A stretch of 64,000 nt of DNA, from contig JAGHUN010000012.1 of the NCBI GenBank assembly GCA_018064805.1, positions 1-64,000 on the forward strand, given 5' to 3'. Both the position numbers and the translations under genes were made by a program. The DNA is from Candidatus Colinaster scatohippi (GTDB taxonomy: Bacteria; Bacillota; Clostridia; Lachnospirales; Lachnospiraceae). This document shows positions 1 to 64,000 of this stretch, piece by piece; the stretch's first letter is position 1; every line of letters begins with the position of its first letter. The notes under the pieces are model-generated. The model was not told the DNA's origin. It was given only the letters and a program-made list of their open reading frames with translations, and did no database searches.

Positions 1-3
1 TTT

Positions 4-702
4 CTATAGCATGTTTTGCATTCTACCATAATAATATTTAGAAAAAGCTGTCTTCTTCAAATTCACACCATCAAGTACTTCCTTTATATAATCCGGAAGA
101 ATTTCATCATATTTTACTTCCAGAATGTGTCGGCCTGACGGCAACACCGGTACCATTTGTGGATATTCATCAAAAAACTCCTCCACATTATTACAGCAAC
201 CGATATTTCTGTCAAAGGTAACTCTCACATTTCCTAATGGATCAACAAAAGCAGTTCTCTCATATTCTACAATACAGACAGGCCGCAGCTGCCTATATAT
301 CATTTCAGAACTGATTTTATCTTTTAAATAAGAATTTCCATCATTTTCGTTTCTCTCACCACTTCTGAAAATTGTCCCTTTTTCAAGAAGTATATCTGCC
401 TCTTCTTTCGATATCTCTACAGACTTTTTAGCTGTAAAACCATGCTTTTTACTTTTAAGCTCAAGATGGATCATATCCGAATTATTATTATATGTCCTAA
501 TTCGGAACTTTTCTCTATCATCCGAACCATTCTCGTTTTCAAAAAGACAGGTATCATACATATCATCGAAATATACGCTTCTAACAACATATGAAGCCCC
601 CGTAATATGCGAATCAAGTGAAACAAGCGGAACAAGTGATGTCAGCAAATATGCAATTTGTTCTTCTGTTACAAAATATTTTTGTTCTACTCTGTAGTCC
701 AT
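4..702 (-). CDS. VTC domain-containing protein (polyphosphate polymerase-like)
   Basis: Intact 232 aa ORF. Motifs typical of VTC/triphosphate-tunnel proteins: EQKYFVT at N-terminus, VRSVYFDD, KFRIRTY, LELKSKKHGFTAKKSV, CIVEYERTAF, RVTFDRNI, LEVKYDEILPDYI. Confidence 0.85.
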   Translation of the reverse strand: MDYRVEQKYFVTEEQIAYLLTSLVPLVSLDSHITGASYVVRSVYFDDMYDTCLFENENGSDDREKFRIRTYNNNSDMIHLELKSKKHGFTAKKSVEISKEEADILLEKGTIFRSGERNENDGNSYLKDKISSEMIYRQLRPVCIVEYERTAFVDPLGNVRVTFDRNIGCCNNVEEFFDEYPQMVPVLPSGRHILEVKYDEILPDYIKEVLDGVNLKKTAFSKYYYGRMQNML

Positions 703-2225
703 ATCTTTGATAAATAATTCAATCGTTTGTTTAAAAAATCTGCAAGATAATCATATTCTGCTTTATCACCAATCATAAAGTTATTGCTTGCATACATATC
801 CTTCCATCTAATTGCGTCCATTGAAACTGATGGATGAAGCATATTGTAGTAAACAGTAATACTATTATCATTTAATTCATTTCCGTATGGTATAACTGCT
901 TTTCTAAATTCCTCACGTAGTATCTGCTGAAAATCATCTCTGTCATAAAGTTTGGCAAACCAGTTAGTTGAGGATGCCACTTCACCAAGCTTTGTCAGAT
1001 TACTATAATCTTCCTTACTGTATTCCATCCAATCAAGATAATTTCCAAGACTCATATCAAAATCCCAACCGGTCGAAATGCGTAGTCTTCCATCCACCAG
1101 ATCCGAATCCTTAAAGTAATATGTGCTTGAAACACCTGCATCATAATTCTTAAGTACTTCTTCAATAATATACCATTTTACAAAGCTTTCCATATCTATA
1201 TATTCCGATATGTCTTTTCCCGTATCCGGATTTATCCCATCCACCGACAATATAGCTTTTTCTATTTCATCAAAATAATTGGAAATATATTCTATTTCAT
1301 CAACGGAACAGTACTTTGGTGACTTAACGACAAAATACTCACCGCCATCAGTTGAAAAGCAGCTGACATTCTCGCCATATTCAGTCTCATATCTCTCAAC
1401 AAATTCACGCTCAATTATATATCCGCCTGTAATATCTGATGGATTCTGAAGCAGGTTCAGGGCCTTCTTTTTGGGGGTCTCATAGATATTTAATGAGTCA
1501 ACATTTGTCTTTTTATAAATCTCCTTCATTGTGGTTTCCAAATCGGCAATATCTATTCTGCCACGACCAACCTCTACGGCAGGCGCCAGATAATAATTAC
1601 CCATATAGTCACCATCTATATAAAGATCCGAAAACAGACCTGAATTGCTACCTGCTATATTTAATCGCTGCTCTAGCTGTCGCCCGATTTCATTACGCAG
1701 GCATGTCGGATCGGATGCATTGGCAATGAGCGCATAGCTATGACCCGCTGCCAGCCCATATATACTAACTTCCTTTTCAAAATATAAAGTAAAGGATTTT
1801 TTGTCCCAACTGTTCCAGGAATAATTACCTCTTCCTTTAATATATTTCAGTCCACCCCGGATAATAAGATCTCCATCCTTACTGTATACCCTCATTTTAC
1901 CGGGTTCTTTGTAATTCTTATCACTATATATATTATTAATATCTGATGACCTTGTATTTATAAAAATTGACGGTATATTTTCCGATTTCATTACTACCGG
2001 ATTAAGTGCTTTAACCAGTCGCTTCTTTTCAGTAGCATTCACATCTGCATAAGATGGCAGGAAAAGATATTGTCCATCTTCATTTTCATATATATTTATT
2101 GTTTCATTTCCTACTCTTATTCCTAATTCTATTTTCTCACTGCTACCTCGTACAACAATCAAAGCGCCGAGAACAATTACTGAAATTATCAGAGTAATCA
2201 ATTTAATGACTGCATATTTTTTCAT
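687..2225 (-). CDS. CotH kinase family protein, membrane anchored
   Basis: N-terminal TM segment, then CotH-like motifs (GRGNYSWNSWDKKSFTLYFEK, LRNEIGRQL, DGDYMGNYYL, STGWDFDMSLGNY). ORF begins directly after the upstream YfhO stop. Confidence 0.88.
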   Translation of the reverse strand: MKKYAVIKLITLIISVIVLGALIVVRGSSEKIELGIRVGNETINIYENEDGQYLFLPSYADVNATEKKRLVKALNPVVMKSENIPSIFINTRSSDINNIYSDKNYKEPGKMRVYSKDGDLIIRGGLKYIKGRGNYSWNSWDKKSFTLYFEKEVSIYGLAAGHSYALIANASDPTCLRNEIGRQLEQRLNIAGSNSGLFSDLYIDGDYMGNYYLAPAVEVGRGRIDIADLETTMKEIYKKTNVDSLNIYETPKKKALNLLQNPSDITGGYIIEREFVERYETEYGENVSCFSTDGGEYFVVKSPKYCSVDEIEYISNYFDEIEKAILSVDGINPDTGKDISEYIDMESFVKWYIIEEVLKNYDAGVSSTYYFKDSDLVDGRLRISTGWDFDMSLGNYLDWMEYSKEDYSNLTKLGEVASSTNWFAKLYDRDDFQQILREEFRKAVIPYGNELNDNSITVYYNMLHPSVSMDAIRWKDMYASNNFMIGDKAEYDYLADFLNKRLNYLSKIWTTE

Positions 2226-4877
2226 TTAATGCTTAAGTAATCCTTTTTTGTCTATAACTATATAAATTGCCAATATCGCTAATGTAACCAGGGTAACTAT
2301 CAGCCCGGCAATAAATCCCTTAGGAATAAAATACATATCTACCATTCCGGCTTCACCCGTTGGAATATACATAAGTGCACCATAAATACACAAGGGTTCT
2401 ATCTTTTTACCATTAATTCTTATATGCCAGCCTTCCTCATAAGGAATAGACGTAAATACACCATCACCGGATGGAACCTCAATTTTAAGATGTGATGAAC
2501 TGATTTTTGATACTGTAGCCTTTGAAGAATTCTGTCCACTGACAGCTATGTCATATATCTTAGAAAGCTCCTCAATATTCTCGGTTACAAATAATGGTTT
2601 ACCAAATTCCGGATTATCACCCTCAACTACTATCTTTATTGTCAATTTTTCCGATGTATCATAATTGCCCAGCTTAAGAACCTTATAACACGCACTGTTA
2701 CAGTATCCCGTAAGCAGTTCTCCATTTTTATAGATGACCATATTCTGCACAAGACCCGAAAGTCCATCTATATACATATACATTTCACCATTGCAAACCG
2801 GACTAATCTCATATTCACGGATAGCATTTCCATCCTCTGAATACTCATTTAGTGTAACATCAGCATCAACAAAAATATCCGCTTCTTCACCAATGACCCT
2901 TCCAAACAGCTCCTCCTGAAGTTTAAATGGATTCCTGTCTATTTTCTGAGGATTATCTATGTTGTCAACATCATCATATTTGAAGTTTCTTACACCAAGA
3001 GCAACCGGCAGCGCATAACTATTCTCATACATCATAACTCTGTCAGATGACAAGTCTCTTCGTAATACATATGCCGGGTGCATAATGGATTCATCTTCTG
3101 TCATCAGATACTTTACCCCAAGCATACTGTCCATTGTGACAGTATTGTCATTTCCATAATGTGTATATAGTCCATCATCATTATATCCACATCTCTGAAG
3201 GAAATAACGAACATATGTCATTCCAGCCGAACTATAATGCGTAACTCCATTGAAGCCATACATCATGCACTCATTCTGCTGTCTTGGAGTCTGGCTTTCC
3301 ATTCTATAAAAGGAACTATCCGCAGCCTTAACCTTGTTAACTGCCTCCTCTGTCCTTATAATTTTATCGCCGAATTCAGATACCTTCTCACATTTCATCG
3401 CAACAAACGGATATGTAAATGCTGCGTTTACTGTAAGTTCGCATACAAGCACACCCAGAATAGCAAGAACCGAAACCGTTCGCATCCTTAGTTTAACTGC
3501 AATAGCAATCAATCCTGCACCTATAACTAACAGTACCAAATTAATTAATATCATTTTTTTATTTACATACTCATAATCACCAAATGCAATTATTGCCATA
3601 ATTACTAAAATAATCACACCAACAACTGCAATCGAAGTAAGTGAAATCTGCTTACGTTCCTCTTTATCCGGCGAAATATCACTAATTTCTGCAAGAAAAC
3701 TACAAGCACACACAAGCATCATAAATACACATAAGGGTGCCTGACGATATGGATGTCCTGATGGTTCCATACCTGCATGCCAGAACAGGTTGACAATATC
3801 CAGGCAAAACGATACAAGGAAGATTATCCCCATAACTGCAAATGCCAGTTTCTCCCTGATTTCTATTTTATGGCTGGCAAAAAAGAGACCAAACAGAATC
3901 AAAATTATAATTCCGCAATACAACTGCGGAAGACCAAATCTTGGCTGTATGACATCATATGCTAAAAACAGGGTCTTACTAAGTACATCCGTGGGCATAA
4001 GATTCTTACCGGTTGTCTCAAGTCCCAGCTGAAAAATATCCTTAGGACTATTAAAGAGCTCAAGAAGGGTTGGTAACAGCACTGCCATATCAATTAATAC
4101 CGGAATAATAGTAGCAACAGCGACACGCAAAATCCCCTTTACAGGATGATTATCCTTTCTTACAAAAAGAATCATAAGTGTCCACAAGCCTACGAATATC
4201 AGCACCTGATATGTAATGTAATAATTGAAAAGCAGAAGTAGCATAATACTTATGCTATATCCAAGCATTTTAGTGTCGGGACCTATATTATTGCTTTCAA
4301 GCATCTTTTCCAGAAAATAAATTACAATCGGAACTGATATTACAACATCTGTCCACATCATATTCATACTCTGTGCAATAAGGAAACCTGAAAAAGCCCA
4401 TGCCACTGATACAATCCATATATATCTGCCTACTTTATAGCCGCGTTTTTGACATATATACCACTGTAGAAACATATCCATAATCACTGCACCAAGCACT
4501 AATGTTATCCCAATAATCAGACTTACAGCAATCGGAAAAGCCGGCTCATCAAAAAAACAGAATATCACAAAAAGTGGATTGCTTAGATAATATATGAAAA
4601 AACCAATAGTCCCTGAGCCAAGAGCTGTACTAAATGAATAAAACACATTATTCTGTCCGGCATATATGGTCTTCAAGTACGAATAGAAGTCAACATACTG
4701 TCGCTTCAAATCATACATAATCCATGTGTTCTCACCAAATGGAGCTATTCTGCATACTACAAGAAGTGCTATGTACATTAACAGAACAAGCACGCCCGCA
4801 ATGCAGGCGTGCCAATATTTATTTGTTACCTTCTCTGACAAGGTTAGACTCTTCATCATCTTCATCCTCATATTCAA
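2226..4877 (-). CDS. YfhO family polytopic membrane protein (GT-C-like), paralog 1
   Basis: 883 aa, multiple TM helices, YfhO-like blocks (MYDLKRQYVDFYSYLKTIYAGQNNVFYSFSTALGSGTIGF; HAGMEPSGHPYRQAPL; YNDDGLYTHYGNDNTVTMDSMLGVKYLMT). Start may be one of several downstream Met codons (as far as 4856). Confidence 0.88.
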   Translation of the reverse strand: MNMRMKMMKSLTLSEKVTNKYWHACIAGVLVLLMYIALLVVCRIAPFGENTWIMYDLKRQYVDFYSYLKTIYAGQNNVFYSFSTALGSGTIGFFIYYLSNPLFVIFCFFDEPAFPIAVSLIIGITLVLGAVIMDMFLQWYICQKRGYKVGRYIWIVSVAWAFSGFLIAQSMNMMWTDVVISVPIVIYFLEKMLESNNIGPDTKMLGYSISIMLLLLFNYYITYQVLIFVGLWTLMILFVRKDNHPVKGILRVAVATIIPVLIDMAVLLPTLLELFNSPKDIFQLGLETTGKNLMPTDVLSKTLFLAYDVIQPRFGLPQLYCGIIILILFGLFFASHKIEIREKLAFAVMGIIFLVSFCLDIVNLFWHAGMEPSGHPYRQAPLCVFMMLVCACSFLAEISDISPDKEERKQISLTSIAVVGVIILVIMAIIAFGDYEYVNKKMILINLVLLVIGAGLIAIAVKLRMRTVSVLAILGVLVCELTVNAAFTYPFVAMKCEKVSEFGDKIIRTEEAVNKVKAADSSFYRMESQTPRQQNECMMYGFNGVTHYSSAGMTYVRYFLQRCGYNDDGLYTHYGNDNTVTMDSMLGVKYLMTEDESIMHPAYVLRRDLSSDRVMMYENSYALPVALGVRNFKYDDVDNIDNPQKIDRNPFKLQEELFGRVIGEEADIFVDADVTLNEYSEDGNAIREYEISPVCNGEMYMYIDGLSGLVQNMVIYKNGELLTGYCNSACYKVLKLGNYDTSEKLTIKIVVEGDNPEFGKPLFVTENIEELSKIYDIAVSGQNSSKATVSKISSSHLKIEVPSGDGVFTSIPYEEGWHIRINGKKIEPLCIYGALMYIPTGEAGMVDMYFIPKGFIAGLIVTLVTLAILAIYIVIDKKGLLKH

Positions 4878-7458
4878 AGTAGTCCGCTTCTGTTATCCTA
4901 AGTCTGGCCACAAGCAGGATTATAAGAACAGATAATCCTGTTACACATATACCAAGAATTAACCCTTCCGGAATATATGTCATTTCTATCTCTATATTTT
5001 CGCCCGGTTCAAGCTCTACCATTTGTATTGCTTCCGTTACGGGTATATATATCAATGAATCATAGGCCTCTTTAGGTTGAACCTTAGTTCCTGCAACCTT
5101 AATCTTCCATCCCTTTTCAAATGGAATCGTTGTAAAGATTCCTATCTGACCGCTTATTTCATCCCCAACCGTATAAGCACTGTCAACAGTCATTTTAAGA
5201 TGAGAAGAACTTATTTTATCTACACTTGCAAATCTTGATGAGACAGCATTATACGCTGCTGCAAGTGCTTCTGTATTCTCTGTCATAAAAAGAGTGGCAC
5301 CTATCTCATCTGCTTCATCTGCCTTAATTCGAACATATATTGTCTCACCCTTTTCATAATATCCGAGATCTATAACCTTAAGGCAGGAATTATTGCCATA
5401 GTAGCTGATAAATTCATCATTGAGATATATTTCCATATTATCAAAGTCATCAACAATATCTGCAACATAGAAATACATATCGCCACTCATCGCAGCTGTC
5501 ACTTCATATTCAATTTCCGGTCTGCCGGATATTATTTCCCTCTCGATTGTTTCGGCCGGTTCAAATATCTCAACCAATTCACCTGCAAGTCGTGTATATA
5601 TCTCCTCCTGGAAAGAGAATGGATCCATACTCTCACCACTCATCTCACGATATACGCCGATTCCTATAGGTAAAGCATAGGGATTCCGATAAGCCTGAAT
5701 ATCTCCATCTACAACCAGCTCATAATCTTTATGCATTCTGCCGGCATGAGCAGCATCCGTAAGCAGATATTTTACACCCAGAATAGAGTCTGCCGTCTGT
5801 GTATTATCATACCCATAATCTGTATATAATCCATCATCGTTATAGCCCATTTTCCGTAACATATTACGGACATATACGAGTCCTGCAGAACTATAATGTG
5901 TAACGCCGTTATACATAAACATCATGCTGTCATTCTGCTGTCTTGGAGACCAGCTGTCCATTCTATAGAACGAGCCGTCCAAGGCCTTAACAGCATTAAC
6001 AGTTTTTTCAATAGAACTAATTGTTTCCGCAAACTCTGTCGCCGTCTCCTGCTGCATTGATTCCATTTTGTGAATATATACTGCATTGACACCAAGATCC
6101 GCAAACTGAACACATAACAGCATCATGCAGACTGCCATCGTCACAAGTCTCTTTTTTGACAAAAGAAGTAGTATAAGCAAAACAAAAACCAAAGCAAAAC
6201 CTGCATAGTTAATCCATATTTTCCACTTATACATATATGATGCCGGTATACTAAATGCATAATACATTGCAGCCAGTACGACACCAAGTGCAATAGCCAG
6301 TCGTGGCAGTGTTATTCCTTCACTAATCTCCTGAAGACTCCTGCAGGCACAAACAATCATTACAAATACACACATTATAGCCTGTCTGTATGGATAGCCC
6401 GAAGGCTCCATTCCGGCATGCCATATCAGATTAAGTTCCTCATTTACAAAAGATGCAACGAAGAAAGCCAGCAATATAAACATGGATAATTTCTCTGAAA
6501 TCTTTATCCTTTTATTAAGGAAAAAGAGGATAACCAAGACAAGCATAAGCATTCCACAGAATACCATTGGCGACCCCCAGTATATCTCAAGAGAATCATA
6601 AGAAAGAGAAAACAGCTTGCATACAACCTGACGAACCGAAATATCATTATGTGCAATCATCAGGCTCTCATCTGTTATATCCTTAGGACTATTTTTGAGT
6701 TCAAGGAAGGTTGGGATAAGTACTATAGCATCCAGTCCCGCACCGGCAACCGTAGCCATTCCAAGCCTAAAAATAGCCTGCGAAGGATTTTTTTCCTTAC
6801 GTGCTATCATCCTTATAATGAACCAGAAAAGTACAAATATAAGAACCATATATGATATATAGTAATTAAGGAAAAGAATTGCAGCTACCGACAGAATATA
6901 TCCCATCAGCTTGCCACCATCCAAAAGTCGCTCTGTCATTATCATAACAACCGGCATAAGAATGATAACATCAAGCCACATTATATTCATTGAATTGGCA
7001 ATTACAAAACCACAAAAACTGTATGTTACTGCGCAGAGATAGGATCCCTTACCACAATACTTCTGAAGAAATACATCCATTGCTGATGATGCACTGGCAA
7101 GCTTAAGGCCTATTACAATTGTAATAGCAAGCGGCATCAACTCATTTGGAAACATAACAATCAGTAGCAAAAAAGGACTTGCAAGATAATAAGTGCAGAA
7201 GCCTATTATTCCGGATCCCAGAGTTGTGCTGAACGAATAAAATACATTATTATCACCGGCCAGTATATGTCTGTAAAAGGAATAAAAATCCACATACTGA
7301 CGTTTCATATCATAGCTAACCCAAGTATTATCACCAAATGGTGTCATTTGACACAACCATACTACAATCGTGTACATAACAATTGTAATTATGCCTGACA
7401 CAATATAATGCGGTATATTTAGTTTTTTCTTCTCAGAATTAACAGCTACCATTTTCAA
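4819..7458 (-). CDS. YfhO family polytopic membrane protein (GT-C-like), paralog 2
   Basis: 879 aa, same conserved blocks as the downstream paralog (YDMKRQYVDFYSFYRHILAGDNNVFYSFSTTLGSGIIGF; HAGMEPSGYPYRQAIM). Confidence 0.88.
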   Translation of the reverse strand: MKMVAVNSEKKKLNIPHYIVSGIITIVMYTIVVWLCQMTPFGDNTWVSYDMKRQYVDFYSFYRHILAGDNNVFYSFSTTLGSGIIGFCTYYLASPFLLLIVMFPNELMPLAITIVIGLKLASASSAMDVFLQKYCGKGSYLCAVTYSFCGFVIANSMNIMWLDVIILMPVVMIMTERLLDGGKLMGYILSVAAILFLNYYISYMVLIFVLFWFIIRMIARKEKNPSQAIFRLGMATVAGAGLDAIVLIPTFLELKNSPKDITDESLMIAHNDISVRQVVCKLFSLSYDSLEIYWGSPMVFCGMLMLVLVILFFLNKRIKISEKLSMFILLAFFVASFVNEELNLIWHAGMEPSGYPYRQAIMCVFVMIVCACRSLQEISEGITLPRLAIALGVVLAAMYYAFSIPASYMYKWKIWINYAGFALVFVLLILLLLSKKRLVTMAVCMMLLCVQFADLGVNAVYIHKMESMQQETATEFAETISSIEKTVNAVKALDGSFYRMDSWSPRQQNDSMMFMYNGVTHYSSAGLVYVRNMLRKMGYNDDGLYTDYGYDNTQTADSILGVKYLLTDAAHAGRMHKDYELVVDGDIQAYRNPYALPIGIGVYREMSGESMDPFSFQEEIYTRLAGELVEIFEPAETIEREIISGRPEIEYEVTAAMSGDMYFYVADIVDDFDNMEIYLNDEFISYYGNNSCLKVIDLGYYEKGETIYVRIKADEADEIGATLFMTENTEALAAAYNAVSSRFASVDKISSSHLKMTVDSAYTVGDEISGQIGIFTTIPFEKGWKIKVAGTKVQPKEAYDSLIYIPVTEAIQMVELEPGENIEIEMTYIPEGLILGICVTGLSVLIILLVARLRITEADYFEYEDEDDEESNLVREGNK

Positions 7459-8202
7459 TCACTTCCCTACTTTTCGATTGATTTCACTCAAATCAGATAA
7501 TGCCCTTATTCCAATTCTTACTATTTTTGCAGGATTAATACTATTAATTCCCCCCTGCCTTGGTCTGAAGGATATAGGAACAAAGCGCATATTTATCCTT
7601 TTATTATTATTTATTTTTCCCTTGGCCATTTTACCCCAAATGCCAGTTAACGCAATATTAGTTAAACTATATCCTTCCGGAATATAGTCCATAGCAACTT
7701 TTAAGGATTCCGCCTTCATAAGTCTGTACGGTGTATTCACATCTTCTACTCTTACCTTGAATATAATCAGAACCACCAATCGTACAAAAGCGGAAATGAC
7801 CACTCTTGCTATTCCATCCTCACGCCTTTTTCTATTTCCTATCTGAACATCGTATTCTTTGCGCGCCTCGTAAAACTGCTCAAACTCAGACGCAAAGGTC
7901 TGTCCATCCGAATCGGTTTGAAAAATATACTCTGCACCTTTTTCAAGTGCATATTTATAGCCTGCATAAATACTTGATCCGTGCCCACCGTTTTTTTTGC
8001 TGATGACCTCCAAAAACTCTCTTTCTATTTTTTCGTTTTCACAAATTTCAAGAGTTTCATCACTACTGCCGTCATCTACAATCACAAGTCTTGAACGTCC
8101 ATCCGAATTGTATTTTTCTATTATTTCATACCACTCTTTTATTGTTGTTGCTATATTCTCTGCTTCATTATACGCAGGAATAACAATATATAAAGAATCC
8201 AT
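7459..8202 (-). CDS. Glycosyltransferase family 2 (dolichyl/polyprenyl-phosphate sugar synthase-like)
   Basis: GT2 N-terminus YIVIPAYNEAENI, VDDGSSDET, FQTDSDGQT; DPM1-like layout without C-terminal TM helices. Confidence 0.85.
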   Translation of the reverse strand: MDSLYIVIPAYNEAENIATTIKEWYEIIEKYNSDGRSRLVIVDDGSSDETLEICENEKIEREFLEVISKKNGGHGSSIYAGYKYALEKGAEYIFQTDSDGQTFASEFEQFYEARKEYDVQIGNRKRREDGIARVVISAFVRLVVLIIFKVRVEDVNTPYRLMKAESLKVAMDYIPEGYSLTNIALTGIWGKMAKGKINNNKRINMRFVPISFRPRQGGINSINPAKIVRIGIRALSDLSEINRKVGK

Positions 8203-8203
8203 A

Positions 8204-9184
8204 TTACAATCTAATTGCCTTGTGTATTTTCCTTGTGCATACAGGTGCCACTGTAAGTAGTATCAAATAAATCTTGTTTTTTACAGTCAACCTGCTATTA
8301 AACAGCATTCTTCCAAAGTTCTTCCTTAAATATCCGACTACATTTCTGTAAAATATATTATCCTTCTTCATTTGCGATATAGGAATATGAAGCATATAGT
8401 CCAGGCGCTGATATAGGGCAAATCTTTTGGCAACAGGGGCAAGGTTCGGATAACTGCCACCTATAAGCTTCTCTGCATAATCCGCATTATCCACAATATC
8501 TATAAATACCCTGCTAAAGTCTTCGCTGTCAGCTCTTCTGCTGTTACTCCCTATTCTATAGAAAACATGATAGCTTTGATTAGGAAGAATAACATATTCC
8601 GGTATTTTTTCAAGCATTTGCATAAGAAGGAAAAAATCCTCATTAAGCTTGCCTTCAGGAAATCTCAAGCCATCAAACAATGACACATCTGTCAGTCTTG
8701 TGCAAAAACTACAATCCCCACGATGCATAAGAAGTTCTTCTATCTGCCACAGATTAGTTACCACCATCACCTCTTTAGGAGGAATACATACATCCGGTCT
8801 TCTGTTTCCTGATATATCAATCTCATCCCTCGATATCTGCGCCATTGGTACATTGTACTTCTTAATGGCATTAAGCATTAACTCAACATAGTCACTGTCT
8901 ATATAATCATCACTATCTACAAATCCCAGATATTTTCCATTAGCATTATCAATTCCGAGATTGCGCGCACTTGACGAACCACCATTTTCCTTGTGGAACA
9001 CAACAATTCTTCCATCCTCTTTTGCAAGTTCATCACACACTGCTCCGGTACCATCAGTGGACCCATCATCTACAAGAATTATCTCAAGATTACTATAGGT
9101 CTGACCACATACCGATCTGACACATCTCTCAAGATATTCGCGCTCTATATTATAAATTGGAATAATTATTGTAACTAAATCCAT
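8204..9184 (-). CDS. Glycosyltransferase family 2
   Basis: VTIIIPIYNIEREYLERCVRSVCGQTYSNLEIILVDDGSTDGTG...GFVDSDDYI, canonical GT2. Confidence 0.92.
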   Translation of the reverse strand: MDLVTIIIPIYNIEREYLERCVRSVCGQTYSNLEIILVDDGSTDGTGAVCDELAKEDGRIVVFHKENGGSSSARNLGIDNANGKYLGFVDSDDYIDSDYVELMLNAIKKYNVPMAQISRDEIDISGNRRPDVCIPPKEVMVVTNLWQIEELLMHRGDCSFCTRLTDVSLFDGLRFPEGKLNEDFFLLMQMLEKIPEYVILPNQSYHVFYRIGSNSRRADSEDFSRVFIDIVDNADYAEKLIGGSYPNLAPVAKRFALYQRLDYMLHIPISQMKKDNIFYRNVVGYLRKNFGRMLFNSRLTVKNKIYLILLTVAPVCTRKIHKAIRL

Positions 9185-9190
9185 TCCCTG

Positions 9191-10432
9191 TTAATCCTTT
9201 AACTTTCCACTTGCCCAGAATCTTGGCTTTATTATCGGTGCAATAGACATTGGTCCGTCCTCTGCCACACGCATCTGACCGCTTTTAAGTCCTTCATAAA
9301 AGTCTATCACCCTGTCCGCTGCAACCTCTGCATTCCATTTAGTTATTATGGTATCATAGGCTGCCTTTCCAAACTGTGTAATCATATGAGGATTCTCAAA
9401 TAACCACACCACCTGCTCCAACATACTGTTATATGATCCCTCATGATACAGAAGGCCGTTTTGTTTATGCTCAATAAGATACTGCGCACATCCTGCTTCA
9501 TCATTCACGACTTCCGCGAGTCCTGCATTCATTCCCTCATTTACTACAGCTCCCCAGCCTTCCAAAAAGTTACTGGTAAAAATATGAATATGACTGCTCT
9601 CCATTATGTCACGAACCTTTTCAGGCCCCAAAAAGCCATGGAAAGTAATATGCTCGGCTATCATTTCATATTCTGCCATTTCCTTTAGTTCATCCTCCAA
9701 CGGACCTGCGCCTATCATATGAATATGAAATCTATATCCACGATTCGTAAGATCTGCGGCAAGCTTAACCATAAATTCAGGATGCTTTAACTCCAGAAAT
9801 CTTCCTGCCCATACAATCTGAATATTCTTGGCAGTAAGTACCGGTGGTTTTAATGGCAATTCCTCCTCAGCCTCAATATGAATTGTATCTATTTTGTCCT
9901 TATTCTTCCACAATGAAGCCGTATCATAATAGCTTCGTGTTGCAGGAAAATAACCAAACTTCAGCATCTTGCCCGGATACGCGCAAATAAGCTTATAATC
10001 CGAAGCAACAAAGGCTCCGTTACACAGAAGATATACGGGAGACTTTCTATATCTAATATGGTCTTTATATTTTCTCAATAAGCCTCTTGGCGAAATTGCC
10101 TTCCACTGACCTTCCCTGTAAAGACGCTCACTGATTCTAAGAACTATCTTCCCGGCCTTTAATCTGTCCTGAATTAGTGCCTCATCCTCAAGCCACCCCA
10201 CAAGCAACATATCACAATCATCAATTGCTTTTTTGGCAAGCTCCATATCCTCATAGCTGAGCACAACATAGGGATAGTCCTTAGGATTAACCGCCCATCC
10301 CATCTGTATGCGCTTCTCTTCCATTGGCTCAGTCTGAATAAAACAGTAACTGCTTCCAATCCTGTCATACATTGCCTCAGAAAAAGGAATCTGATGGTGA
10401 TTTATGTAGTTGGAGATCATAGTTATTTTCAT
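9191..10432 (-). CDS. Glycosyltransferase family 4
   Basis: Rossmann-type C-terminal block VWAGRFLELKHPEFMVKLA...TSNFLEGWGAVVNEGMNAG (E-x7-E region). Confidence 0.88.
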   Translation of the reverse strand: MKITMISNYINHHQIPFSEAMYDRIGSSYCFIQTEPMEEKRIQMGWAVNPKDYPYVVLSYEDMELAKKAIDDCDMLLVGWLEDEALIQDRLKAGKIVLRISERLYREGQWKAISPRGLLRKYKDHIRYRKSPVYLLCNGAFVASDYKLICAYPGKMLKFGYFPATRSYYDTASLWKNKDKIDTIHIEAEEELPLKPPVLTAKNIQIVWAGRFLELKHPEFMVKLAADLTNRGYRFHIHMIGAGPLEDELKEMAEYEMIAEHITFHGFLGPEKVRDIMESSHIHIFTSNFLEGWGAVVNEGMNAGLAEVVNDEAGCAQYLIEHKQNGLLYHEGSYNSMLEQVVWLFENPHMITQFGKAAYDTIITKWNAEVAADRVIDFYEGLKSGQMRVAEDGPMSIAPIIKPRFWASGKLKD

Positions 10433-11760
10433 AGCTCTGTTATCTTCGTATAAATTTCTACTAGTCTGTTATAGTTAATATCTGCATTATGCGTAAGTCT
10501 CGCGCGATTCATCGCTGCAGCTCCCAATTCAGAAGCAAGACCATCATCCTTCCAAATGTGAATAATATCATCAGCAAGGCCATCACTATTACATGGATCA
10601 AACAATTTGCCTTCTTCATCCTCAGTAATCATCGAAGGTATTCCACCTGCTCTCGAAGCAACAACCGGAACTCCCAGCAGCATTGCCTCACCCATTGAAT
10701 TAGGCGAGTTCTCTATCGATGATGGACATACATATGTATGACACTTCAGATACTCCTGCTTCATAGCTTCAGCGTCAAGTTTTCCAAGAAATTCCACCTT
10801 GTCCTCTAAATGATAGGAACTAATTAGAGTTCTTAAATACTTACCATAACCACTAATTTTTATTTTTTGCTTAAGTGTGTTATAAGCCGTTATATCTGCA
10901 CCTGCCACACGAATCTTTGCATCCGAAAAATATTCAAGGATTATCGGCATTGCCTCAAGCAGAATATGAAATCCCTTTAAAGGATAATCAGCCTGGCTAA
11001 CAAAAATTGTATGCTTATTACAGGTTGTCACATCCCAGGTACCGGAATAAAATGGTTCTCTCAGAGTCTCATTCATATAAAAATATGTAGCATCCGGATT
11101 AAGCTTACTTATAACGTCTCTGTCAAAGTCCGTACGACCGGTAACATTCGTGGCAAGCTTCAGTGCCTCTTTCTCCATCTCGCCACGCTCAAGGAATTTA
11201 GCCTGCTGTTGCGCAATATTGTCTCTTTTTATCAAATCCCTAAAGGTTCTCGAACTAACAATCTCATCCGGCAAATCTGCAGTGTATTCTTCTCCGCATC
11301 TGTATATTATGCCCTGAATACCGATAAGCACCTCCGGTACACATATACTTGAATCCTTTTGGGCTTCGTTTCTGCATTCATGTACAGCCTTCATCACCCC
11401 AAGTGTATGTCCGTATTCCGTTCCAAATACGTGGATTACATCCGGCTCATAGCTCTTAATTATAGAGTGGAATCTTGGCTCTAATTCCATACTGTAATTC
11501 TCCGGCTGATTTCTATCCTCATAATATCCATAGCATGTCACTCTGAAATTATTGCCAATTACCACTTCAGCCTTTGACTGTTTATCGCTGCTTGCAACAG
11601 GATATGCAATTGCCAGTTCGGATACGCTTCTGTACTCAATTGCTTCCTCCATCATACGTACAAGCGCTCCTGTAATCCAGCCTTCCTTATTACTTCCTTC
11701 TATTTTTAGTTTCTCTGCAACCAATGGCGGGAGCAGATTACATACCCACAAAACTCTCAT
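10429..11760 (-). CDS. Glycosyltransferase family 4
   Basis: VCPSSIENSPNSMGEAMLLGVPVVASRAGGIPSMI GT4 donor-binding signature; 4-nt overlap with the downstream gene. Confidence 0.88.
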   Translation of the reverse strand: MRVLWVCNLLPPLVAEKLKIEGSNKEGWITGALVRMMEEAIEYRSVSELAIAYPVASSDKQSKAEVVIGNNFRVTCYGYYEDRNQPENYSMELEPRFHSIIKSYEPDVIHVFGTEYGHTLGVMKAVHECRNEAQKDSSICVPEVLIGIQGIIYRCGEEYTADLPDEIVSSRTFRDLIKRDNIAQQQAKFLERGEMEKEALKLATNVTGRTDFDRDVISKLNPDATYFYMNETLREPFYSGTWDVTTCNKHTIFVSQADYPLKGFHILLEAMPIILEYFSDAKIRVAGADITAYNTLKQKIKISGYGKYLRTLISSYHLEDKVEFLGKLDAEAMKQEYLKCHTYVCPSSIENSPNSMGEAMLLGVPVVASRAGGIPSMITEDEEGKLFDPCNSDGLADDIIHIWKDDGLASELGAAAMNRARLTHNADINYNRLVEIYTKITEL

Positions 11761-12638
11761 CTTTTTTTCTTTCCATATATTAGGCTCTTCACCGCATTGT
11801 AGGCTTTAGAGAATCTTTTACTCTCAGCCAGCCTTGTTCTTAATCCGGCTCCCGAAATAACCATAATTCTCTTGTATTTTTTAGCCCTTTTTCCCATATA
11901 TTGTTCGGTTATTTCTATATGCTCATCTTCGGATTTCTTCCTGTTCTCAGCTGTTTCAGAAAAACCTCCACCTTCATATGCAGAGATAACCAAATCAATA
12001 TAAGAGGTTATTGCACCTAATTCATATATACTATACAGGAAATGTTCATAATCAGCTCTTACTCTGTATTTAAGATCATATCCCCTATCCTTGAACAACC
12101 GATCTTCATAAAAACACACCTGGTGACATGGAACATTTCTATATAAGGCGAACTCATTAAGGGATGGTGCAGAAGAAACTAGCGTCTCCGTCAGTCTGTT
12201 AAACTGATTTCCATAGAAAATATACGGTTTCTCCTGCTTTACATCTATATTCTCATCTATATAATCCGCTACTTTTCCAAGCGTTTGCTTATCATAAAAG
12301 CAATCGCCGCAATTCATAAAAATGACATATCTGTCATGTGCGCCCGGCAAGATCCGATCTGCATCCCATATGTGGTTAACAGCTTCGTTCATTCCATCAT
12401 ATATTCCTTTATCGCTTGTAGAATATATATCTGTTACCGTTGCTATTCTTCCTGAGAAATAATCAGAAGCCTTAAGTGCTTCAAGTGACCCATCGGACGA
12501 TTTACCATCTTTTATTATCACATGATAATTGTGATACTCCTGCCCATATATGCTATCAAGTGTATACTTAAGCTTATCTCCGGCATTAAAGCATACCACA
12601 ATTATTTCGAATTTTATTCTACATTCTTCTTTTCTCAT
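11757..12638 (-). CDS. Glycosyltransferase family 2
   Basis: IIVVCFNAGDKLKYTLDSIYGQEYHNYHVIIKDGKSSDGSLEAL. Track ORF begins at 12683; Met at 12638 (MRKEECRIKFEI) removes the overlap with the upstream gene. Confidence 0.85.
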   Translation of the reverse strand: MRKEECRIKFEIIVVCFNAGDKLKYTLDSIYGQEYHNYHVIIKDGKSSDGSLEALKASDYFSGRIATVTDIYSTSDKGIYDGMNEAVNHIWDADRILPGAHDRYVIFMNCGDCFYDKQTLGKVADYIDENIDVKQEKPYIFYGNQFNRLTETLVSSAPSLNEFALYRNVPCHQVCFYEDRLFKDRGYDLKYRVRADYEHFLYSIYELGAITSYIDLVISAYEGGGFSETAENRKKSEDEHIEITEQYMGKRAKKYKRIMVISGAGLRTRLAESKRFSKAYNAVKSLIYGKKKR

Positions 12639-12645
12639 AATTACT

Positions 12646-13776
12646 CTACGATAAATCTCTCTGATCCAGCCAACGGTGTTCATAGAAGAGCCAGCTCTTA
12701 TATGGCAACACTCTTACTCCGTCGCTACTCGCTGTCACCAAAAAATATGCAAAATAGATAATACCTACAACAAGAACAATTGCAATAAGTCGCTTTCTTT
12801 TCTGTGCATCCTTAACTGCCATTATTACATTAGGCACTAACAACACCTGCGTTGTTATAAGATAGTATCCGATTCTTGTAACAAGCGGAAGCCAAAAGCA
12901 GCATAAGTACAGTAATACCGCCATAATATTCAGATTAAGAAATGTTCTGTTGTCGACTCTGTCCTTAACTGCCTCCTTATAGCAGACCATACAGAGGATA
13001 ATAACAAGTATGCATCTCAATATAATTGGCGCATTTTCAAGCACCGAATGAGCCTCTTCAATATAATCCGTGTTCCTATATGACGGATACAGCTTAAGGG
13101 CGATATCCATAAGTCTGGTATTTAATATAAATACTACTGCACCGGCAACTGCCACCACGCCTATAAGCCATTTATTCCAATTACATCGTGCAAGCAGATA
13201 CATCGGAATAACTACCAGGACACTTTTATGAAAAAGAGACGCAAACAGGATAATTGCAATGAATTTAACTAAATTCTGCCAGTCAATGGCTGCTGTTACA
13301 AACTTAAGAGAATACAAGGCCATCGCCAGTACAAGATAATATCTTACTGTATTGAACGACCTGAAATATATTCCAAGAGTCATAAAAAGGAAAAAAGTCA
13401 AACCAAAGCAATCGCTTTGATCCTTAAATGCCTTCAAATACATTGCAACTATTGCAGCACCAAAGACGCCAAACATCAGAAGATAATTCTCACTTCCCGA
13501 AAGGGTATATAGGAGTCTGACAATAAAATTAAAGCCCGGCTCTGTAACTACAAATGCCTTAACAAATATCTCATGGCAGGTTACAACGTAATTACCATAA
13601 TCGTTTCCGACACCTCTTCTTAATGCAGCAAGCGCCGTCAGGATTAAGAAAATCGAAGCAAGCAATGCAAAATTAACAATGTTATTGCGACTGTATCTGC
13701 TTTCACCATATGCAATTGGCCTTACCTGGCACGCCAAAACTATCGTCAGCGCCGCAACTATAATATATAAAATCAT
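12646..13776 (-). CDS. EpsG/Wzy-like polysaccharide polymerase, polytopic
   Basis: 376 aa multi-TM protein with EpsG-like features (LRRGVGNDYGNYV..., FNTVRYYLVLAMALYSLKF, LFHKSVLVVIPMYLLA). Confidence 0.78.
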   Translation of the reverse strand: MILYIIVAALTIVLACQVRPIAYGESRYSRNNIVNFALLASIFLILTALAALRRGVGNDYGNYVVTCHEIFVKAFVVTEPGFNFIVRLLYTLSGSENYLLMFGVFGAAIVAMYLKAFKDQSDCFGLTFFLFMTLGIYFRSFNTVRYYLVLAMALYSLKFVTAAIDWQNLVKFIAIILFASLFHKSVLVVIPMYLLARCNWNKWLIGVVAVAGAVVFILNTRLMDIALKLYPSYRNTDYIEEAHSVLENAPIILRCILVIILCMVCYKEAVKDRVDNRTFLNLNIMAVLLYLCCFWLPLVTRIGYYLITTQVLLVPNVIMAVKDAQKRKRLIAIVLVVGIIYFAYFLVTASSDGVRVLPYKSWLFYEHRWLDQRDLS

Positions 13777-13810
13777 ACTTTGCCAATCCGTTTACACTAT
13801 TGCCTTCTTG

Positions 13811-14596
13811 TTATGCTTCCCTGATTCCCTTTTTTATAAGACTATAGGCCTCCTTAAAGCTCTTCTCTGATAAAAGCATTCCCTTGTGTCTTATCAAAAA
13901 TCTAAGTGCCATAGGAGTAGCCAGTCGGCCGTACAAATATCTGTACAGGACTCCCCTGTCATAGAAAAATTTATCCGTATATCCTTCAAACCAGGTACTG
14001 GGTCTTTTAACCTCTCTGCCTATGTTAATTGGAAGCGCGTATATTTTTAGTCCCTTTTTAAGGCACTCCTGAATAAACAGACTATCCTCGCCATTACTAT
14101 ATTTTGCACCACCGCCAAAAAGAAGATTAAATGTAATATTCTTTTTGTGTATACATTCTCTCCTACATGCAAAACTATAGGTTGGATAACGGCCACAATT
14201 CCATCTGTGAATCCTCATCTCGGAATCCGTATGATACGTGGCTCTGTCAGCTTCAACCTCCATATTGAAAAGAAGCATATCTGCCTGAGGACGAGTTTCA
14301 AATGCCTTAACAACTCTCTCAGCATATCCATCCTCATATACAATATCATCATCAGAAAACAGTATAATATCTGCATCAGCTCTCAAAAGTGCATTATTGC
14401 GGCTAAGCCCTACACCTCTTTCTTCAAAGGAAAAGCATCGAATCCTGCTTCCTTTGTAATCGTATTCAGAATATGCAAATTTATCACACTGATTAATTAT
14501 AATTGAGTCACACTGCAGATTCATTGTCTCTGCGACCGATTCGGTATTAACTTTTACACCTGACACTAATGTCTGAATTGTCATACGCATCTCCAC
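13811..14596 (-). CDS. Glycosyltransferase family 2 / GT-A fold
   Basis: GVGLSRNNALLRADADIILFSDDDIVYEDGYAERV: donor and DDD region of GT-A enzymes. Confidence 0.8.
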   Translation of the reverse strand: MEMRMTIQTLVSGVKVNTESVAETMNLQCDSIIINQCDKFAYSEYDYKGSRIRCFSFEERGVGLSRNNALLRADADIILFSDDDIVYEDGYAERVVKAFETRPQADMLLFNMEVEADRATYHTDSEMRIHRWNCGRYPTYSFACRRECIHKKNITFNLLFGGGAKYSNGEDSLFIQECLKKGLKIYALPINIGREVKRPSTWFEGYTDKFFYDRGVLYRYLYGRLATPMALRFLIRHKGMLLSEKSFKEAYSLIKKGIREA

Positions 14597-14608
14597 ATAT
14601 GGCTTCCT

Positions 14609-15532
14609 TTATTTATCCGAAAATGCCATACCCACAATCTTTACATCCTGTTTACCAAGAGTAAAGACAATTTTGTCAATTTTATCTGCCTTATCTCTTC
14701 CTCGGCAAATCAGTAATATAACACCCTTTCCGGCTCTGAGTTTTTCAAAAACCTCCATACTGAAAGAAAATTCTGAGGAATCAAACAGTATATACTCTGA
14801 CTCATCACCCAGAATATGCTCTGTATTAACGCTATACTCATCGGTTCCCTTTTTGCCCAAAAACGGAATCTCGGGATATCTCTGAAGCCAATCTCTTTCA
14901 GTATATATTCCATCGTCTATTGCACACATTATCATAATTAGCGACAATGCCAGAATTATCCCTATCATCCCACCTAAAAAGGCCGCATTTTTCTCTCTTG
15001 TATATGGATCATACGAAACCATATCCGAATCTGTCCAAACCTCAATCTTCTCAAGAATCGGAATTCTGTCGGCAAACATCGGGAGTGCCTGCTTATATGC
15101 TTCGGAAACCTTGTATACAAGATCTGCATCTGATCCCTTGCTGACTACAGTAAGAATTCTATAATCACCTATAATTTCACCGGTTATTGTCTCATATATC
15201 TGCTCTTTACTTACTCCCGGTAGAATTTCCAGAGCAGAATTAACAATTGGATCATCTCTTAAAATCGAATCCCATGTATAAGCATTAAAATAGTCCGCAC
15301 CATTAAAGGATGCATCATAATTAAAAAAGACATAATAGTCATTTCTTATCTCATACATCACATCCGGACCTATAACTTTACCATAGATTGAGTATGCCAT
15401 TACGCCAATAATAGCACCGGCTATTGCCGCTGCTATTACAATCCATAATTTATGTACAAACTGATTCCATAATCGTTTCAAATCAAGACGCTCCCTGCCT
15501 GCATCAATACCACTCATATGCATTGCCTCCAT
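14609..15532 (-). CDS. Wzz/CpsC-like chain-length determinant with short C-terminal cytoplasmic tail
   Basis: Two TM helices flank an extracytoplasmic region; N-terminal LKRLWNQFVHKLWIVIAAAIAGAIIGVMAYSIYG; C-terminal tail GKGVILLICRGRDKADKIDKIVFTLGKQDVKIVGMAFSDK resembles the end of BY-kinase domains. Confidence 0.72.
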   Translation of the reverse strand: MEAMHMSGIDAGRERLDLKRLWNQFVHKLWIVIAAAIAGAIIGVMAYSIYGKVIGPDVMYEIRNDYYVFFNYDASFNGADYFNAYTWDSILRDDPIVNSALEILPGVSKEQIYETITGEIIGDYRILTVVSKGSDADLVYKVSEAYKQALPMFADRIPILEKIEVWTDSDMVSYDPYTREKNAAFLGGMIGIILALSLIMIMCAIDDGIYTERDWLQRYPEIPFLGKKGTDEYSVNTEHILGDESEYILFDSSEFSFSMEVFEKLRAGKGVILLICRGRDKADKIDKIVFTLGKQDVKIVGMAFSDK

Positions 15533-16905
15533 TACTTTTTCGCTGCAGTTGTCTGATTACTGTCAACACCTTCCGTTGCTTCAGGACTTACAAGAATTTT
15601 AAGTGTTAAAAGCATCAGCTTTATATCAAGCCAGATGCTGTAATTCTCAATATAACTCAAGTCGAGCTTAAGCTTATCATACGGTGTTGTATTATATTTT
15701 CCATAGACCTGAGCATAACCTGCAAGTCCCGCCTTAACACGCATTCTGAATGCGAATTCCGGCATATCCTCCATATACTGCTTAATAATCTCCGGTCTCT
15801 CCGGTCGCGGTCCAATAAATGACATATCACCGACCAGAATGTTGAATAACTGTGGAAGTTCATCAATTCTTACCGCTCTGATAAACTTACCAATAGGGGT
15901 AATTCTTGAATCATTCTTGGTTGCCAGTCTTGCAACACCATCCTTCTCCGCATCTACTCTCATAGAACGGAACTTCATTATCTTGAATTCCTTTGCACCA
16001 ACCGTACATCTCACCTGTTTATAGAGCACCGGACCGCCATCATAGCATTTGATAGCAATTGCTGTAATCAGCATAATCGGTGATGTAACCACAGCAAGAA
16101 TGAGTGCACAAACAATATCAATACATCTTTTTGCAAATCTCTGCTCAACCTTTAGGCTATATTCCCTTGTAAGGAAAATTGGTGTATCAAAAAGATGAAC
16201 AGGTGACGAGCCCTTAACAATTACATCCGAAATCTTAGGACTCATATACACGCGCACATTATGCGCATATAAATATTTAAGCATTTTATTACGAATCTGT
16301 GCCGGAATATCCCAAAGCACTACTCCGTCATACGATTTACTTAACATCTCCTTATTAAGCTCGTTCTCGTCCTCACCCATATACATCAGCTTCTGTATAT
16401 TGTATTTATCCTTACGGGTAGCAAACTTCACCTCAATATCAGTTGTCGGATGATCACCATATATAAGCAGAAGCTTCCTCGGTGGAAAGAACAGCCTGTA
16501 TAAATTATTACCCAGAAATGTCCAAATACCCGCAAAGGCTATCTGTATAAATACCATGTAAAACATAGTATCAGAATCAAACAGTCGGACTTCCATAAGT
16601 GATATCTGAAAATAGCTTATAATTCCCACAATTACTATTGCAAAAACCTGAGAGAAAAATACATCCCACGGCTTCAAATATCCTATTTTCAGGCCGCCAA
16701 AGGTACTGCTGAAAAAGAATAACAGAACTGCATAGATTAATATCATAAGGATATGACCCTTAAAATACAGATTGACCTTCCATACATATGTACCAAGAAG
16801 TACTTCAATCCATTCATATGCATACATTCCTGTTAGAATAACCATTCCAAGCAGGCTCCACATTAATATAATTGTTCTTTTAATAGTTTCTTTTGCATTC
16901 ATCAT
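15532..16905 (-). CDS. Exopolysaccharide polyprenyl glycosylphosphotransferase (initiating sugar transferase)
   Basis: C-terminal bacterial sugar transferase domain: [28 protein letters not shown]...[21 protein letters not shown]...[24 protein letters not shown]. Track ORF begins at 16941; ATGATG at 16905/16902 fits the junction better. Confidence 0.93.
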   Translation of the reverse strand: [457 protein letters not shown]

Positions 16906-17660
16906 ATTCTTCTCAAAGTTGCCCTTACTGCCCATCCACAAAAATAAAATGCCGAAACAATCGGGTTTAGTTTTTCCATTTTACGATACAGAAACCAGAT
17001 TCTCTTAATTGCGAGCATTTTATTACTTGAAAGACTCTGTGCCGGTCTTCTGTATATCGCAAGAACCTCATCAAGTCCATATGCATTTACACCTGTACGT
17101 AATATCTGCCACCAGGTAGCAGTATCTTCACTTGCCACAAGTGGCATATGAATCAACCTTATATCTATTTTTTCTGTATCAAACATTGTCGTTGTCGTAA
17201 AGATTACTGTACGCGACAAGGCTTTTTTATATGTAAGTACCTCAGGAACCCTTACATATCTCCCTGTTCCGTTGGCATCTGCATCACCGAATTCATAGCT
17301 TGTAAAAGAGAACGCAGCATCCCTTTGTTCCATAAATGTTAACTGCTTTTCAAGCTTATCCGGCATCCAAACATCATCTGCATCAAGAAATGCAACAAAT
17401 CTTCCGGTCACCTCATCAAGACCTCTGTTCCTTGCTCCTGCCGCACCGTTTTCATTCTCATCAAAAAGAATTATTTTAATCCTTCTGTCAAAATCCGGTG
17501 AATTCATAAGGGCCACAAGTTTTTCACGCGTTCCGTCTGTGGAACCGTCTTCAACCAGAATCCACTCCCAATCCGTATACGTCTGTGACATAACCATATC
17601 GATTGTATTATCTATGAAGTTAATCGCATTATAAACCGGTGTTACTATACTTATCATCAA
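16902..17660 (-). CDS. Glycosyltransferase family 2
   Basis: ISIVTPVYNAINFIDNTIDMVMSQTYTDWEWILVEDGSTDGTREKL...FLDADDVW. Confidence 0.92.
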   Translation of the reverse strand: MMISIVTPVYNAINFIDNTIDMVMSQTYTDWEWILVEDGSTDGTREKLVALMNSPDFDRRIKIILFDENENGAAGARNRGLDEVTGRFVAFLDADDVWMPDKLEKQLTFMEQRDAAFSFTSYEFGDADANGTGRYVRVPEVLTYKKALSRTVIFTTTTMFDTEKIDIRLIHMPLVASEDTATWWQILRTGVNAYGLDEVLAIYRRPAQSLSSNKMLAIKRIWFLYRKMEKLNPIVSAFYFCGWAVRATLRRI

Positions 17661-17683
17661 TTATAACCATTATGACATCTATG

Positions 17684-18622
17684 TCAGATTTCTTCTTTCA
17701 CAAGATACTTAGGTCTGTTCTTAACCTCAAGATAGGTCTTGGACAGATACTGTCCCATTATACCCATACAAAGTAGCTGCACACCGCTTACAAGAGATAT
17801 AATACATACCATCGACTGCCAACCGGGTGTCGGATCAGACCAGAAGAATGACCTGACAATTATAAAAATAATCAGAATAAATGCCAGGAAGCAGAACAAT
17901 ACGCCTAAATAAGATGCAAGTGCCAGGGGTGCCGTTGAAAAAGCAACTATGCCTTCTAAGGAATACATAAGCAATCCCCAGAAATTCCATTTGGTCTCGC
18001 CCTTAACACGTTCAACATTCTCAAATTCTACCCATTTAGTGCTGAAACCAACCCAACCAAATATTCCTTTACTAAAGCGATTATATTCTCCCATTGCCAA
18101 TATCGCATCAACAACAGGTCTTGTCATTAGCCTGTAATCACGAGCCCCGTCAACAATATCCGTCTTGCTTATTTTATTCATAAGCTTATAAAACTGTCTT
18201 GCGAAGAAGCTTCGAATTGGCGGCTCACCCTTACGGCTTACACGTCTTGTTGCTACCGAATCATATCCTTCATCGATATACTCAAACAGTGTAGGTAAGA
18301 GTGACGGTGGATCCTGTAAGTCAGCATCCATCATTACTACATAATCGCCCTTGGCCTTCTGAAAGCCGGCATAAATCGCTGCTTCTTTTCCAAAATTCCT
18401 GGAAAAACTAATGAGTTTAACACGGCCATCCTTTTCGTTCAGTTTTTTCACCTCTGCGACTGTTCCGTCTTTTGAACCGTCATCTACATAAATTACCTCA
18501 ACATCCATTTCACGAGACGCAAAGAATTCTTCGTTTTTCATCAGTTCCTCATAAAAATACGGGACATTCTCTTCTTCGTTAAAGCATGGAACAACAACAC
18601 TTAGAAGCATCCTAACCTCCAT
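17684..18622 (-). CDS. GtrB-type glycosyltransferase family 2 (polyprenyl-phosphate glycosyltransferase)
   Basis: LSVVVPCFNEEENVPYFYEEL...VDDGSKDGT...DADLQDPP; two C-terminal TM helices and GIMGQYLSKTYLEVKNRPKYLVKE ending typical of GtrB/ArnC-like proteins. Confidence 0.92.
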   Translation of the reverse strand: MEVRMLLSVVVPCFNEEENVPYFYEELMKNEEFFASREMDVEVIYVDDGSKDGTVAEVKKLNEKDGRVKLISFSRNFGKEAAIYAGFQKAKGDYVVMMDADLQDPPSLLPTLFEYIDEGYDSVATRRVSRKGEPPIRSFFARQFYKLMNKISKTDIVDGARDYRLMTRPVVDAILAMGEYNRFSKGIFGWVGFSTKWVEFENVERVKGETKWNFWGLLMYSLEGIVAFSTAPLALASYLGVLFCFLAFILIIFIIVRSFFWSDPTPGWQSMVCIISLVSGVQLLCMGIMGQYLSKTYLEVKNRPKYLVKEEI

Positions 18623-18624
18623 AA

Positions 18625-19410
18625 TTATCTCAGTTCACGTACTTTATAAACCAGATAATTCTCTGTCTGCAAATCTATATCATAGCAGCCCTCAAAAATA
18701 CGGGCTCTGTCAAATCGCCTAACAATAATTATATCACATCCATATGCATAAGCCATAGCAGTAATACTGTTGAAATTCTCAGTTTTATCCCACATCATAT
18801 TATGAATTGCTATGATTCCATCATCATATCTGTCAAGAATTCCCAAATCACTATTAAACATCATAATATCCTGCCCATAGAGAATGGGAACATTATCACC
18901 ATAATTGGTAATAAACGGAAGTATTTCATCATCTGCAAGTATAAGCGCACCATTACGTGATGCCTCATCCGCATAGGCTATTATCTGCTTACGCTCATCA
19001 TTATAATGATTCTCTTCAATCTTAGTATCTCCACCAAACAGACCAAACAAATTGCCACAAACCGATATCAGGAAGAGCAGGATCAAAAACAGCGCCACCC
19101 TCGCCCTTGAGTTCTTAATTGAAACAATTAATTCAGTAGCTGCAAAAGGAATATATATAAGCAACGGGATCAAAGCAATCAGCTGTCCATAGTTACCCAG
19201 TACCGGAAATACCAGCGAAAGTAACCATACCGTTACAGGATTTGCAACAACAAGAACAACTATGGCAACAGGATATAGTGCAAGCCATTTGTTTTTTCTC
19301 TCATTTACAGAAAATAGCACTACCAGACTTATTGCAAAAAGAAGAAAATAACTTCCCTCCATCTTACTATTTTGAAAGAGGGTATACATATTATCAGCTA
19401 AAGCTCTCAT
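18625..19410 (-). CDS. Membrane protein with C-terminal extracytoplasmic domain; possible C-terminal half of a two-gene GT-C-like protein
   Basis: Intact ORF, several TM helices then a soluble region; ATGA overlap with the upstream gene; AGGAGGG RBS-like sequence before ATG. Confidence 0.65.
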   Translation of the reverse strand: MRALADNMYTLFQNSKMEGSYFLLFAISLVVLFSVNERKNKWLALYPVAIVVLVVANPVTVWLLSLVFPVLGNYGQLIALIPLLIYIPFAATELIVSIKNSRARVALFLILLFLISVCGNLFGLFGGDTKIEENHYNDERKQIIAYADEASRNGALILADDEILPFITNYGDNVPILYGQDIMMFNSDLGILDRYDDGIIAIHNMMWDKTENFNSITAMAYAYGCDIIIVRRFDRARIFEGCYDIDLQTENYLVYKVRELR

Positions 19411-20426
19411 TTTTTGCCCTCCTCTATCTTATATCTAATTATACTTGCAACTCCCAAGAGTGAAGCCTCAATCATTATAAGCAGAATTCCCGATGTAATT
19501 CCTGTTATAAAAAGTGACGCTCCAACGCACAAAATCAACTTAAGCAGATTAATAACTGCAGGCGACCATGCTTTCTCACCTGCATCTCTGATACTCCTAT
19601 ACCAATCAGTAATAATATACATAACATACGGAAGTATAGTTCCTGCAACAATAGCATCCCCGGAATACCCGTTCCATAATAATTTAAAGCCTATGGAACC
19701 GCTAAAATAGTCTCCACTAAGGATAACTACTGCCAAGAATACCGTAAAAAGAATGCTCTTCACCCTGCTTCGCAAGACAGGCATCATAAAAATAAGGCAT
19801 GCAAATACCGTGCATACAAGTGTCTGAAGAGTCATAATAACATATATTAAAATAGGTTCAGCAATTCCAAACAGTCTGCAAATATAAGCATAAAAAATTG
19901 GAAGCGATATTATTTTCTTAGATGCAATCAGACCAAGAGTAAATGGTTCACTTGTAATAGGGTTATACTCATAGATGGTACCTGTTGCAAGCGTTGTTCT
20001 GATTGTAGGTAGCATCATATCTAGGCGGAGATAATCCAAAAGTCCAACAACCCTTAATACAATGCCGACAAAAAGAACTAAAGCTATGGCAATTAGCACA
20101 TATTCTACTTTACGAAATTTAGGATGATATACTTTTTCACCCTTTCCTTTTACGATTCTCAAAATCAGTCTTGCTATAACACAAGCCAAAAATGCTGCAG
20201 TAAGCACAATAAAAGCAATATTGTACGACGAACACAGCTTATCGAAAGAGCACCCTCTTATCATATACTGTATGAAAGTTACTACCCCCTGTAGCAAAAA
20301 AACAAAAAAGAAACCAGTCAGATATGTTTCAATCTGACTGATCTCTTTATTATTAACAACACACTTCAATATATATCCTGCCATATATGGCATGGTAATA
20401 ATGACAATTATGCCAAGTATATCCAT
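19407..20426 (-). CDS. Polytopic membrane protein (possibly DUF6077/GT-C-like N-terminal half)
   Basis: 339 aa, about 9 predicted hydrophobic segments by eye; GGGAG RBS-like sequence upstream of start. Confidence 0.6.
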   Translation of the reverse strand: MDILGIIVIITMPYMAGYILKCVVNNKEISQIETYLTGFFFVFLLQGVVTFIQYMIRGCSFDKLCSSYNIAFIVLTAAFLACVIARLILRIVKGKGEKVYHPKFRKVEYVLIAIALVLFVGIVLRVVGLLDYLRLDMMLPTIRTTLATGTIYEYNPITSEPFTLGLIASKKIISLPIFYAYICRLFGIAEPILIYVIMTLQTLVCTVFACLIFMMPVLRSRVKSILFTVFLAVVILSGDYFSGSIGFKLLWNGYSGDAIVAGTILPYVMYIITDWYRSIRDAGEKAWSPAVINLLKLILCVGASLFITGITSGILLIMIEASLLGVASIIRYKIEEGKK

Positions 20427-20530
20427 ATCTGTCTCCCGAGAAGTTTACCTTCTCTTTCTCGATAACACATAATGAGTTATTTTACCATAAATATGGATTA
20501 TTGTCTAATTTAGCAATGCTTTTGCGGTAT

Positions 20531-21604
20531 TTAGAGATACCGCTCCGAATCTGTTCCGGCCATCTGCTCAACAAACAGTTTTACATCCTGCGCACGATTC
20601 TTGTCACATACAAGAACCACATCATCAGTCTGTGCAATAATCAGATCCTCTACACCCAATGCTGCAATCAGTTTGCTACCGTTGGTACCATATAAAATAC
20701 AATCTTTAGTATCAATAACATGAGCATTAGCCATATTAACATTGCCATTCTCATCCGAACCATATACATCTTCCAGGGCATCAAAGCTACCTACATCATT
20801 CCAACCAAAATCGCCCTCAAGCATTAGGACACCATCTGCCCTCTCCATAATGCCATAGTCAATGGATATTTTGGGAATAATCGGATACGTTTCCCTGATT
20901 ACAGCAGCTTCACTCTCTGTTCCCATTGCATTTCCAATTTTTACAAGATAAGCATATATATCCGGCAATAATCTCTCAAAATATTTAAGAATAGTACTTG
21001 CCTTCCATACAAACATTCCACTGTTCCATGCATACTCGCCACTTATAAGATAATCCTCGGCGGTCTCCAGATTAGGCTTTTCAACAAATTCAAGAACCTC
21101 TCTGTATCTTTCATCCTCAGATTCTATATTTTTAATATAACCATACCCCGTACACGGAAATGTTGGTTTAATTCCAATTGTAACAAGCCTGTCAGTTACC
21201 TCAGCTATTTTCACAGCTCTATTCATAACATTAGTAAATTCCGCTTCATCTTTAATAAAATGATCGCTTGGAACAATCACCATTATTCCGTCTTCATATT
21301 TCTTGATAATTTCCATAGCTGCATATCCTATGCAGGCTGCTGTATTTCTCGCAGCAGGTTCTCCAAGTATGTGATTTGCCAAAAGAGTACCCTTGGTTAA
21401 TTCAACCGTCATATCTCTGTGACTTTCACTTGTAACAACAAATATGTCTTCTGTTCCGGCAATTTTCGACAAACGATTGGCAGTATCCATAACCATTGTA
21501 TCTTTTCCGGAAAGATTAAGGAACTGCTTAGGTCTTGCCTTTCTGCTTAATGGCCAAAATCTTGTTCCGCCACCACCTGCCATAATAACACCATATGTTT
21601 TCAT
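20531..21604 (-). CDS. manC: Mannose-1-phosphate guanylyltransferase
   Basis: VIMAGGGGTRFWPLSRKARPKQFLNLSG nucleotidyltransferase signature; VEKPNLETAEDYL; GDFGWNDVGSFDAL. Confidence 0.95.
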   Translation of the reverse strand: MKTYGVIMAGGGGTRFWPLSRKARPKQFLNLSGKDTMVMDTANRLSKIAGTEDIFVVTSESHRDMTVELTKGTLLANHILGEPAARNTAACIGYAAMEIIKKYEDGIMVIVPSDHFIKDEAEFTNVMNRAVKIAEVTDRLVTIGIKPTFPCTGYGYIKNIESEDERYREVLEFVEKPNLETAEDYLISGEYAWNSGMFVWKASTILKYFERLLPDIYAYLVKIGNAMGTESEAAVIRETYPIIPKISIDYGIMERADGVLMLEGDFGWNDVGSFDALEDVYGSDENGNVNMANAHVIDTKDCILYGTNGSKLIAALGVEDLIIAQTDDVVLVCDKNRAQDVKLFVEQMAGTDSERYL

Positions 21605-21725
21605 GAAAACTATCTCCTTACTTTTTCTGTTTTATCATCTTTTTACTGTAAATAGCTTAGCCTCTGAATTCCTGCAATTTATAATATGCCATCAACCAAT
21701 CGGCTGATGGCATTCATAATATCTA

Positions 21726-22721
21726 TTATTTTCTGGCTATATCTATATTATCCTTGAACCAGTCATAAGCCAGCTTAACACCCTCTTCGAGCTCCACCTT
21801 ATGTGTCCATCCAATGGAATGTAACTTATCTACATTTGTAAGCTTTCTCGGAGTTCCGTCAGGCATATCTGTATTCCATACAATCTCACCTTCATATCCA
21901 ACAGTCTTCTGAACAGTCTCTGCAAGCTGCTTAATTGTAACTTCCTTACCCGTTCCGATATTAACATGTTCCAGACCATCATAATGCTCAAGAAGATATA
22001 CACACGCATCCGCCATATCATCAGAATATAAGAACTCACGCAACGGAGAACCTGTTCCCCACAATTCAACAGTAGGTGCATTATTAACCTTTGCTTCGTG
22101 AAATTTCCTAATCATAGCCGGCATTACATGACTTCCACTCAGATCATAATTATCATATGGTCCATAGAGGTTGGTTGGCATACAACTGATAAAGTCATCT
22201 CCATACTGCATCTTAAAGAACTTACACATTTCAAGGCCTGATATCTTAGCAATGGCATATGCTTCATTTGTTGTCTCAAGCGGACCTGTTAAAAGCGCGT
22301 CCTCCGGAATTGGCTGTGGAGCCATCTTAGGGTAAATACATGTACTACCTAAGAAAAGTAATTTTTTAACCTTATAATCGTGGCAACACTTAATCACATT
22401 ACACTGAATCTGCATATTCTCGTATGCAAATTCAGCAGGTGCTGTCTGATTAGCATTGATACCACCAACCTTTGCTGCTGCAAGCACCACCACGTCCGGT
22501 CTCTCTTCTTCAAAAAAAGCTCTGACTGCTGCCTGATTAGTAAGATCAAGTTCTGCGTGTGTACGTCCGACTATATTGGTATACCCTGACCTGTTAAGCG
22601 ATCTTACAATCGCACTACCTACAAGTCCTCTATGTCCTGCTACATAAATTTTGTCATTTTTTTCTAAATTTGCCATAAACGGTTCCCTGCGAGTATTTAC
22701 GATACTGCATATTCCTTTCAT
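21726..22721 (-). CDS. fcl: GDP-L-fucose synthase
   Basis: [75 protein letters not shown]. Alternative start at 22676 (MANLEKNDK). Confidence 0.95.
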
Positions 22722-22758
22722 TTATATCCCCCTGATTATATCACATTCTTCTAATCAT

Positions 22759-22788
22759 TTGTATTACTTCAACCAATAATGGTATAAT
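22759..22788 (+). promoter_or_regulatory. Candidate sigma70-type promoter for the plus-strand SGNH gene
   Basis: TTGTAT at 22759-22764, 18-bp spacer, TATAAT at 22783-22788, about 64 bp upstream of the 22852 ATG. Confidence 0.5.
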
Positions 22789-22851
22789 TATTCCGGACGG
22801 ATAAATCCAACCAAAATTAGCAATGGTTTCAGGACTTATATTTTAAAAAGC

Positions 22852-24285
22852 ATGAAAAAAATATCCAAAAAGAATCTCAAGAAAAAAATAAGAATCATAA
22901 TTACTTCAGTTAAAACTGCAATCAAAAAGGCAATCAGCTACGCCAACAAAAATAAGTATTTATATGCAATTACAGCATTAACACTTCTTGCTCTTATAAG
23001 TACTATAGTATATTTCGCTAACCATAAGAGCACATCCGACGTTCAGATAATTGAGGAAGTTGTTCAGGTTGGAGTCGATGATGACGGCAAGCCAATATAC
23101 GAGACCAGGAAGGTTGTAGTTACCCCGGCTGCCAGTAACGAACAAAGTGAATCTGATGAGCCTATAGAAGATCCTGTTGTTTTGGCCTACAGAGAGGATG
23201 CACGTAATGGATATATGAATAATTGCATTTTCTTAGGTGACAGCCGTACAGTTGCAGCTGTAAGCTATGGTTTCCTTGATGATGATAAGGTTCTGGCCCA
23301 GATTGGTATTTCACATATGTCTGTTGCAACCAATACCTTTGTGCAGAACTCAGGAAGGCAATATACCCTTGATTCGTATCTTAATTCACATCAGGCACCC
23401 GTTGTTTATATTAACTATGGTGTAAATGGTATGTATGGCATATCAGAGGACAAATATGAGAGTTCCTATGAGAAGCTTATCGACCAGATTATTGCACTAT
23501 GCCCTAACAGCAAAATCGTTCTTATGGGAATATGGCCTGTTGATGATTACGGCACTTATCAGGGTAAGGTCAAAAATGAATGGATAGACAAGTATAATGC
23601 ATGGCTTTTATCCATAGCAGAAAAAAAGAATCTGCACTATTTGGATGTTGAAAAAATTCTTAAAGGATCAGACGGACAGATTCTTCCTAAATACGATGCC
23701 GGTGACGGACTTCATTATCGTTCATCTGCTTATAATGATATTATTGATTACATTATTCATCATCCTGTTCCGGGCATATCGGATGATGGTGAATTCGTGG
23801 TACATTATGTTCCACCAAGCGGTGATTTCAAAAAGATTATGAAGGAGACCCCCGTTCTCCCTGATAATGCTGTTACCGAAACACCCACACCCACTCCGAC
23901 ACCAACTAAAAAGGCTGAATGCGAACATGTATATGGAAAATGGATTATTGAGCGTGAAGCAACAACCCTCACGGAAGGTGTAAGATACAGACTTTGTGAA
24001 CTATGTGGCTATAAAAATCAGGAAACCATTCCGGTACTTATACCTACACCAACTCCAAAGCCAACAGCTACTCCAAAACCTACAGCTACTCCTATTCCAA
24101 CCGAGACTCCGACTCCGGAACCGACTGCTGAACCAACTGAAGCTCCGACTCCGGAACCGACTGCTGAACCGACTGAGGCTCCGGAACCAACCGCTGAGCC
24201 AACTGAAGCCCCAACTCCGGAACCAACTGAGGTTCCCGACCCGGGCCCCGGACCGGAACAACCGGATTCACCTGCAGGTGATTAA
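22852..24285 (+). CDS. Membrane-anchored SGNH/GDSL hydrolase-family protein with C-terminal Pro/Thr-rich repeat tail
   Basis: Lys-rich N-terminus, TM helix, NCIFLGDSRTVAAV (GDS block), GLHY near the domain end, then a CEHVYGKW...CELCGYK module and PTPEPTAEPTEAP repeats. Confidence 0.82.
   Translation: MKKISKKNLKKKIRIIITSVKTAIKKAISYANKNKYLYAITALTLLALISTIVYFANHKSTSDVQIIEEVVQVGVDDDGKPIYETRKVVVTPAASNEQSESDEPIEDPVVLAYREDARNGYMNNCIFLGDSRTVAAVSYGFLDDDKVLAQIGISHMSVATNTFVQNSGRQYTLDSYLNSHQAPVVYINYGVNGMYGISEDKYESSYEKLIDQIIALCPNSKIVLMGIWPVDDYGTYQGKVKNEWIDKYNAWLLSIAEKKNLHYLDVEKILKGSDGQILPKYDAGDGLHYRSSAYNDIIDYIIHHPVPGISDDGEFVVHYVPPSGDFKKIMKETPVLPDNAVTETPTPTPTPTKKAECEHVYGKWIIEREATTLTEGVRYRLCELCGYKNQETIPVLIPTPTPKPTATPKPTATPIPTETPTPEPTAEPTEAPTPEPTAEPTEAPEPTAEPTEAPTPEPTEVPDPGPGPEQPDSPAGD
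24050..24265 (+). repeat. Proline/threonine/glutamate-rich coding repeat (PTPTPKPTATPKPTATP.../PTPEPTAEPTEAP)
   Basis: Direct reading of DNA: reiterated ccgactccggaaccgactgctgaaccgactgaggctcc-like units. Confidence 0.85.
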
Positions 24286-24295
24286 ATTAAATTTT

Positions 24296-24324
24296 AAAAG
24301 GAAGGCCACATTGACCTTCCTTTT
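24296..24324. terminator. Rho-independent, probably bidirectional terminator between convergent genes
   Basis: AAAAGGAAGG...CCTTCCTTTT perfect 10-bp stem followed by T-rich sequence; flanked by convergent CDSs ending at 24285 and 24374. Confidence 0.85.
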
Positions 24325-24373
24325 TTATTACCTATATTCAACACACATGACTTATGCCCCATTTGCCTGTCTA

Positions 24374-26209
24374 TTAATCCTTATGTCTGAAGCCCATTTT
24401 CACATCTGTTCCCCTTAACTCAAAATTATTATTTACATTTGGTGTTGCAGGGAACTTATAATATCCAATCTGCCCCGCATCATTGGCAACATAAACCGTC
24501 AGTCCATCCACCTCATATGAAAATGCTTCACCATCTATATAATCCTGCTGCATGATATAATAATCCTCATCAGCTGTCCTGATTATATCTGCTGCCAATC
24601 CCTTAGCTTTAAGTATCACCACGCCTGCTGCCAGCACAAAGAAAAGGATATTCCCTATGTGGATTCCCCATTTTTCTATCTTATTTGTCACAATACTCAT
24701 TACGCATCCGAAGGTAAGCAGAGGCATAATCATAAGATATGCATATCCATATCTGACAAGCGGAGCTGAGCAGAACCAGAATATCGTACCGATTGTAAGA
24801 ACAGCAAGAACAGTTTGCACTTCTTTCTTTATGACATGTGTGTCATCTCCATTCAAGTCGATATTTTTTGCTAGAGAAGTACTTTTTTTATTTCTTAACA
24901 ATTCAATTATATTAACTACCACATATATAATAACTACTATAATCGCTACAAGAGTTCCAAGAACCCACATCTTCTCAAGGAGTTCAAGCCCTGCAAACCA
25001 CCCCTTAATCCAATTGAATGCCGTAACATTCGCCCAATCCTCTGCTCTCCTTATTCCGCGTCCCCACATGCCTATCTCTCTTGCATCATACTGCGCTTCA
25101 CCCTTAGGCAGCTGCCAATCGGGACTACCAAACGAAAGCATCGTCGAAGGACACAGAATCCAGCCCGAAATAATATAATTACGAACAAAATATGGTACGG
25201 AAATAACCAATCCGGATATGATACATACGGCTATCTCTCTCCATTTTTTTCCCTTACACCACTCAATTCCCGGTATAAGTGCAAGAAGCACAAGTAATCC
25301 TATACTTAGCTTTATCGTTATTGCATATACAAGAATAATACACAAAATCGCTTTGTATTCTGTTACTCTCTTGCGGTCAAAAAACTCTGATTCCTCTTTA
25401 GACAGCGCATCAATATCCAGCCACATAATCAGAATGTCGAATATCAGTAGCTGCGCATAATAATCCGATGCAGGTGATATCATCTCGCTATATATTATTC
25501 CAAGATAAAAAAGAAGCCCAAGACGTACATAATCGGATAATCGGATATTAATTATTCTTTTACCGACTGCATCTTTTTTCTTCCATATGTGTGTTATGTC
25601 AACCAACAAAAAGGAGGATATCAGTCCAAAGAATCCTGCCGTCGTATGCAGCGACTGCCCCAAATACCATCTCCAGCTGTAAAGTGCATTAAGCGCAAAC
25701 TCCGAACTGTTATATCCAAACCTGCTCTGTAGGTTGGCCAGTCCCGGAACAACTCCAAACTCTTCTATCCATCTGATAGCCTGCGCATGATACAGATTGG
25801 TATCATAATGCATATAGCCCCTTGACGTACCATATGCAAACAAACCTACAAGTACCACATATATAAGTAATTTGAACTTTGAATCTGTAGTCATAACCTT
25901 GCCAATAAATTTGCTGTTAAACAGCATAACTATCATGGCAAATATAATAAGCACATAATCTGCCCAGGTTGCTACTCCAACAAAAAGACTCCATATCTCG
26001 GCATAAGCTGTCACAAAAGCAAGCCCAAGAAAAAGGATAAGCACATTAGGTGCCGGAAGCATTCTTATATATTTTTCCTGATTAATCGAATTACCGGACT
26101 CAACCTTTGATGGCACTCCAAAAGCCCAAAGCAAAGCTCGCAGCACCGCATATCCCATTGAATATGAAGTTAATAAAATAAACATCCAATTAATTAATAC
26201 AATTCTCAT
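24374..26209 (-). CDS. Large polytopic membrane protein (GT-C-like; possibly LIC_10190 family)
   Basis: 611 aa, many TM helices, YDTNLYHAQAIRWIEEFG block; C-terminal ELRGTDVKMGFRHKD. Confidence 0.62.
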   Translation of the reverse strand: MRIVLINWMFILLTSYSMGYAVLRALLWAFGVPSKVESGNSINQEKYIRMLPAPNVLILFLGLAFVTAYAEIWSLFVGVATWADYVLIIFAMIVMLFNSKFIGKVMTTDSKFKLLIYVVLVGLFAYGTSRGYMHYDTNLYHAQAIRWIEEFGVVPGLANLQSRFGYNSSEFALNALYSWRWYLGQSLHTTAGFFGLISSFLLVDITHIWKKKDAVGKRIINIRLSDYVRLGLLFYLGIIYSEMISPASDYYAQLLIFDILIMWLDIDALSKEESEFFDRKRVTEYKAILCIILVYAITIKLSIGLLVLLALIPGIEWCKGKKWREIAVCIISGLVISVPYFVRNYIISGWILCPSTMLSFGSPDWQLPKGEAQYDAREIGMWGRGIRRAEDWANVTAFNWIKGWFAGLELLEKMWVLGTLVAIIVVIIYVVVNIIELLRNKKSTSLAKNIDLNGDDTHVIKKEVQTVLAVLTIGTIFWFCSAPLVRYGYAYLMIMPLLTFGCVMSIVTNKIEKWGIHIGNILFFVLAAGVVILKAKGLAADIIRTADEDYYIMQQDYIDGEAFSYEVDGLTVYVANDAGQIGYYKFPATPNVNNNFELRGTDVKMGFRHKD

Positions 26210-26215
26210 ATGACA

Positions 26216-27382
26216 CTAATTCAAATCCTCAGGCACCTGAAATTCATATGCAGTAGACCTAATACCAAACGATGGATAATATAGCATAATAACGACATCA
26301 GGATCATACTTTTCAATATATTCCATTGTAATTCTGCTTGTCTCATAGTCCGGCATAAAATCCATCTCCGAATATCCCATAGCTAAAAATGGGCATACTG
26401 TCCTACTGAATGAATCACCGACTATCAGAACCTTTACATCATTTATACAATCATTATTAACAAAATGCTGAGCCGAATTAGTAAGCACATGATCATATGT
26501 ATATTTTGAGCTTACATCTCTTTTCTGAAGAGGTTCCATATTATAGGCAAGCTCCTGCATTTTACCGGTTTGTCCAAAATCATTAGTCAGATTCGTATCA
26601 AACTTTGGTACATAGAGGTAAAAATCATCTACTCCGGCAAAATATCTTCCTACATCGTTTCCCCAGCTTCCAAGATGCCATTTTTCATATTTGCGAATAT
26701 CATACTGTGACTCATCAGTAATTTTTGCATCCACTTCGCATCCTGTTTTATCCTTGATGTAATCTTCAAGAAGCCCATAGGCATAGAAGCCCGCCTGCGT
26801 AGTCCAATGATGATCCGTAATATATATCATATCGCACTGATCTATTCCATCATCATGCATTCTTTTTCTTATATCAAGTGTATCAACACCTCTTACATCA
26901 AGATAGGCAAACATCCTGTCCACATCCGAATTGCCATATTCCTCTATTCCTTCAGGAAGATAGTCATGATATGGACATATCTGATATGGTGTCATTATAT
27001 ATATCAGATCGGTTCCTCTCGACTCAAGATACTTATCAAACAAAGCAACCCTGTCAGCATACTTCTCAAGCGTCTCATCATCTACATATCCAATTGGATG
27101 ATAGAGATGTCCATTCTTAAGTTTGACAACCTCATTCATCTCCCTCTGACCGAGAATTCTATGGAATAATCCATTTATATTTACGAATTCAAACTGTCCA
27201 AAAAAATTAGAAGCAATATCCATTTCAAGCTTGGACCCACGTTCCTCATCATATTCATTATTAACTATCTCATCATTTACATAAAATGAGACAAGCTTCT
27301 TTGCACTAAAAAATCCAACTACACCAATTAATAGAACAAATAGTGCAACATAAACCAACGAGGAAATTTTAAATTTTTTCAT
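26216..27382 (-). CDS. DHHW family (AlgJ/AlgX-like SGNH) protein
   Basis: YITDHHWTTQAGFYAYGLL (DHHW motif), VLIVGDSFSRTVCPFL (GDSF), N-terminal TM; adjacent to MBOAT gene. Confidence 0.9.
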   Translation of the reverse strand: MKKFKISSLVYVALFVLLIGVVGFFSAKKLVSFYVNDEIVNNEYDEERGSKLEMDIASNFFGQFEFVNINGLFHRILGQREMNEVVKLKNGHLYHPIGYVDDETLEKYADRVALFDKYLESRGTDLIYIMTPYQICPYHDYLPEGIEEYGNSDVDRMFAYLDVRGVDTLDIRKRMHDDGIDQCDMIYITDHHWTTQAGFYAYGLLEDYIKDKTGCEVDAKITDESQYDIRKYEKWHLGSWGNDVGRYFAGVDDFYLYVPKFDTNLTNDFGQTGKMQELAYNMEPLQKRDVSSKYTYDHVLTNSAQHFVNNDCINDVKVLIVGDSFSRTVCPFLAMGYSEMDFMPDYETSRITMEYIEKYDPDVVIMLYYPSFGIRSTAYEFQVPEDLN

Positions 27383-27393
27383 TTCCTCACCTC

Positions 27394-28839
27394 CTAGAAA
27401 TTAAAATAAATAAATGGATTATGCACACCGAGAATAATAAATGACACCGACCATAAGAATATAATTCCGTAACCAATCGGAATCAATACAGAAGTAACAT
27501 TAGCAAGCTTACTATTCTCAATTTTTTCTTTTGCTACCTTCATAATCGGCGTTGCAAATACAATTCCCATTATCATATATGGACTATATTCGCGCATATA
27601 TCTGATTACAGTATCATCAATTACAAAGGGGACTCCATTAAGTCCAAACAGTGACAGACAATATTTTATGCCGGTCATGGTTCCGGATGAGTTGAAGATT
27701 ACAAAACCAAGTACAATGCAAAGCACTGTAAACATTCTCCAGATAATTTTGAATATTTTGGATTTCCTTTTTTCCGGATGAACAAGGAATTTCTCAAGCA
27801 CAAGCAGGAAGAAATATTCCAGTCCCCAAATTAAAAAAGTAAAGCTTGCACCATGCCATATTCCTGTAAGTGACCATACCACCAGTAGATTAATTATATG
27901 TCTTGGAACCGATACTCTGGAGCCTCCAAGCGGAATATATACATAATCTCTGAACCACTGTCCCAAAGACATATGCCATCTTCTCCAGAAATCAGTAACT
28001 GATTCGGCAAAATATGGATAATTAAAATTTTCATTAAAATCAAATCCAAAAATCTTACCAAGACCAATAGCCATATCTGAATAACCTGAAAAATCATATA
28101 AAATCTGAAGACTGAAGCCTATTGCTCCAATCCAAAGAAGTATAGGATTTGTATCCATGACATTCTGCTCGAATACCTCTTCAACTACTATTGATATATT
28201 ATTAGCAATAATTACTTTTTTAGCAAAGCCTAAGAAAAAACGTCTGGTTCCTTCACCAAACTTATCCAAACTACAAGTCCTATTGCTAATCTGATCGGCT
28301 ATTGTTGAATATCTAACAATTGGACCGGCTATAAGCTGAGGGAAGAACGAAATATAAAGCGCAAGGTAAAATAGATTCTTCTGAACCTCTACAGTTCCGC
28401 GATAGACATCAATTACATAGGACATAGCCTGAAATGTAAAAAAAGAAATTCCGATTGGAAGCACAATCCCGGCGAGTGGTATTTCTGCTCCAAACAGGCT
28501 ATTTACCCTTCCAATCGTAAAATCCAAATACTTAAATACAAAAAGAAGCCCGACATTAAGTACAATGTCAAGCAATAGCATTTGTTTTGCTGCAGCTGTT
28601 TTTTCTTCTGATTTGAACTTATCAATAGCTATAGCAAGCAGATAATTTATTATAATGGATGCCATCATAACAAAAACAAACTTGGGCTCCCCAAAGCTAT
28701 AGAAGTATAAACTGGCAACCAGCAATATATAGTTTCTGTATTTTTCCTTAGCCAGATAGTATATGAGTACTACAAGTGGCAAAAAGAAAAATGAGAAATA
28801 CAGACTGGAAAAAACCATTAACAATCTCCCTTTTTTCAA
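27394..28839 (-). CDS. MBOAT family O-acyltransferase (AlgI-like)
   Basis: VFSSLYFSFFFLPLVVLIYYLA; ESVTDFWRRWHMSLGQWFRDYVYIPLGGSRV; WSLTGIWHGASFTFLIWG. Confidence 0.95.
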   Translation of the reverse strand: MKKGRLLMVFSSLYFSFFFLPLVVLIYYLAKEKYRNYILLVASLYFYSFGEPKFVFVMMASIIINYLLAIAIDKFKSEEKTAAAKQMLLLDIVLNVGLLFVFKYLDFTIGRVNSLFGAEIPLAGIVLPIGISFFTFQAMSYVIDVYRGTVEVQKNLFYLALYISFFPQLIAGPIVRYSTIADQISNRTCSLDKFGEGTRRFFLGFAKKVIIANNISIVVEEVFEQNVMDTNPILLWIGAIGFSLQILYDFSGYSDMAIGLGKIFGFDFNENFNYPYFAESVTDFWRRWHMSLGQWFRDYVYIPLGGSRVSVPRHIINLLVVWSLTGIWHGASFTFLIWGLEYFFLLVLEKFLVHPEKRKSKIFKIIWRMFTVLCIVLGFVIFNSSGTMTGIKYCLSLFGLNGVPFVIDDTVIRYMREYSPYMIMGIVFATPIMKVAKEKIENSKLANVTSVLIPIGYGIIFLWSVSFIILGVHNPFIYFNF

Positions 28840-28847
28840 ATATACAA

Positions 28848-28882
28848 ATTATCGCACCACCACAAACGGATGATGCGATAAT
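28848..28882 (-). terminator. Candidate terminator downstream of gmd
   Basis: ATTATCGCA...TGCGATAAT 9-bp perfect inverted repeat in the gmd-MBOAT intergenic region; weak T-tract. Confidence 0.5.
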
Positions 28883-28904
28883 ATTATACTAATCTATCTT
28901 AATA

Positions 28905-30011
28905 TTAGTTCTTCGCCTTATATTCCTCGCATGTCATTCCTGCGATTTCCTTAAGGTCAGAGTCCATCATCATTGCAACCAGTCCCTTGAAGTCAACATC
29001 CCTCTTCCATCCAAGTTCTGTCTCAGCCTTAGTGCAGTCACCCCAGAGGAATTCAACCTCTGCCGGACGATAGAACTGTGGGTTAACATCAACAAGTACT
29101 CTGCCGGTCTTGGCATCAATACCCTTTTCATTAACTCCTTCGCCTTCCCATTTAATCTCAATTCCACACTGACCAAATGCTGCCTCAACGAATTCTCTTA
29201 CGGTATGAGTCTCATTGGTTGCAAGAACATAATCACCCGGCTTATCCTGCTGAAGCATGAGCCACATACCCTTAACATAATCACCGGCAAATCCCCAGTC
29301 TCGCTTTGCATTCATATTACCAAGAGATAATTTTTCCTGCTTGCCGGCAAGAATATTAGCAATTGCAAGAGTAATCTTACGAGTTACAAAGTTCTCACCA
29401 CGACGTGGCGACTCATGATTAAAAAGAATACCATTACATGCGAACATATTATAGGACTCACGATAGTTAACTGTAATCCAATATGAATAAAGCTTAGCTG
29501 CACCATATGGGCTCTTAGGATAGAATGGTGTCTTCTCACTCTGTGGAGCTGTCTCCGGAATTCCACCAAAAAGCTCCGATGTAGATGCCTGGTAATATCT
29601 ACATGATCCACCGAACATTCTAACTGCCTCTAAGAGCTTAAGTGTAGATACACCTGTTGCTTCTGCTGTATATTCAGGCACCTCAAAAGAAATACCTACA
29701 TGTGACTGTGCTGCAAGATTATAAACCTCTGTAGGCTTAATCTCCGATACAAGACGAATAAGTCCGCTTGAATCTGTTGTATCTGCATAATGCAGGAAGA
29801 ACTTAGTCCCATTATATGGACCCTCGAGAATATGATCGATTCTCTCTGTATTCTGAGTACTGTGTCTTCTGATAAGACCATGTACCTCATAGCCCTGTGC
29901 AAGAAGGAATTCTGCTAAGTATGATCCATCCTGACCGGTTACACCTGTGATTAATGCAATATTATTCATGTAAATCTCCAATCCCTTTGTGTTTTTATTC
30001 AAACAACTCAA
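28905..30011 (-). CDS. gmd: GDP-mannose 4,6-dehydratase
   Basis: [72 protein letters not shown]; likely start at 29968 (MNNIALITG). Confidence 0.96.
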
Positions 30012-30057
30012 TATATTATAACAGTTAGTTTATAAAAATGAAACCTTGCGTTTATTA

Positions 30058-31245
30058 TTAGGCCTTCTTTGTATAAAGGTCTAATGTATCCTTCGTAATA
30101 TTATCCCAATTATACTTATCACATATATAATCTGCAGAAGTATTCTTCACAGCTTCAACACCGTCAGAATCGTCACACAGGCTTAATAGCAATTCCCCAA
30201 GCTCCTTATCATCGCCTGCCTTGAATGCATAGCCATGACCATCAGTTACAGCAATACATTCCTCAATATCACTTGTCACGCAACAGTTCCCGTAGCTCAT
30301 CGCTTCCATAAGACTAAGCGGCATTCCCTCAAGGTCGCTTGGAAGAACATACAAATATGCATTACTATACAGTTCAGCTAAAGTATTTCCCTGAACAAAG
30401 CCTGTTAGGATGATTCTCCCATCCGGCGACTTTATTACACCCTTATCATCTTTATCCTTTACATAACCAACCATGTCAAGAAGTCTATTCAAATATTCTG
30501 AACTATCGGATATTCCACCTGCTATTACCAGCTTTTTATCAATATTTGCAGCCTTATATGCATCAATAAGATAATGAGCTCCCTTTTCAGGAACCAAACG
30601 TCCTAAATACAAAATGTAGTCATTCTTATTAAGCTCCCACCTTTTTGTAATTATATCTGCCTCTTCCCTATCCGGTCTGCATACACCATTAGGTAAAAAT
30701 ACTGTTTCCCTACCATATGTATCCATAAAATATTGTTGCACGCCTTGACTTAATACAATTATTTCATCAGCATACTTGACGGCATTTTTCTCGCCCTTCA
30801 TTATAACGAAACCGGCAATTTTTCCCCACTTGGCTCTCTTGTGATCAAGACCATGTATTGTCGCAACAACCCTTTTACCAAAAAGCTTTGGAATAAAGCA
30901 CCCAATACATGGACCCTCAGCATGATAATGTACGACATCATATTTGCCAAAAGCTGCACAAACTGACGCACTTATTGACGCTGTTACTGCAGCCAGTCCC
31001 TTTTTATCAATGGTCCAAACCTTTTTAACTTTTACGCCCTTATAATCATTTGTGACACTAGTGTCATATTCTGAACCGGCAACATTATGACCACCACGAT
31101 TATAGCAGGTTACCGAATGTCCCAGACCTACCATCCTTGTTGCCAATTCCTCTACAACAATCTCCACTCCACCCTCTCTTGATGGAATTCTCTTGTGACC
31201 AATCATGGCTATATTCAGTTTTTCTTTACCTGAAATTTTACTCAT
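30058..31245 (-). CDS. Glycosyltransferase family 4 (RfaB/DUF1972-like)
   Basis: AMIGHKRIPSREGGVEIVVEELATRM N-terminus; LYLGRLVPEKGAHYLIDAY; PSDLEGMPLSLMEAMSYG. Confidence 0.93.
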   Translation of the reverse strand: MSKISGKEKLNIAMIGHKRIPSREGGVEIVVEELATRMVGLGHSVTCYNRGGHNVAGSEYDTSVTNDYKGVKVKKVWTIDKKGLAAVTASISASVCAAFGKYDVVHYHAEGPCIGCFIPKLFGKRVVATIHGLDHKRAKWGKIAGFVIMKGEKNAVKYADEIIVLSQGVQQYFMDTYGRETVFLPNGVCRPDREEADIITKRWELNKNDYILYLGRLVPEKGAHYLIDAYKAANIDKKLVIAGGISDSSEYLNRLLDMVGYVKDKDDKGVIKSPDGRIILTGFVQGNTLAELYSNAYLYVLPSDLEGMPLSLMEAMSYGNCCVTSDIEECIAVTDGHGYAFKAGDDKELGELLLSLCDDSDGVEAVKNTSADYICDKYNWDNITKDTLDLYTKKA

Positions 31246-31251
31246 CTTAAT

Positions 31252-32829
31252 CTACCGAAGTTCATATACATCAACATATTTAAGATTTCTGACCACACTT
31301 GAAGAGGTCATATTCTTATCAGCAACTATTTCATTCAACCTTTGGGCCGCCTGTTCAGAGCGAACGCTGAAAACATACAAATGGTCTGCCCCCATAACAT
31401 CCGCATCAGTTATTTTTTCTTCATTATTCATATCTATAAAAAAGATTCTGTCATAATTCATAAGTTCCATGGCATCATCCCAAATCATCCATTGATTCTC
31501 ATAGTTATAGATATATACTATTGTATCTGTGCTATGCTCCTTTGCCCAGGCATAATCCTTTGCATCATCCTCATACAGAAAGAGCACCTTATCCGACGCA
31601 AGGCCCTTAATTTGAAGAACAAGTGCAACTGTAAATATAATTATAGAAAAAGCCAGCCCCATATTTTTCTTGTTTATAAGTGGTTCAGCAAAACCAAAAA
31701 CAGCTATAACCATAAGCAAAATCAACAGGCCATATATCGGCATCTCATATCTGATTGCCTCCTCTGCATTAGTCAGAGCGGTCTTCAGTACTACCAGAAA
31801 ATATCCTGCTGTTACTGTAATGGTAAGCCCCAAAATGGCTTTATCAAACCGAAGCGACCCCTTCTTCTTATAATGATATGTTACTCCAAGCAATATTATG
31901 GCAAGCGCCACAATATAAAACATATTACATAATACATATTCCTGAAGAAGACCTACAAACAAACCGGCGCGTTCCTTCAAATTCGCCATATCGAAGAAGG
32001 CTCCCATTGCCTCTGTTCCTCTATAACCTCTGAATATATGTCTGAGGCAGGACGGATACACCGCTACTACCAAAAGCATTCCTGCAATCACAGAAGTAGC
32101 ATATAATATTGACTGCCTTCTAGTGTCCTTTTTTATAAAAAGATTCAGTGTCATATATGCCGCAACAAAGAACATAAAAACAGCAAAATAGTAATGAGTC
32201 ATAAATCCCAGAAATGTAGTTATCAAAACGGGAATATACAAATTCTTCCAATTGTAGGACTTATCCTTCAGTGCCTTTACATGAATATAGAAACTTACCA
32301 TGCACAGAAAGGTGAGCATCATATACATACGAATAAAAGTAACACCACTGATTATTGCCGGCGAAAAACCAAAGAGTGACACAGTGAACAGATTAATATG
32401 CTGATTGCCATCTGTAATAAGGTCGCTAATCTTCCAGACCATCAGAATCGTAATAAAGAAGAAGAACAAATTTATTCCAAGTCCCTGCCATAGAGAAAAT
32501 ACATTACGACTAAACGAACATACCGTATGAAGAACATAGTAATACAGCGGAGGATGAACATCATAGGTCTGCATGAGCGTTACCATCCCATATTCAAATT
32601 CCTTACCGTCAGTAACCTTGAATTCATTGGCTATCTCTGAAGTATCCATCCACTCGTTATCAGTAGGAATCAGTCCTGAAGTCACATTTGAAGAATAGTA
32701 AGAATAATATTCATCATAGTGACATCCCTGTTTTCTGGTACAAAAATAAAAGGCTGCAATTATCTGCAACACTATTATTATAATCATAAGGATTATATAT
32801 AGTTTTTTTGACCCGAATTCCTTTTTCAT
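31252..32829 (-). CDS. GT39/PMT-like polytopic membrane glycosyltransferase
   Basis: First extracytoplasmic loop HYDEYYSYYSSN (DE motif), TYDVHPPLYYYVLHTV; multiple TMs. Confidence 0.78.
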   Translation of the reverse strand: MKKEFGSKKLYIILMIIIIVLQIIAAFYFCTRKQGCHYDEYYSYYSSNVTSGLIPTDNEWMDTSEIANEFKVTDGKEFEYGMVTLMQTYDVHPPLYYYVLHTVCSFSRNVFSLWQGLGINLFFFFITILMVWKISDLITDGNQHINLFTVSLFGFSPAIISGVTFIRMYMMLTFLCMVSFYIHVKALKDKSYNWKNLYIPVLITTFLGFMTHYYFAVFMFFVAAYMTLNLFIKKDTRRQSILYATSVIAGMLLVVAVYPSCLRHIFRGYRGTEAMGAFFDMANLKERAGLFVGLLQEYVLCNMFYIVALAIILLGVTYHYKKKGSLRFDKAILGLTITVTAGYFLVVLKTALTNAEEAIRYEMPIYGLLILLMVIAVFGFAEPLINKKNMGLAFSIIIFTVALVLQIKGLASDKVLFLYEDDAKDYAWAKEHSTDTIVYIYNYENQWMIWDDAMELMNYDRIFFIDMNNEEKITDADVMGADHLYVFSVRSEQAAQRLNEIVADKNMTSSSVVRNLKYVDVYELR

Positions 32830-32935
32830 ATAATGCCTTTATACCACAAAGCGCCACGAGAAGCGCAGCATACTATAAATATTCAATACGGCAGTCACCA
32901 CAGGTAACTGCCGCCATTAAAAAGCTTCTTATATA

Positions 32936-33808
32936 TTAGTATCCTAATTCCTTCATATATACTTCAAGTGCATCATGCCAATCTGCAAAAGTATATCCAC
33001 CAACCATTTTAAGCATATAATTCTCAAGAATCGAATGCAATGGTCTCGGCGCAGGTGCACCATATGCAGCAGTAGATGTCGGTATAACCTTCGTATCTTT
33101 ACCTGCAATTCTGAAAATCTCCTCAGCAAAATTTGCCCAGTTGGTACTACCCTCACAGGTTGCATGATATGTTCCGTAATTATCTGTGAAAATTATGCTG
33201 TCAATCGCCTTAACAAGCTCAACCGTACTTGTCGGTGTTCCAAACTGATCATTAACAACCGTAACCGTGTCATGTGTTTCAGCCAGATTAAGCATTGTCT
33301 TAACGAAATTCTTACCATCACCATAGAGCCATGCAGTACGGAAAATAAAATATCTGTGGCAAAAATGCTTAACCATATCTTCTGCTCTTGACTTTGTTAT
33401 TCCATATACACTTTGTGGCTGTGGTTTATCATATTCCATATAAGGAGTCTGCTTTGTACCATCAAAAACATAATCTGTTGATATGTGGACAAGCTTCGCT
33501 CCGACTTCAGTCGCTGCTATTGCAAGATTACGTGGTCCAAGGGTATTAATCTTAAATGCCAAATCCTGATTGGTCTCACATGCATCTACAGCTGTATATG
33601 CTGCACAGTTAATGATTGCATATGGCTTCTCACCTCTGCAAAGCTCCATAACCGCCTCTATATCTGTGATATCAAGTTCATCAACATCTGTGTTAACAAA
33701 TTCGATTCCTCTCTTATCTGCATAAAATTTGTTAATTTCTCTTCCCAGCTGTCCATTACAGCCTGTAACTATAATCTTTTTCATGTTTACCTCCAACACG
33801 AATAACAA
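32936..33808 (-). CDS. rfbD: dTDP-4-dehydrorhamnose reductase
   Basis: KKIIVTGCNGQLGREINKF; ISTDYVFDG; FRTAWLYGDGKNFVKTML; likely start at 33784 (MKKIIVTG). Confidence 0.93.
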   Translation of the reverse strand: MLFVLEVNMKKIIVTGCNGQLGREINKFYADKRGIEFVNTDVDELDITDIEAVMELCRGEKPYAIINCAAYTAVDACETNQDLAFKINTLGPRNLAIAATEVGAKLVHISTDYVFDGTKQTPYMEYDKPQPQSVYGITKSRAEDMVKHFCHRYFIFRTAWLYGDGKNFVKTMLNLAETHDTVTVVNDQFGTPTSTVELVKAIDSIIFTDNYGTYHATCEGSTNWANFAEEIFRIAGKDTKVIPTSTAAYGAPAPRPLHSILENYMLKMVGGYTFADWHDALEVYMKELGY

Positions 33809-33869
33809 TATCTGAGCCCTTCAGACTCTCCTAAAATATGGTATCATAGTGATTTTTAATCTGCAAGTA

Positions 33870-35654
33870 TCAGCGCAAATCATAAACATAAATGGTATAT
33901 GGTGATATATCAGTATTATATTTACCAACAAGCCTTATCCCCAGCTCATCCGAATTACTGAATTCTATTCTTGAGAAAACAAAACGGCATTCAAGGCTTT
34001 TCAACTCTTCGATATCTACCATAAGTCTTGTATCAGATAGTGCGAGTTCCCTTACCGGTGCATAGGTATTCTCATCACTTCCTGAATACAGACTAACTCT
34101 TGCTCCCCAGTCATTATAATATTTACCTAAAGACTGAGAGCCTTCAAAAGCCGGTGCCTCAATAGCCAGCCACTTTTGCTTATATTCTTCTGAATACATA
34201 CCTAAATAACCATCAACCGTAGAAATTCCATTATATACAAGAACTCCCGGATGTAAGCCATATGCAGCTGACCACTCACCATCATACTGAATGTCATTTT
34301 TAATTTCTTCAAATAATTCCGTTGAATAAAATTCGTTAAAATTTAGTGTGCTTGTGTCCTTATGCTTAATAATTCTGAAAGCCTGATTATAACAGGTATA
34401 ATAAAAGTCATTATATATCTGTGGCATAAACATAACTACAAGCATAGCGGCAATGGCAACCATATAGCTTACCGACATCCAAACCTTTTTGCCGGTATTC
34501 GACAGTCTTATGCATACTAATAATAATTCTGCATACCACAGGAAAGGATTAAAGAATGATGTTCTCGAAAACTCAAATCCCTTAAGTGGTGGAACTATTG
34601 TCTCTAGCATACCTCTAAAGGGTGCAAAATCGCAGAGACCGAATATCAGACAGTTGAATATAATCCATAGCATTATTAAATTCACCGGATCGGTTAGAAT
34701 CTCCCTCGCCTTATGTTCCCTTATATGCGTAATATTAATGCATACAACAGCCACAAGAACAACTGCAAGCACTATATAGGTATGACTATCCTGACTATGA
34801 AAGGATGCATTTATGAATTCGTTAAAGCCTGCTTTCAAAGCCTCTAAGAGACTTGAATCAGCCCTTAACATTGTTGTCCTAATTGTGACAGTATCGTCAA
34901 AAAGCATTGCCTTGAACAACCTGTATTCAAACACAACATATCCAACCGATAATACACAAATCGCAGAAAAGACACTGAATGGGAACTTCTTATCCTTAAT
35001 CCATAGGATTATTACCGCCACACACATATAGCACAGTATAAAAAAGCCGTGGTAAGAAAAATAGGATAGAATAGGATAGAAGAACACCCCAAGATACATA
35101 AGTATTCTGCTTCTGACTAAGGTCTTATCACCTGCAATTTTCTTAAATCCTTCTCCAATGTACAGCCTTCGAACCAGCCATATAATCAGCGGAACAGATG
35201 TAAATGCTATTCCATAAGTTGGAAATACCGGAATCATTCCATATGCCGTCCCAATAATAACAATTAATGGCCTGTAGCTTTTATAGTTTTCTCCAAGTAT
35301 ATCCTTGGCGAGAAGCCGAAATGTAAACAGACCAATAGCTATCTTCAGTCCGTAACCGATAAAATAAGCCGGCAAAGTAGGAAGAACAATATATAAAATA
35401 TTATAAAGAAGAAATTCCGAACCAAGCAGATTCCTGTCTATTCCATGAAGCATAGGCATATCTGCATTCTGTGCAAACCAAGCCTTATTAAGGCTTAACA
35501 TCTTATAGTGCGGAATAAAAAGGTCCAGATTATCATGTACCTGAATATAGCTATTCCCATTGAAAACTATAAACACAAGTGCTTGTAATCCTAACATTGC
35601 ACCTACAACATAGATATACCAGTATTTTTTTATATTATCGGATATCTTTTTCAA
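33870..35654 (-). CDS. DUF6044-like polytopic membrane protein
   Basis: 594 aa; NSYIQVHDNLDLFIPHYKML block, many TM helices, C-terminal soluble domain. Confidence 0.65.
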   Translation of the reverse strand: MKKISDNIKKYWYIYVVGAMLGLQALVFIVFNGNSYIQVHDNLDLFIPHYKMLSLNKAWFAQNADMPMLHGIDRNLLGSEFLLYNILYIVLPTLPAYFIGYGLKIAIGLFTFRLLAKDILGENYKSYRPLIVIIGTAYGMIPVFPTYGIAFTSVPLIIWLVRRLYIGEGFKKIAGDKTLVRSRILMYLGVFFYPILSYFSYHGFFILCYMCVAVIILWIKDKKFPFSVFSAICVLSVGYVVFEYRLFKAMLFDDTVTIRTTMLRADSSLLEALKAGFNEFINASFHSQDSHTYIVLAVVLVAVVCINITHIREHKAREILTDPVNLIMLWIIFNCLIFGLCDFAPFRGMLETIVPPLKGFEFSRTSFFNPFLWYAELLLVCIRLSNTGKKVWMSVSYMVAIAAMLVVMFMPQIYNDFYYTCYNQAFRIIKHKDTSTLNFNEFYSTELFEEIKNDIQYDGEWSAAYGLHPGVLVYNGISTVDGYLGMYSEEYKQKWLAIEAPAFEGSQSLGKYYNDWGARVSLYSGSDENTYAPVRELALSDTRLMVDIEELKSLECRFVFSRIEFSNSDELGIRLVGKYNTDISPYTIYVYDLR

Positions 35655-36839
35655 TTACATCTTCTCCTGAACTAATGCCTTAAATACATCCCCTCGTTCC
35701 TCAAAATTTTTGAAGTAACCATAGGATGCTGCTGCCGGAGACAGAATGACTGCCCCCTCATCTGTTATCTCAAGCGCCTTGTCAACTGCCTGTTTTAAAT
35801 CATCTACTAAATATACATAGTCCATCTTATTTATGACATCGCTGTCATAAATTCTTTTACCTGATGCATACATGAATATATAATAATATTCACTATGCTC
35901 TTTAATAAAATCAATTATTTTATGATAATCAATACCTCTATCCATTCCGCCTAAAAGAAGTGTTTTAGCATCGGTAATACTATTTAAGGCACTGATTGCA
36001 GCCTCGGGAATCGTAGATATCGAATCGTCAAAAAATCTTATATTTCCTATATCTCCAATATGCTCCAGCCTGTGACTTAATCCTTTGAATTCCTGTATGG
36101 CCTTAAGCACCTTTTCACTGTTACATCCATAACACTCAGTAGCAATTCTGTATACAAATTCCGCATTATACTGATTATGAATTCCCTCAATTGACAATTC
36201 ATATTCTCCGATTCTTTCGGGACTAATAACTATACGTGTGGCTTCTGTCTCAATAAACGGAACGTTATCCCCTTCATACAGATAATCTTCCTTCTTTTGA
36301 TAAGTTGTAACATGGGATTTAGCTTCAAAATATTTATCCATTGTATGATAATAATCCAAATGTTCCTCATACAGATTTAAGAATACACCTATATGCGGCG
36401 AAACCGTATTATGACATAATTGATGGCAACTCATCTCAAATACGGCAATAGTATCCTCTGTAATAGAATCATAATAATCAAGACATGGCTGCCCAATATT
36501 ACCCAGCAATAATACAGGTCTGTCTGTGCACTTACTTAAGACAGAGAACAGCATCGAGCTTGTTGTACTCTTTCCCTTAGTTCCGGTAATTCCGATTGTT
36601 ATATCCCTGTAGGCCTCCAGGAATATCTGCGTTTGAGAAGTATATTTTGGATCATCCTTCTCCATAACAATCCCGGGACTTTTAACTATATAATCAAAAT
36701 TCTCCTCAACTATTCCATCAATTTTGCCTTCATATATCTCTACAGACAACGGCTTACAGACTCTCTTTATAAAATCTTCTGTTGATTTTCCTTCCCGTCC
36801 ATATCCCCAGATTAATATTCTTTTTCCGTCAAATTTCAT
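35655..36839 (-). CDS. MurD-like Mur ligase family protein (divergent)
   Basis: N-terminal ILIWGYGREGKSTEDFI; ATP-binding GITGTKGKSTTSSM; LGNIGQPCLD; EMSCHQL; FDDSISTIPEAAISAL; only 394 aa. Confidence 0.85.
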   Translation of the reverse strand: MKFDGKRILIWGYGREGKSTEDFIKRVCKPLSVEIYEGKIDGIVEENFDYIVKSPGIVMEKDDPKYTSQTQIFLEAYRDITIGITGTKGKSTTSSMLFSVLSKCTDRPVLLLGNIGQPCLDYYDSITEDTIAVFEMSCHQLCHNTVSPHIGVFLNLYEEHLDYYHTMDKYFEAKSHVTTYQKKEDYLYEGDNVPFIETEATRIVISPERIGEYELSIEGIHNQYNAEFVYRIATECYGCNSEKVLKAIQEFKGLSHRLEHIGDIGNIRFFDDSISTIPEAAISALNSITDAKTLLLGGMDRGIDYHKIIDFIKEHSEYYYIFMYASGKRIYDSDVINKMDYVYLVDDLKQAVDKALEITDEGAVILSPAAASYGYFKNFEERGDVFKALVQEKM

Positions 36840-36897
36840 ACCTTATCACCAATTAATCTACCTACTATTTGCCCTGTAAGATTAAAATTTTACTATT

Positions 36898-38217
36898 CTA
36901 ATATCCATGCGCATACATATAATCTACCCAATAAGTGTAATACTGTGCCTTCATGTGCACACCATCAAAGGAATAACTCTCCGGCATAACTCCGGTCTCC
37001 GGATCAGCAATACACGGATTAACATCAAGATAAAAAATATCTTCTCCGTTAGCAAGCTTGGCTATCGCAACATTTTTTGCATTTACATTATCATTATTAT
37101 ATACCGGCTTACTATCTGAGTACTCTCTTGTCTCAAACATTATGCTCATAATAATAATTCTTGCATTCGGCTGCAATTCTCTTATCTTTTCAATATTTTC
37201 CCGATATTGCTCAGCGAATTTTTCATCCGTACCGCCACCAAGTTCATTAATACCAACCATTATGTAGACATTTTCAAACTGCCTCTCGCTCAAAGTCTGT
37301 AGAACCGTAGACCTTCTGCTTCTGTCTAGCTGAACTTCCTTGCTCATCATCGCATATACGGTAAGGCCTCTCTTATATAAGAATGTTGCATTACTCCAAC
37401 CGGAATATTCATGAAGTCCTTCTATACGTGAATCGCCGATTATAACAGAATTGTCGAAATATGATTCATCAACCTGCTTATAATCATATACGGAACTGAC
37501 TGCCCTAACTCCCGGACTGGTATAATACATCGAATGCGATTTATTATCATTCCAGCTAACATAATGTGTTATTACATCATCACCTATCGTAAATGGTACC
37601 TCACCATAGTATTCAAGGTATTCAGCTGCAAGCTTATCGCTTATAATTGGTCCTTCCTCTTCCGTAGTCTCCGGCTCAGTTGCTTCACTTTCCTCGAGCG
37701 AAGTCCCCTCTTCACTTGACATTTCTTCTTCAGCCATAAGTTCAAGAGCATAATCTACTTCTGACTCCTGCTCCGTCTCAAGCTCCGGAATGTCTATCTC
37801 ACCTAATAAAAATGACACAAAAACCGGTCTATCCAACGCTATATCAAAGGTATACGGCCCAAACCATGCTTCTGCAAATCCATAAATCATCATAGCAAGC
37901 ATTGTCAATCCGACTCCAATAAAAAGGATACAATTTTGTGCACGGTGCCGGTTCTTTTTAATCTTTATAGCTTCATCTTCATTTGCATAATCCAAATCTT
38001 TGGCATTCTTTTTTCGTAAATCTTCTAAAAGAATTTCCTCAATCTCTGCAGCTTCCAGCGCAAGCTCGACAGGCTCTTCAGCTTCTTCCAATACCGCCTC
38101 TTCAGCAAATATTTCCTCCGACACAGGCTCTTCAGTAGATACCTCCACACCTCTTAGCAGCTCTGCGTATTCATTTATTCTGTTTTTCTCACGTTTTTTC
38201 TTAATACGTTTATTCAT
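36898..38217 (-). CDS. Membrane-anchored SGNH hydrolase-like protein with acidic N-terminal cytoplasmic region
   Basis: Single TM (CILFIGVGLTMLAMMIYGFAEAWF), then NSVIIGDSRIEGL (GDS), VYIMVGINELGG, FDGVHM (catalytic H block). Confidence 0.85.
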   Translation of the reverse strand: MNKRIKKKREKNRINEYAELLRGVEVSTEEPVSEEIFAEEAVLEEAEEPVELALEAAEIEEILLEDLRKKNAKDLDYANEDEAIKIKKNRHRAQNCILFIGVGLTMLAMMIYGFAEAWFGPYTFDIALDRPVFVSFLLGEIDIPELETEQESEVDYALELMAEEEMSSEEGTSLEESEATEPETTEEEGPIISDKLAAEYLEYYGEVPFTIGDDVITHYVSWNDNKSHSMYYTSPGVRAVSSVYDYKQVDESYFDNSVIIGDSRIEGLHEYSGWSNATFLYKRGLTVYAMMSKEVQLDRSRRSTVLQTLSERQFENVYIMVGINELGGGTDEKFAEQYRENIEKIRELQPNARIIIMSIMFETREYSDSKPVYNNDNVNAKNVAIAKLANGEDIFYLDVNPCIADPETGVMPESYSFDGVHMKAQYYTYWVDYMYAHGY

Positions 38218-38225
38218 TAATACAC

Positions 38226-39644
38226 TTAGAAATTAAAATATATGAATGGATTATTTCCACTATTCGCCATCTGATATACACAGTACCAGAAAACAACTAA
38301 CAACATCAGCTTAACAATTACGTTCTTATAAAACTTTTTAATAAGTCTCATAGGGTAAGGTGTACAGAATACTATACAAACAAGTAGCATCCACCAGTAG
38401 GTCGATAACAATGAAAGGAACTTATTCATTCCACTTACAACCATTCCCTCTATAGGCACGTTAATTAGGCGCAAAAAGAAATGTGACAGTTCTGTCATAT
38501 CCGTGATGCTGAATATTGCCCATGATACCGGTATTAAAATCACCATATAGATATGTCCAATTATCTTTGACTTATCCAAGTATTTGTAGAGCCACATTTT
38601 CTCAACAAACATAATTGCAAACAAAAACATACCCCATATCAGAAAATTCCAACTGGCGCCATGCCATATTCCTGTAAACATCCAAACAAGAAATATGTTG
38701 AGAATCATCCTTGGGAAACTGCACCTGTTACCTCCAAGAGGAATATAAAGGTAGTCCTTAAACCATTTCCCCAATGTCATATGCCATCTTCTCCAGAACT
38801 CTGTCATGGATTTCGATGTATATGGGTCATCAAAGTTATCGGGTAGCTTAAATCCAAGCATCATGGCTACACCAATTGCCATCAGGGAATATCCGAAGAA
38901 ATCAAAATATATTTGCATCGAATAACCCCATGCTCCCAACCATGCAGAAGCAACATCTATTCCAAGCGGTCCAACCGTTCTTACATCGTTCCACAGGGAA
39001 GTAATCTTATCTGCAAGCAATACCTTGTATCCAAGTCCGCATATAAAATATACTGTACCTTTTTCGAGCATAATTGCAGGTACTGATGCCGGTGTCTCTA
39101 TTCTGTCTCGTACATCCTCATATCGCGTGATAGGACCTGATGCAATCTGCGGGAACATTATTGCATATGTCGCAAAGTGGTAAAGATGAATTCTCCTGTC
39201 ATACCTTTTTCTATAAACATCTACAACAAATGATATCATCTGAAAAGTATAAAAACTTATTCCAAGTGGAAGCCCCCACTTAAATACAGGCATCTCCCTT
39301 CCACTAATCAGACCTATATTGTCAAGAACAAAACCTAGATATTTGAATACAAATAGCATTCCCATATCATATATAAGCGCAAGAAACAGCCAGGCCTTTG
39401 AATAAGACTTGGCTGATCCATTGATTTCCTTTTTATATTGGGCAACATATATTCGGTCGGCTAACAAATAGTTGATTAAAACTGATATTGCCAGCAAAAT
39501 CATATAATATGGATTTCCAATCGAATAAAATACAATACTTCCTGATAATAGAATAATATTTCTGTATCTCTTGGGAATGATATAGTATGCAATTAAAAAT
39601 AGGGGCAAAAAGTGAAAAATAAATGCCAAACCCGAAAAGTTCAT
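38226..39644 (-). CDS. MBOAT family O-acyltransferase
   Basis: FSGLAFIFHFLPLFLIAYYIIP; KSMTEFWRRWHMTLGKWFKDYLYIPLGGNRC; WMFTGIWHGASWNFLIWG. Confidence 0.95.
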   Translation of the reverse strand: MNFSGLAFIFHFLPLFLIAYYIIPKRYRNIILLSGSIVFYSIGNPYYMILLAISVLINYLLADRIYVAQYKKEINGSAKSYSKAWLFLALIYDMGMLFVFKYLGFVLDNIGLISGREMPVFKWGLPLGISFYTFQMISFVVDVYRKRYDRRIHLYHFATYAIMFPQIASGPITRYEDVRDRIETPASVPAIMLEKGTVYFICGLGYKVLLADKITSLWNDVRTVGPLGIDVASAWLGAWGYSMQIYFDFFGYSLMAIGVAMMLGFKLPDNFDDPYTSKSMTEFWRRWHMTLGKWFKDYLYIPLGGNRCSFPRMILNIFLVWMFTGIWHGASWNFLIWGMFLFAIMFVEKMWLYKYLDKSKIIGHIYMVILIPVSWAIFSITDMTELSHFFLRLINVPIEGMVVSGMNKFLSLLSTYWWMLLVCIVFCTPYPMRLIKKFYKNVIVKLMLLVVFWYCVYQMANSGNNPFIYFNF

Positions 39645-39659
39645 AGCTATTCAACATTC

Positions 39660-40736
39660 CTATTCTACTAACTTAAATTTCATAACAACCGGCATATGAT
39701 CCGCAAATTCAAAACCGTTCTGTATATTTTCCAGATATGTGGTCTCTACATTTTCAGAAGCCAAAAATCCGTCAACTATAATCGTAAAATCGCCTTCCTC
39801 GTAGGGCTTATTACAATTTCTGCATGTGGGTAGTATCTCACCATTTACATAGTCAAGACATCTTACGATTCCATCCGGGATACAATCTGTAAGCATAGGC
39901 TGTGCCCAACCGACATCCATTTTGTAATCCTCTCCATTCAGAATCTTCACCGAATCACTTGCGAAATCACAATTAAAGTCGCCACCACATATAACATAAT
40001 TTCCTTTTTCGTATTCTTCCTTCATATCACTGCATATCTGCGAAAGCTGTGATTCTCTGATTACATCACTTCCACCATAGGCAGACATATGCGTGTTATA
40101 TATTATAAGTTCGTGACCGTTATTTACCGGAATTCGACTAACACTGTAGCATCTGTCCAAATCAACCAGCTTTGAAACTGAATTAGATATCTCAAACTGT
40201 CTTCTGAGTCCTGAGGCAATATCGAATTTGCTGATTGTCAATATTCCTGACTTACTCTTACCATGTGGCTTTGTAATCGGATACATAATATAAGCCGAAT
40301 CAAAATTTCGGGCATATACATAATTATTGCCTGCAAAATAGTCTTCCAGGAGTTTTATCTGATCAATTTTGCAACTTCTGTGAGCTTCCTCATCTACTTC
40401 CTGAAAAAGAATAATGTCCGGTGTAAGTCCTTCAATCAACTGTGTTGCCTTAGAAAAACAATTAAGTACAGTTTCAGGTGATTTTGCTCTGGACTCCGTT
40501 CCACCATCCATAAAGAATGAAAAATCACGCGTATATGCTCCAAACCCCATATTCTGGGTTACAATCGTATATTCCTCACCTACACTTACCGTACAACCTG
40601 ACTTTTCGCCCTCTACAGCAAGAACCTGATTATCCTCTATACGGTCATAGGTTACCCAGACATATCCCAGGTAACCTACTACAACCACAACAATTATTAA
40701 TAATATGATTCCAATTATTTTTAAGAATCTCTTCAT
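39660..40736 (-). CDS. Membrane-anchored endonuclease/exonuclease/phosphatase family protein
   Basis: N-terminal TM; VTQNMGFG, ILFQEVDEEAHRS, YNTHMSAYGG, CGGDFNCDFASDS, DGFLAS...FADHMPVV EEP-fold motifs. Confidence 0.9.
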   Translation of the reverse strand: MKRFLKIIGIILLIIVVVVVGYLGYVWVTYDRIEDNQVLAVEGEKSGCTVSVGEEYTIVTQNMGFGAYTRDFSFFMDGGTESRAKSPETVLNCFSKATQLIEGLTPDIILFQEVDEEAHRSCKIDQIKLLEDYFAGNNYVYARNFDSAYIMYPITKPHGKSKSGILTISKFDIASGLRRQFEISNSVSKLVDLDRCYSVSRIPVNNGHELIIYNTHMSAYGGSDVIRESQLSQICSDMKEEYEKGNYVICGGDFNCDFASDSVKILNGEDYKMDVGWAQPMLTDCIPDGIVRCLDYVNGEILPTCRNCNKPYEEGDFTIIVDGFLASENVETTYLENIQNGFEFADHMPVVMKFKLVE

Positions 40737-40784
40737 ATGCCACTCTGCTAAGCAAATCTCCTAATAGTCATTTATACTTATTTA

Positions 40785-41939
40785 TTATAAAGAAGTCTTG
40801 CTTATTTCAAGAACCTTAGCTTTCATCTCGTTCTCAATACGAGCAAGCTCTACTTCTGCCTCAGCACGCTTCTGACGACCTTCCTGCTGAATCTTCATTA
40901 CTTCATCAAATGTATCGATAAGTGTCTTATTAGTCTGAGTAAGTGTCTCTATATCTACAATGCCTCTCTCAGCCTCCTTAGCTGTATCAAGAGTTGCCAT
41001 CTTAAGAGCCTCAGCATTCTTCTTAAGGAGTTCATTTGTAGCATCAGTAACTTCTCTCTGAGCCTTAGCTGCATCCTGAGAATGCTCAAGACCAATAGCA
41101 ATAACCATCTGGCTCTTCCAAAGCGGAATTGTATTAACAAGAGTTGACTGAATCTTCTCTGTCATTACAGTATCATTAGACTGAATAAGTCTAATCTGAG
41201 GTCCCATCTGCATTGAAATATTACGTGTAAGTTCAAGGTCATATACCTTCTTCTCAAATCTGTCAATCATAGAAGAATAATCTTTTGCTGCCTGAGCATC
41301 TTCAGCAAGACCTGACTGCTCTGCCTTTGCAAGCAATGCAGGAAGCTCAACCTCTCTTGCCTTCTTAAGCTTTTCCTTACCGGCAATAATATATAATGTA
41401 AGATCTCTATAATACTGAAGATTTGATTCATACAACTTATCAAGCATTGCAATATCCTTCATAAGTGTAATCTGATGACCTTCCATCGCCTTTACGATTC
41501 CATTGACATTCTTTTCAGCGCTTGCATACTTTGCTTTAATTGCAGTAGCCTTATTAGCACCCTTTTTGAATATACCAAGGAAACCCTTCTCCTCAGTTGT
41601 ATCAAAGCTCTTAAGTTCTGCTACAACACCGGAAAGCAAGTCTCCAACTTCGCCAAGATCCTTAGTGCGAACATTATTGAGTGCTGTTTCAGAAAAATTT
41701 GCTATCTTCTGCTGAGCGCCAACACCATACTGAAGCACCTGAGCACTATCAGATATATTAATACCTTCCACATATCCGTTAACAATTTTCTTTTCTTCTT
41801 CTGTAAGTTCAACGCCATCAATTGCTGTAATACTGCTTGATGAAGTTCCACCTGTCGAAATCACTTCATTTGCAACTTCTTCAAGAGCCTCTGCTGTTAC
41901 TTCTGTTGTCTCTTCCTTTACTAAAATATCCTCTGCCAT
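40785..41939 (-). CDS. Toxic anion resistance protein TelA family
   Basis: VLQYGVGAQQKIANFSETALNNVRTKDLGEVGDLL; LNTIPLWKSQMV equivalent (VNTIPLWKSQMVIAIGLEHSQ). Confidence 0.93.
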   Translation of the reverse strand: MAEDILVKEETTEVTAEALEEVANEVISTGGTSSSSITAIDGVELTEEEKKIVNGYVEGINISDSAQVLQYGVGAQQKIANFSETALNNVRTKDLGEVGDLLSGVVAELKSFDTTEEKGFLGIFKKGANKATAIKAKYASAEKNVNGIVKAMEGHQITLMKDIAMLDKLYESNLQYYRDLTLYIIAGKEKLKKAREVELPALLAKAEQSGLAEDAQAAKDYSSMIDRFEKKVYDLELTRNISMQMGPQIRLIQSNDTVMTEKIQSTLVNTIPLWKSQMVIAIGLEHSQDAAKAQREVTDATNELLKKNAEALKMATLDTAKEAERGIVDIETLTQTNKTLIDTFDEVMKIQQEGRQKRAEAEVELARIENEMKAKVLEISKTSL

Positions 41940-41943
41940 CTCT

Positions 41944-43290
41944 TTATACCTCCTCTTTAATCACGATATCTTTTGCCAGACCTTCCCGGGTGAGCATTGT
42001 TTTAAGTACCTGCGCATCCGAAGTAACATCCCATACTGAATCCTGGAATAGTCTGTTTAGTAACTCACCAAATGCCTGATTAATCAGATCAAGCGTTTTC
42101 TCTATTTCATCCTTGGCCTTAACAATTTCCGGCCCCGGAACTGAAATCTTGTCATACTCTGCATACGCTTCTACAAGTTTAAGAACAGTAGGAAGATGAT
42201 ATTCCATCAGCTTACGACAATTTCTCATCTGTTCCGGTTCATCCTTAACTCTGTCGAAGATGTCATTAAGAAGTCCTTCCGTAATATATAACTTCTCTGT
42301 AATGCTCTGCCCCGGTATCTGCTCGTTCAACTCATGAAGACGTCTAATGGATTCATATCCTTCTGCCATCATTGCATCAAGCTCTGTCTGCTGTTCCGGA
42401 CTTAATTTTGCCCTCACAGAATCATCAATTCCCTGTTCCTTTAGTCTCTCAGCAGCCTGATCCTGATGTTGCTTTTTCGTCTGAATATACTGATTATATA
42501 CTTCCTTGGTAGCCATGAATGTTGTGCATTCTTCATCTATATAGCCTTCAGGGAAGTAGCCTCTTGAAAGAATCTTTTTAATTACCTTAATAGCCTTCTT
42601 TTTCTCCAGCCCTGTCGCTGATGCAATATCATCAACGGTACAATAGCTTTTTTCCCGGCACAGTTCCTTAATCTTATCCGCTTTCTTAAGCCAACTTTTA
42701 TTATTGGCACCTTTAGTTATCAGGAAACCGCCAATAAGCGCCATGATACCGCAAAAGATACCCATTCCAATTGTAATCTTATCAGCAAACAAAAGTGCTG
42801 CAAGAAGTAATACTATAACACCACCGATAATAGAAAGGTGTGATGATATACTTCCTATGGCATTATATTTGATATTGGCAATAGGCCTTCTTATATTCTG
42901 CGCTCTAAGCTCTTTATTACGCTGAATTCTTGCTTCCTGCTCAGCCCGGAATCTCTCCGCCTGCGCCTGCGCATTAGCTCTTGCTTCTGCCTGAGTCTTG
43001 TATATTTCTCTTCTGGCATTAGCCCTTGCTTCTGCCTGAGCTTTCATAATCTCTGCCTGTGTCCTGGCTATGGAATTCATAAAACCATTTTGCAGATCAG
43101 CTGCCGGACCTCTTGCCTGACTGGCTGCTTTGTTAATTGAATCCCCAACATCTCCAAGCACAGTTGCAACAGATTTGCCAATTGATTCACTAAGACCGTT
43201 AAAGTCTCCCGAATTAACTGCCTGCAGGACAGAATCTCTTATTTGCGTTCCTAATTCATTATACTTCTGACTATTATTCTGCTCTGACAT
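41944..43290 (-). CDS. XpaC family (5-bromo-4-chloroindolyl phosphate hydrolysis) protein
   Basis: Ala/Arg/Gln-rich coiled N-terminus, two TM helices, then XpaC-like C-terminal MEYHLPTVLKLVEAYAEYDKI; paired with TelA. Confidence 0.85.
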   Translation of the reverse strand: MSEQNNSQKYNELGTQIRDSVLQAVNSGDFNGLSESIGKSVATVLGDVGDSINKAASQARGPAADLQNGFMNSIARTQAEIMKAQAEARANARREIYKTQAEARANAQAQAERFRAEQEARIQRNKELRAQNIRRPIANIKYNAIGSISSHLSIIGGVIVLLLAALLFADKITIGMGIFCGIMALIGGFLITKGANNKSWLKKADKIKELCREKSYCTVDDIASATGLEKKKAIKVIKKILSRGYFPEGYIDEECTTFMATKEVYNQYIQTKKQHQDQAAERLKEQGIDDSVRAKLSPEQQTELDAMMAEGYESIRRLHELNEQIPGQSITEKLYITEGLLNDIFDRVKDEPEQMRNCRKLMEYHLPTVLKLVEAYAEYDKISVPGPEIVKAKDEIEKTLDLINQAFGELLNRLFQDSVWDVTSDAQVLKTMLTREGLAKDIVIKEEV

Positions 43291-43395
43291 ATTTCCTCTT
43301 TAATCACATAGCAAATTAGTAACTTTTAAGTACTCCACAAATATTGTCACATACAAAGTATATTTTATCACAATATATCCCTGTTGTCATAATAA

Positions 43396-43447
43396 AAAGG
43401 TAACTTCTAACAGGTTATATATTGTATTCCCATAAGAAGTTACCTTT
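43396..43447 (-). terminator. Rho-independent terminator downstream of ftsH
   Basis: AAAGGTAACTTCT...AGAAGTTACCTTT 13-bp perfect stem with a 26-nt loop, followed by TTTTTATT on the minus strand. Confidence 0.75.
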
Positions 43448-43452
43448 ATGTT

Positions 43453-45465
43453 TTATTTCATATTAATTCTGGCAGCTTTTTCTGCTTCAGGATCCGGCTC
43501 AGGAAGATTCTTAAGTTCTCTGAATATCTTCATAAACTCCTTACCTGTAATTGTTTCCTGCTTAATAAGATAATCCGCAATACTATCAAGAACCTCTCTG
43601 TTTTCAGTAAGAAGTCTCTTGGCTTCTTCATAGCTATCAGAGAGAATCTGCATTACTTCATTATCCACTTCTGCAGCTGTTGACTCTGCGCAGTTAAGAG
43701 TTGCGTGATTGCTAAGATATTTACTCTCAACCGTTGCAAGTCCGATAAGACCAAATTTCTTACTCATACCATACTGAGTAACCATTGATTTTGCAATATC
43801 TGTTGCCTTTTCAATATCATTAGAGGCTCCGGTTGTAACGGTATCAAATACAATTTCTTCCGCCGCACGACCACCAAGAGTACTAACAAGCATTGCGCGA
43901 AGTTCAGCCTCAGTATTAAGATACTTCTCTTCCTCCGGCACCTGCATTACATATCCAAGGGCGCCCATAGTACGAGGAACAATGGTAATCTTCTGTACAG
44001 GTTCTGAATTTTTCTGAAGTGCCGAGATAAGTGCATGACCAACCTCATGGTATGATACAATTCGTCTCTCTTCGGCTGACATAATTCTGTCCTTTTTTTC
44101 CTTACCTACAAGCACCTGCTCAACAGCCACAAAGAGGTCCTTCTGAGAAACAAATTCTCTGCCCTCCTTAACAGCATTAATTGCACCTTCATTAATCATA
44201 TTGGCAAGATCAGAACCCACAGCTCCCGATGTAGCAAGAGCTATCTCCTCAAAGTCGACCGTCTCATCCATCTTAACATTCTTGGCATGAACCTTGAGAA
44301 TATTAACTCGACCCTTGAGATCCGGCTTTTCAACAACAATTCTTCTATCAAAACGACCCGGTCTAAGAAGCGCCTTATCAAGAATCTCAGGTCTGTTAGT
44401 CGCTCCAAGCACCAGAATTCCCTTGGTTGTATCGAAACCGTCCATCTCAGACAGTAACTGATTCAATGTCTGCTCACGCTCTTCATTACCTCCACCGTAT
44501 TTACTGTCACGGCTTCGACCGATTGCATCAATCTCATCGATAAATACAATACACGGCGCCATCTTATTAGCTTCCTTGAACAAATCTCTAACTCTGGATG
44601 CTCCGACACCAACATATAACTCAATAAAATCAGAACCTGTAAGCGAGAAAAAAGGAACATGTGCTTCGCCCGCTACTGCCTTGGCAAGAAGCGTTTTACC
44701 GGTTCCGGGAGGTCCAACCAAAAGTGCTCCCTTAGGAAGCTTTGCACCTATTTTCGTGTATTTTGACGGATCATGCAGGAAATCTACTACTTCTACAAGA
44801 GATTCTTTAGCCTCGTCTTCTCCGGCAACATCTGCAAAGGTGACACCGGTTTCCTTCTGAACATAGACCTTGGCATTTGATTTGCCTACACCCATAATTC
44901 CACCGCCGCCCTTAGACATACGTCTATAGGCAAAGCTCATAATTCCCCACAGAATTGCAATCGGAAGAATATATGTAAGGAATATTGAAAGAAGCATACC
45001 TGAACTGTCAGGAATCTTATTCTTAATCTTAACATTAGCCGCTAACAGACGTTCCGTAAGAGCATCCGGACTTTCACTTATTCCGGTATAGAATGTAATT
45101 TTCTGATTCTGTACTGCCAAAAAAGGATTGGTATTCTGCGAGTTTTCATTTTCTATCGTCTTAGGAGTAATCTCAATCTTGTCCTCATCAATATAGACAC
45201 TCTCAACCATTCCTATTTCAACCATCTTAACGAACTCATCATATGAAACCTCTTTGGTTGTGCTTCCTCCGATGGTCTTCATGAAATAGCTCATAAAGAG
45301 CAATGTTATCAGGCAGGCTACCAGCAGAAAAAACAGGCTCTGTTTCTTAGGTGGTTGACCACCATTACCATTCTGGCGCCCATTACCTCCACCGTTTCCA
45401 CCATTATTATTGCCATTACCACCCTGATAATTGCCACTATCATATTTATTGGTATTATTATCCAT
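43453..45465 (-). CDS. ftsH: ATP-dependent zinc metalloprotease FtsH
   Basis: GPPGTGKTLLAKAVAGEA; FIDEIDAIGRSRDSKYGGGNEEREQTLNQLL; SYHEVGHAL zinc motif. Track start 45552 replaced by ATG at 45465, preceded by GGAGG. Confidence 0.97.
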   Translation of the reverse strand: MDNNTNKYDSGNYQGGNGNNNGGNGGGNGRQNGNGGQPPKKQSLFFLLVACLITLLFMSYFMKTIGGSTTKEVSYDEFVKMVEIGMVESVYIDEDKIEITPKTIENENSQNTNPFLAVQNQKITFYTGISESPDALTERLLAANVKIKNKIPDSSGMLLSIFLTYILPIAILWGIMSFAYRRMSKGGGGIMGVGKSNAKVYVQKETGVTFADVAGEDEAKESLVEVVDFLHDPSKYTKIGAKLPKGALLVGPPGTGKTLLAKAVAGEAHVPFFSLTGSDFIELYVGVGASRVRDLFKEANKMAPCIVFIDEIDAIGRSRDSKYGGGNEEREQTLNQLLSEMDGFDTTKGILVLGATNRPEILDKALLRPGRFDRRIVVEKPDLKGRVNILKVHAKNVKMDETVDFEEIALATSGAVGSDLANMINEGAINAVKEGREFVSQKDLFVAVEQVLVGKEKKDRIMSAEERRIVSYHEVGHALISALQKNSEPVQKITIVPRTMGALGYVMQVPEEEKYLNTEAELRAMLVSTLGGRAAEEIVFDTVTTGASNDIEKATDIAKSMVTQYGMSKKFGLIGLATVESKYLSNHATLNCAESTAAEVDNEVMQILSDSYEEAKRLLTENREVLDSIADYLIKQETITGKEFMKIFRELKNLPEPDPEAEKAARINMK

Positions 45466-45492
45466 TTGGTCCTCCAAACTCCTATATAAAAG

Positions 45493-45522
45493 AAAACTGC
45501 CAGTTAAGAAACTGACAGTTTT
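45493..45522 (-). terminator. Rho-independent terminator downstream of the DUF1846 gene
   Basis: AAAACTGTCAGTT-TCTT-AACTGGCAGTTTT hairpin followed by CTTTT on the minus strand. Confidence 0.75.
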
Positions 45523-45578
45523 GATTATACTTTTTGAAACCATTAAAATCAATTAAAAAACTATGAAATAATTGTAAT

Positions 45579-47066
45579 TTAATGCTTATGATACATTTTT
45601 CCGCTCTCTTCATATTTTGCGTCACATGTAAGTCTAAGACCAAGCTTCTTAAAAGTCTGCTCATCAACACTCGAAAGAAGTACTGATGAATGAGCTTCAC
45701 AGCCACGAAGCTTTGGAATCTGCTCCAATGCAAGCATTGCATTAGGGTCTGTAACAGCCGAAATAGATAAAGCAATAAGTATCTCATCTGTATGAAGTCT
45801 TGGATTACGACTTCCAAGATAACCTGTCTTAACCTTTTGAATCGGGCTAATTGCTTCAGGCGAAACCAGATGCAGCTTATGATCAATACCTGCAAGTTCC
45901 TTAAGAGAATTAAGCAGTACTGCTGCCGAAGCACCAAGTAAATCTGTAGTTTTTCCTGTTACTATTTTTCCGTCCGGAAGTTCAATTGATGCAGCCGGGT
46001 GTCCTGTTACCTCTTCACGCTCAAGAGCTGCTGACACAACTGCCCTGTTTTCTACAGTAAGACCTGCCTGCTTCATAATCAATTCCAGCTTGAGCTTATC
46101 TTCCTTGCAGTCTTTACCTCTCTTCAAATCACAAAGACATGTATAATATCTTCTTATTATTTCCTGATTAGACGCCTGGCAGCATGCATCATCATCAATA
46201 ATACAGTTACCGGCCATATTTACACCCATATCTGTCGGAGACTTGTATGGACTTTCACCAAGAATCTGTTCAAACATGGCATTAAGAACAGGGAATATTT
46301 CAACATCACGATTATAATTAACCGTTGTCTCTCCATACGCTTCAAGGTGGAACGGATCAATCATATTAACATCATTGAGGTCTGCTGTAGCAGCTTCATA
46401 AGCCATATTTACAGGATGCTTAAGCGGCAGATTCCAAATAGGGAAGGTCTCAAATTTAGCATATCCTGCTTTAACTCCTCTCTTATGCTCATGATAAAGC
46501 TGAGAAAGACATGTAGCCATCTTGCCTGAACCGGGTCCCGGAGCCGTAATTACAACAAGAGGCCTTTCTGTCTCAATATACTCATTTCTTCCATAGCCGT
46601 CATCACTTACTATCCTCTCAATATCTGATGGATATCCGGGAATCTTATAATGCTTATATGACTTTATACCGAGAGTTGCAAGTTTATTAATAAACTGATC
46701 AGCACCTGCCTGACCTGAATATTTGGTAATACATATACTTCCCACATACAGACCAATTCCCTGAAAAGCATCCACAAGACGAAGAACATCCATATCATAT
46801 GTAATCCCGTAGTCGCCACGTATCTTATTTGATTCAATATCTTCGGCGCTGATTACAATTACAATTTCAGCCTGATCTTTAAGCTGAAGAAGCATTTTAA
46901 GCTTACTATCAGGTTCAAATCCCGGAAGCACACGTGATGCATGAAAATCATCAAAAAGTTTTCCACCAAACTCAAGGTATAACTTATTATCAAATTTAGT
47001 TATTCTCTCCTTTATGTGCTCTGATTGCATTTTAAGGTATTTGTCATTATCAAATCCTATTCTCAT
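45579..47066 (-). CDS. DUF1846 domain-containing protein
   Basis: MRIGFDNDKYLKMQSEHIKERITKFDNKLYLEFGGKLFDDFHASRVLPGFEPDSK; start at 47066 preceded by AAGGAGA; track ORF extends to 47144. Confidence 0.93.
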   Translation of the reverse strand: MRIGFDNDKYLKMQSEHIKERITKFDNKLYLEFGGKLFDDFHASRVLPGFEPDSKLKMLLQLKDQAEIVIVISAEDIESNKIRGDYGITYDMDVLRLVDAFQGIGLYVGSICITKYSGQAGADQFINKLATLGIKSYKHYKIPGYPSDIERIVSDDGYGRNEYIETERPLVVITAPGPGSGKMATCLSQLYHEHKRGVKAGYAKFETFPIWNLPLKHPVNMAYEAATADLNDVNMIDPFHLEAYGETTVNYNRDVEIFPVLNAMFEQILGESPYKSPTDMGVNMAGNCIIDDDACCQASNQEIIRRYYTCLCDLKRGKDCKEDKLKLELIMKQAGLTVENRAVVSAALEREEVTGHPAASIELPDGKIVTGKTTDLLGASAAVLLNSLKELAGIDHKLHLVSPEAISPIQKVKTGYLGSRNPRLHTDEILIALSISAVTDPNAMLALEQIPKLRGCEAHSSVLLSSVDEQTFKKLGLRLTCDAKYEESGKMYHKH

Positions 47067-47123
47067 CGTCCTGTCTCCTTCTGACATTTTATAGCATATG
47101 CATTCTGAATAATAATTAAAATA

Positions 47124-47148
47124 GGAATATGCACCTTTATGCATATCC
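47124..47148 (-). terminator. Hairpin downstream of the small HTH gene
   Basis: GGATATGCA-TAAAG-GTGCATATTCC followed by TATTTTAATTATTATT on the minus strand. Confidence 0.5.
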
Positions 47149-47176
47149 CCATCGATAATTGCCTAATAAAAATATT

Positions 47177-47365
47177 CTATTTCGCCAGCTTCTCTGATGT
47201 AGCTTTATATAACATAAGCTTTAACAAATATTCCGGCATCTGTCTGTTACCAAGCTCCCAATCCTGAACTGTACGATATGGTATCTCGAAGTATTCCGCA
47301 AATTGTCTGCGATTCATGCCCATATCTTTCCGAAGCTTAACCAGTATTTCCTTCCTTGATTCCAT
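47177..47365 (-). CDS. Small helix-turn-helix (XRE-like) DNA-binding protein
   Basis: MNRRQFAEYFEIPYRTVQDWELGNRQMP HTH; ATG at 47365 preceded by GGGGGG. Confidence 0.8.
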   Translation of the reverse strand: MESRKEILVKLRKDMGMNRRQFAEYFEIPYRTVQDWELGNRQMPEYLLKLMLYKATSEKLAK

Positions 47366-47522
47366 TCGTCCCCCCTTGAAATCAACCAATCAAATACTAT
47401 TAAATGATACATCATGAAGCCTGTCTCTTCAAGAGTTTTTTTCTTAGAAAACAAACCTCAGACCTCCTATTCAAGTATATACCTAAAGGACACCAAAAAA
47501 GTCCTCCCACAAAGCAATCCTC

Positions 47523-48947
47523 TTAATCTTCATCCTCTACATCAATCATAGGTAACGAGAATATAAACTCCGTACCTACACCTTCTGTCGATATTACATT
47601 GATATGCTCCTTATGGGCATTTATTATTTCCTTCGTTATGGAAAGTCCCAGACCTGTACCTTTTTTATCTTTTCCACGCGACAAATCAGTTTTGTAGAAA
47701 CGATCCCAGATAAGCTTCAAACTATCCTTTGGTATTCCTATTCCACTATCCTTTACAGATACAAACACTTTACTGTGTTTAACATTAGTCTCTATCCAGA
47801 TATTACCGTCTGTGTGAGAGAACTTTATGGCATTATCGAGAAGATTATACAGAACCTGCTGAATTTTGCCCATATCTGCCTCTACATACATCTCTTCACC
47901 CGTAAGTATTAACTCCAGTTTTATATGCTTATTACGGAGCTGCACCTCTGAAGATGCTGCCGTGTCTCTGATTACTTTATTAATATCAAAAACAGTTTTT
48001 TCAAGCACCACTCCACGCACATTAAGGTTATTAAGAGTTAGTAACGAATTGGTAAGTTTAGTAAGTCTCTCTGTTTCATTAAGTACTATACCAAGATATT
48101 TCTCATGCATTTCAGGCGGAATCGTTCCATCAAGCATCGCCTCAAGATAGCCTTTAATCGAAGTAAGCGGCGACCTGAAATCATGAGACACATTTGCCAC
48201 AAACTTCTTCTGATTATCCTCTGCTTTAGCAATCTCACTTGCCATATATTGTAAAGCCGATGCCAGATATCCTATTTCATCATCAGATTCAACCGTAAAC
48301 TCATAATGCATATTTCCGGAAGCATACTGTTCTGTAGCATCCGTGATTTTTCTGATTGGAACATATACAAATTCCGTAAAGAAAATCAGAATTATAAGCG
48401 AAAGCATAAACAACAAAACAAGGAGAATATATGAAATCGAAAGGAAACTTTCCCTATTCTGAACAAGCCTATCCATTGTAACATGTATTACTACATATCC
48501 CCTCACCTTAAAGCCGGAAGTAATAGGGGCAAAAACAGAAAGCATTTCCTGGTCAAAGCTCCCGAAAAAATCACCCGTAGTATAATAGGAACCTGCCGTA
48601 ACCGTCGGATCAAATCCTTCTATCAAAATCTCATTATTCAAATCAATCTCTTTAGACGAATCGATAACCATTCTTCCCGATGGGTTAATAATCCATATTA
48701 CCGAATCAAGGTATCCATCAAGAGTTACCAGCTCCCTATGAACCGCATCCAAAGATGTCTCATTATTGTATAGGTCCGATGCATAAGTATTAGCAATCAA
48801 TGTAGCTTCCTTATATAGCGCCTCGGCTTCCTCACGCTTTATCTGCTCCAGGGTCATACTTGAAACAAATGTAGCTACCATAATAAATCCAAAAATACCA
48901 AACATCAGATATGCCAATATGAACTTTACATATAATGTCTTTTTCAT
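47523..48947 (-). CDS. Sensor histidine kinase (HAMP, HisKA, HATPase)
   Basis: NVSHDFRSPLTSIKGYLEAMLDG (H box), NLLDNAIKFSH (N box), DSGIGIP, GTGLGLSI. Confidence 0.96.
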   Translation of the reverse strand: MKKTLYVKFILAYLMFGIFGFIMVATFVSSMTLEQIKREEAEALYKEATLIANTYASDLYNNETSLDAVHRELVTLDGYLDSVIWIINPSGRMVIDSSKEIDLNNEILIEGFDPTVTAGSYYTTGDFFGSFDQEMLSVFAPITSGFKVRGYVVIHVTMDRLVQNRESFLSISYILLVLLFMLSLIILIFFTEFVYVPIRKITDATEQYASGNMHYEFTVESDDEIGYLASALQYMASEIAKAEDNQKKFVANVSHDFRSPLTSIKGYLEAMLDGTIPPEMHEKYLGIVLNETERLTKLTNSLLTLNNLNVRGVVLEKTVFDINKVIRDTAASSEVQLRNKHIKLELILTGEEMYVEADMGKIQQVLYNLLDNAIKFSHTDGNIWIETNVKHSKVFVSVKDSGIGIPKDSLKLIWDRFYKTDLSRGKDKKGTGLGLSITKEIINAHKEHINVISTEGVGTEFIFSLPMIDVEDED

Positions 48948-48965
48948 AAATACTGTTTACCTGAT

Positions 48966-49721
48966 TTATATTATTTCATCATCCACATTCATTGCATGCC
49001 CTGTTGTCAAACCAACTCCGGTATTAGAGAATTCGAATTTATATCCTATTCCCCATATGGTTGCAATCTTCCACTTCTCATGATCACCAAGCTTTTCTCT
49101 TAATCTCTTAATATGCACATCTACAGTTCTTGTATCACCTATATATTCATATCCCCATATCTGATCAAGTAACTGCTCTCTTGTAAATACATGATTCGGC
49201 GATGATGCCAGAAAAAAAAGAAGCTCAAGTTCTTTAGGTGGCATATCGATATTTTTTCCCATATATATTACCGAATAGTTAGTCAAATTAATTGCAAGAT
49301 CCGGATATTCAACACTCTTGTCCTGAGTTGTTGCAACAACCTCAGGAGCTGCTTTATATCTTCGCAAAACTGCTTTTACCCTTGCAACCAGTTCCTTAGT
49401 ATCAAATGGCTTTTCCATATAATCATCAGCACCAAGTTCAAGTCCCAGAACCTTATCAAACACCTCGCCCTTTGCTGAAAGCATAATAATCGGTGTGTTA
49501 CTCTTGGCACGAATCTCGCGACATACCTGATATCCATCAATCCCAGGGAGCATTAGGTCAAGCAAAATAAGATTGGGCGAGAAAGTATCAAAACCCGCTA
49601 TTGCCGATTCGCCATCATTATATATCTGAGTCTCAAAGCACTCCTTAATCAAGTACAGACTGATAAGCTCAGCTATATTATTATCATCGTCTACAATCAT
49701 TATTTTCTGTTTTGTAGCCAT
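48966..49721 (-). CDS. OmpR/PhoB-type response regulator
   Basis: IMIVDDDNNIAELI, LLDLMLPGIDGYQVC, GADDYMEKPFD; C-terminal winged helix GDTRTVDVHIKRLREKLG. Confidence 0.96.
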   Translation of the reverse strand: MATKQKIMIVDDDNNIAELISLYLIKECFETQIYNDGESAIAGFDTFSPNLILLDLMLPGIDGYQVCREIRAKSNTPIIMLSAKGEVFDKVLGLELGADDYMEKPFDTKELVARVKAVLRRYKAAPEVVATTQDKSVEYPDLAINLTNYSVIYMGKNIDMPPKELELLFFLASSPNHVFTREQLLDQIWGYEYIGDTRTVDVHIKRLREKLGDHEKWKIATIWGIGYKFEFSNTGVGLTTGHAMNVDDEII

Positions 49722-49745
49722 TATTTCCTCCTGCCGTAATTACGA

Positions 49746-52133
49746 CTAATCCTTAAATGTTGCAATTGTGACACCCGCGTCACCTTCACCATATTCTCCG
49801 CCTCTGAAGCTTTCTATATACTTCGTCTTTCTAAGCTTACTTTGAACAGCCTGCCTAAGCGCACCTGTTCCCTTACCATGAACTATTCTTACACTTGGCA
49901 TATGTGCCAGATAAGCATCATCTAAATATTTATCCAACTCATATATAGCCTCATCCACAGTTTTTCCAAGCAGATTAATCTCCGATGTAACTGAATATGA
50001 TTTGTTCATTTTAATCTTGCTTGCTTCTGACTTGTTTTTATTAACAACTCCTTTTTTAGGAATTATTGGGCCATCATCAATAATAATAATGTCATTAATA
50101 TTTGTCTTGGATTTCATTATTCCACACGACACAGTAATATTTCCTTTTGCATCCGGAAGAGAATTAACTGTACCCTTCAGGCCCATAGATACAATTTTGA
50201 CATCCATTCCCAATTTAATGTCCGATGGCTTTATCTGCTTTTTAGGCTTATCTGTATTCTTAACAGTAAGTCCGGCATCATTGTCCTTCTGCTTATTTCT
50301 AACCTTATCCCTAGCCTTCTCAAGGTCCTTCATCGATGCGCCGGGTCCTGCCTTCTGGAAGGTCCTGATTGTCTCATCAGCAACATCCTTAGCCTCTCTA
50401 AGTATACTTTGTGCCTCTTCTCTGGCCTTTCTTAATATCTCATCTCTGGAGTCATCAATCTTATCTCTTTTTTTCTCCAGTGCATCCTGATGAGTTTTGA
50501 TTTTAGCTTTATATTCAGCTATTTCAGCTCTTTCCTTTTCTATTATGCGCCTACTATTTTCAAGATCCGAAATAAGATCCTCAAAATTCTCTTTGTCCTC
50601 AGTAATATGCAACTTGGCTTCTTCTATAATATCTTCTCTAAGACCCAGTCTCTTAGAAATAGCAAAGGCATTACTTTTTCCCGGGATACCAATTAATAGC
50701 TTGTAGGTTGGAGACAAAGTCTCTACATCAAATTCACAACAAGCATTTTCTACTTTATCCGTACTAAGCGCATATACCTTTAATTCACTATAGTGTGTTG
50801 TTGCCATAGACCTGATTCCTCTTTTGTGAAGATAATCAAGAATTGCTATGGCAAGTGCAGCCCCTTCGGTAGGATCAGTTCCTGCACCAAGCTCGTCAAA
50901 CAGGCAAAGACTGTTTTCATCTGCATTTTTCAAAATAGCAACTATATTTTTCATATGAGATGAAAAAGTAGACAAACTCTGCTCAATACTCTGTTCATCC
51001 CCTATATCGGCATACACCTTAGTAAATACTGCTAACTGCGACCTGTCACCGGCAGGTATATGAAGCCCCGCCTGGCCCATAAGCGTCAGCAAACCAACTG
51101 TCTTAAGAGACACTGTTTTACCACCGGTATTAGGGCCTGTTACTACCAACAGATCAAAATCTTCACCAAGTCTTACATCTATCGGAACAACTTTCTTCTG
51201 ATCAAGAAGCGGATGTCTTCCCTTACGAATATTAATAATATGTTTATTATTAAACACCGGTCTGGATGCATTTTGTTCCATTGCTAAGCGACCCTTGGCA
51301 AAAATAACATCAAGCCTGGTCATTATCTTCTGATCATTTGCAATAGACTCTGTTTCCTCTGCAGTCATTTTGCTGAGCGTTTCCAGAATTACCTCAATCT
51401 CCTTTTTCTCTTCAATCTGCAATTCCCTAATCTGATTATTGAGATTAACTATTGCCTGTGGTTCTATAAAAACAGTCGAACCTGTAGAAGACTGGTCATG
51501 GACCATTCCGGGAACCTGCCCCTTATATTCAGCCTTAACAGGAATACAGTATCGGCCATCTCTCTGCGTGATGACCGCATCCTGAAGATATGTTCTGTAC
51601 TGCCCATTCAACATAGCATTAAGCTGACTCTTAATCTTATCATTGGCAAGACCTATGTTACGCCTTATTGATTTAAGGTTCGAGCTTGCATCATCAGCAA
51701 TTTCATCCTCTGACAGTATGCACCTGTGTATTTCCTGAGCAATCTGAGAATTCAAAACAAGTCCATCAAACATCTCAGTAAGCGAGTCTGCCGGTTCATC
51801 TGCTCTTTCCGGTTTACCATACGACTTTACTCTTCCCACATTATCAAGCAATGCCGCAATGGCAAGCAATTCTGCAATTGAAAGTGTTGCGCCTATTTCC
51901 AGAGAACGAAGTGACCTTCCAACCGGTTTATTACTTCCAAAAGAAATACCATCCCTCTTAAACAGACGACTAAGAGCATCTGCAGTATTATTTTGCGCCT
52001 CTTTAATCTGGTCCAAATCAGACATGGGCTGCAGCTTCATAACCTTTTCTTTTCCAAGTGGTGAAGAAGCCAGAGCAGACAATCTTTCTATTATTTTGTT
52101 ATACTCTAAAACAGTTAAAACCTTTTGATTCAT
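49746..52133 (-). CDS. mutS2: Endonuclease MutS2
   Basis: VVTGPNTGGKTVSLKTVGLL Walker A; LFDELGAGTDPTEGAALA; C-terminal Smr domain VRIVHGKGTGALRQAV. Confidence 0.97.
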   Translation of the reverse strand: MNQKVLTVLEYNKIIERLSALASSPLGKEKVMKLQPMSDLDQIKEAQNNTADALSRLFKRDGISFGSNKPVGRSLRSLEIGATLSIAELLAIAALLDNVGRVKSYGKPERADEPADSLTEMFDGLVLNSQIAQEIHRCILSEDEIADDASSNLKSIRRNIGLANDKIKSQLNAMLNGQYRTYLQDAVITQRDGRYCIPVKAEYKGQVPGMVHDQSSTGSTVFIEPQAIVNLNNQIRELQIEEKKEIEVILETLSKMTAEETESIANDQKIMTRLDVIFAKGRLAMEQNASRPVFNNKHIINIRKGRHPLLDQKKVVPIDVRLGEDFDLLVVTGPNTGGKTVSLKTVGLLTLMGQAGLHIPAGDRSQLAVFTKVYADIGDEQSIEQSLSTFSSHMKNIVAILKNADENSLCLFDELGAGTDPTEGAALAIAILDYLHKRGIRSMATTHYSELKVYALSTDKVENACCEFDVETLSPTYKLLIGIPGKSNAFAISKRLGLREDIIEEAKLHITEDKENFEDLISDLENSRRIIEKERAEIAEYKAKIKTHQDALEKKRDKIDDSRDEILRKAREEAQSILREAKDVADETIRTFQKAGPGASMKDLEKARDKVRNKQKDNDAGLTVKNTDKPKKQIKPSDIKLGMDVKIVSMGLKGTVNSLPDAKGNITVSCGIMKSKTNINDIIIIDDGPIIPKKGVVNKNKSEASKIKMNKSYSVTSEINLLGKTVDEAIYELDKYLDDAYLAHMPSVRIVHGKGTGALRQAVQSKLRKTKYIESFRGGEYGEGDAGVTIATFKD

Positions 52134-52186
52134 AATACAAAATCAGGCTGATTCCTCAATATAAATAAAATCGAACTAATGATACT

Positions 52187-53038
52187 CTATTTATTCTTTG
52201 CAAAAAATGAAACTGCAATCGCTCCGGGGCCAACATGAGTACCTATTACACTACCAACAACAGTCGTAGGAAGTTCTCCTGATGATTCTTCCCATAATGC
52301 CTTACTGTCCTCAATATACTTCTTCAAAAGATGATCACTGAGTCCTGAATATCCTAATAATAATGGCATATCAAAGTCCACGCCTCCGGCCTTCTGGATC
52401 TCCTGAACAAGATAGTTATTGCCCTGCTTCGATCCTCTTGCTTTACCAAGAACCTGTACCTCACCGCCTTCCACGCATACAACCGGCTTAATAGATAAAA
52501 GTCCTCCGGCAAAAGCTGCCGCACTGGAAATTCGTCCACCCTTAGCAAGATATTCCAAAGTATCAAGTAGTGCAACGAGCCTTATATCGCCTTTTCTGCT
52601 TTCAAGGGTTTCTGCAATAGTCTTTGCATCCATTCCACTATTCCTTAGCCTTACTGCATACTCTGCAAGAACACCGGCACCAACCGTTGCATTCATACTG
52701 TCCACTACATATATGCTTCCCTCATAGTTTTCTGCAGCAATCATGGCACTCTGACATGTACCTGATAATTTGGAAGAAAGCAAAATTATGACAGCAGTGT
52801 CACCAGCATCAGTTATTTCCTTGAATACTTCATCAAATACTATCGGTGTCGCCTGACTGGTCTTGGGAAGTGTATCACATTCTATCAGCTTTTGATAAAA
52901 TTCAGTATTATTAATTGTTACACCGTCAATATATTCCTCTTCACCAAACTGAATGGTAAGAGGGATGATCATAAGATCATCCCTAATTTCTTCATTTATA
53001 TTAGTAGTTGAATCTATAACAATTTGTACGCCCATCAT
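52187..53038 (-). CDS. DegV family fatty-acid-binding protein
   Basis: VIDSTTNINEEI; TSQATP; LSSKLSGTCQSA; LAKGGRIS; IGTHVGPGAIAV. Confidence 0.95.
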   Translation of the reverse strand: MMGVQIVIDSTTNINEEIRDDLMIIPLTIQFGEEEYIDGVTINNTEFYQKLIECDTLPKTSQATPIVFDEVFKEITDAGDTAVIILLSSKLSGTCQSAMIAAENYEGSIYVVDSMNATVGAGVLAEYAVRLRNSGMDAKTIAETLESRKGDIRLVALLDTLEYLAKGGRISSAAAFAGGLLSIKPVVCVEGGEVQVLGKARGSKQGNNYLVQEIQKAGGVDFDMPLLLGYSGLSDHLLKKYIEDSKALWEESSGELPTTVVGSVIGTHVGPGAIAVSFFAKNK

Positions 53039-53104
53039 ATTCTCCTTATTGTCTATAATTGTTAAGTTTCATTATACAATAATTAATATACCCTCTTCAA
53101 CCAA

Positions 53105-53138
53105 AAGAGCGATGAATCTAACATAGTTCATCGCTCTT
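53105..53138 (-). terminator. Rho-independent terminator downstream of the GH3 gene
   Basis: AAGAGCGATGAA...TTCATCGCTCTT stem followed by TT on the minus strand. Confidence 0.75.
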
Positions 53139-53200
53139 CCTCTGCATTTTTTTACTTGGTTTTATTTGCAGAAACCAGATTAGGGGTTAATCCAGTAATT

Positions 53201-55315
53201 CTAACTTATTTGTACGCTAATACATTTTTTTCCTGTAAGCCTCTCACTTACTCTATCCGGCGCATTAACTCCGGCATATACCGTAAATACTCCATCCGGT
53301 GTATATCTCTGTCCCTCATCATCAACTACAGTAAACGACTTAGGTTCAATCTCCATTGTAATCTTCTTAGATTCACCGGCCTTGAGATTAATTCTCTTAA
53401 ATCCACATAACACCGGATTAATAGCTGCATTCTTATCATCACTCTTAATATAGAGCTGAACAACCTCATCTGTATTGACATTACCGTCATTGCTTACTGT
53501 AACTGTAACTTTTGAGGTATAGCCTGTAGCAGCTTTGTCTATAGTTATTATATCAATAGACTTAACACATACATCTGAATATGTAAGTCCATAGCCAAAC
53601 GGGAACTGTGCATCATAATCCATGTGTCTGTAAGTTCTGCCCTTCATTGAATAATCTTCAAAATCAGGCATCTTATCGAGTGACTCATAGAAAGTAACAG
53701 GAAGCTTTCCGGATGGTGATACATCACCAAACAAAAGCTTGGCAACCGCTCTTCCGCCTCTTGCTCCCGGATACCACAGCTGCATAATTCCATCAAAATT
53801 ATCAATCGCAAAAGATAAATCCATTGCTGAACCTGTCATATTACAATACACAACCGGCTTTCCTGTTTTAGCAATAGCCTCAACAAGTCTTCGCTGACTT
53901 TCAGGAAGGAGCAGACTTTCCTTATCTCCTGAAGCATAGCTGTTACCTGTATCACCTTCTTCACCTTCAAGCGTCTCATCAAGACCTACACAAAGAATAA
54001 CAACATCTGACTGCTCAGCAGTGATTACTGCCTCAGCAATTCGGTCATCCTCAAATGCAAGATTCTCTGTCTTATTCATAAACAGATGACAGCCATCCGA
54101 ATAAAGAACTCTTGTGTCTAACTTATTATCTCTAATATATTCCTGAATACCTTCACAAACTGTCACATACTCAGAAGATGTACCATGGTAATTACCGACA
54201 AGCGCCACTCTTGAGTTTGCATTCGGTCCAATAACACCGATTGTCTTAGTCTTCTTAATATCAATTGGAAGAATGTTGTTATTCTTAAGAAGAACGACAC
54301 TCTCTAAAGCACTCTTATCTGCAAGCTTAAGATGCTCCTCACATTCGACCACACTATATGGAATCGAATCATACTCTGAACCATCGAACATTCCTAACAA
54401 GTATCTGGTAGTGAATAATCTTACTGCTGCCTCTGTAATTGCCTCTTCCGAAACAAGTCCATCCTTATATGCCTTGAACATATATAAATATGTATTTCCA
54501 CAGTTAAGATCACAGCCGGAATTAATTGCAAGTGCTGCAGACTCTTCCATTGTCTTGGTAACCTTATGATTCTCATGGAAATCTCTCACGGCCCAGCAGT
54601 CAGAAACATAATGTCCTTTAAATCCCCATTTATCACGAAGGATATCCTTCATAATATAGGAATTACCATTACAAGGCATACCATAAATAGAATTGTAGGC
54701 TCCCATTACCGCCTCGACATCTGCATCCTTAACAAGTGCCTCAAATGCCGGAAGATATGTCTCCTCAAAATCCTTTTTAGATGGTTCAACATCAAAACCA
54801 TGTCTAAGTGCTTCCGGACCTGAATGAGCAACAAAATGCTTAGCACATGCCGCAATTTTCATTGTATCTCCATCGCCCTGAAGTCCTTTTACAAATGCTA
54901 TTCCAAGCTTCGATGTAAGATATGGGTCCTCACCATATGTCTCGTGACCTCTTCCCCATCTCGGATCTCTAAAGATATTTACATTAGGGGACCAAAATGA
55001 TAATCCCTTATAAATATCTCTATCTTCATGCTTACTATATTCGTTATATTTTGCTCTTCCTTCTGTAGAAACAACATCACCAGTCGCCTGAGCCATATCT
55101 GTATCAAATGTTGCTGCCATAGCAATCGCTTGTGGAAAAACTGTTGCCACACCGGCTCTTGCCACACCATGAAGACCTTCTCCCCACCAGTTATATGCCG
55201 GGATACCAAGTCTCTCAATAGCAGGAGAATCATATCTAAGCTGGCTTGCCTTTTCCTCTATTGACATTTTTGCAACCAACTCTATAGCCTTCTTTCTGGC
55301 TTCTTCTCTATTCAT
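53201..55315 (-). CDS. Glycoside hydrolase family 3 (beta-glucosidase/beta-xylosidase-like)
   Basis: YNWWGEGLHGVARAG; KHFVAHSGPEALRHG; VEAVMGAYNSIYGMPCNGN; SDCWAVRDF; C-terminal FnIII-like domain. Confidence 0.94.
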   Translation of the reverse strand: MNREEARKKAIELVAKMSIEEKASQLRYDSPAIERLGIPAYNWWGEGLHGVARAGVATVFPQAIAMAATFDTDMAQATGDVVSTEGRAKYNEYSKHEDRDIYKGLSFWSPNVNIFRDPRWGRGHETYGEDPYLTSKLGIAFVKGLQGDGDTMKIAACAKHFVAHSGPEALRHGFDVEPSKKDFEETYLPAFEALVKDADVEAVMGAYNSIYGMPCNGNSYIMKDILRDKWGFKGHYVSDCWAVRDFHENHKVTKTMEESAALAINSGCDLNCGNTYLYMFKAYKDGLVSEEAITEAAVRLFTTRYLLGMFDGSEYDSIPYSVVECEEHLKLADKSALESVVLLKNNNILPIDIKKTKTIGVIGPNANSRVALVGNYHGTSSEYVTVCEGIQEYIRDNKLDTRVLYSDGCHLFMNKTENLAFEDDRIAEAVITAEQSDVVILCVGLDETLEGEEGDTGNSYASGDKESLLLPESQRRLVEAIAKTGKPVVYCNMTGSAMDLSFAIDNFDGIMQLWYPGARGGRAVAKLLFGDVSPSGKLPVTFYESLDKMPDFEDYSMKGRTYRHMDYDAQFPFGYGLTYSDVCVKSIDIITIDKAATGYTSKVTVTVSNDGNVNTDEVVQLYIKSDDKNAAINPVLCGFKRINLKAGESKKITMEIEPKSFTVVDDEGQRYTPDGVFTVYAGVNAPDRVSERLTGKKCISVQIS

Positions 55316-55853
55316 CTTGCTTATACCTTTCCCATATTATTTTGGAATTATTGGGGTTACTTCCCCTTTTTGCCACTCCAAGACAAACCTCTTCGTATTG
55401 ACTATATTCAGCTCCTAAATCAAGTACTTTAGCATAAAAAGAAGATTCATCCAGCATGACATAATCATCTGCAACATATTCATTTTGGGCTAACTCCGAC
55501 ATCTCTTTTTGCGGAGCAATCACCAAATCAGGCCCATCGACTGCAGTTCTGACAACAAATGCCTGAAATTGTTCACTATTACTTTTTGAATAAAAAGATA
55601 TCTCAATATTACCCGGCACATTTTCTTCAAGTATGCTTCTAAGACCCTCTGCTGACTCCTGATTCATCCTGTCATCAAGTATAAGCACACTTAAATCAAC
55701 CTGTTGCCCTTCTCTGACACCAAGCATTGATGCCACTAAAAAAGCGCAAACTACCACTGCAACAATCACAACTACAATTGTTACTGCATAATATTCCCAT
55801 ATCCAATTAAGCTTTTCTTTAAATGATAGGCTTTTAAACTTCTCCAGATTCAT
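55308..55853 (-). CDS. Conserved-context single-TM protein of unknown function
   Basis: Intact 181 aa ORF with N-terminal TM; overlaps both flanking genes in the operon. Confidence 0.6.
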   Translation of the reverse strand: MNLEKFKSLSFKEKLNWIWEYYAVTIVVVIVAVVVCAFLVASMLGVREGQQVDLSVLILDDRMNQESAEGLRSILEENVPGNIEISFYSKSNSEQFQAFVVRTAVDGPDLVIAPQKEMSELAQNEYVADDYVMLDESSFYAKVLDLGAEYSQYEEVCLGVAKRGSNPNNSKIIWERYKQDE

Positions 55854-56490
55854 ACTCTTCTTCTACCTTAGGATCAACCTTCTCGAATATTTTAACAAGC
55901 AACATACTACAAAAATAGCACGGAACTGCCAATCCATAGAATATCCATAACGGAATCCAATAATCCGAAAGAAGCGTCAAAGATACCGGAAACAAAAATA
56001 TAATCGGCATACACACCGAGCGAGGCAGGAATGCCACAACAAGTTTTCCGGCATTTTGTATTGTCGTTTTTACATCAGCATCATATCTTGCTAATAAAGG
56101 ATATATATAATTGAACATCATTGATATTATTAAAACCAAAAGTGCTATAGCAACTTCAATCACAATATCATATTGCCCAAGACCACTTAATATACCTTGT
56201 CTTATAAGATATATATCTTCAGCAAAAAACAGTATTATGAGCAATTCAACTACCCATACCTTGGTCCCATTTTTAAAATTATCTTTAAAAGCATTAATGA
56301 AACCACGGGTAATTCCACCCTCTTCATTACGAGCCATGCGTAGCGTTACCGCATACATGGCCGCGAATGAAGCTCCAACCGTAATGATTGGTATAGAAAA
56401 AATTAATGTCAAAATATTCAGCCACACAAGATCGACAAATTTCCCTACTGTTCTGAAAAATAAATTGTCCATCGAAAAAATCGTTCTCAT
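55834..56490 (-). CDS. YesL/DUF624 family membrane protein
   Basis: VGKFVDLVWLNILTLIFSIPIITVGASFAAMYAVTLRMARNEEGGITRGFINAFKDNFKNGT typical DUF624 N-terminus. Confidence 0.9.
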   Translation of the reverse strand: MRTIFSMDNLFFRTVGKFVDLVWLNILTLIFSIPIITVGASFAAMYAVTLRMARNEEGGITRGFINAFKDNFKNGTKVWVVELLIILFFAEDIYLIRQGILSGLGQYDIVIEVAIALLVLIISMMFNYIYPLLARYDADVKTTIQNAGKLVVAFLPRSVCMPIIFLFPVSLTLLSDYWIPLWIFYGLAVPCYFCSMLLVKIFEKVDPKVEEEYESGEV

Positions 56491-56507
56491 TGTGCACTGT
56501 CTCCTTA

Positions 56508-57350
56508 TTATTCCTTAACACCACCGAGTGCTACACCGGCGATAATATACTTAGATAACAAGAAGTATACTATAAACAGAGGTAAAACTGTAAGTAAAAG
56601 ACCACAGTAAATTGCACCATACTCTGTCTTGTAAATATCACCCTTAAGCAAACTTACCATAATAGGCATTGTATACTTATTCTTATCTGTAAGAAGAATA
56701 AGTGGAAGGAATAAGTTATTCCAGCTCTGTACGAAACTGAAGATTGCCTGAGTAGCAATAGCCGGCTTCATAATCGGAATAACAATTTTGTTAAATGTGT
56801 AAAATTCTCTGGCGCCATCAATTCTAGCTGAATTAATGATATCGATAGGAAGTGCCGGTATCATGAACTGTCTCATAAAGAACACCATGGCCGGCGCTGC
56901 AATGGAGGGTAATATAAGCGCCAGAAAATTATTAGTCATATGTATCTGGTACATAAACTGGTAGAAACCAATACTTACAACCTGTGCAGGAATCATCATT
57001 ACTGCAAGAATAAAAGTAAAGAAACCATCTCTGAGCTTCCACTTATATACAACTAATGCATATGCTGTCAATGACGAGAAATATACTGCAAATGCTGTAG
57101 CTCCACAGGAAATAATCATAGAGTTTCTAAAACCAATAAGTGGATTAAAACTCTTACCTGTGAGAATCTTCATATTATTGAAAAATGCTCCTGAAGGAAC
57201 AAGCGAGATTGCGTGCTGCTGAATCTCATATGTAGTTCTTGTAGCATTAACAATCATGATATAGAACGGCATAATGCTTAGTATTGCAAGCAAAATACAT
57301 ACTATATACTGGATGAGCTTATAAACACTAAATGACTTTTCTACTTTCAT
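56508..57350 (-). CDS. Carbohydrate ABC transporter permease (MalG-like)
   Basis: EAA loop region SARIDGAREFYTFNKIVIPIMKPAIATQAIFSFVQSWN. Confidence 0.95.
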   Translation of the reverse strand: MKVEKSFSVYKLIQYIVCILLAILSIMPFYIMIVNATRTTYEIQQHAISLVPSGAFFNNMKILTGKSFNPLIGFRNSMIISCGATAFAVYFSSLTAYALVVYKWKLRDGFFTFILAVMMIPAQVVSIGFYQFMYQIHMTNNFLALILPSIAAPAMVFFMRQFMIPALPIDIINSARIDGAREFYTFNKIVIPIMKPAIATQAIFSFVQSWNNLFLPLILLTDKNKYTMPIMVSLLKGDIYKTEYGAIYCGLLLTVLPLFIVYFLLSKYIIAGVALGGVKE

Positions 57351-58327
57351 GCTTTTGCTCCTCCCTTCGCTGCTTTCTTCATGGCCTTTTCAGCCTTCTT
57401 AATCGCTTTCTTTTCAGCCACTTCATACTTATCTCTCATTAAGAAGAAGATAATAGCTGAACAGATAGAAATAAGAATAAACATAATCATACTGGCTGCT
57501 GAAGCTCTATTATACATATAGCTTCCTGAGAAAGCCTGATTGTAAATAAATACGCTTGCTGTAAGTGTTGCATTGTTCGGACCGGACTTTGTAACTAAGA
57601 GGTTCGGGATATCGAACATCTGAAGACCACCAATAAGCGAATTTACAAGCATATAAATAAGTACTGTTCTGATATTAGGAATTGTAATACTCCAGAACTT
57701 CTTAAAATCAGAAGCACCATCAATTTCAGCTGCTTCAAAAAGCTCCGGATTAATTCCAAGAATACCCGAAATCAGAATAATCATTGTATAGCCATACCAC
57801 TGCCAGAACTGAATGAATGCAACAACGCCTCTTGCCCAAGTCTTATTCTGCATAAAGAAATAAGGCTCTTTAATTATTCCAAGAGTTTTAAACAAATCAT
57901 TCATAGGACCCATTGGATATCCAAAAAGCGCACCAAACAGGATAGCTACTGTTGCTGCTGTAATAATATTCGGCATATAGAATATTACTTTGAATATTCC
58001 CTGTCCTTTTACAGGCTTTGTCTTTGTGAACCATGCCGCAAGAAGCAATGCCAGGAATATCTGTGGAATGAAGTTAGCAATCCAAATACCAATTGTATTG
58101 CTAAGTGCAGTTCTAAATGTTCCGGTGCCAAGTATCTGTTTAAAGTTTGCAAACAGATCTTCTTGTACATGTGCAGTTGCCAAAGTCGAACCAAGACCCT
58201 TCATATCTGTAAATCCGAGGAATATTGTAAATACAAGCGGATACAGCGTAAAAAGAATGAAGGCAATAACGAATGGCACACTGAAAATATATCCGTATTT
58301 AGCGTACGATACTTTCTTCTTATTCAT
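57347..58327 (-). CDS. Carbohydrate ABC transporter permease (MalF-like)
   Basis: EAAEIDGASDFKKFWSITIPNIRTVLIYMLVNSLIGGLQMFD; 4-nt overlap with the second permease. Confidence 0.95.
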   Translation of the reverse strand: MNKKKVSYAKYGYIFSVPFVIAFILFTLYPLVFTIFLGFTDMKGLGSTLATAHVQEDLFANFKQILGTGTFRTALSNTIGIWIANFIPQIFLALLLAAWFTKTKPVKGQGIFKVIFYMPNIITAATVAILFGALFGYPMGPMNDLFKTLGIIKEPYFFMQNKTWARGVVAFIQFWQWYGYTMIILISGILGINPELFEAAEIDGASDFKKFWSITIPNIRTVLIYMLVNSLIGGLQMFDIPNLLVTKSGPNNATLTASVFIYNQAFSGSYMYNRASAASMIMFILISICSAIIFFLMRDKYEVAEKKAIKKAEKAMKKAAKGGAKA

Positions 58328-58347
58328 TAACTATTAACCCCCAACCA

Positions 58348-58380
58348 AGTATGCCCCCCGCCTTATGCGGAGGGCATGCT
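58348..58380 (-). promoter_or_regulatory. Intergenic hairpin between substrate-binding-protein and permease genes
   Basis: AGCATGCCCTCCGC-ATAA-GGCGGGGGGCATACT near-perfect GC-rich stem on the minus strand, no immediate U-tract. Confidence 0.75.
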
Positions 58381-58408
58381 CATTATTGTGTTATTTAATC
58401 AGTCTAAA

Positions 58409-59827
58409 TTATTCAACTACAACATCAAGGTTGTCACCAACATTCTGCTTGAATGCAGCGATTGCCTCATCTCTTGTAAGGTTGCCTGATGTGTACTCAC
58501 GTACAGCATCTCTCCAGTACTGGTTGATTGTCTCATCGTACTGTGTAAGGTTCTTACCATTTGCATAAGCGTTAGCTGGAACAAATGCATCGAACATGTT
58601 CTGTCCACCAAGGAACTCAAGCTCACCATTTGACTTAGACATTACTGTACCAGAAGCTACACAGTCCTTTGTGCCGCCTTCACCATTAAGTGTTCCGTTA
58701 GCCCACTTATACTGAAGACCATCTTCTGTAGAGTTAAGTGTAATCCACTCAATAATCTTACCAACTGCTTCTGCCTTTGTTGTATCCTTGTTAGCAAGTA
58801 CCCATGTACCACCCCAGAAGAAACCGATTGGAGGTGCACAAACTGCCCAGTCACCATATGTTCCTTCACCTACAGCTTCACCACCGCAGTTAGGAGCAAG
58901 TGTGTAGTTAATGAGCCAAGCCGGTCCGAAGAAACCGAAGATACCCTTAGGGCCTTCACCCTTCATATCTGCGAACCAAGCATCCTGCCAGTCCTGAGTA
59001 TCATTGTGGTAACCATTGTCCTTGAGCTGCTTAGAAAGGTCAAGGAATGCTTCTCTTTTAGGATCGATTGTAAGCTTACCATCTACAATCCAACCAGCGT
59101 CTGAGCTGTTCTCAACTGCGTGCCAAAGGTCACCGTCACCAGAGATGATTCCGTATCCCTTACCCTTAAGTGTCTCAGCTGCTTCGAAGAACTTATCCCA
59201 AGAGCCTGAACCAGCACCGATAATGTTAGCGATTTCTGTTGGATCATCTGTTCCGAATGTATCCTTAGCGATTGAACGACGATAGATGAAAGCACCACCT
59301 GTTGCCTGATATCCAAGAGCTACAAGCTTACCATCAGAAGGTCTTGTTCCTATATCAACTGTATACTGAGCGATATCAGCACTGCTGAGTCCGCCTGCTA
59401 CATCGATACCAAGATCTTCGTAAGCTGCTGCAAAACCTGAAGCATCGCCCTGTGCATACTTAAGAACGAAAGCTGCCTCTGCTGCGTAGATATCTGGAGC
59501 CTCTGCGCCACCTGCTGCAAGAGCCTGGTCAAGAGCTGGCTGGTAAGCACCATCTGTTGTTGCGATAATTGTTGTGTTTACTGTGTAACCAAAGTCAGGA
59601 TTTGCTTCAAGGAACTTGTCAACCATTCCAGGAATCTCATCTGTGAATGACCAAAGATTGATTACGTTGTCTCCATCTGCCGGAGCTGCTGGAGCTGCGT
59701 CATCTGATACAGCTGCCGGTGCATCTGCTGCTGGAGCGTCACCTGCTGGTGCAGCATTGCCACAACCAACTAATAATGAAGCAACCATTGCAGTTGCGAG
59801 AAGTGATGATAATAACTTTCTCTTCAT
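58409..59827 (-). CDS. Carbohydrate ABC transporter substrate-binding lipoprotein
   Basis: Lipobox ATAMVASLLVGCGN, Ala/Asp-rich linker, extracellular solute-binding protein family 1 body. Confidence 0.95.
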   Translation of the reverse strand: MKRKLLSSLLATAMVASLLVGCGNAAPAGDAPAADAPAAVSDDAAPAAPADGDNVINLWSFTDEIPGMVDKFLEANPDFGYTVNTTIIATTDGAYQPALDQALAAGGAEAPDIYAAEAAFVLKYAQGDASGFAAAYEDLGIDVAGGLSSADIAQYTVDIGTRPSDGKLVALGYQATGGAFIYRRSIAKDTFGTDDPTEIANIIGAGSGSWDKFFEAAETLKGKGYGIISGDGDLWHAVENSSDAGWIVDGKLTIDPKREAFLDLSKQLKDNGYHNDTQDWQDAWFADMKGEGPKGIFGFFGPAWLINYTLAPNCGGEAVGEGTYGDWAVCAPPIGFFWGGTWVLANKDTTKAEAVGKIIEWITLNSTEDGLQYKWANGTLNGEGGTKDCVASGTVMSKSNGELEFLGGQNMFDAFVPANAYANGKNLTQYDETINQYWRDAVREYTSGNLTRDEAIAAFKQNVGDNLDVVVE

Positions 59828-59915
59828 TTATAAATCCTCCCTATGAATTTAAATACCCCACCAATTGGGTTAGTTGATGATATGAATATACCAAAGTGTT
59901 AAAAACAATCATACA

Positions 59916-59949
59916 GAATAGTTGCTAACTCATTTTGAATTATTGCTAA
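59916..59949. promoter_or_regulatory. Direct repeat pair, candidate AraC-family operator
   Basis: GAATAGTTGCTAA (59916-59928) and GAATTATTGCTAA (59937-59949), 21 bp start to start. Confidence 0.55.
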
Positions 59950-59964
59950 ATCTTACTCAAATTT

Positions 59965-59985
59965 TATTGTCAAAATATTGTCAAA
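59965..59985. repeat. Tandem TATTGTCAAA repeat (minus strand TTTGACAATA x2)
   Basis: TATTGTCAAA at 59965-59974 and 59976-59985, 11-bp period. Confidence 0.6.
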
Positions 59986-60247
59986 TCATTGATTTTTCAT
60001 CTTTTTTTGTGCAAATTCACACATTTCTGCATTATTTTGCACACATTGCGTACTTTTGCATTGTTGATTTCCACCATAATTATAGCAATTAAACATAAAT
60101 CTATATTGTTAATTATTGTTTTATGTTATGCTATTTTAGGATTAAAAAAGAAGCAAACCTATAAATAATAGCAATTTTTTAATATCTATCATTTATAAAC
60201 GCTCCTTTATTGGTGAATTATTATATTAAATATAGAGGTCTTATTTT

Positions 60248-61204
60248 ATGATTGAAAATCTAAAGGGTATACACGAAACCGTCATTTACAAGGAAAACAC
60301 TCACCTGATGCTTTATGACAATACACAATATGAAGACTATCCTGCCCATTGGCATAGGCCGGTCGAGATTATTATGCCTATTGATGGAACTTATTCAGTA
60401 ATAATCAATAACACTACTTACAATCTCAACCCAAATGAGATTATTATGATTGCTCCGGGTGTAATTCATATATTAAAAGCGCCACCAACAGGGCGAAGAA
60501 TAATATTCCAGGTTGATTTATCACCGATTAATGATATATTCGGACTTAATTCTATCGTTTCTTTCCTGGCACCTGCCTCTGTTTTCACAAAAGATACTGC
60601 TCCTCAGATTCACGAAGAGCTTGTTGCTCTCATTAATGATTCTGCAAAGGAGTATCTGGGAAGCAACGATCTTAACGTAATAAACAGAATGCGTCAGGAA
60701 AGCAGTCCTATTGTAAGCGAGAATAATCTCTGCGAGCTTTCTATTTATTCCAAAGTCATCCGAATGTTTACATTAATTGGAAGACATCACCTGCAAAGGG
60801 TTCAGTCCGAAACACGAAGCACTGTTAAACAACAGGAATACATCGGCAAGCTGATGACCGTATGCGACTATATAGATACTCATTTTGCTGAGGAACTTCA
60901 GCTTGATGACATTGCCACAATGAGCGGCTTCAGTAAATACCACTTCGAAAGACTATTTAAGGAATTTACTAATCTGTCATTCTACAAATATGTTAATAGA
61001 AAACGAATCTCTCATGCGGAGCAGCTCTTAGCCAACAATTCGTTATCCATAACGGATGTAGCTATTCAGTCAGGCTTCTCAAATCAGTCTTCTTTTATCA
61101 GAATGTTTAAGATAATGAACAATTGTACACCTACTGATTTCAGAAGAATGAAGGACTCAAGCAATCTGCAAAAAAGAAGAAGCAAGGCTATCAAACATTA
61201 TTAG
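60248..61204 (+). CDS. AraC family transcriptional regulator
   Basis: N-terminal cupin (HWHRPVEIIMPIDGTYSVIINN) and C-terminal double HTH (LDDIATMSGFSKYHFERLFKEFTNLSFYKYVNRKRISHAEQLL...SFSNQSSFIRMFK-like). Confidence 0.95.
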   Translation: MIENLKGIHETVIYKENTHLMLYDNTQYEDYPAHWHRPVEIIMPIDGTYSVIINNTTYNLNPNEIIMIAPGVIHILKAPPTGRRIIFQVDLSPINDIFGLNSIVSFLAPASVFTKDTAPQIHEELVALINDSAKEYLGSNDLNVINRMRQESSPIVSENNLCELSIYSKVIRMFTLIGRHHLQRVQSETRSTVKQQEYIGKLMTVCDYIDTHFAEELQLDDIATMSGFSKYHFERLFKEFTNLSFYKYVNRKRISHAEQLLANNSLSITDVAIQSGFSNQSSFIRMFKIMNNCTPTDFRRMKDSSNLQKRRSKAIKHY

Positions 61205-61227
61205 CTCGCTTCCATCCATAACGCAAA

Positions 61228-61260
61228 AAAAGCCCCACCGATTAATCTCGGCGGGGCTTT
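61228..61260. terminator. Bidirectional Rho-independent terminator between convergent genes
   Basis: AAAGCCCCACCGA-TTAAT-CTCGGCGGGGCTTT with A/T tracts on both sides. Confidence 0.92.
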
Positions 61261-61286
61261 AATAATCCAATAAAATCTAGTTACTA

Positions 61287-62627
61287 TTACTTATTATCTG
61301 CAATCTTTCTTACCATAAACAGAGAAATAAGTAATGAAACAATATACAGAGCCAATGTTACATAGAGAACTGTCTGGTATCCTAATGGGTTAACAGTAAT
61401 CATTTCCCCATGATATTCAACCTGTGTAAGTGCTTCCGGATGAGCATTCTCTACAGCCTTTACAATAGCTGCTGCCATCTGGTTACCTGTAAGTCCTGCA
61501 ATACCCCAAGCTGAAAGTGTAAGACCATGAATAGCCGAAATATTACTCATACCATAATGATCTGATAAAAGGTTTGGTACGTTAGAGAAACCACCACCGT
61601 ATCCTGCATTTACCATGAAAATAAGAGCAATTACAAGAACTATTAATGCCATACTTCCTGCAGCATTTGCGTTTACAATACCCTTTGTAACAACTGTAAG
61701 TCCTGTAAGTACAATCGAGATGATAAAGATAATCTTGTATACAGTATTTCTATCCTTCATTCCATCAGCCATTGCTGAGAATCCAAGACGTCCACCTGCA
61801 TTAAATACAGCAGAAATTGTAGAAATAATAGCTACTGAACCTGCAAGTCCAATACACTTAACAATTGACTTCTCCTGAGAAATAAGAGCAAGACCACATG
61901 TAATATTAAGGTAGAACATAAGCCAAATACCAATATAGTTTGTAATTGGCTTAGACTTAATAACTTCAAATGTACCCGGTCCCTTATCAGCTCCTGTTGG
62001 CTCATGCCATCCTGCCGGCTTCTTAAGGAATAAATGACCTACAAACATCATTACAAAATAAACTGCAGCAAGAATGTAGAACATCTTATATACACCAACT
62101 GATGCAAGAAGCTTCTCCATAATTGGTGAAGCGATAGCCTTAGCAGCGCCAAAACCTGCAACTGCAAGTCCTGTAGCAAGACCCTTACGATCCTGGAACC
62201 AAAGCATAAGTGTCTTAACAGGTGATAAGTAACCTGTACCAAGTCCAACACCCATTATGAAACCGTAACATATATAAATACCAATTAACGAAAGCAGGCT
62301 TCCCTGATGATTACCACCATACCAGATAAAGAAACCTGTACCTGCCATACCACCTGCAAAGCAGATTGAAGCAATAAGTGATGCTTTGTGAATATCTTTT
62401 TCAACAAAGCTACCTAAGAATGCTGCTGACATTCCAAGGAAGAAAATAGCAAAACTGAATGCCCATTCAGTCGCTCCCTTGCTGAAACCAATGTGCTCAC
62501 CGATTTCCTGGCTAAAAAGTGACCAGCAGTAAACTGTACCGATACTGCAGTGCAAAAGTAATGCCGGAATAGCACCACGAATCCACTTATTCTCGCGCCA
62601 TCCACTTGTCTTAGTTGTGTTTTCCAT
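61287..62627 (-). CDS. OFA (oxalate/formate antiporter-like) MFS transporter
   Basis: 12 TM-like segments; GTVYCWSLFSQEIGEHIGFSKGATEWAFSFAIFFLGMSAAFLG; GLGTGYLSPVKTLMLWFQDRKGLATGLAVAGFGAAKAIASP. Confidence 0.93.
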   Translation of the reverse strand: MENTTKTSGWRENKWIRGAIPALLLHCSIGTVYCWSLFSQEIGEHIGFSKGATEWAFSFAIFFLGMSAAFLGSFVEKDIHKASLIASICFAGGMAGTGFFIWYGGNHQGSLLSLIGIYICYGFIMGVGLGTGYLSPVKTLMLWFQDRKGLATGLAVAGFGAAKAIASPIMEKLLASVGVYKMFYILAAVYFVMMFVGHLFLKKPAGWHEPTGADKGPGTFEVIKSKPITNYIGIWLMFYLNITCGLALISQEKSIVKCIGLAGSVAIISTISAVFNAGGRLGFSAMADGMKDRNTVYKIIFIISIVLTGLTVVTKGIVNANAAGSMALIVLVIALIFMVNAGYGGGFSNVPNLLSDHYGMSNISAIHGLTLSAWGIAGLTGNQMAAAIVKAVENAHPEALTQVEYHGEMITVNPLGYQTVLYVTLALYIVSLLISLFMVRKIADNK

Positions 62628-62662
62628 CTTCTCACCTCTAAAGAATTATTATTCATTATCAC

Positions 62663-62694
62663 ATATACATATTGATATATTCTCATATGTATAT
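62663..62694. promoter_or_regulatory. Perfect 10-bp inverted repeat upstream of the MFS gene
   Basis: ATATACATAT (62663-62672) and ATATGTATAT (62685-62694) with a 12-bp spacer. Confidence 0.5.
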
Positions 62695-62801
62695 TCATAT
62701 ATCACAGAATAATATAACTTATTTAGTCACTTATTGCAACACTTTAGAGGGTGTTCTTTTTATTTGAAAGATGACTTTTATAGAAATCTTTTATTTTATT
62801 A

Positions 62802-63710
62802 TTATGCTTCTTTTAAAATTAATGACAGTATGTAAGCATAAATCTTTGATATGCAAAAAGACAGAATAAATATGACTACAATTACAATCAGATTAGTTGC
62901 CAATCTGTTCCCAATTGTCCGATAAATGAAAGTAACAAGCCTTGGCCCTATTATCATCTGTAAACCGTACATTTCCAATGTTCCACAACTCAGAATATCC
63001 CACAATTTTCCCGAACTTACATAACTGCTTATCCCTGCAATTCCTATTACCAGAATAATCGCCACTACATAGAACATCTCTGTTATAGGTGAATTAAGCT
63101 TGCTTTTGTAACCAAATAGATACAACAGAATTATTCCAACAGGGATACATATAATCTGAAGAACATGTGAAAGATTTTTCTTCTTCATAAAGAAACCCAA
63201 CATAATTACCGGTATCCTGTTAGTAAAAATGAATATCTTGTTATACCCTGTAAACAGCTCAATTGCAACACTTATAAGCAACCAGAACACCAGTACAATT
63301 ACTATCTTATATCTGTTATTCCACTGAATGAATAGGGGATATATAAGATAGAATATAAAGATTGCCGGAACAAACCAAAGAAACGCTCCGCCACCTTTTT
63401 CAAAAAAATCAACCATTGTGGCTGCTTTTATCATTTTGATTAAGGGCATCCCCTTAATAATTGCAGCTGCAACAATTAAAAGAAGAAATTTAACATAAAT
63501 TGTTAAAAACCTATTTTTTAACAGCTCTGAATATTTAATTTCCTTATCAGCTAACGAATACGCCGATACAAAGAAAAACAAATCGACGCCTATGTAACCC
63601 GTTTTAACAATAAACGCCTCAATAGGTCCGCTTGTAACAGGCATCCACAGATGGAAAATCAATATTAACAACGCTGCTATACTCTGCAAAAACTTCTTAT
63701 TGCTCATCAT
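62802..63710 (-). CDS. Acyltransferase family 3-like membrane protein
   Basis: LILIFHLWMPVTSG...TGYIGVDLFFFVSAYSLADKE: AT3 N-terminal H/GVDLFFFVSA motif; about 10 TM helices. Confidence 0.88.
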   Translation of the reverse strand: MMSNKKFLQSIAALLILIFHLWMPVTSGPIEAFIVKTGYIGVDLFFFVSAYSLADKEIKYSELLKNRFLTIYVKFLLLIVAAAIIKGMPLIKMIKAATMVDFFEKGGGAFLWFVPAIFIFYLIYPLFIQWNNRYKIVIVLVFWLLISVAIELFTGYNKIFIFTNRIPVIMLGFFMKKKNLSHVLQIICIPVGIILLYLFGYKSKLNSPITEMFYVVAIILVIGIAGISSYVSSGKLWDILSCGTLEMYGLQMIIGPRLVTFIYRTIGNRLATNLIVIVVIFILSFCISKIYAYILSLILKEA

Positions 63711-64000
63711 TCGTACACATCATAAAGAAAACAAGTTTGTCCTTTGTAGCCGATACCATTTCATCTGCTTCAGTACATATATTCCATCTCATATTCGCAC
63801 TATTTTTAAGTTCTGCGATTAATGCCTCTGAATCAGTTGTTTCAAAAACATATCCCACAAAGGGAATACTTCCTATCATTGGAGCAAACACAGTTCCCCT
63901 ATTGAACCCCTTTATCTCTTCATCAAACCCATTAAGATATCCCGGCTCAACATCCATCTGAACAAGTTCATAAGGCATCTCAACATTAGCAATTAACTCG
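63697..64000 (-). CDS. C-terminal part of an unknown protein truncated by the window edge
   Basis: Reading frame stays open upstream of the listed Met at 63978 (ELIANVEMPYELVQ...), so the 93 aa ORF is probably a fragment; 14-nt overlap with the acyltransferase start. Confidence 0.6.
   Translation of the reverse strand, partial: ELIANVEMPYELVQMDVEPGYLNGFDEEIKGFNRGTVFAPMIGSIPFVGYVFETTDSEALIAELKNSANMRWNICTEADEMVSATKDKLVFFMMCTNDEQ

Follow-up and report, generated by a model that had tools for sequence, protein, structure and literature searches.

Can a single bacterial operon link the decoration of a surface glycan with phosphate chemistry? The question was raised by a block of five genes, coding for a GT2 glycosyltransferase, two YfhO proteins, a CotH kinase and a VTC domain, in Candidatus Colinaster scatohippi, a gut bacterium of the Lachnospiraceae. 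The window is the whole stretch of DNA analysed (64,000 nucleotides). The block is real, and the coordinates and overlaps given for it in the original prediction were confirmed (Table 1); the Pfam scores of VTC, CotH, both YfhO proteins and the GT2 are all well above the curated cut-offs. The tight coupling predicted for the five genes was borne out by 0-nt junctions between GT2 and YfhO-2 and between YfhO-1 and CotH, and by overlaps of 59 nt (YfhO-2/YfhO-1) and 16 nt (CotH/VTC). The 59 nt are counted from the first in-frame TTG of YfhO-1; in-frame ATGs at 4871, 4865, 4859 and 4856 would give a shorter overlap, and the true start is likely to lie slightly downstream of this TTG. No match to Rfam was found in the window, and promoter-like sites in it occur at chance level only. 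A terminator-like stem at 4813-4789 was rejected because it falls inside YfhO-1. Together with the continuation described below, the five genes probably constitute one tightly packed operon.

Table 1. Features of the block, of its continuation on contig C1 and of the upstream region.
Feature	Position	Strand	Basis and remarks
GT2, 247 aa	7459..8202	-	Pfam PF00535 1e-16; without C-terminal membrane helices; DPM1/PgfS-like polyprenyl-phosphate sugar synthase candidate
YfhO-2, 879 aa	4819..7458	-	PF09586 7e-155; 14 predicted membrane helices; GT-C-type membrane glycosyltransferase candidate
YfhO-1, 883 aa from first TTG	2226..4877	-	PF09586 2e-136; 13 predicted membrane helices; second GT-C-type candidate
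CotH-like kinase, 512 aa	687..2225	-	PF08757 8e-28; single N-terminal membrane anchor, helix 6-24
VTC-type polyphosphate polymerase domain, 232 aa	4..702	-	PF09359 1e-40; soluble, without membrane helix
Exact end overlap with start of contig C1 (locus L087)	1..101		101 nt identical, reverse strand
DUF4956	L087 (C1) 117-791		ORF downstream of VTC after ~15 nt; 71% identical to G007 DUF4956
YdjC-type deacetylase	L087 (C1) 791-1678		ORF; 1-nt overlap with DUF4956
Exopolysaccharide locus upstream of block (context, outside module)	8204..24285	-	Glycosyltransferases by Pfam
EpsG-type polymerase	12646-13776		Pfam; in upstream exopolysaccharide locus
Initiating sugar transferase	15532-16941		Pfam; in upstream exopolysaccharide locus
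GDSL gene	22852-24285	+	Pfam; strand opposite to rest of upstream locus

The window begins at base 1 of contig C51 of a draft assembly that is 75% complete, and the block is truncated by the contig end. A search of the same genome for DUF4956 gave a single copy, starting at base 117 of contig C1. The two contigs were joined because their ends overlap exactly and the gene order is identical in relatives; DUF4956 thus lies just past position 1, as had been suspected, and CotH, VTC and DUF4956 are contiguous in the order known from Pel loci. Beyond the YdjC gene, C1 carries a PgfS-like GT2 on the opposite strand, followed by genes for a radical SAM protein, PseB, a 1469-aa secreted transglutaminase-like protein and a DegT-type aminotransferase. 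The genes upstream of the block look like a Wzy-type exopolysaccharide cluster.

An arrangement peculiar to one genome would have told against the original prediction, which had called for a check of YfhO-CotH-VTC co-occurrence. The block proved not to be unique: its YfhO-CotH-VTC part recurs with DUF4956 in seven other Lachnospiraceae/Butyrivibrio-type loci. Among the 80 named loci nearest the window VTC, YfhO lies immediately ahead of CotH-VTC-DUF4956 in L089, L091, L094, L095, L098, L100 and L111, of which L094 and L111 are from Butyrivibrio and L100 from Candidatus Colinaster equi. In a survey of 61 genomes (the window genome and 60 relatives), the order YfhO, CotH, VTC, DUF4956, YdjC was found in three genomes of the same genus (G004, G007 and G012); judged by gene content, L089, L091 and L100 were taken as the same loci as those of G007, G004 and G012, respectively, and counted once. 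The arrangement in G009 is cut off by a contig end, and G022 is arranged otherwise, with YfhO after DUF4956. Eight VTC-YfhO pairs within 10 kb were observed in five of the 61 genomes against 0.74 expected by uniform scatter, a count inflated by shared ancestry; the stronger evidence is that order and overlaps are kept at ~45% protein identity. CotH and VTC overlap by exactly 16 nt in the window, L091, L092, L095, L098 and L100, and by 13 nt in L088, L094 and L111; at L089, L090 and L115 a short gap separates them. The VTC/DUF4956 overlap is 4 nt wherever it could be read in the seven other YfhO loci. When the eight YfhO loci are compared in pairs, VTC is 41-64% identical (median 48%) and CotH 39-60% (median 44%), with a YfhO median of 46%; at identities this low the arrangement must be long-lasting.

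In the VTC tree, the window protein falls in a clade of 13 rows (SH-aLRT 98), eight of them with YfhO; among the remaining five, three lie on contigs that stop at or near CotH or VTC. Two members of the clade, L088 and L090, have the triad without YfhO and without YdjC. YfhO is also present at L051 and L142, which are placed elsewhere in the tree, and this link is a separate association.

The partners of VTC were counted at 132 bacterial loci, mostly from Clostridia; the counts are not circular, since the loci had been picked by VTC and not by the partner genes. For 131 of the 132 VTC genes, DUF4956 lies on the same strand at a distance of up to 600 nt; CotH is beside 91 and YfhO beside 10, while 16 loci carry a Cthe_2159 carbohydrate-binding protein without CotH. 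When the search was reversed and started from DUF4956, nearly all matches were beside VTC, and the six of 54 that were not were weak or on contigs without a VTC match. Genes labelled 'k6' in the locus maps are ORFs that run antisense to DUF4956 or VTC and were discarded. The distances of VTC and CotH are weakly correlated (0.28, with a null maximum of 0.11). VTC and DUF4956 are essentially an inseparable core, with CotH as a frequent companion and YfhO as one optional partner among several. The triad is spread over the Clostridia, and one case each is labelled Bacteroidales and Spirochaetes. It also adjoins exopolysaccharide loci with GtrA/WcaJ/LCP, a hydrogenase cluster or ThrRS, and some copies have no recognisable neighbour. 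At 36 other triad loci the most frequent neighbours are glycosyltransferases; no deacetylase is among the 25 commonest neighbour families there, and a general tie of the triad to deacetylated cationic glycans (Pel; YdjC here) was therefore dropped. The partner counts point to VTC-DUF4956(-CotH) as a self-contained module that several glycan loci have taken up. With L088 and L090, these neighbour statistics indicate that the two halves of the operon are better regarded as modules that have come together in this lineage. The predicted connection between surface glycosylation and phosphate chemistry is plausible, but its phosphate half is a separate module for which YfhO is optional.

The original prediction depended on intact active sites in VTC and CotH, and in neither protein are they degenerate. 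The AlphaFold model of VTC (pLDDT 93) has the tunnel (TTM) fold; its top PDB matches in Foldseek are yeast Vtc4 (3g3r/3g3q; TM-score up to 0.77), in structures that hold polyphosphate or an ATP analogue, with tripolyphosphatases and other tunnel enzymes ranking lower. The basic tunnel residues and metal-binding Glu are conserved: R67, R69, E81, K83, R149, R160, E195, K197 and K222 do not vary among 66 relatives; K8 is kept in 65, the remaining one having a gap. In the alignment R67, R69, K83, R149 and R160 correspond to the catalytic residues R264, R266, K281, R361 and R373 of Vtc4. By family, VTC would act as a polyphosphate polymerase with its catalytic residues intact. It is not the sole polyphosphate enzyme of the cell, as PPK1 was also found in the window genome, and VTC is therefore arguably dispensable for storage.

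The CotH profile matches the B. cereus CotH structure 5jd9 (6.5e-8), and D362 and D388 align with the aspartate pair of that protein, spaced as the residues 23 apart in B. subtilis (D228/D251), whose mutants are inactive (PMC7821199). This catalytic pair is present in 63 of 66 relatives, and all 66 have the ATP-binding lysine, K142. The kinase domain is predicted to be extracellular, and its activity is presumed from the family. DUF4956 is predicted to consist of membrane helices and an ACT-like C-terminal domain (model pLDDT 77, moderate), as likewise reported for SIR_1592 (PMC12345266). Its loop charges agree with a five-helix topology in which the C-terminus is inside; the invariant R92 and R94 and the conserved K98 then fall on a predicted cytosolic loop, adjacent to the place where VTC would sit. 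A role of DUF4956 as a conduit through basic membrane residues finds no structural support, since the charge bias puts these three residues on the cytosolic loop, and no PDB match was found for the membrane part of the model.

The similarities of the glycan half were examined with NCBIfam models. The window GT2 matched PgfS (1.5e-12), ArnC (PRK10714; 2.7e-11) and PpgS (5e-10), all under the equivalog cut-offs, and its top solved-structure match was ArnC (9e-8). YfhO-2 matched PgfM1 (3.5e-76) and PgfM2 (4e-73), again under the cut-offs, and YfhO-1 the same two models (1.6e-66 and 3e-49). The best scores were 257 bits against the 1400 required for PgfM1 and 247 against 1500 for PgfM2; the full-length PgfS-like GT2 adjoining the operon reached 281 against 500. 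As these scores lie under the equivalog cut-offs, the glycan half is Pgf-like and not Pgf. In S. mutans, the products of pgfS-pgfM1-pgfE-pgfM2 modify surface adhesins (PMC5856776). The block resembles that operon in having a GT2 ahead of two large membrane proteins of YfhO type. The layout of G004 and G007 (L034/L038), GT2-YfhO-radical SAM-PseB-type enzyme-YfhO, recalls the Pgf order in that a sugar-nucleotide enzyme stands between the two YfhO genes, but has an additional radical SAM gene; the sugar enzyme of the window genome is downstream on C1. Unlike in the Pgf operon, this enzyme is PseB and not a UDP-glucose epimerase, a radical SAM gene precedes it, CotH-VTC-DUF4956-YdjC lie downstream, and no adhesin gene was seen. 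In the window genome PseB (L087) scores above its cut-off, as PseC and PseI do above theirs downstream in G007, and a CMP-sugar synthase-type gene follows; the neighbourhood therefore probably makes a pseudaminic-acid-type sugar. The combination of GT2, YdjC deacetylase and GT-C also recalls the aminosugar decoration of lipid A in Francisella (NaxD).

That no characterised pathway combines all five families had been part of the original prediction, and this needs to be narrowed, as the CotH-VTC-DUF4956 combination is already known from Gram-positive Pel loci (PMC7112168; SIR_1594-1592, PMC12345266), where CotH, polyphosphate polymerase (PPP), DUF4956 and DUF4832 are accessory genes (PMC7112168). 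When the CotH or the DUF4956 homologue of S. intermedius was deleted, Pel amount and aggregation changed but neither was abolished, and no change in either was reported on deletion of the VTC homologue (PMC12345266). The triad studied here has the same families in the same order and is likewise followed by a glycan-active enzyme, which is a DUF4832 hydrolase in Pel loci and a YdjC deacetylase here; it differs in having YfhO/GT2 as partner and in lacking PelG. PelG was not found in 57 of the 61 genomes, including those of the window (75% complete), G004, G007, G012, G022 and G032, and in the remaining four it is never on the VTC contig. A Pel origin of the block was rejected on this search. The triad is therefore not confined to Pel loci, contrary to a 2025 study in which its synteny was not found outside Pel (PMC12345266). 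In NELoc-2 of C. perfringens, VTC, a 'tubulin' of ~225 aa and CotH are consecutive, with no named pel gene next to them (PMC2879425); L065, L075, L077 and L079 follow this order, DUF4956 being the middle gene. NELoc-2 differs in its next genes, for a ~700-aa protein, a HEAT protein and a glycosyltransferase, and in having no YfhO.

We give about an even chance to the reading in which the operon modifies a surface glycan or glycoprotein through two modules, one for Pgf-like glycosylation and one, VTC-DUF4956-CotH, for extracytoplasmic phosphorylation. From the families involved, polyprenyl phosphate would be charged with a sugar by the GT2 in the cytosol; that sugar, perhaps deacetylated by the YdjC protein, would be passed to an acceptor outside by both YfhO proteins, acting as GT-C enzymes. 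In the second module, cytosolic VTC, bound to its constant membrane partner DUF4956, would convert ATP into polyphosphate, or into a related phosphoanhydride, at the inner face of the membrane, and membrane-anchored CotH would phosphorylate the glycan, or its carrier protein, on the outer face. VTC is predicted in the cytosol, DUF4956 in the membrane and CotH outside, all intact and co-encoded, from which we infer that phosphate may be transferred across the membrane for use on surface polymers or glycoproteins. Delivery by VTC-DUF4956 of the phosphate used by CotH is speculative, and so is the nature of the acceptor. As YfhO is near just 10 of the 132 VTC genes and absent from L088 and L090, the second module would not need the first.

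The triad could instead be a mere neighbour, a self-standing envelope module that is co-transcribed by chance with the glycosylation operon and has another target. The many unrelated genes beside which it occurs, the loci L088 and L090, and the 16 VTC-DUF4956 pairs with the Cthe_2159 protein in place of CotH all speak for this; we nevertheless hold it to be rather unlikely, as order and overlap lengths have survived at such low identity, glycosyltransferases are the commonest neighbours elsewhere as well, and published triads stand in Pel loci, where two members alter Pel (PMC7112168, PMC12345266). CsbB/YfhO-type glycosylation of teichoic acid, as originally proposed, combined with polyphosphate synthesis for phosphate storage, appears very unlikely. 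The GT2 and YfhO families and the GT-A plus YfhO GT-C logic are indeed common to CsbB/YfhO/GtcA (PMC8035078), and a GtrA flippase is encoded elsewhere in the genome; here, however, two YfhO genes are coupled to kinase and VTC genes, the two YfhO, the sugar-nucleotide enzyme and the PgfS-like GT2 fit the Pgf layout, and PPK1 already covers storage. By models and layout the glycan half seems to fit S. mutans Pgf better than the CsbB/YfhO pair, no CsbB/YfhO model being among the families listed.

Two further readings concern VTC itself. It may be a regulatory or hydrolytic tunnel enzyme, tripolyphosphatase-like, that with the ACT domain of DUF4956 senses phosphate or a nucleotide and gates CotH or polymer output. 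The predicted membrane bundle with its ACT-like cytosolic domain, the conserved basic residues on the cytosolic loop and the S. intermedius mutants, in which Pel amount and aggregation were changed and not abolished (PMC12345266), are compatible with such a role, which is made improbable by the rank of Vtc4 ahead of every other tunnel enzyme in structure and sequence and by the invariance of every residue aligned with the Vtc4 tunnel. At the other extreme, VTC-DUF4956 might be the bacterial equivalent, split into two proteins, of the VTC complex of eukaryotes. It would make polyphosphate in the cytosol, pass it through the membrane and so supply the extracytoplasmic CotH, which has no ATP at its site, with the phosphoryl donor for surface glycans or glycoproteins. 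The tunnel polymerase fold, its catalytic residues and a membrane protein as constant partner are as in yeast; there, the Vtc4 tunnel domain is joined to a membrane domain, whereas here the genes are separate and DUF4956 has an ACT-like domain. We consider this version unlikely.

Each single family in the operon is already known and is in that sense an ordinary part; the point of interest is their combination, conserved in related species. The triad emerges as an envelope module across Clostridia and not as a speciality of Pel, and DUF4956, a family of unknown function, gains a firm partner in VTC. CotH kinases outside spores are seemingly secreted or membrane-anchored, where ATP is scarce, and this has been an unsolved problem. 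A polyphosphate-polymerase fold that is nearly inseparable from a membrane protein, next to CotH in most loci, suggests a testable answer to it.

In the window genome the operon continues past VTC at the start of contig C1 (locus L087) with DUF4956 and a YdjC deacetylase. A PgfS/ArnC-like GT2 is located directly past YdjC; in L089, L091, L095, L098, L100 and L119 this position is occupied by a GT2 that resembles it in size and strand. The Pse-type genes near the operon probably constitute an adjoining pseudaminic-acid-type sugar pathway. A radical SAM/SPASM protein accompanies them. Downstream of the operon, the large secreted transglutaminase/Big_2 protein is a possible substrate; in L100 an ORF comparable in length lies at the corresponding position.

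Features at the operon and elsewhere, in the window and in relatives.
Feature	Location	Remarks
Full-length PgfS/ArnC-like GT2	L087:1788-2705	strand opposite to operon; 281 bits to PgfS
PseB, PseC, PseI, CMP-sugar synthase-type gene	L087:2838-4922; L089:13324-20692; L168:8651-9346	
Secreted transglutaminase/Big_2 protein	L087:4977-9386	~1470 aa; downstream of operon
ORF of similar size	L100:13831-18258	downstream of operon
Cthe_2159 locus (example)	L037:12932-16016	
GC-rich hairpin, 11 bp	window 4813-4789 (-)	weak T tail
Two MBOAT acyltransferase pairs	window 26216-28839; 36898-39644	each with AlgX-like or GDSL hydrolase
Tandem YfhO arrays, relatives	G019:C78 23402-36412; G011:C42 8837-16220; G023:C1 200001-211706	about three to five genes

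The hairpin, directly past the YfhO-2 stop and within the beginning of YfhO-1, may be an attenuator or may have arisen by chance. Pairing of MBOAT proteins with such hydrolases is typical for polysaccharide O-acetylation.

At L065, L075, L077 and L079 the gene order is VTC-DUF4956-CotH-~720 aa protein-HEAT-GT, in agreement with the published table of C. perfringens NELoc-2 (PMC2879425). The NELoc-2 genes of 222-226 aa annotated there as 'tubulin/FtsZ GTPase' are thus probably mis-named DUF4956 proteins.

At 16 loci, a Cthe_2159 carbohydrate-binding protein replaces CotH beside VTC-DUF4956, often accompanied by a two-component system. These pairs include most of one deep VTC clade. The Cthe_2159 protein may be a second effector of the VTC-DUF4956 module.
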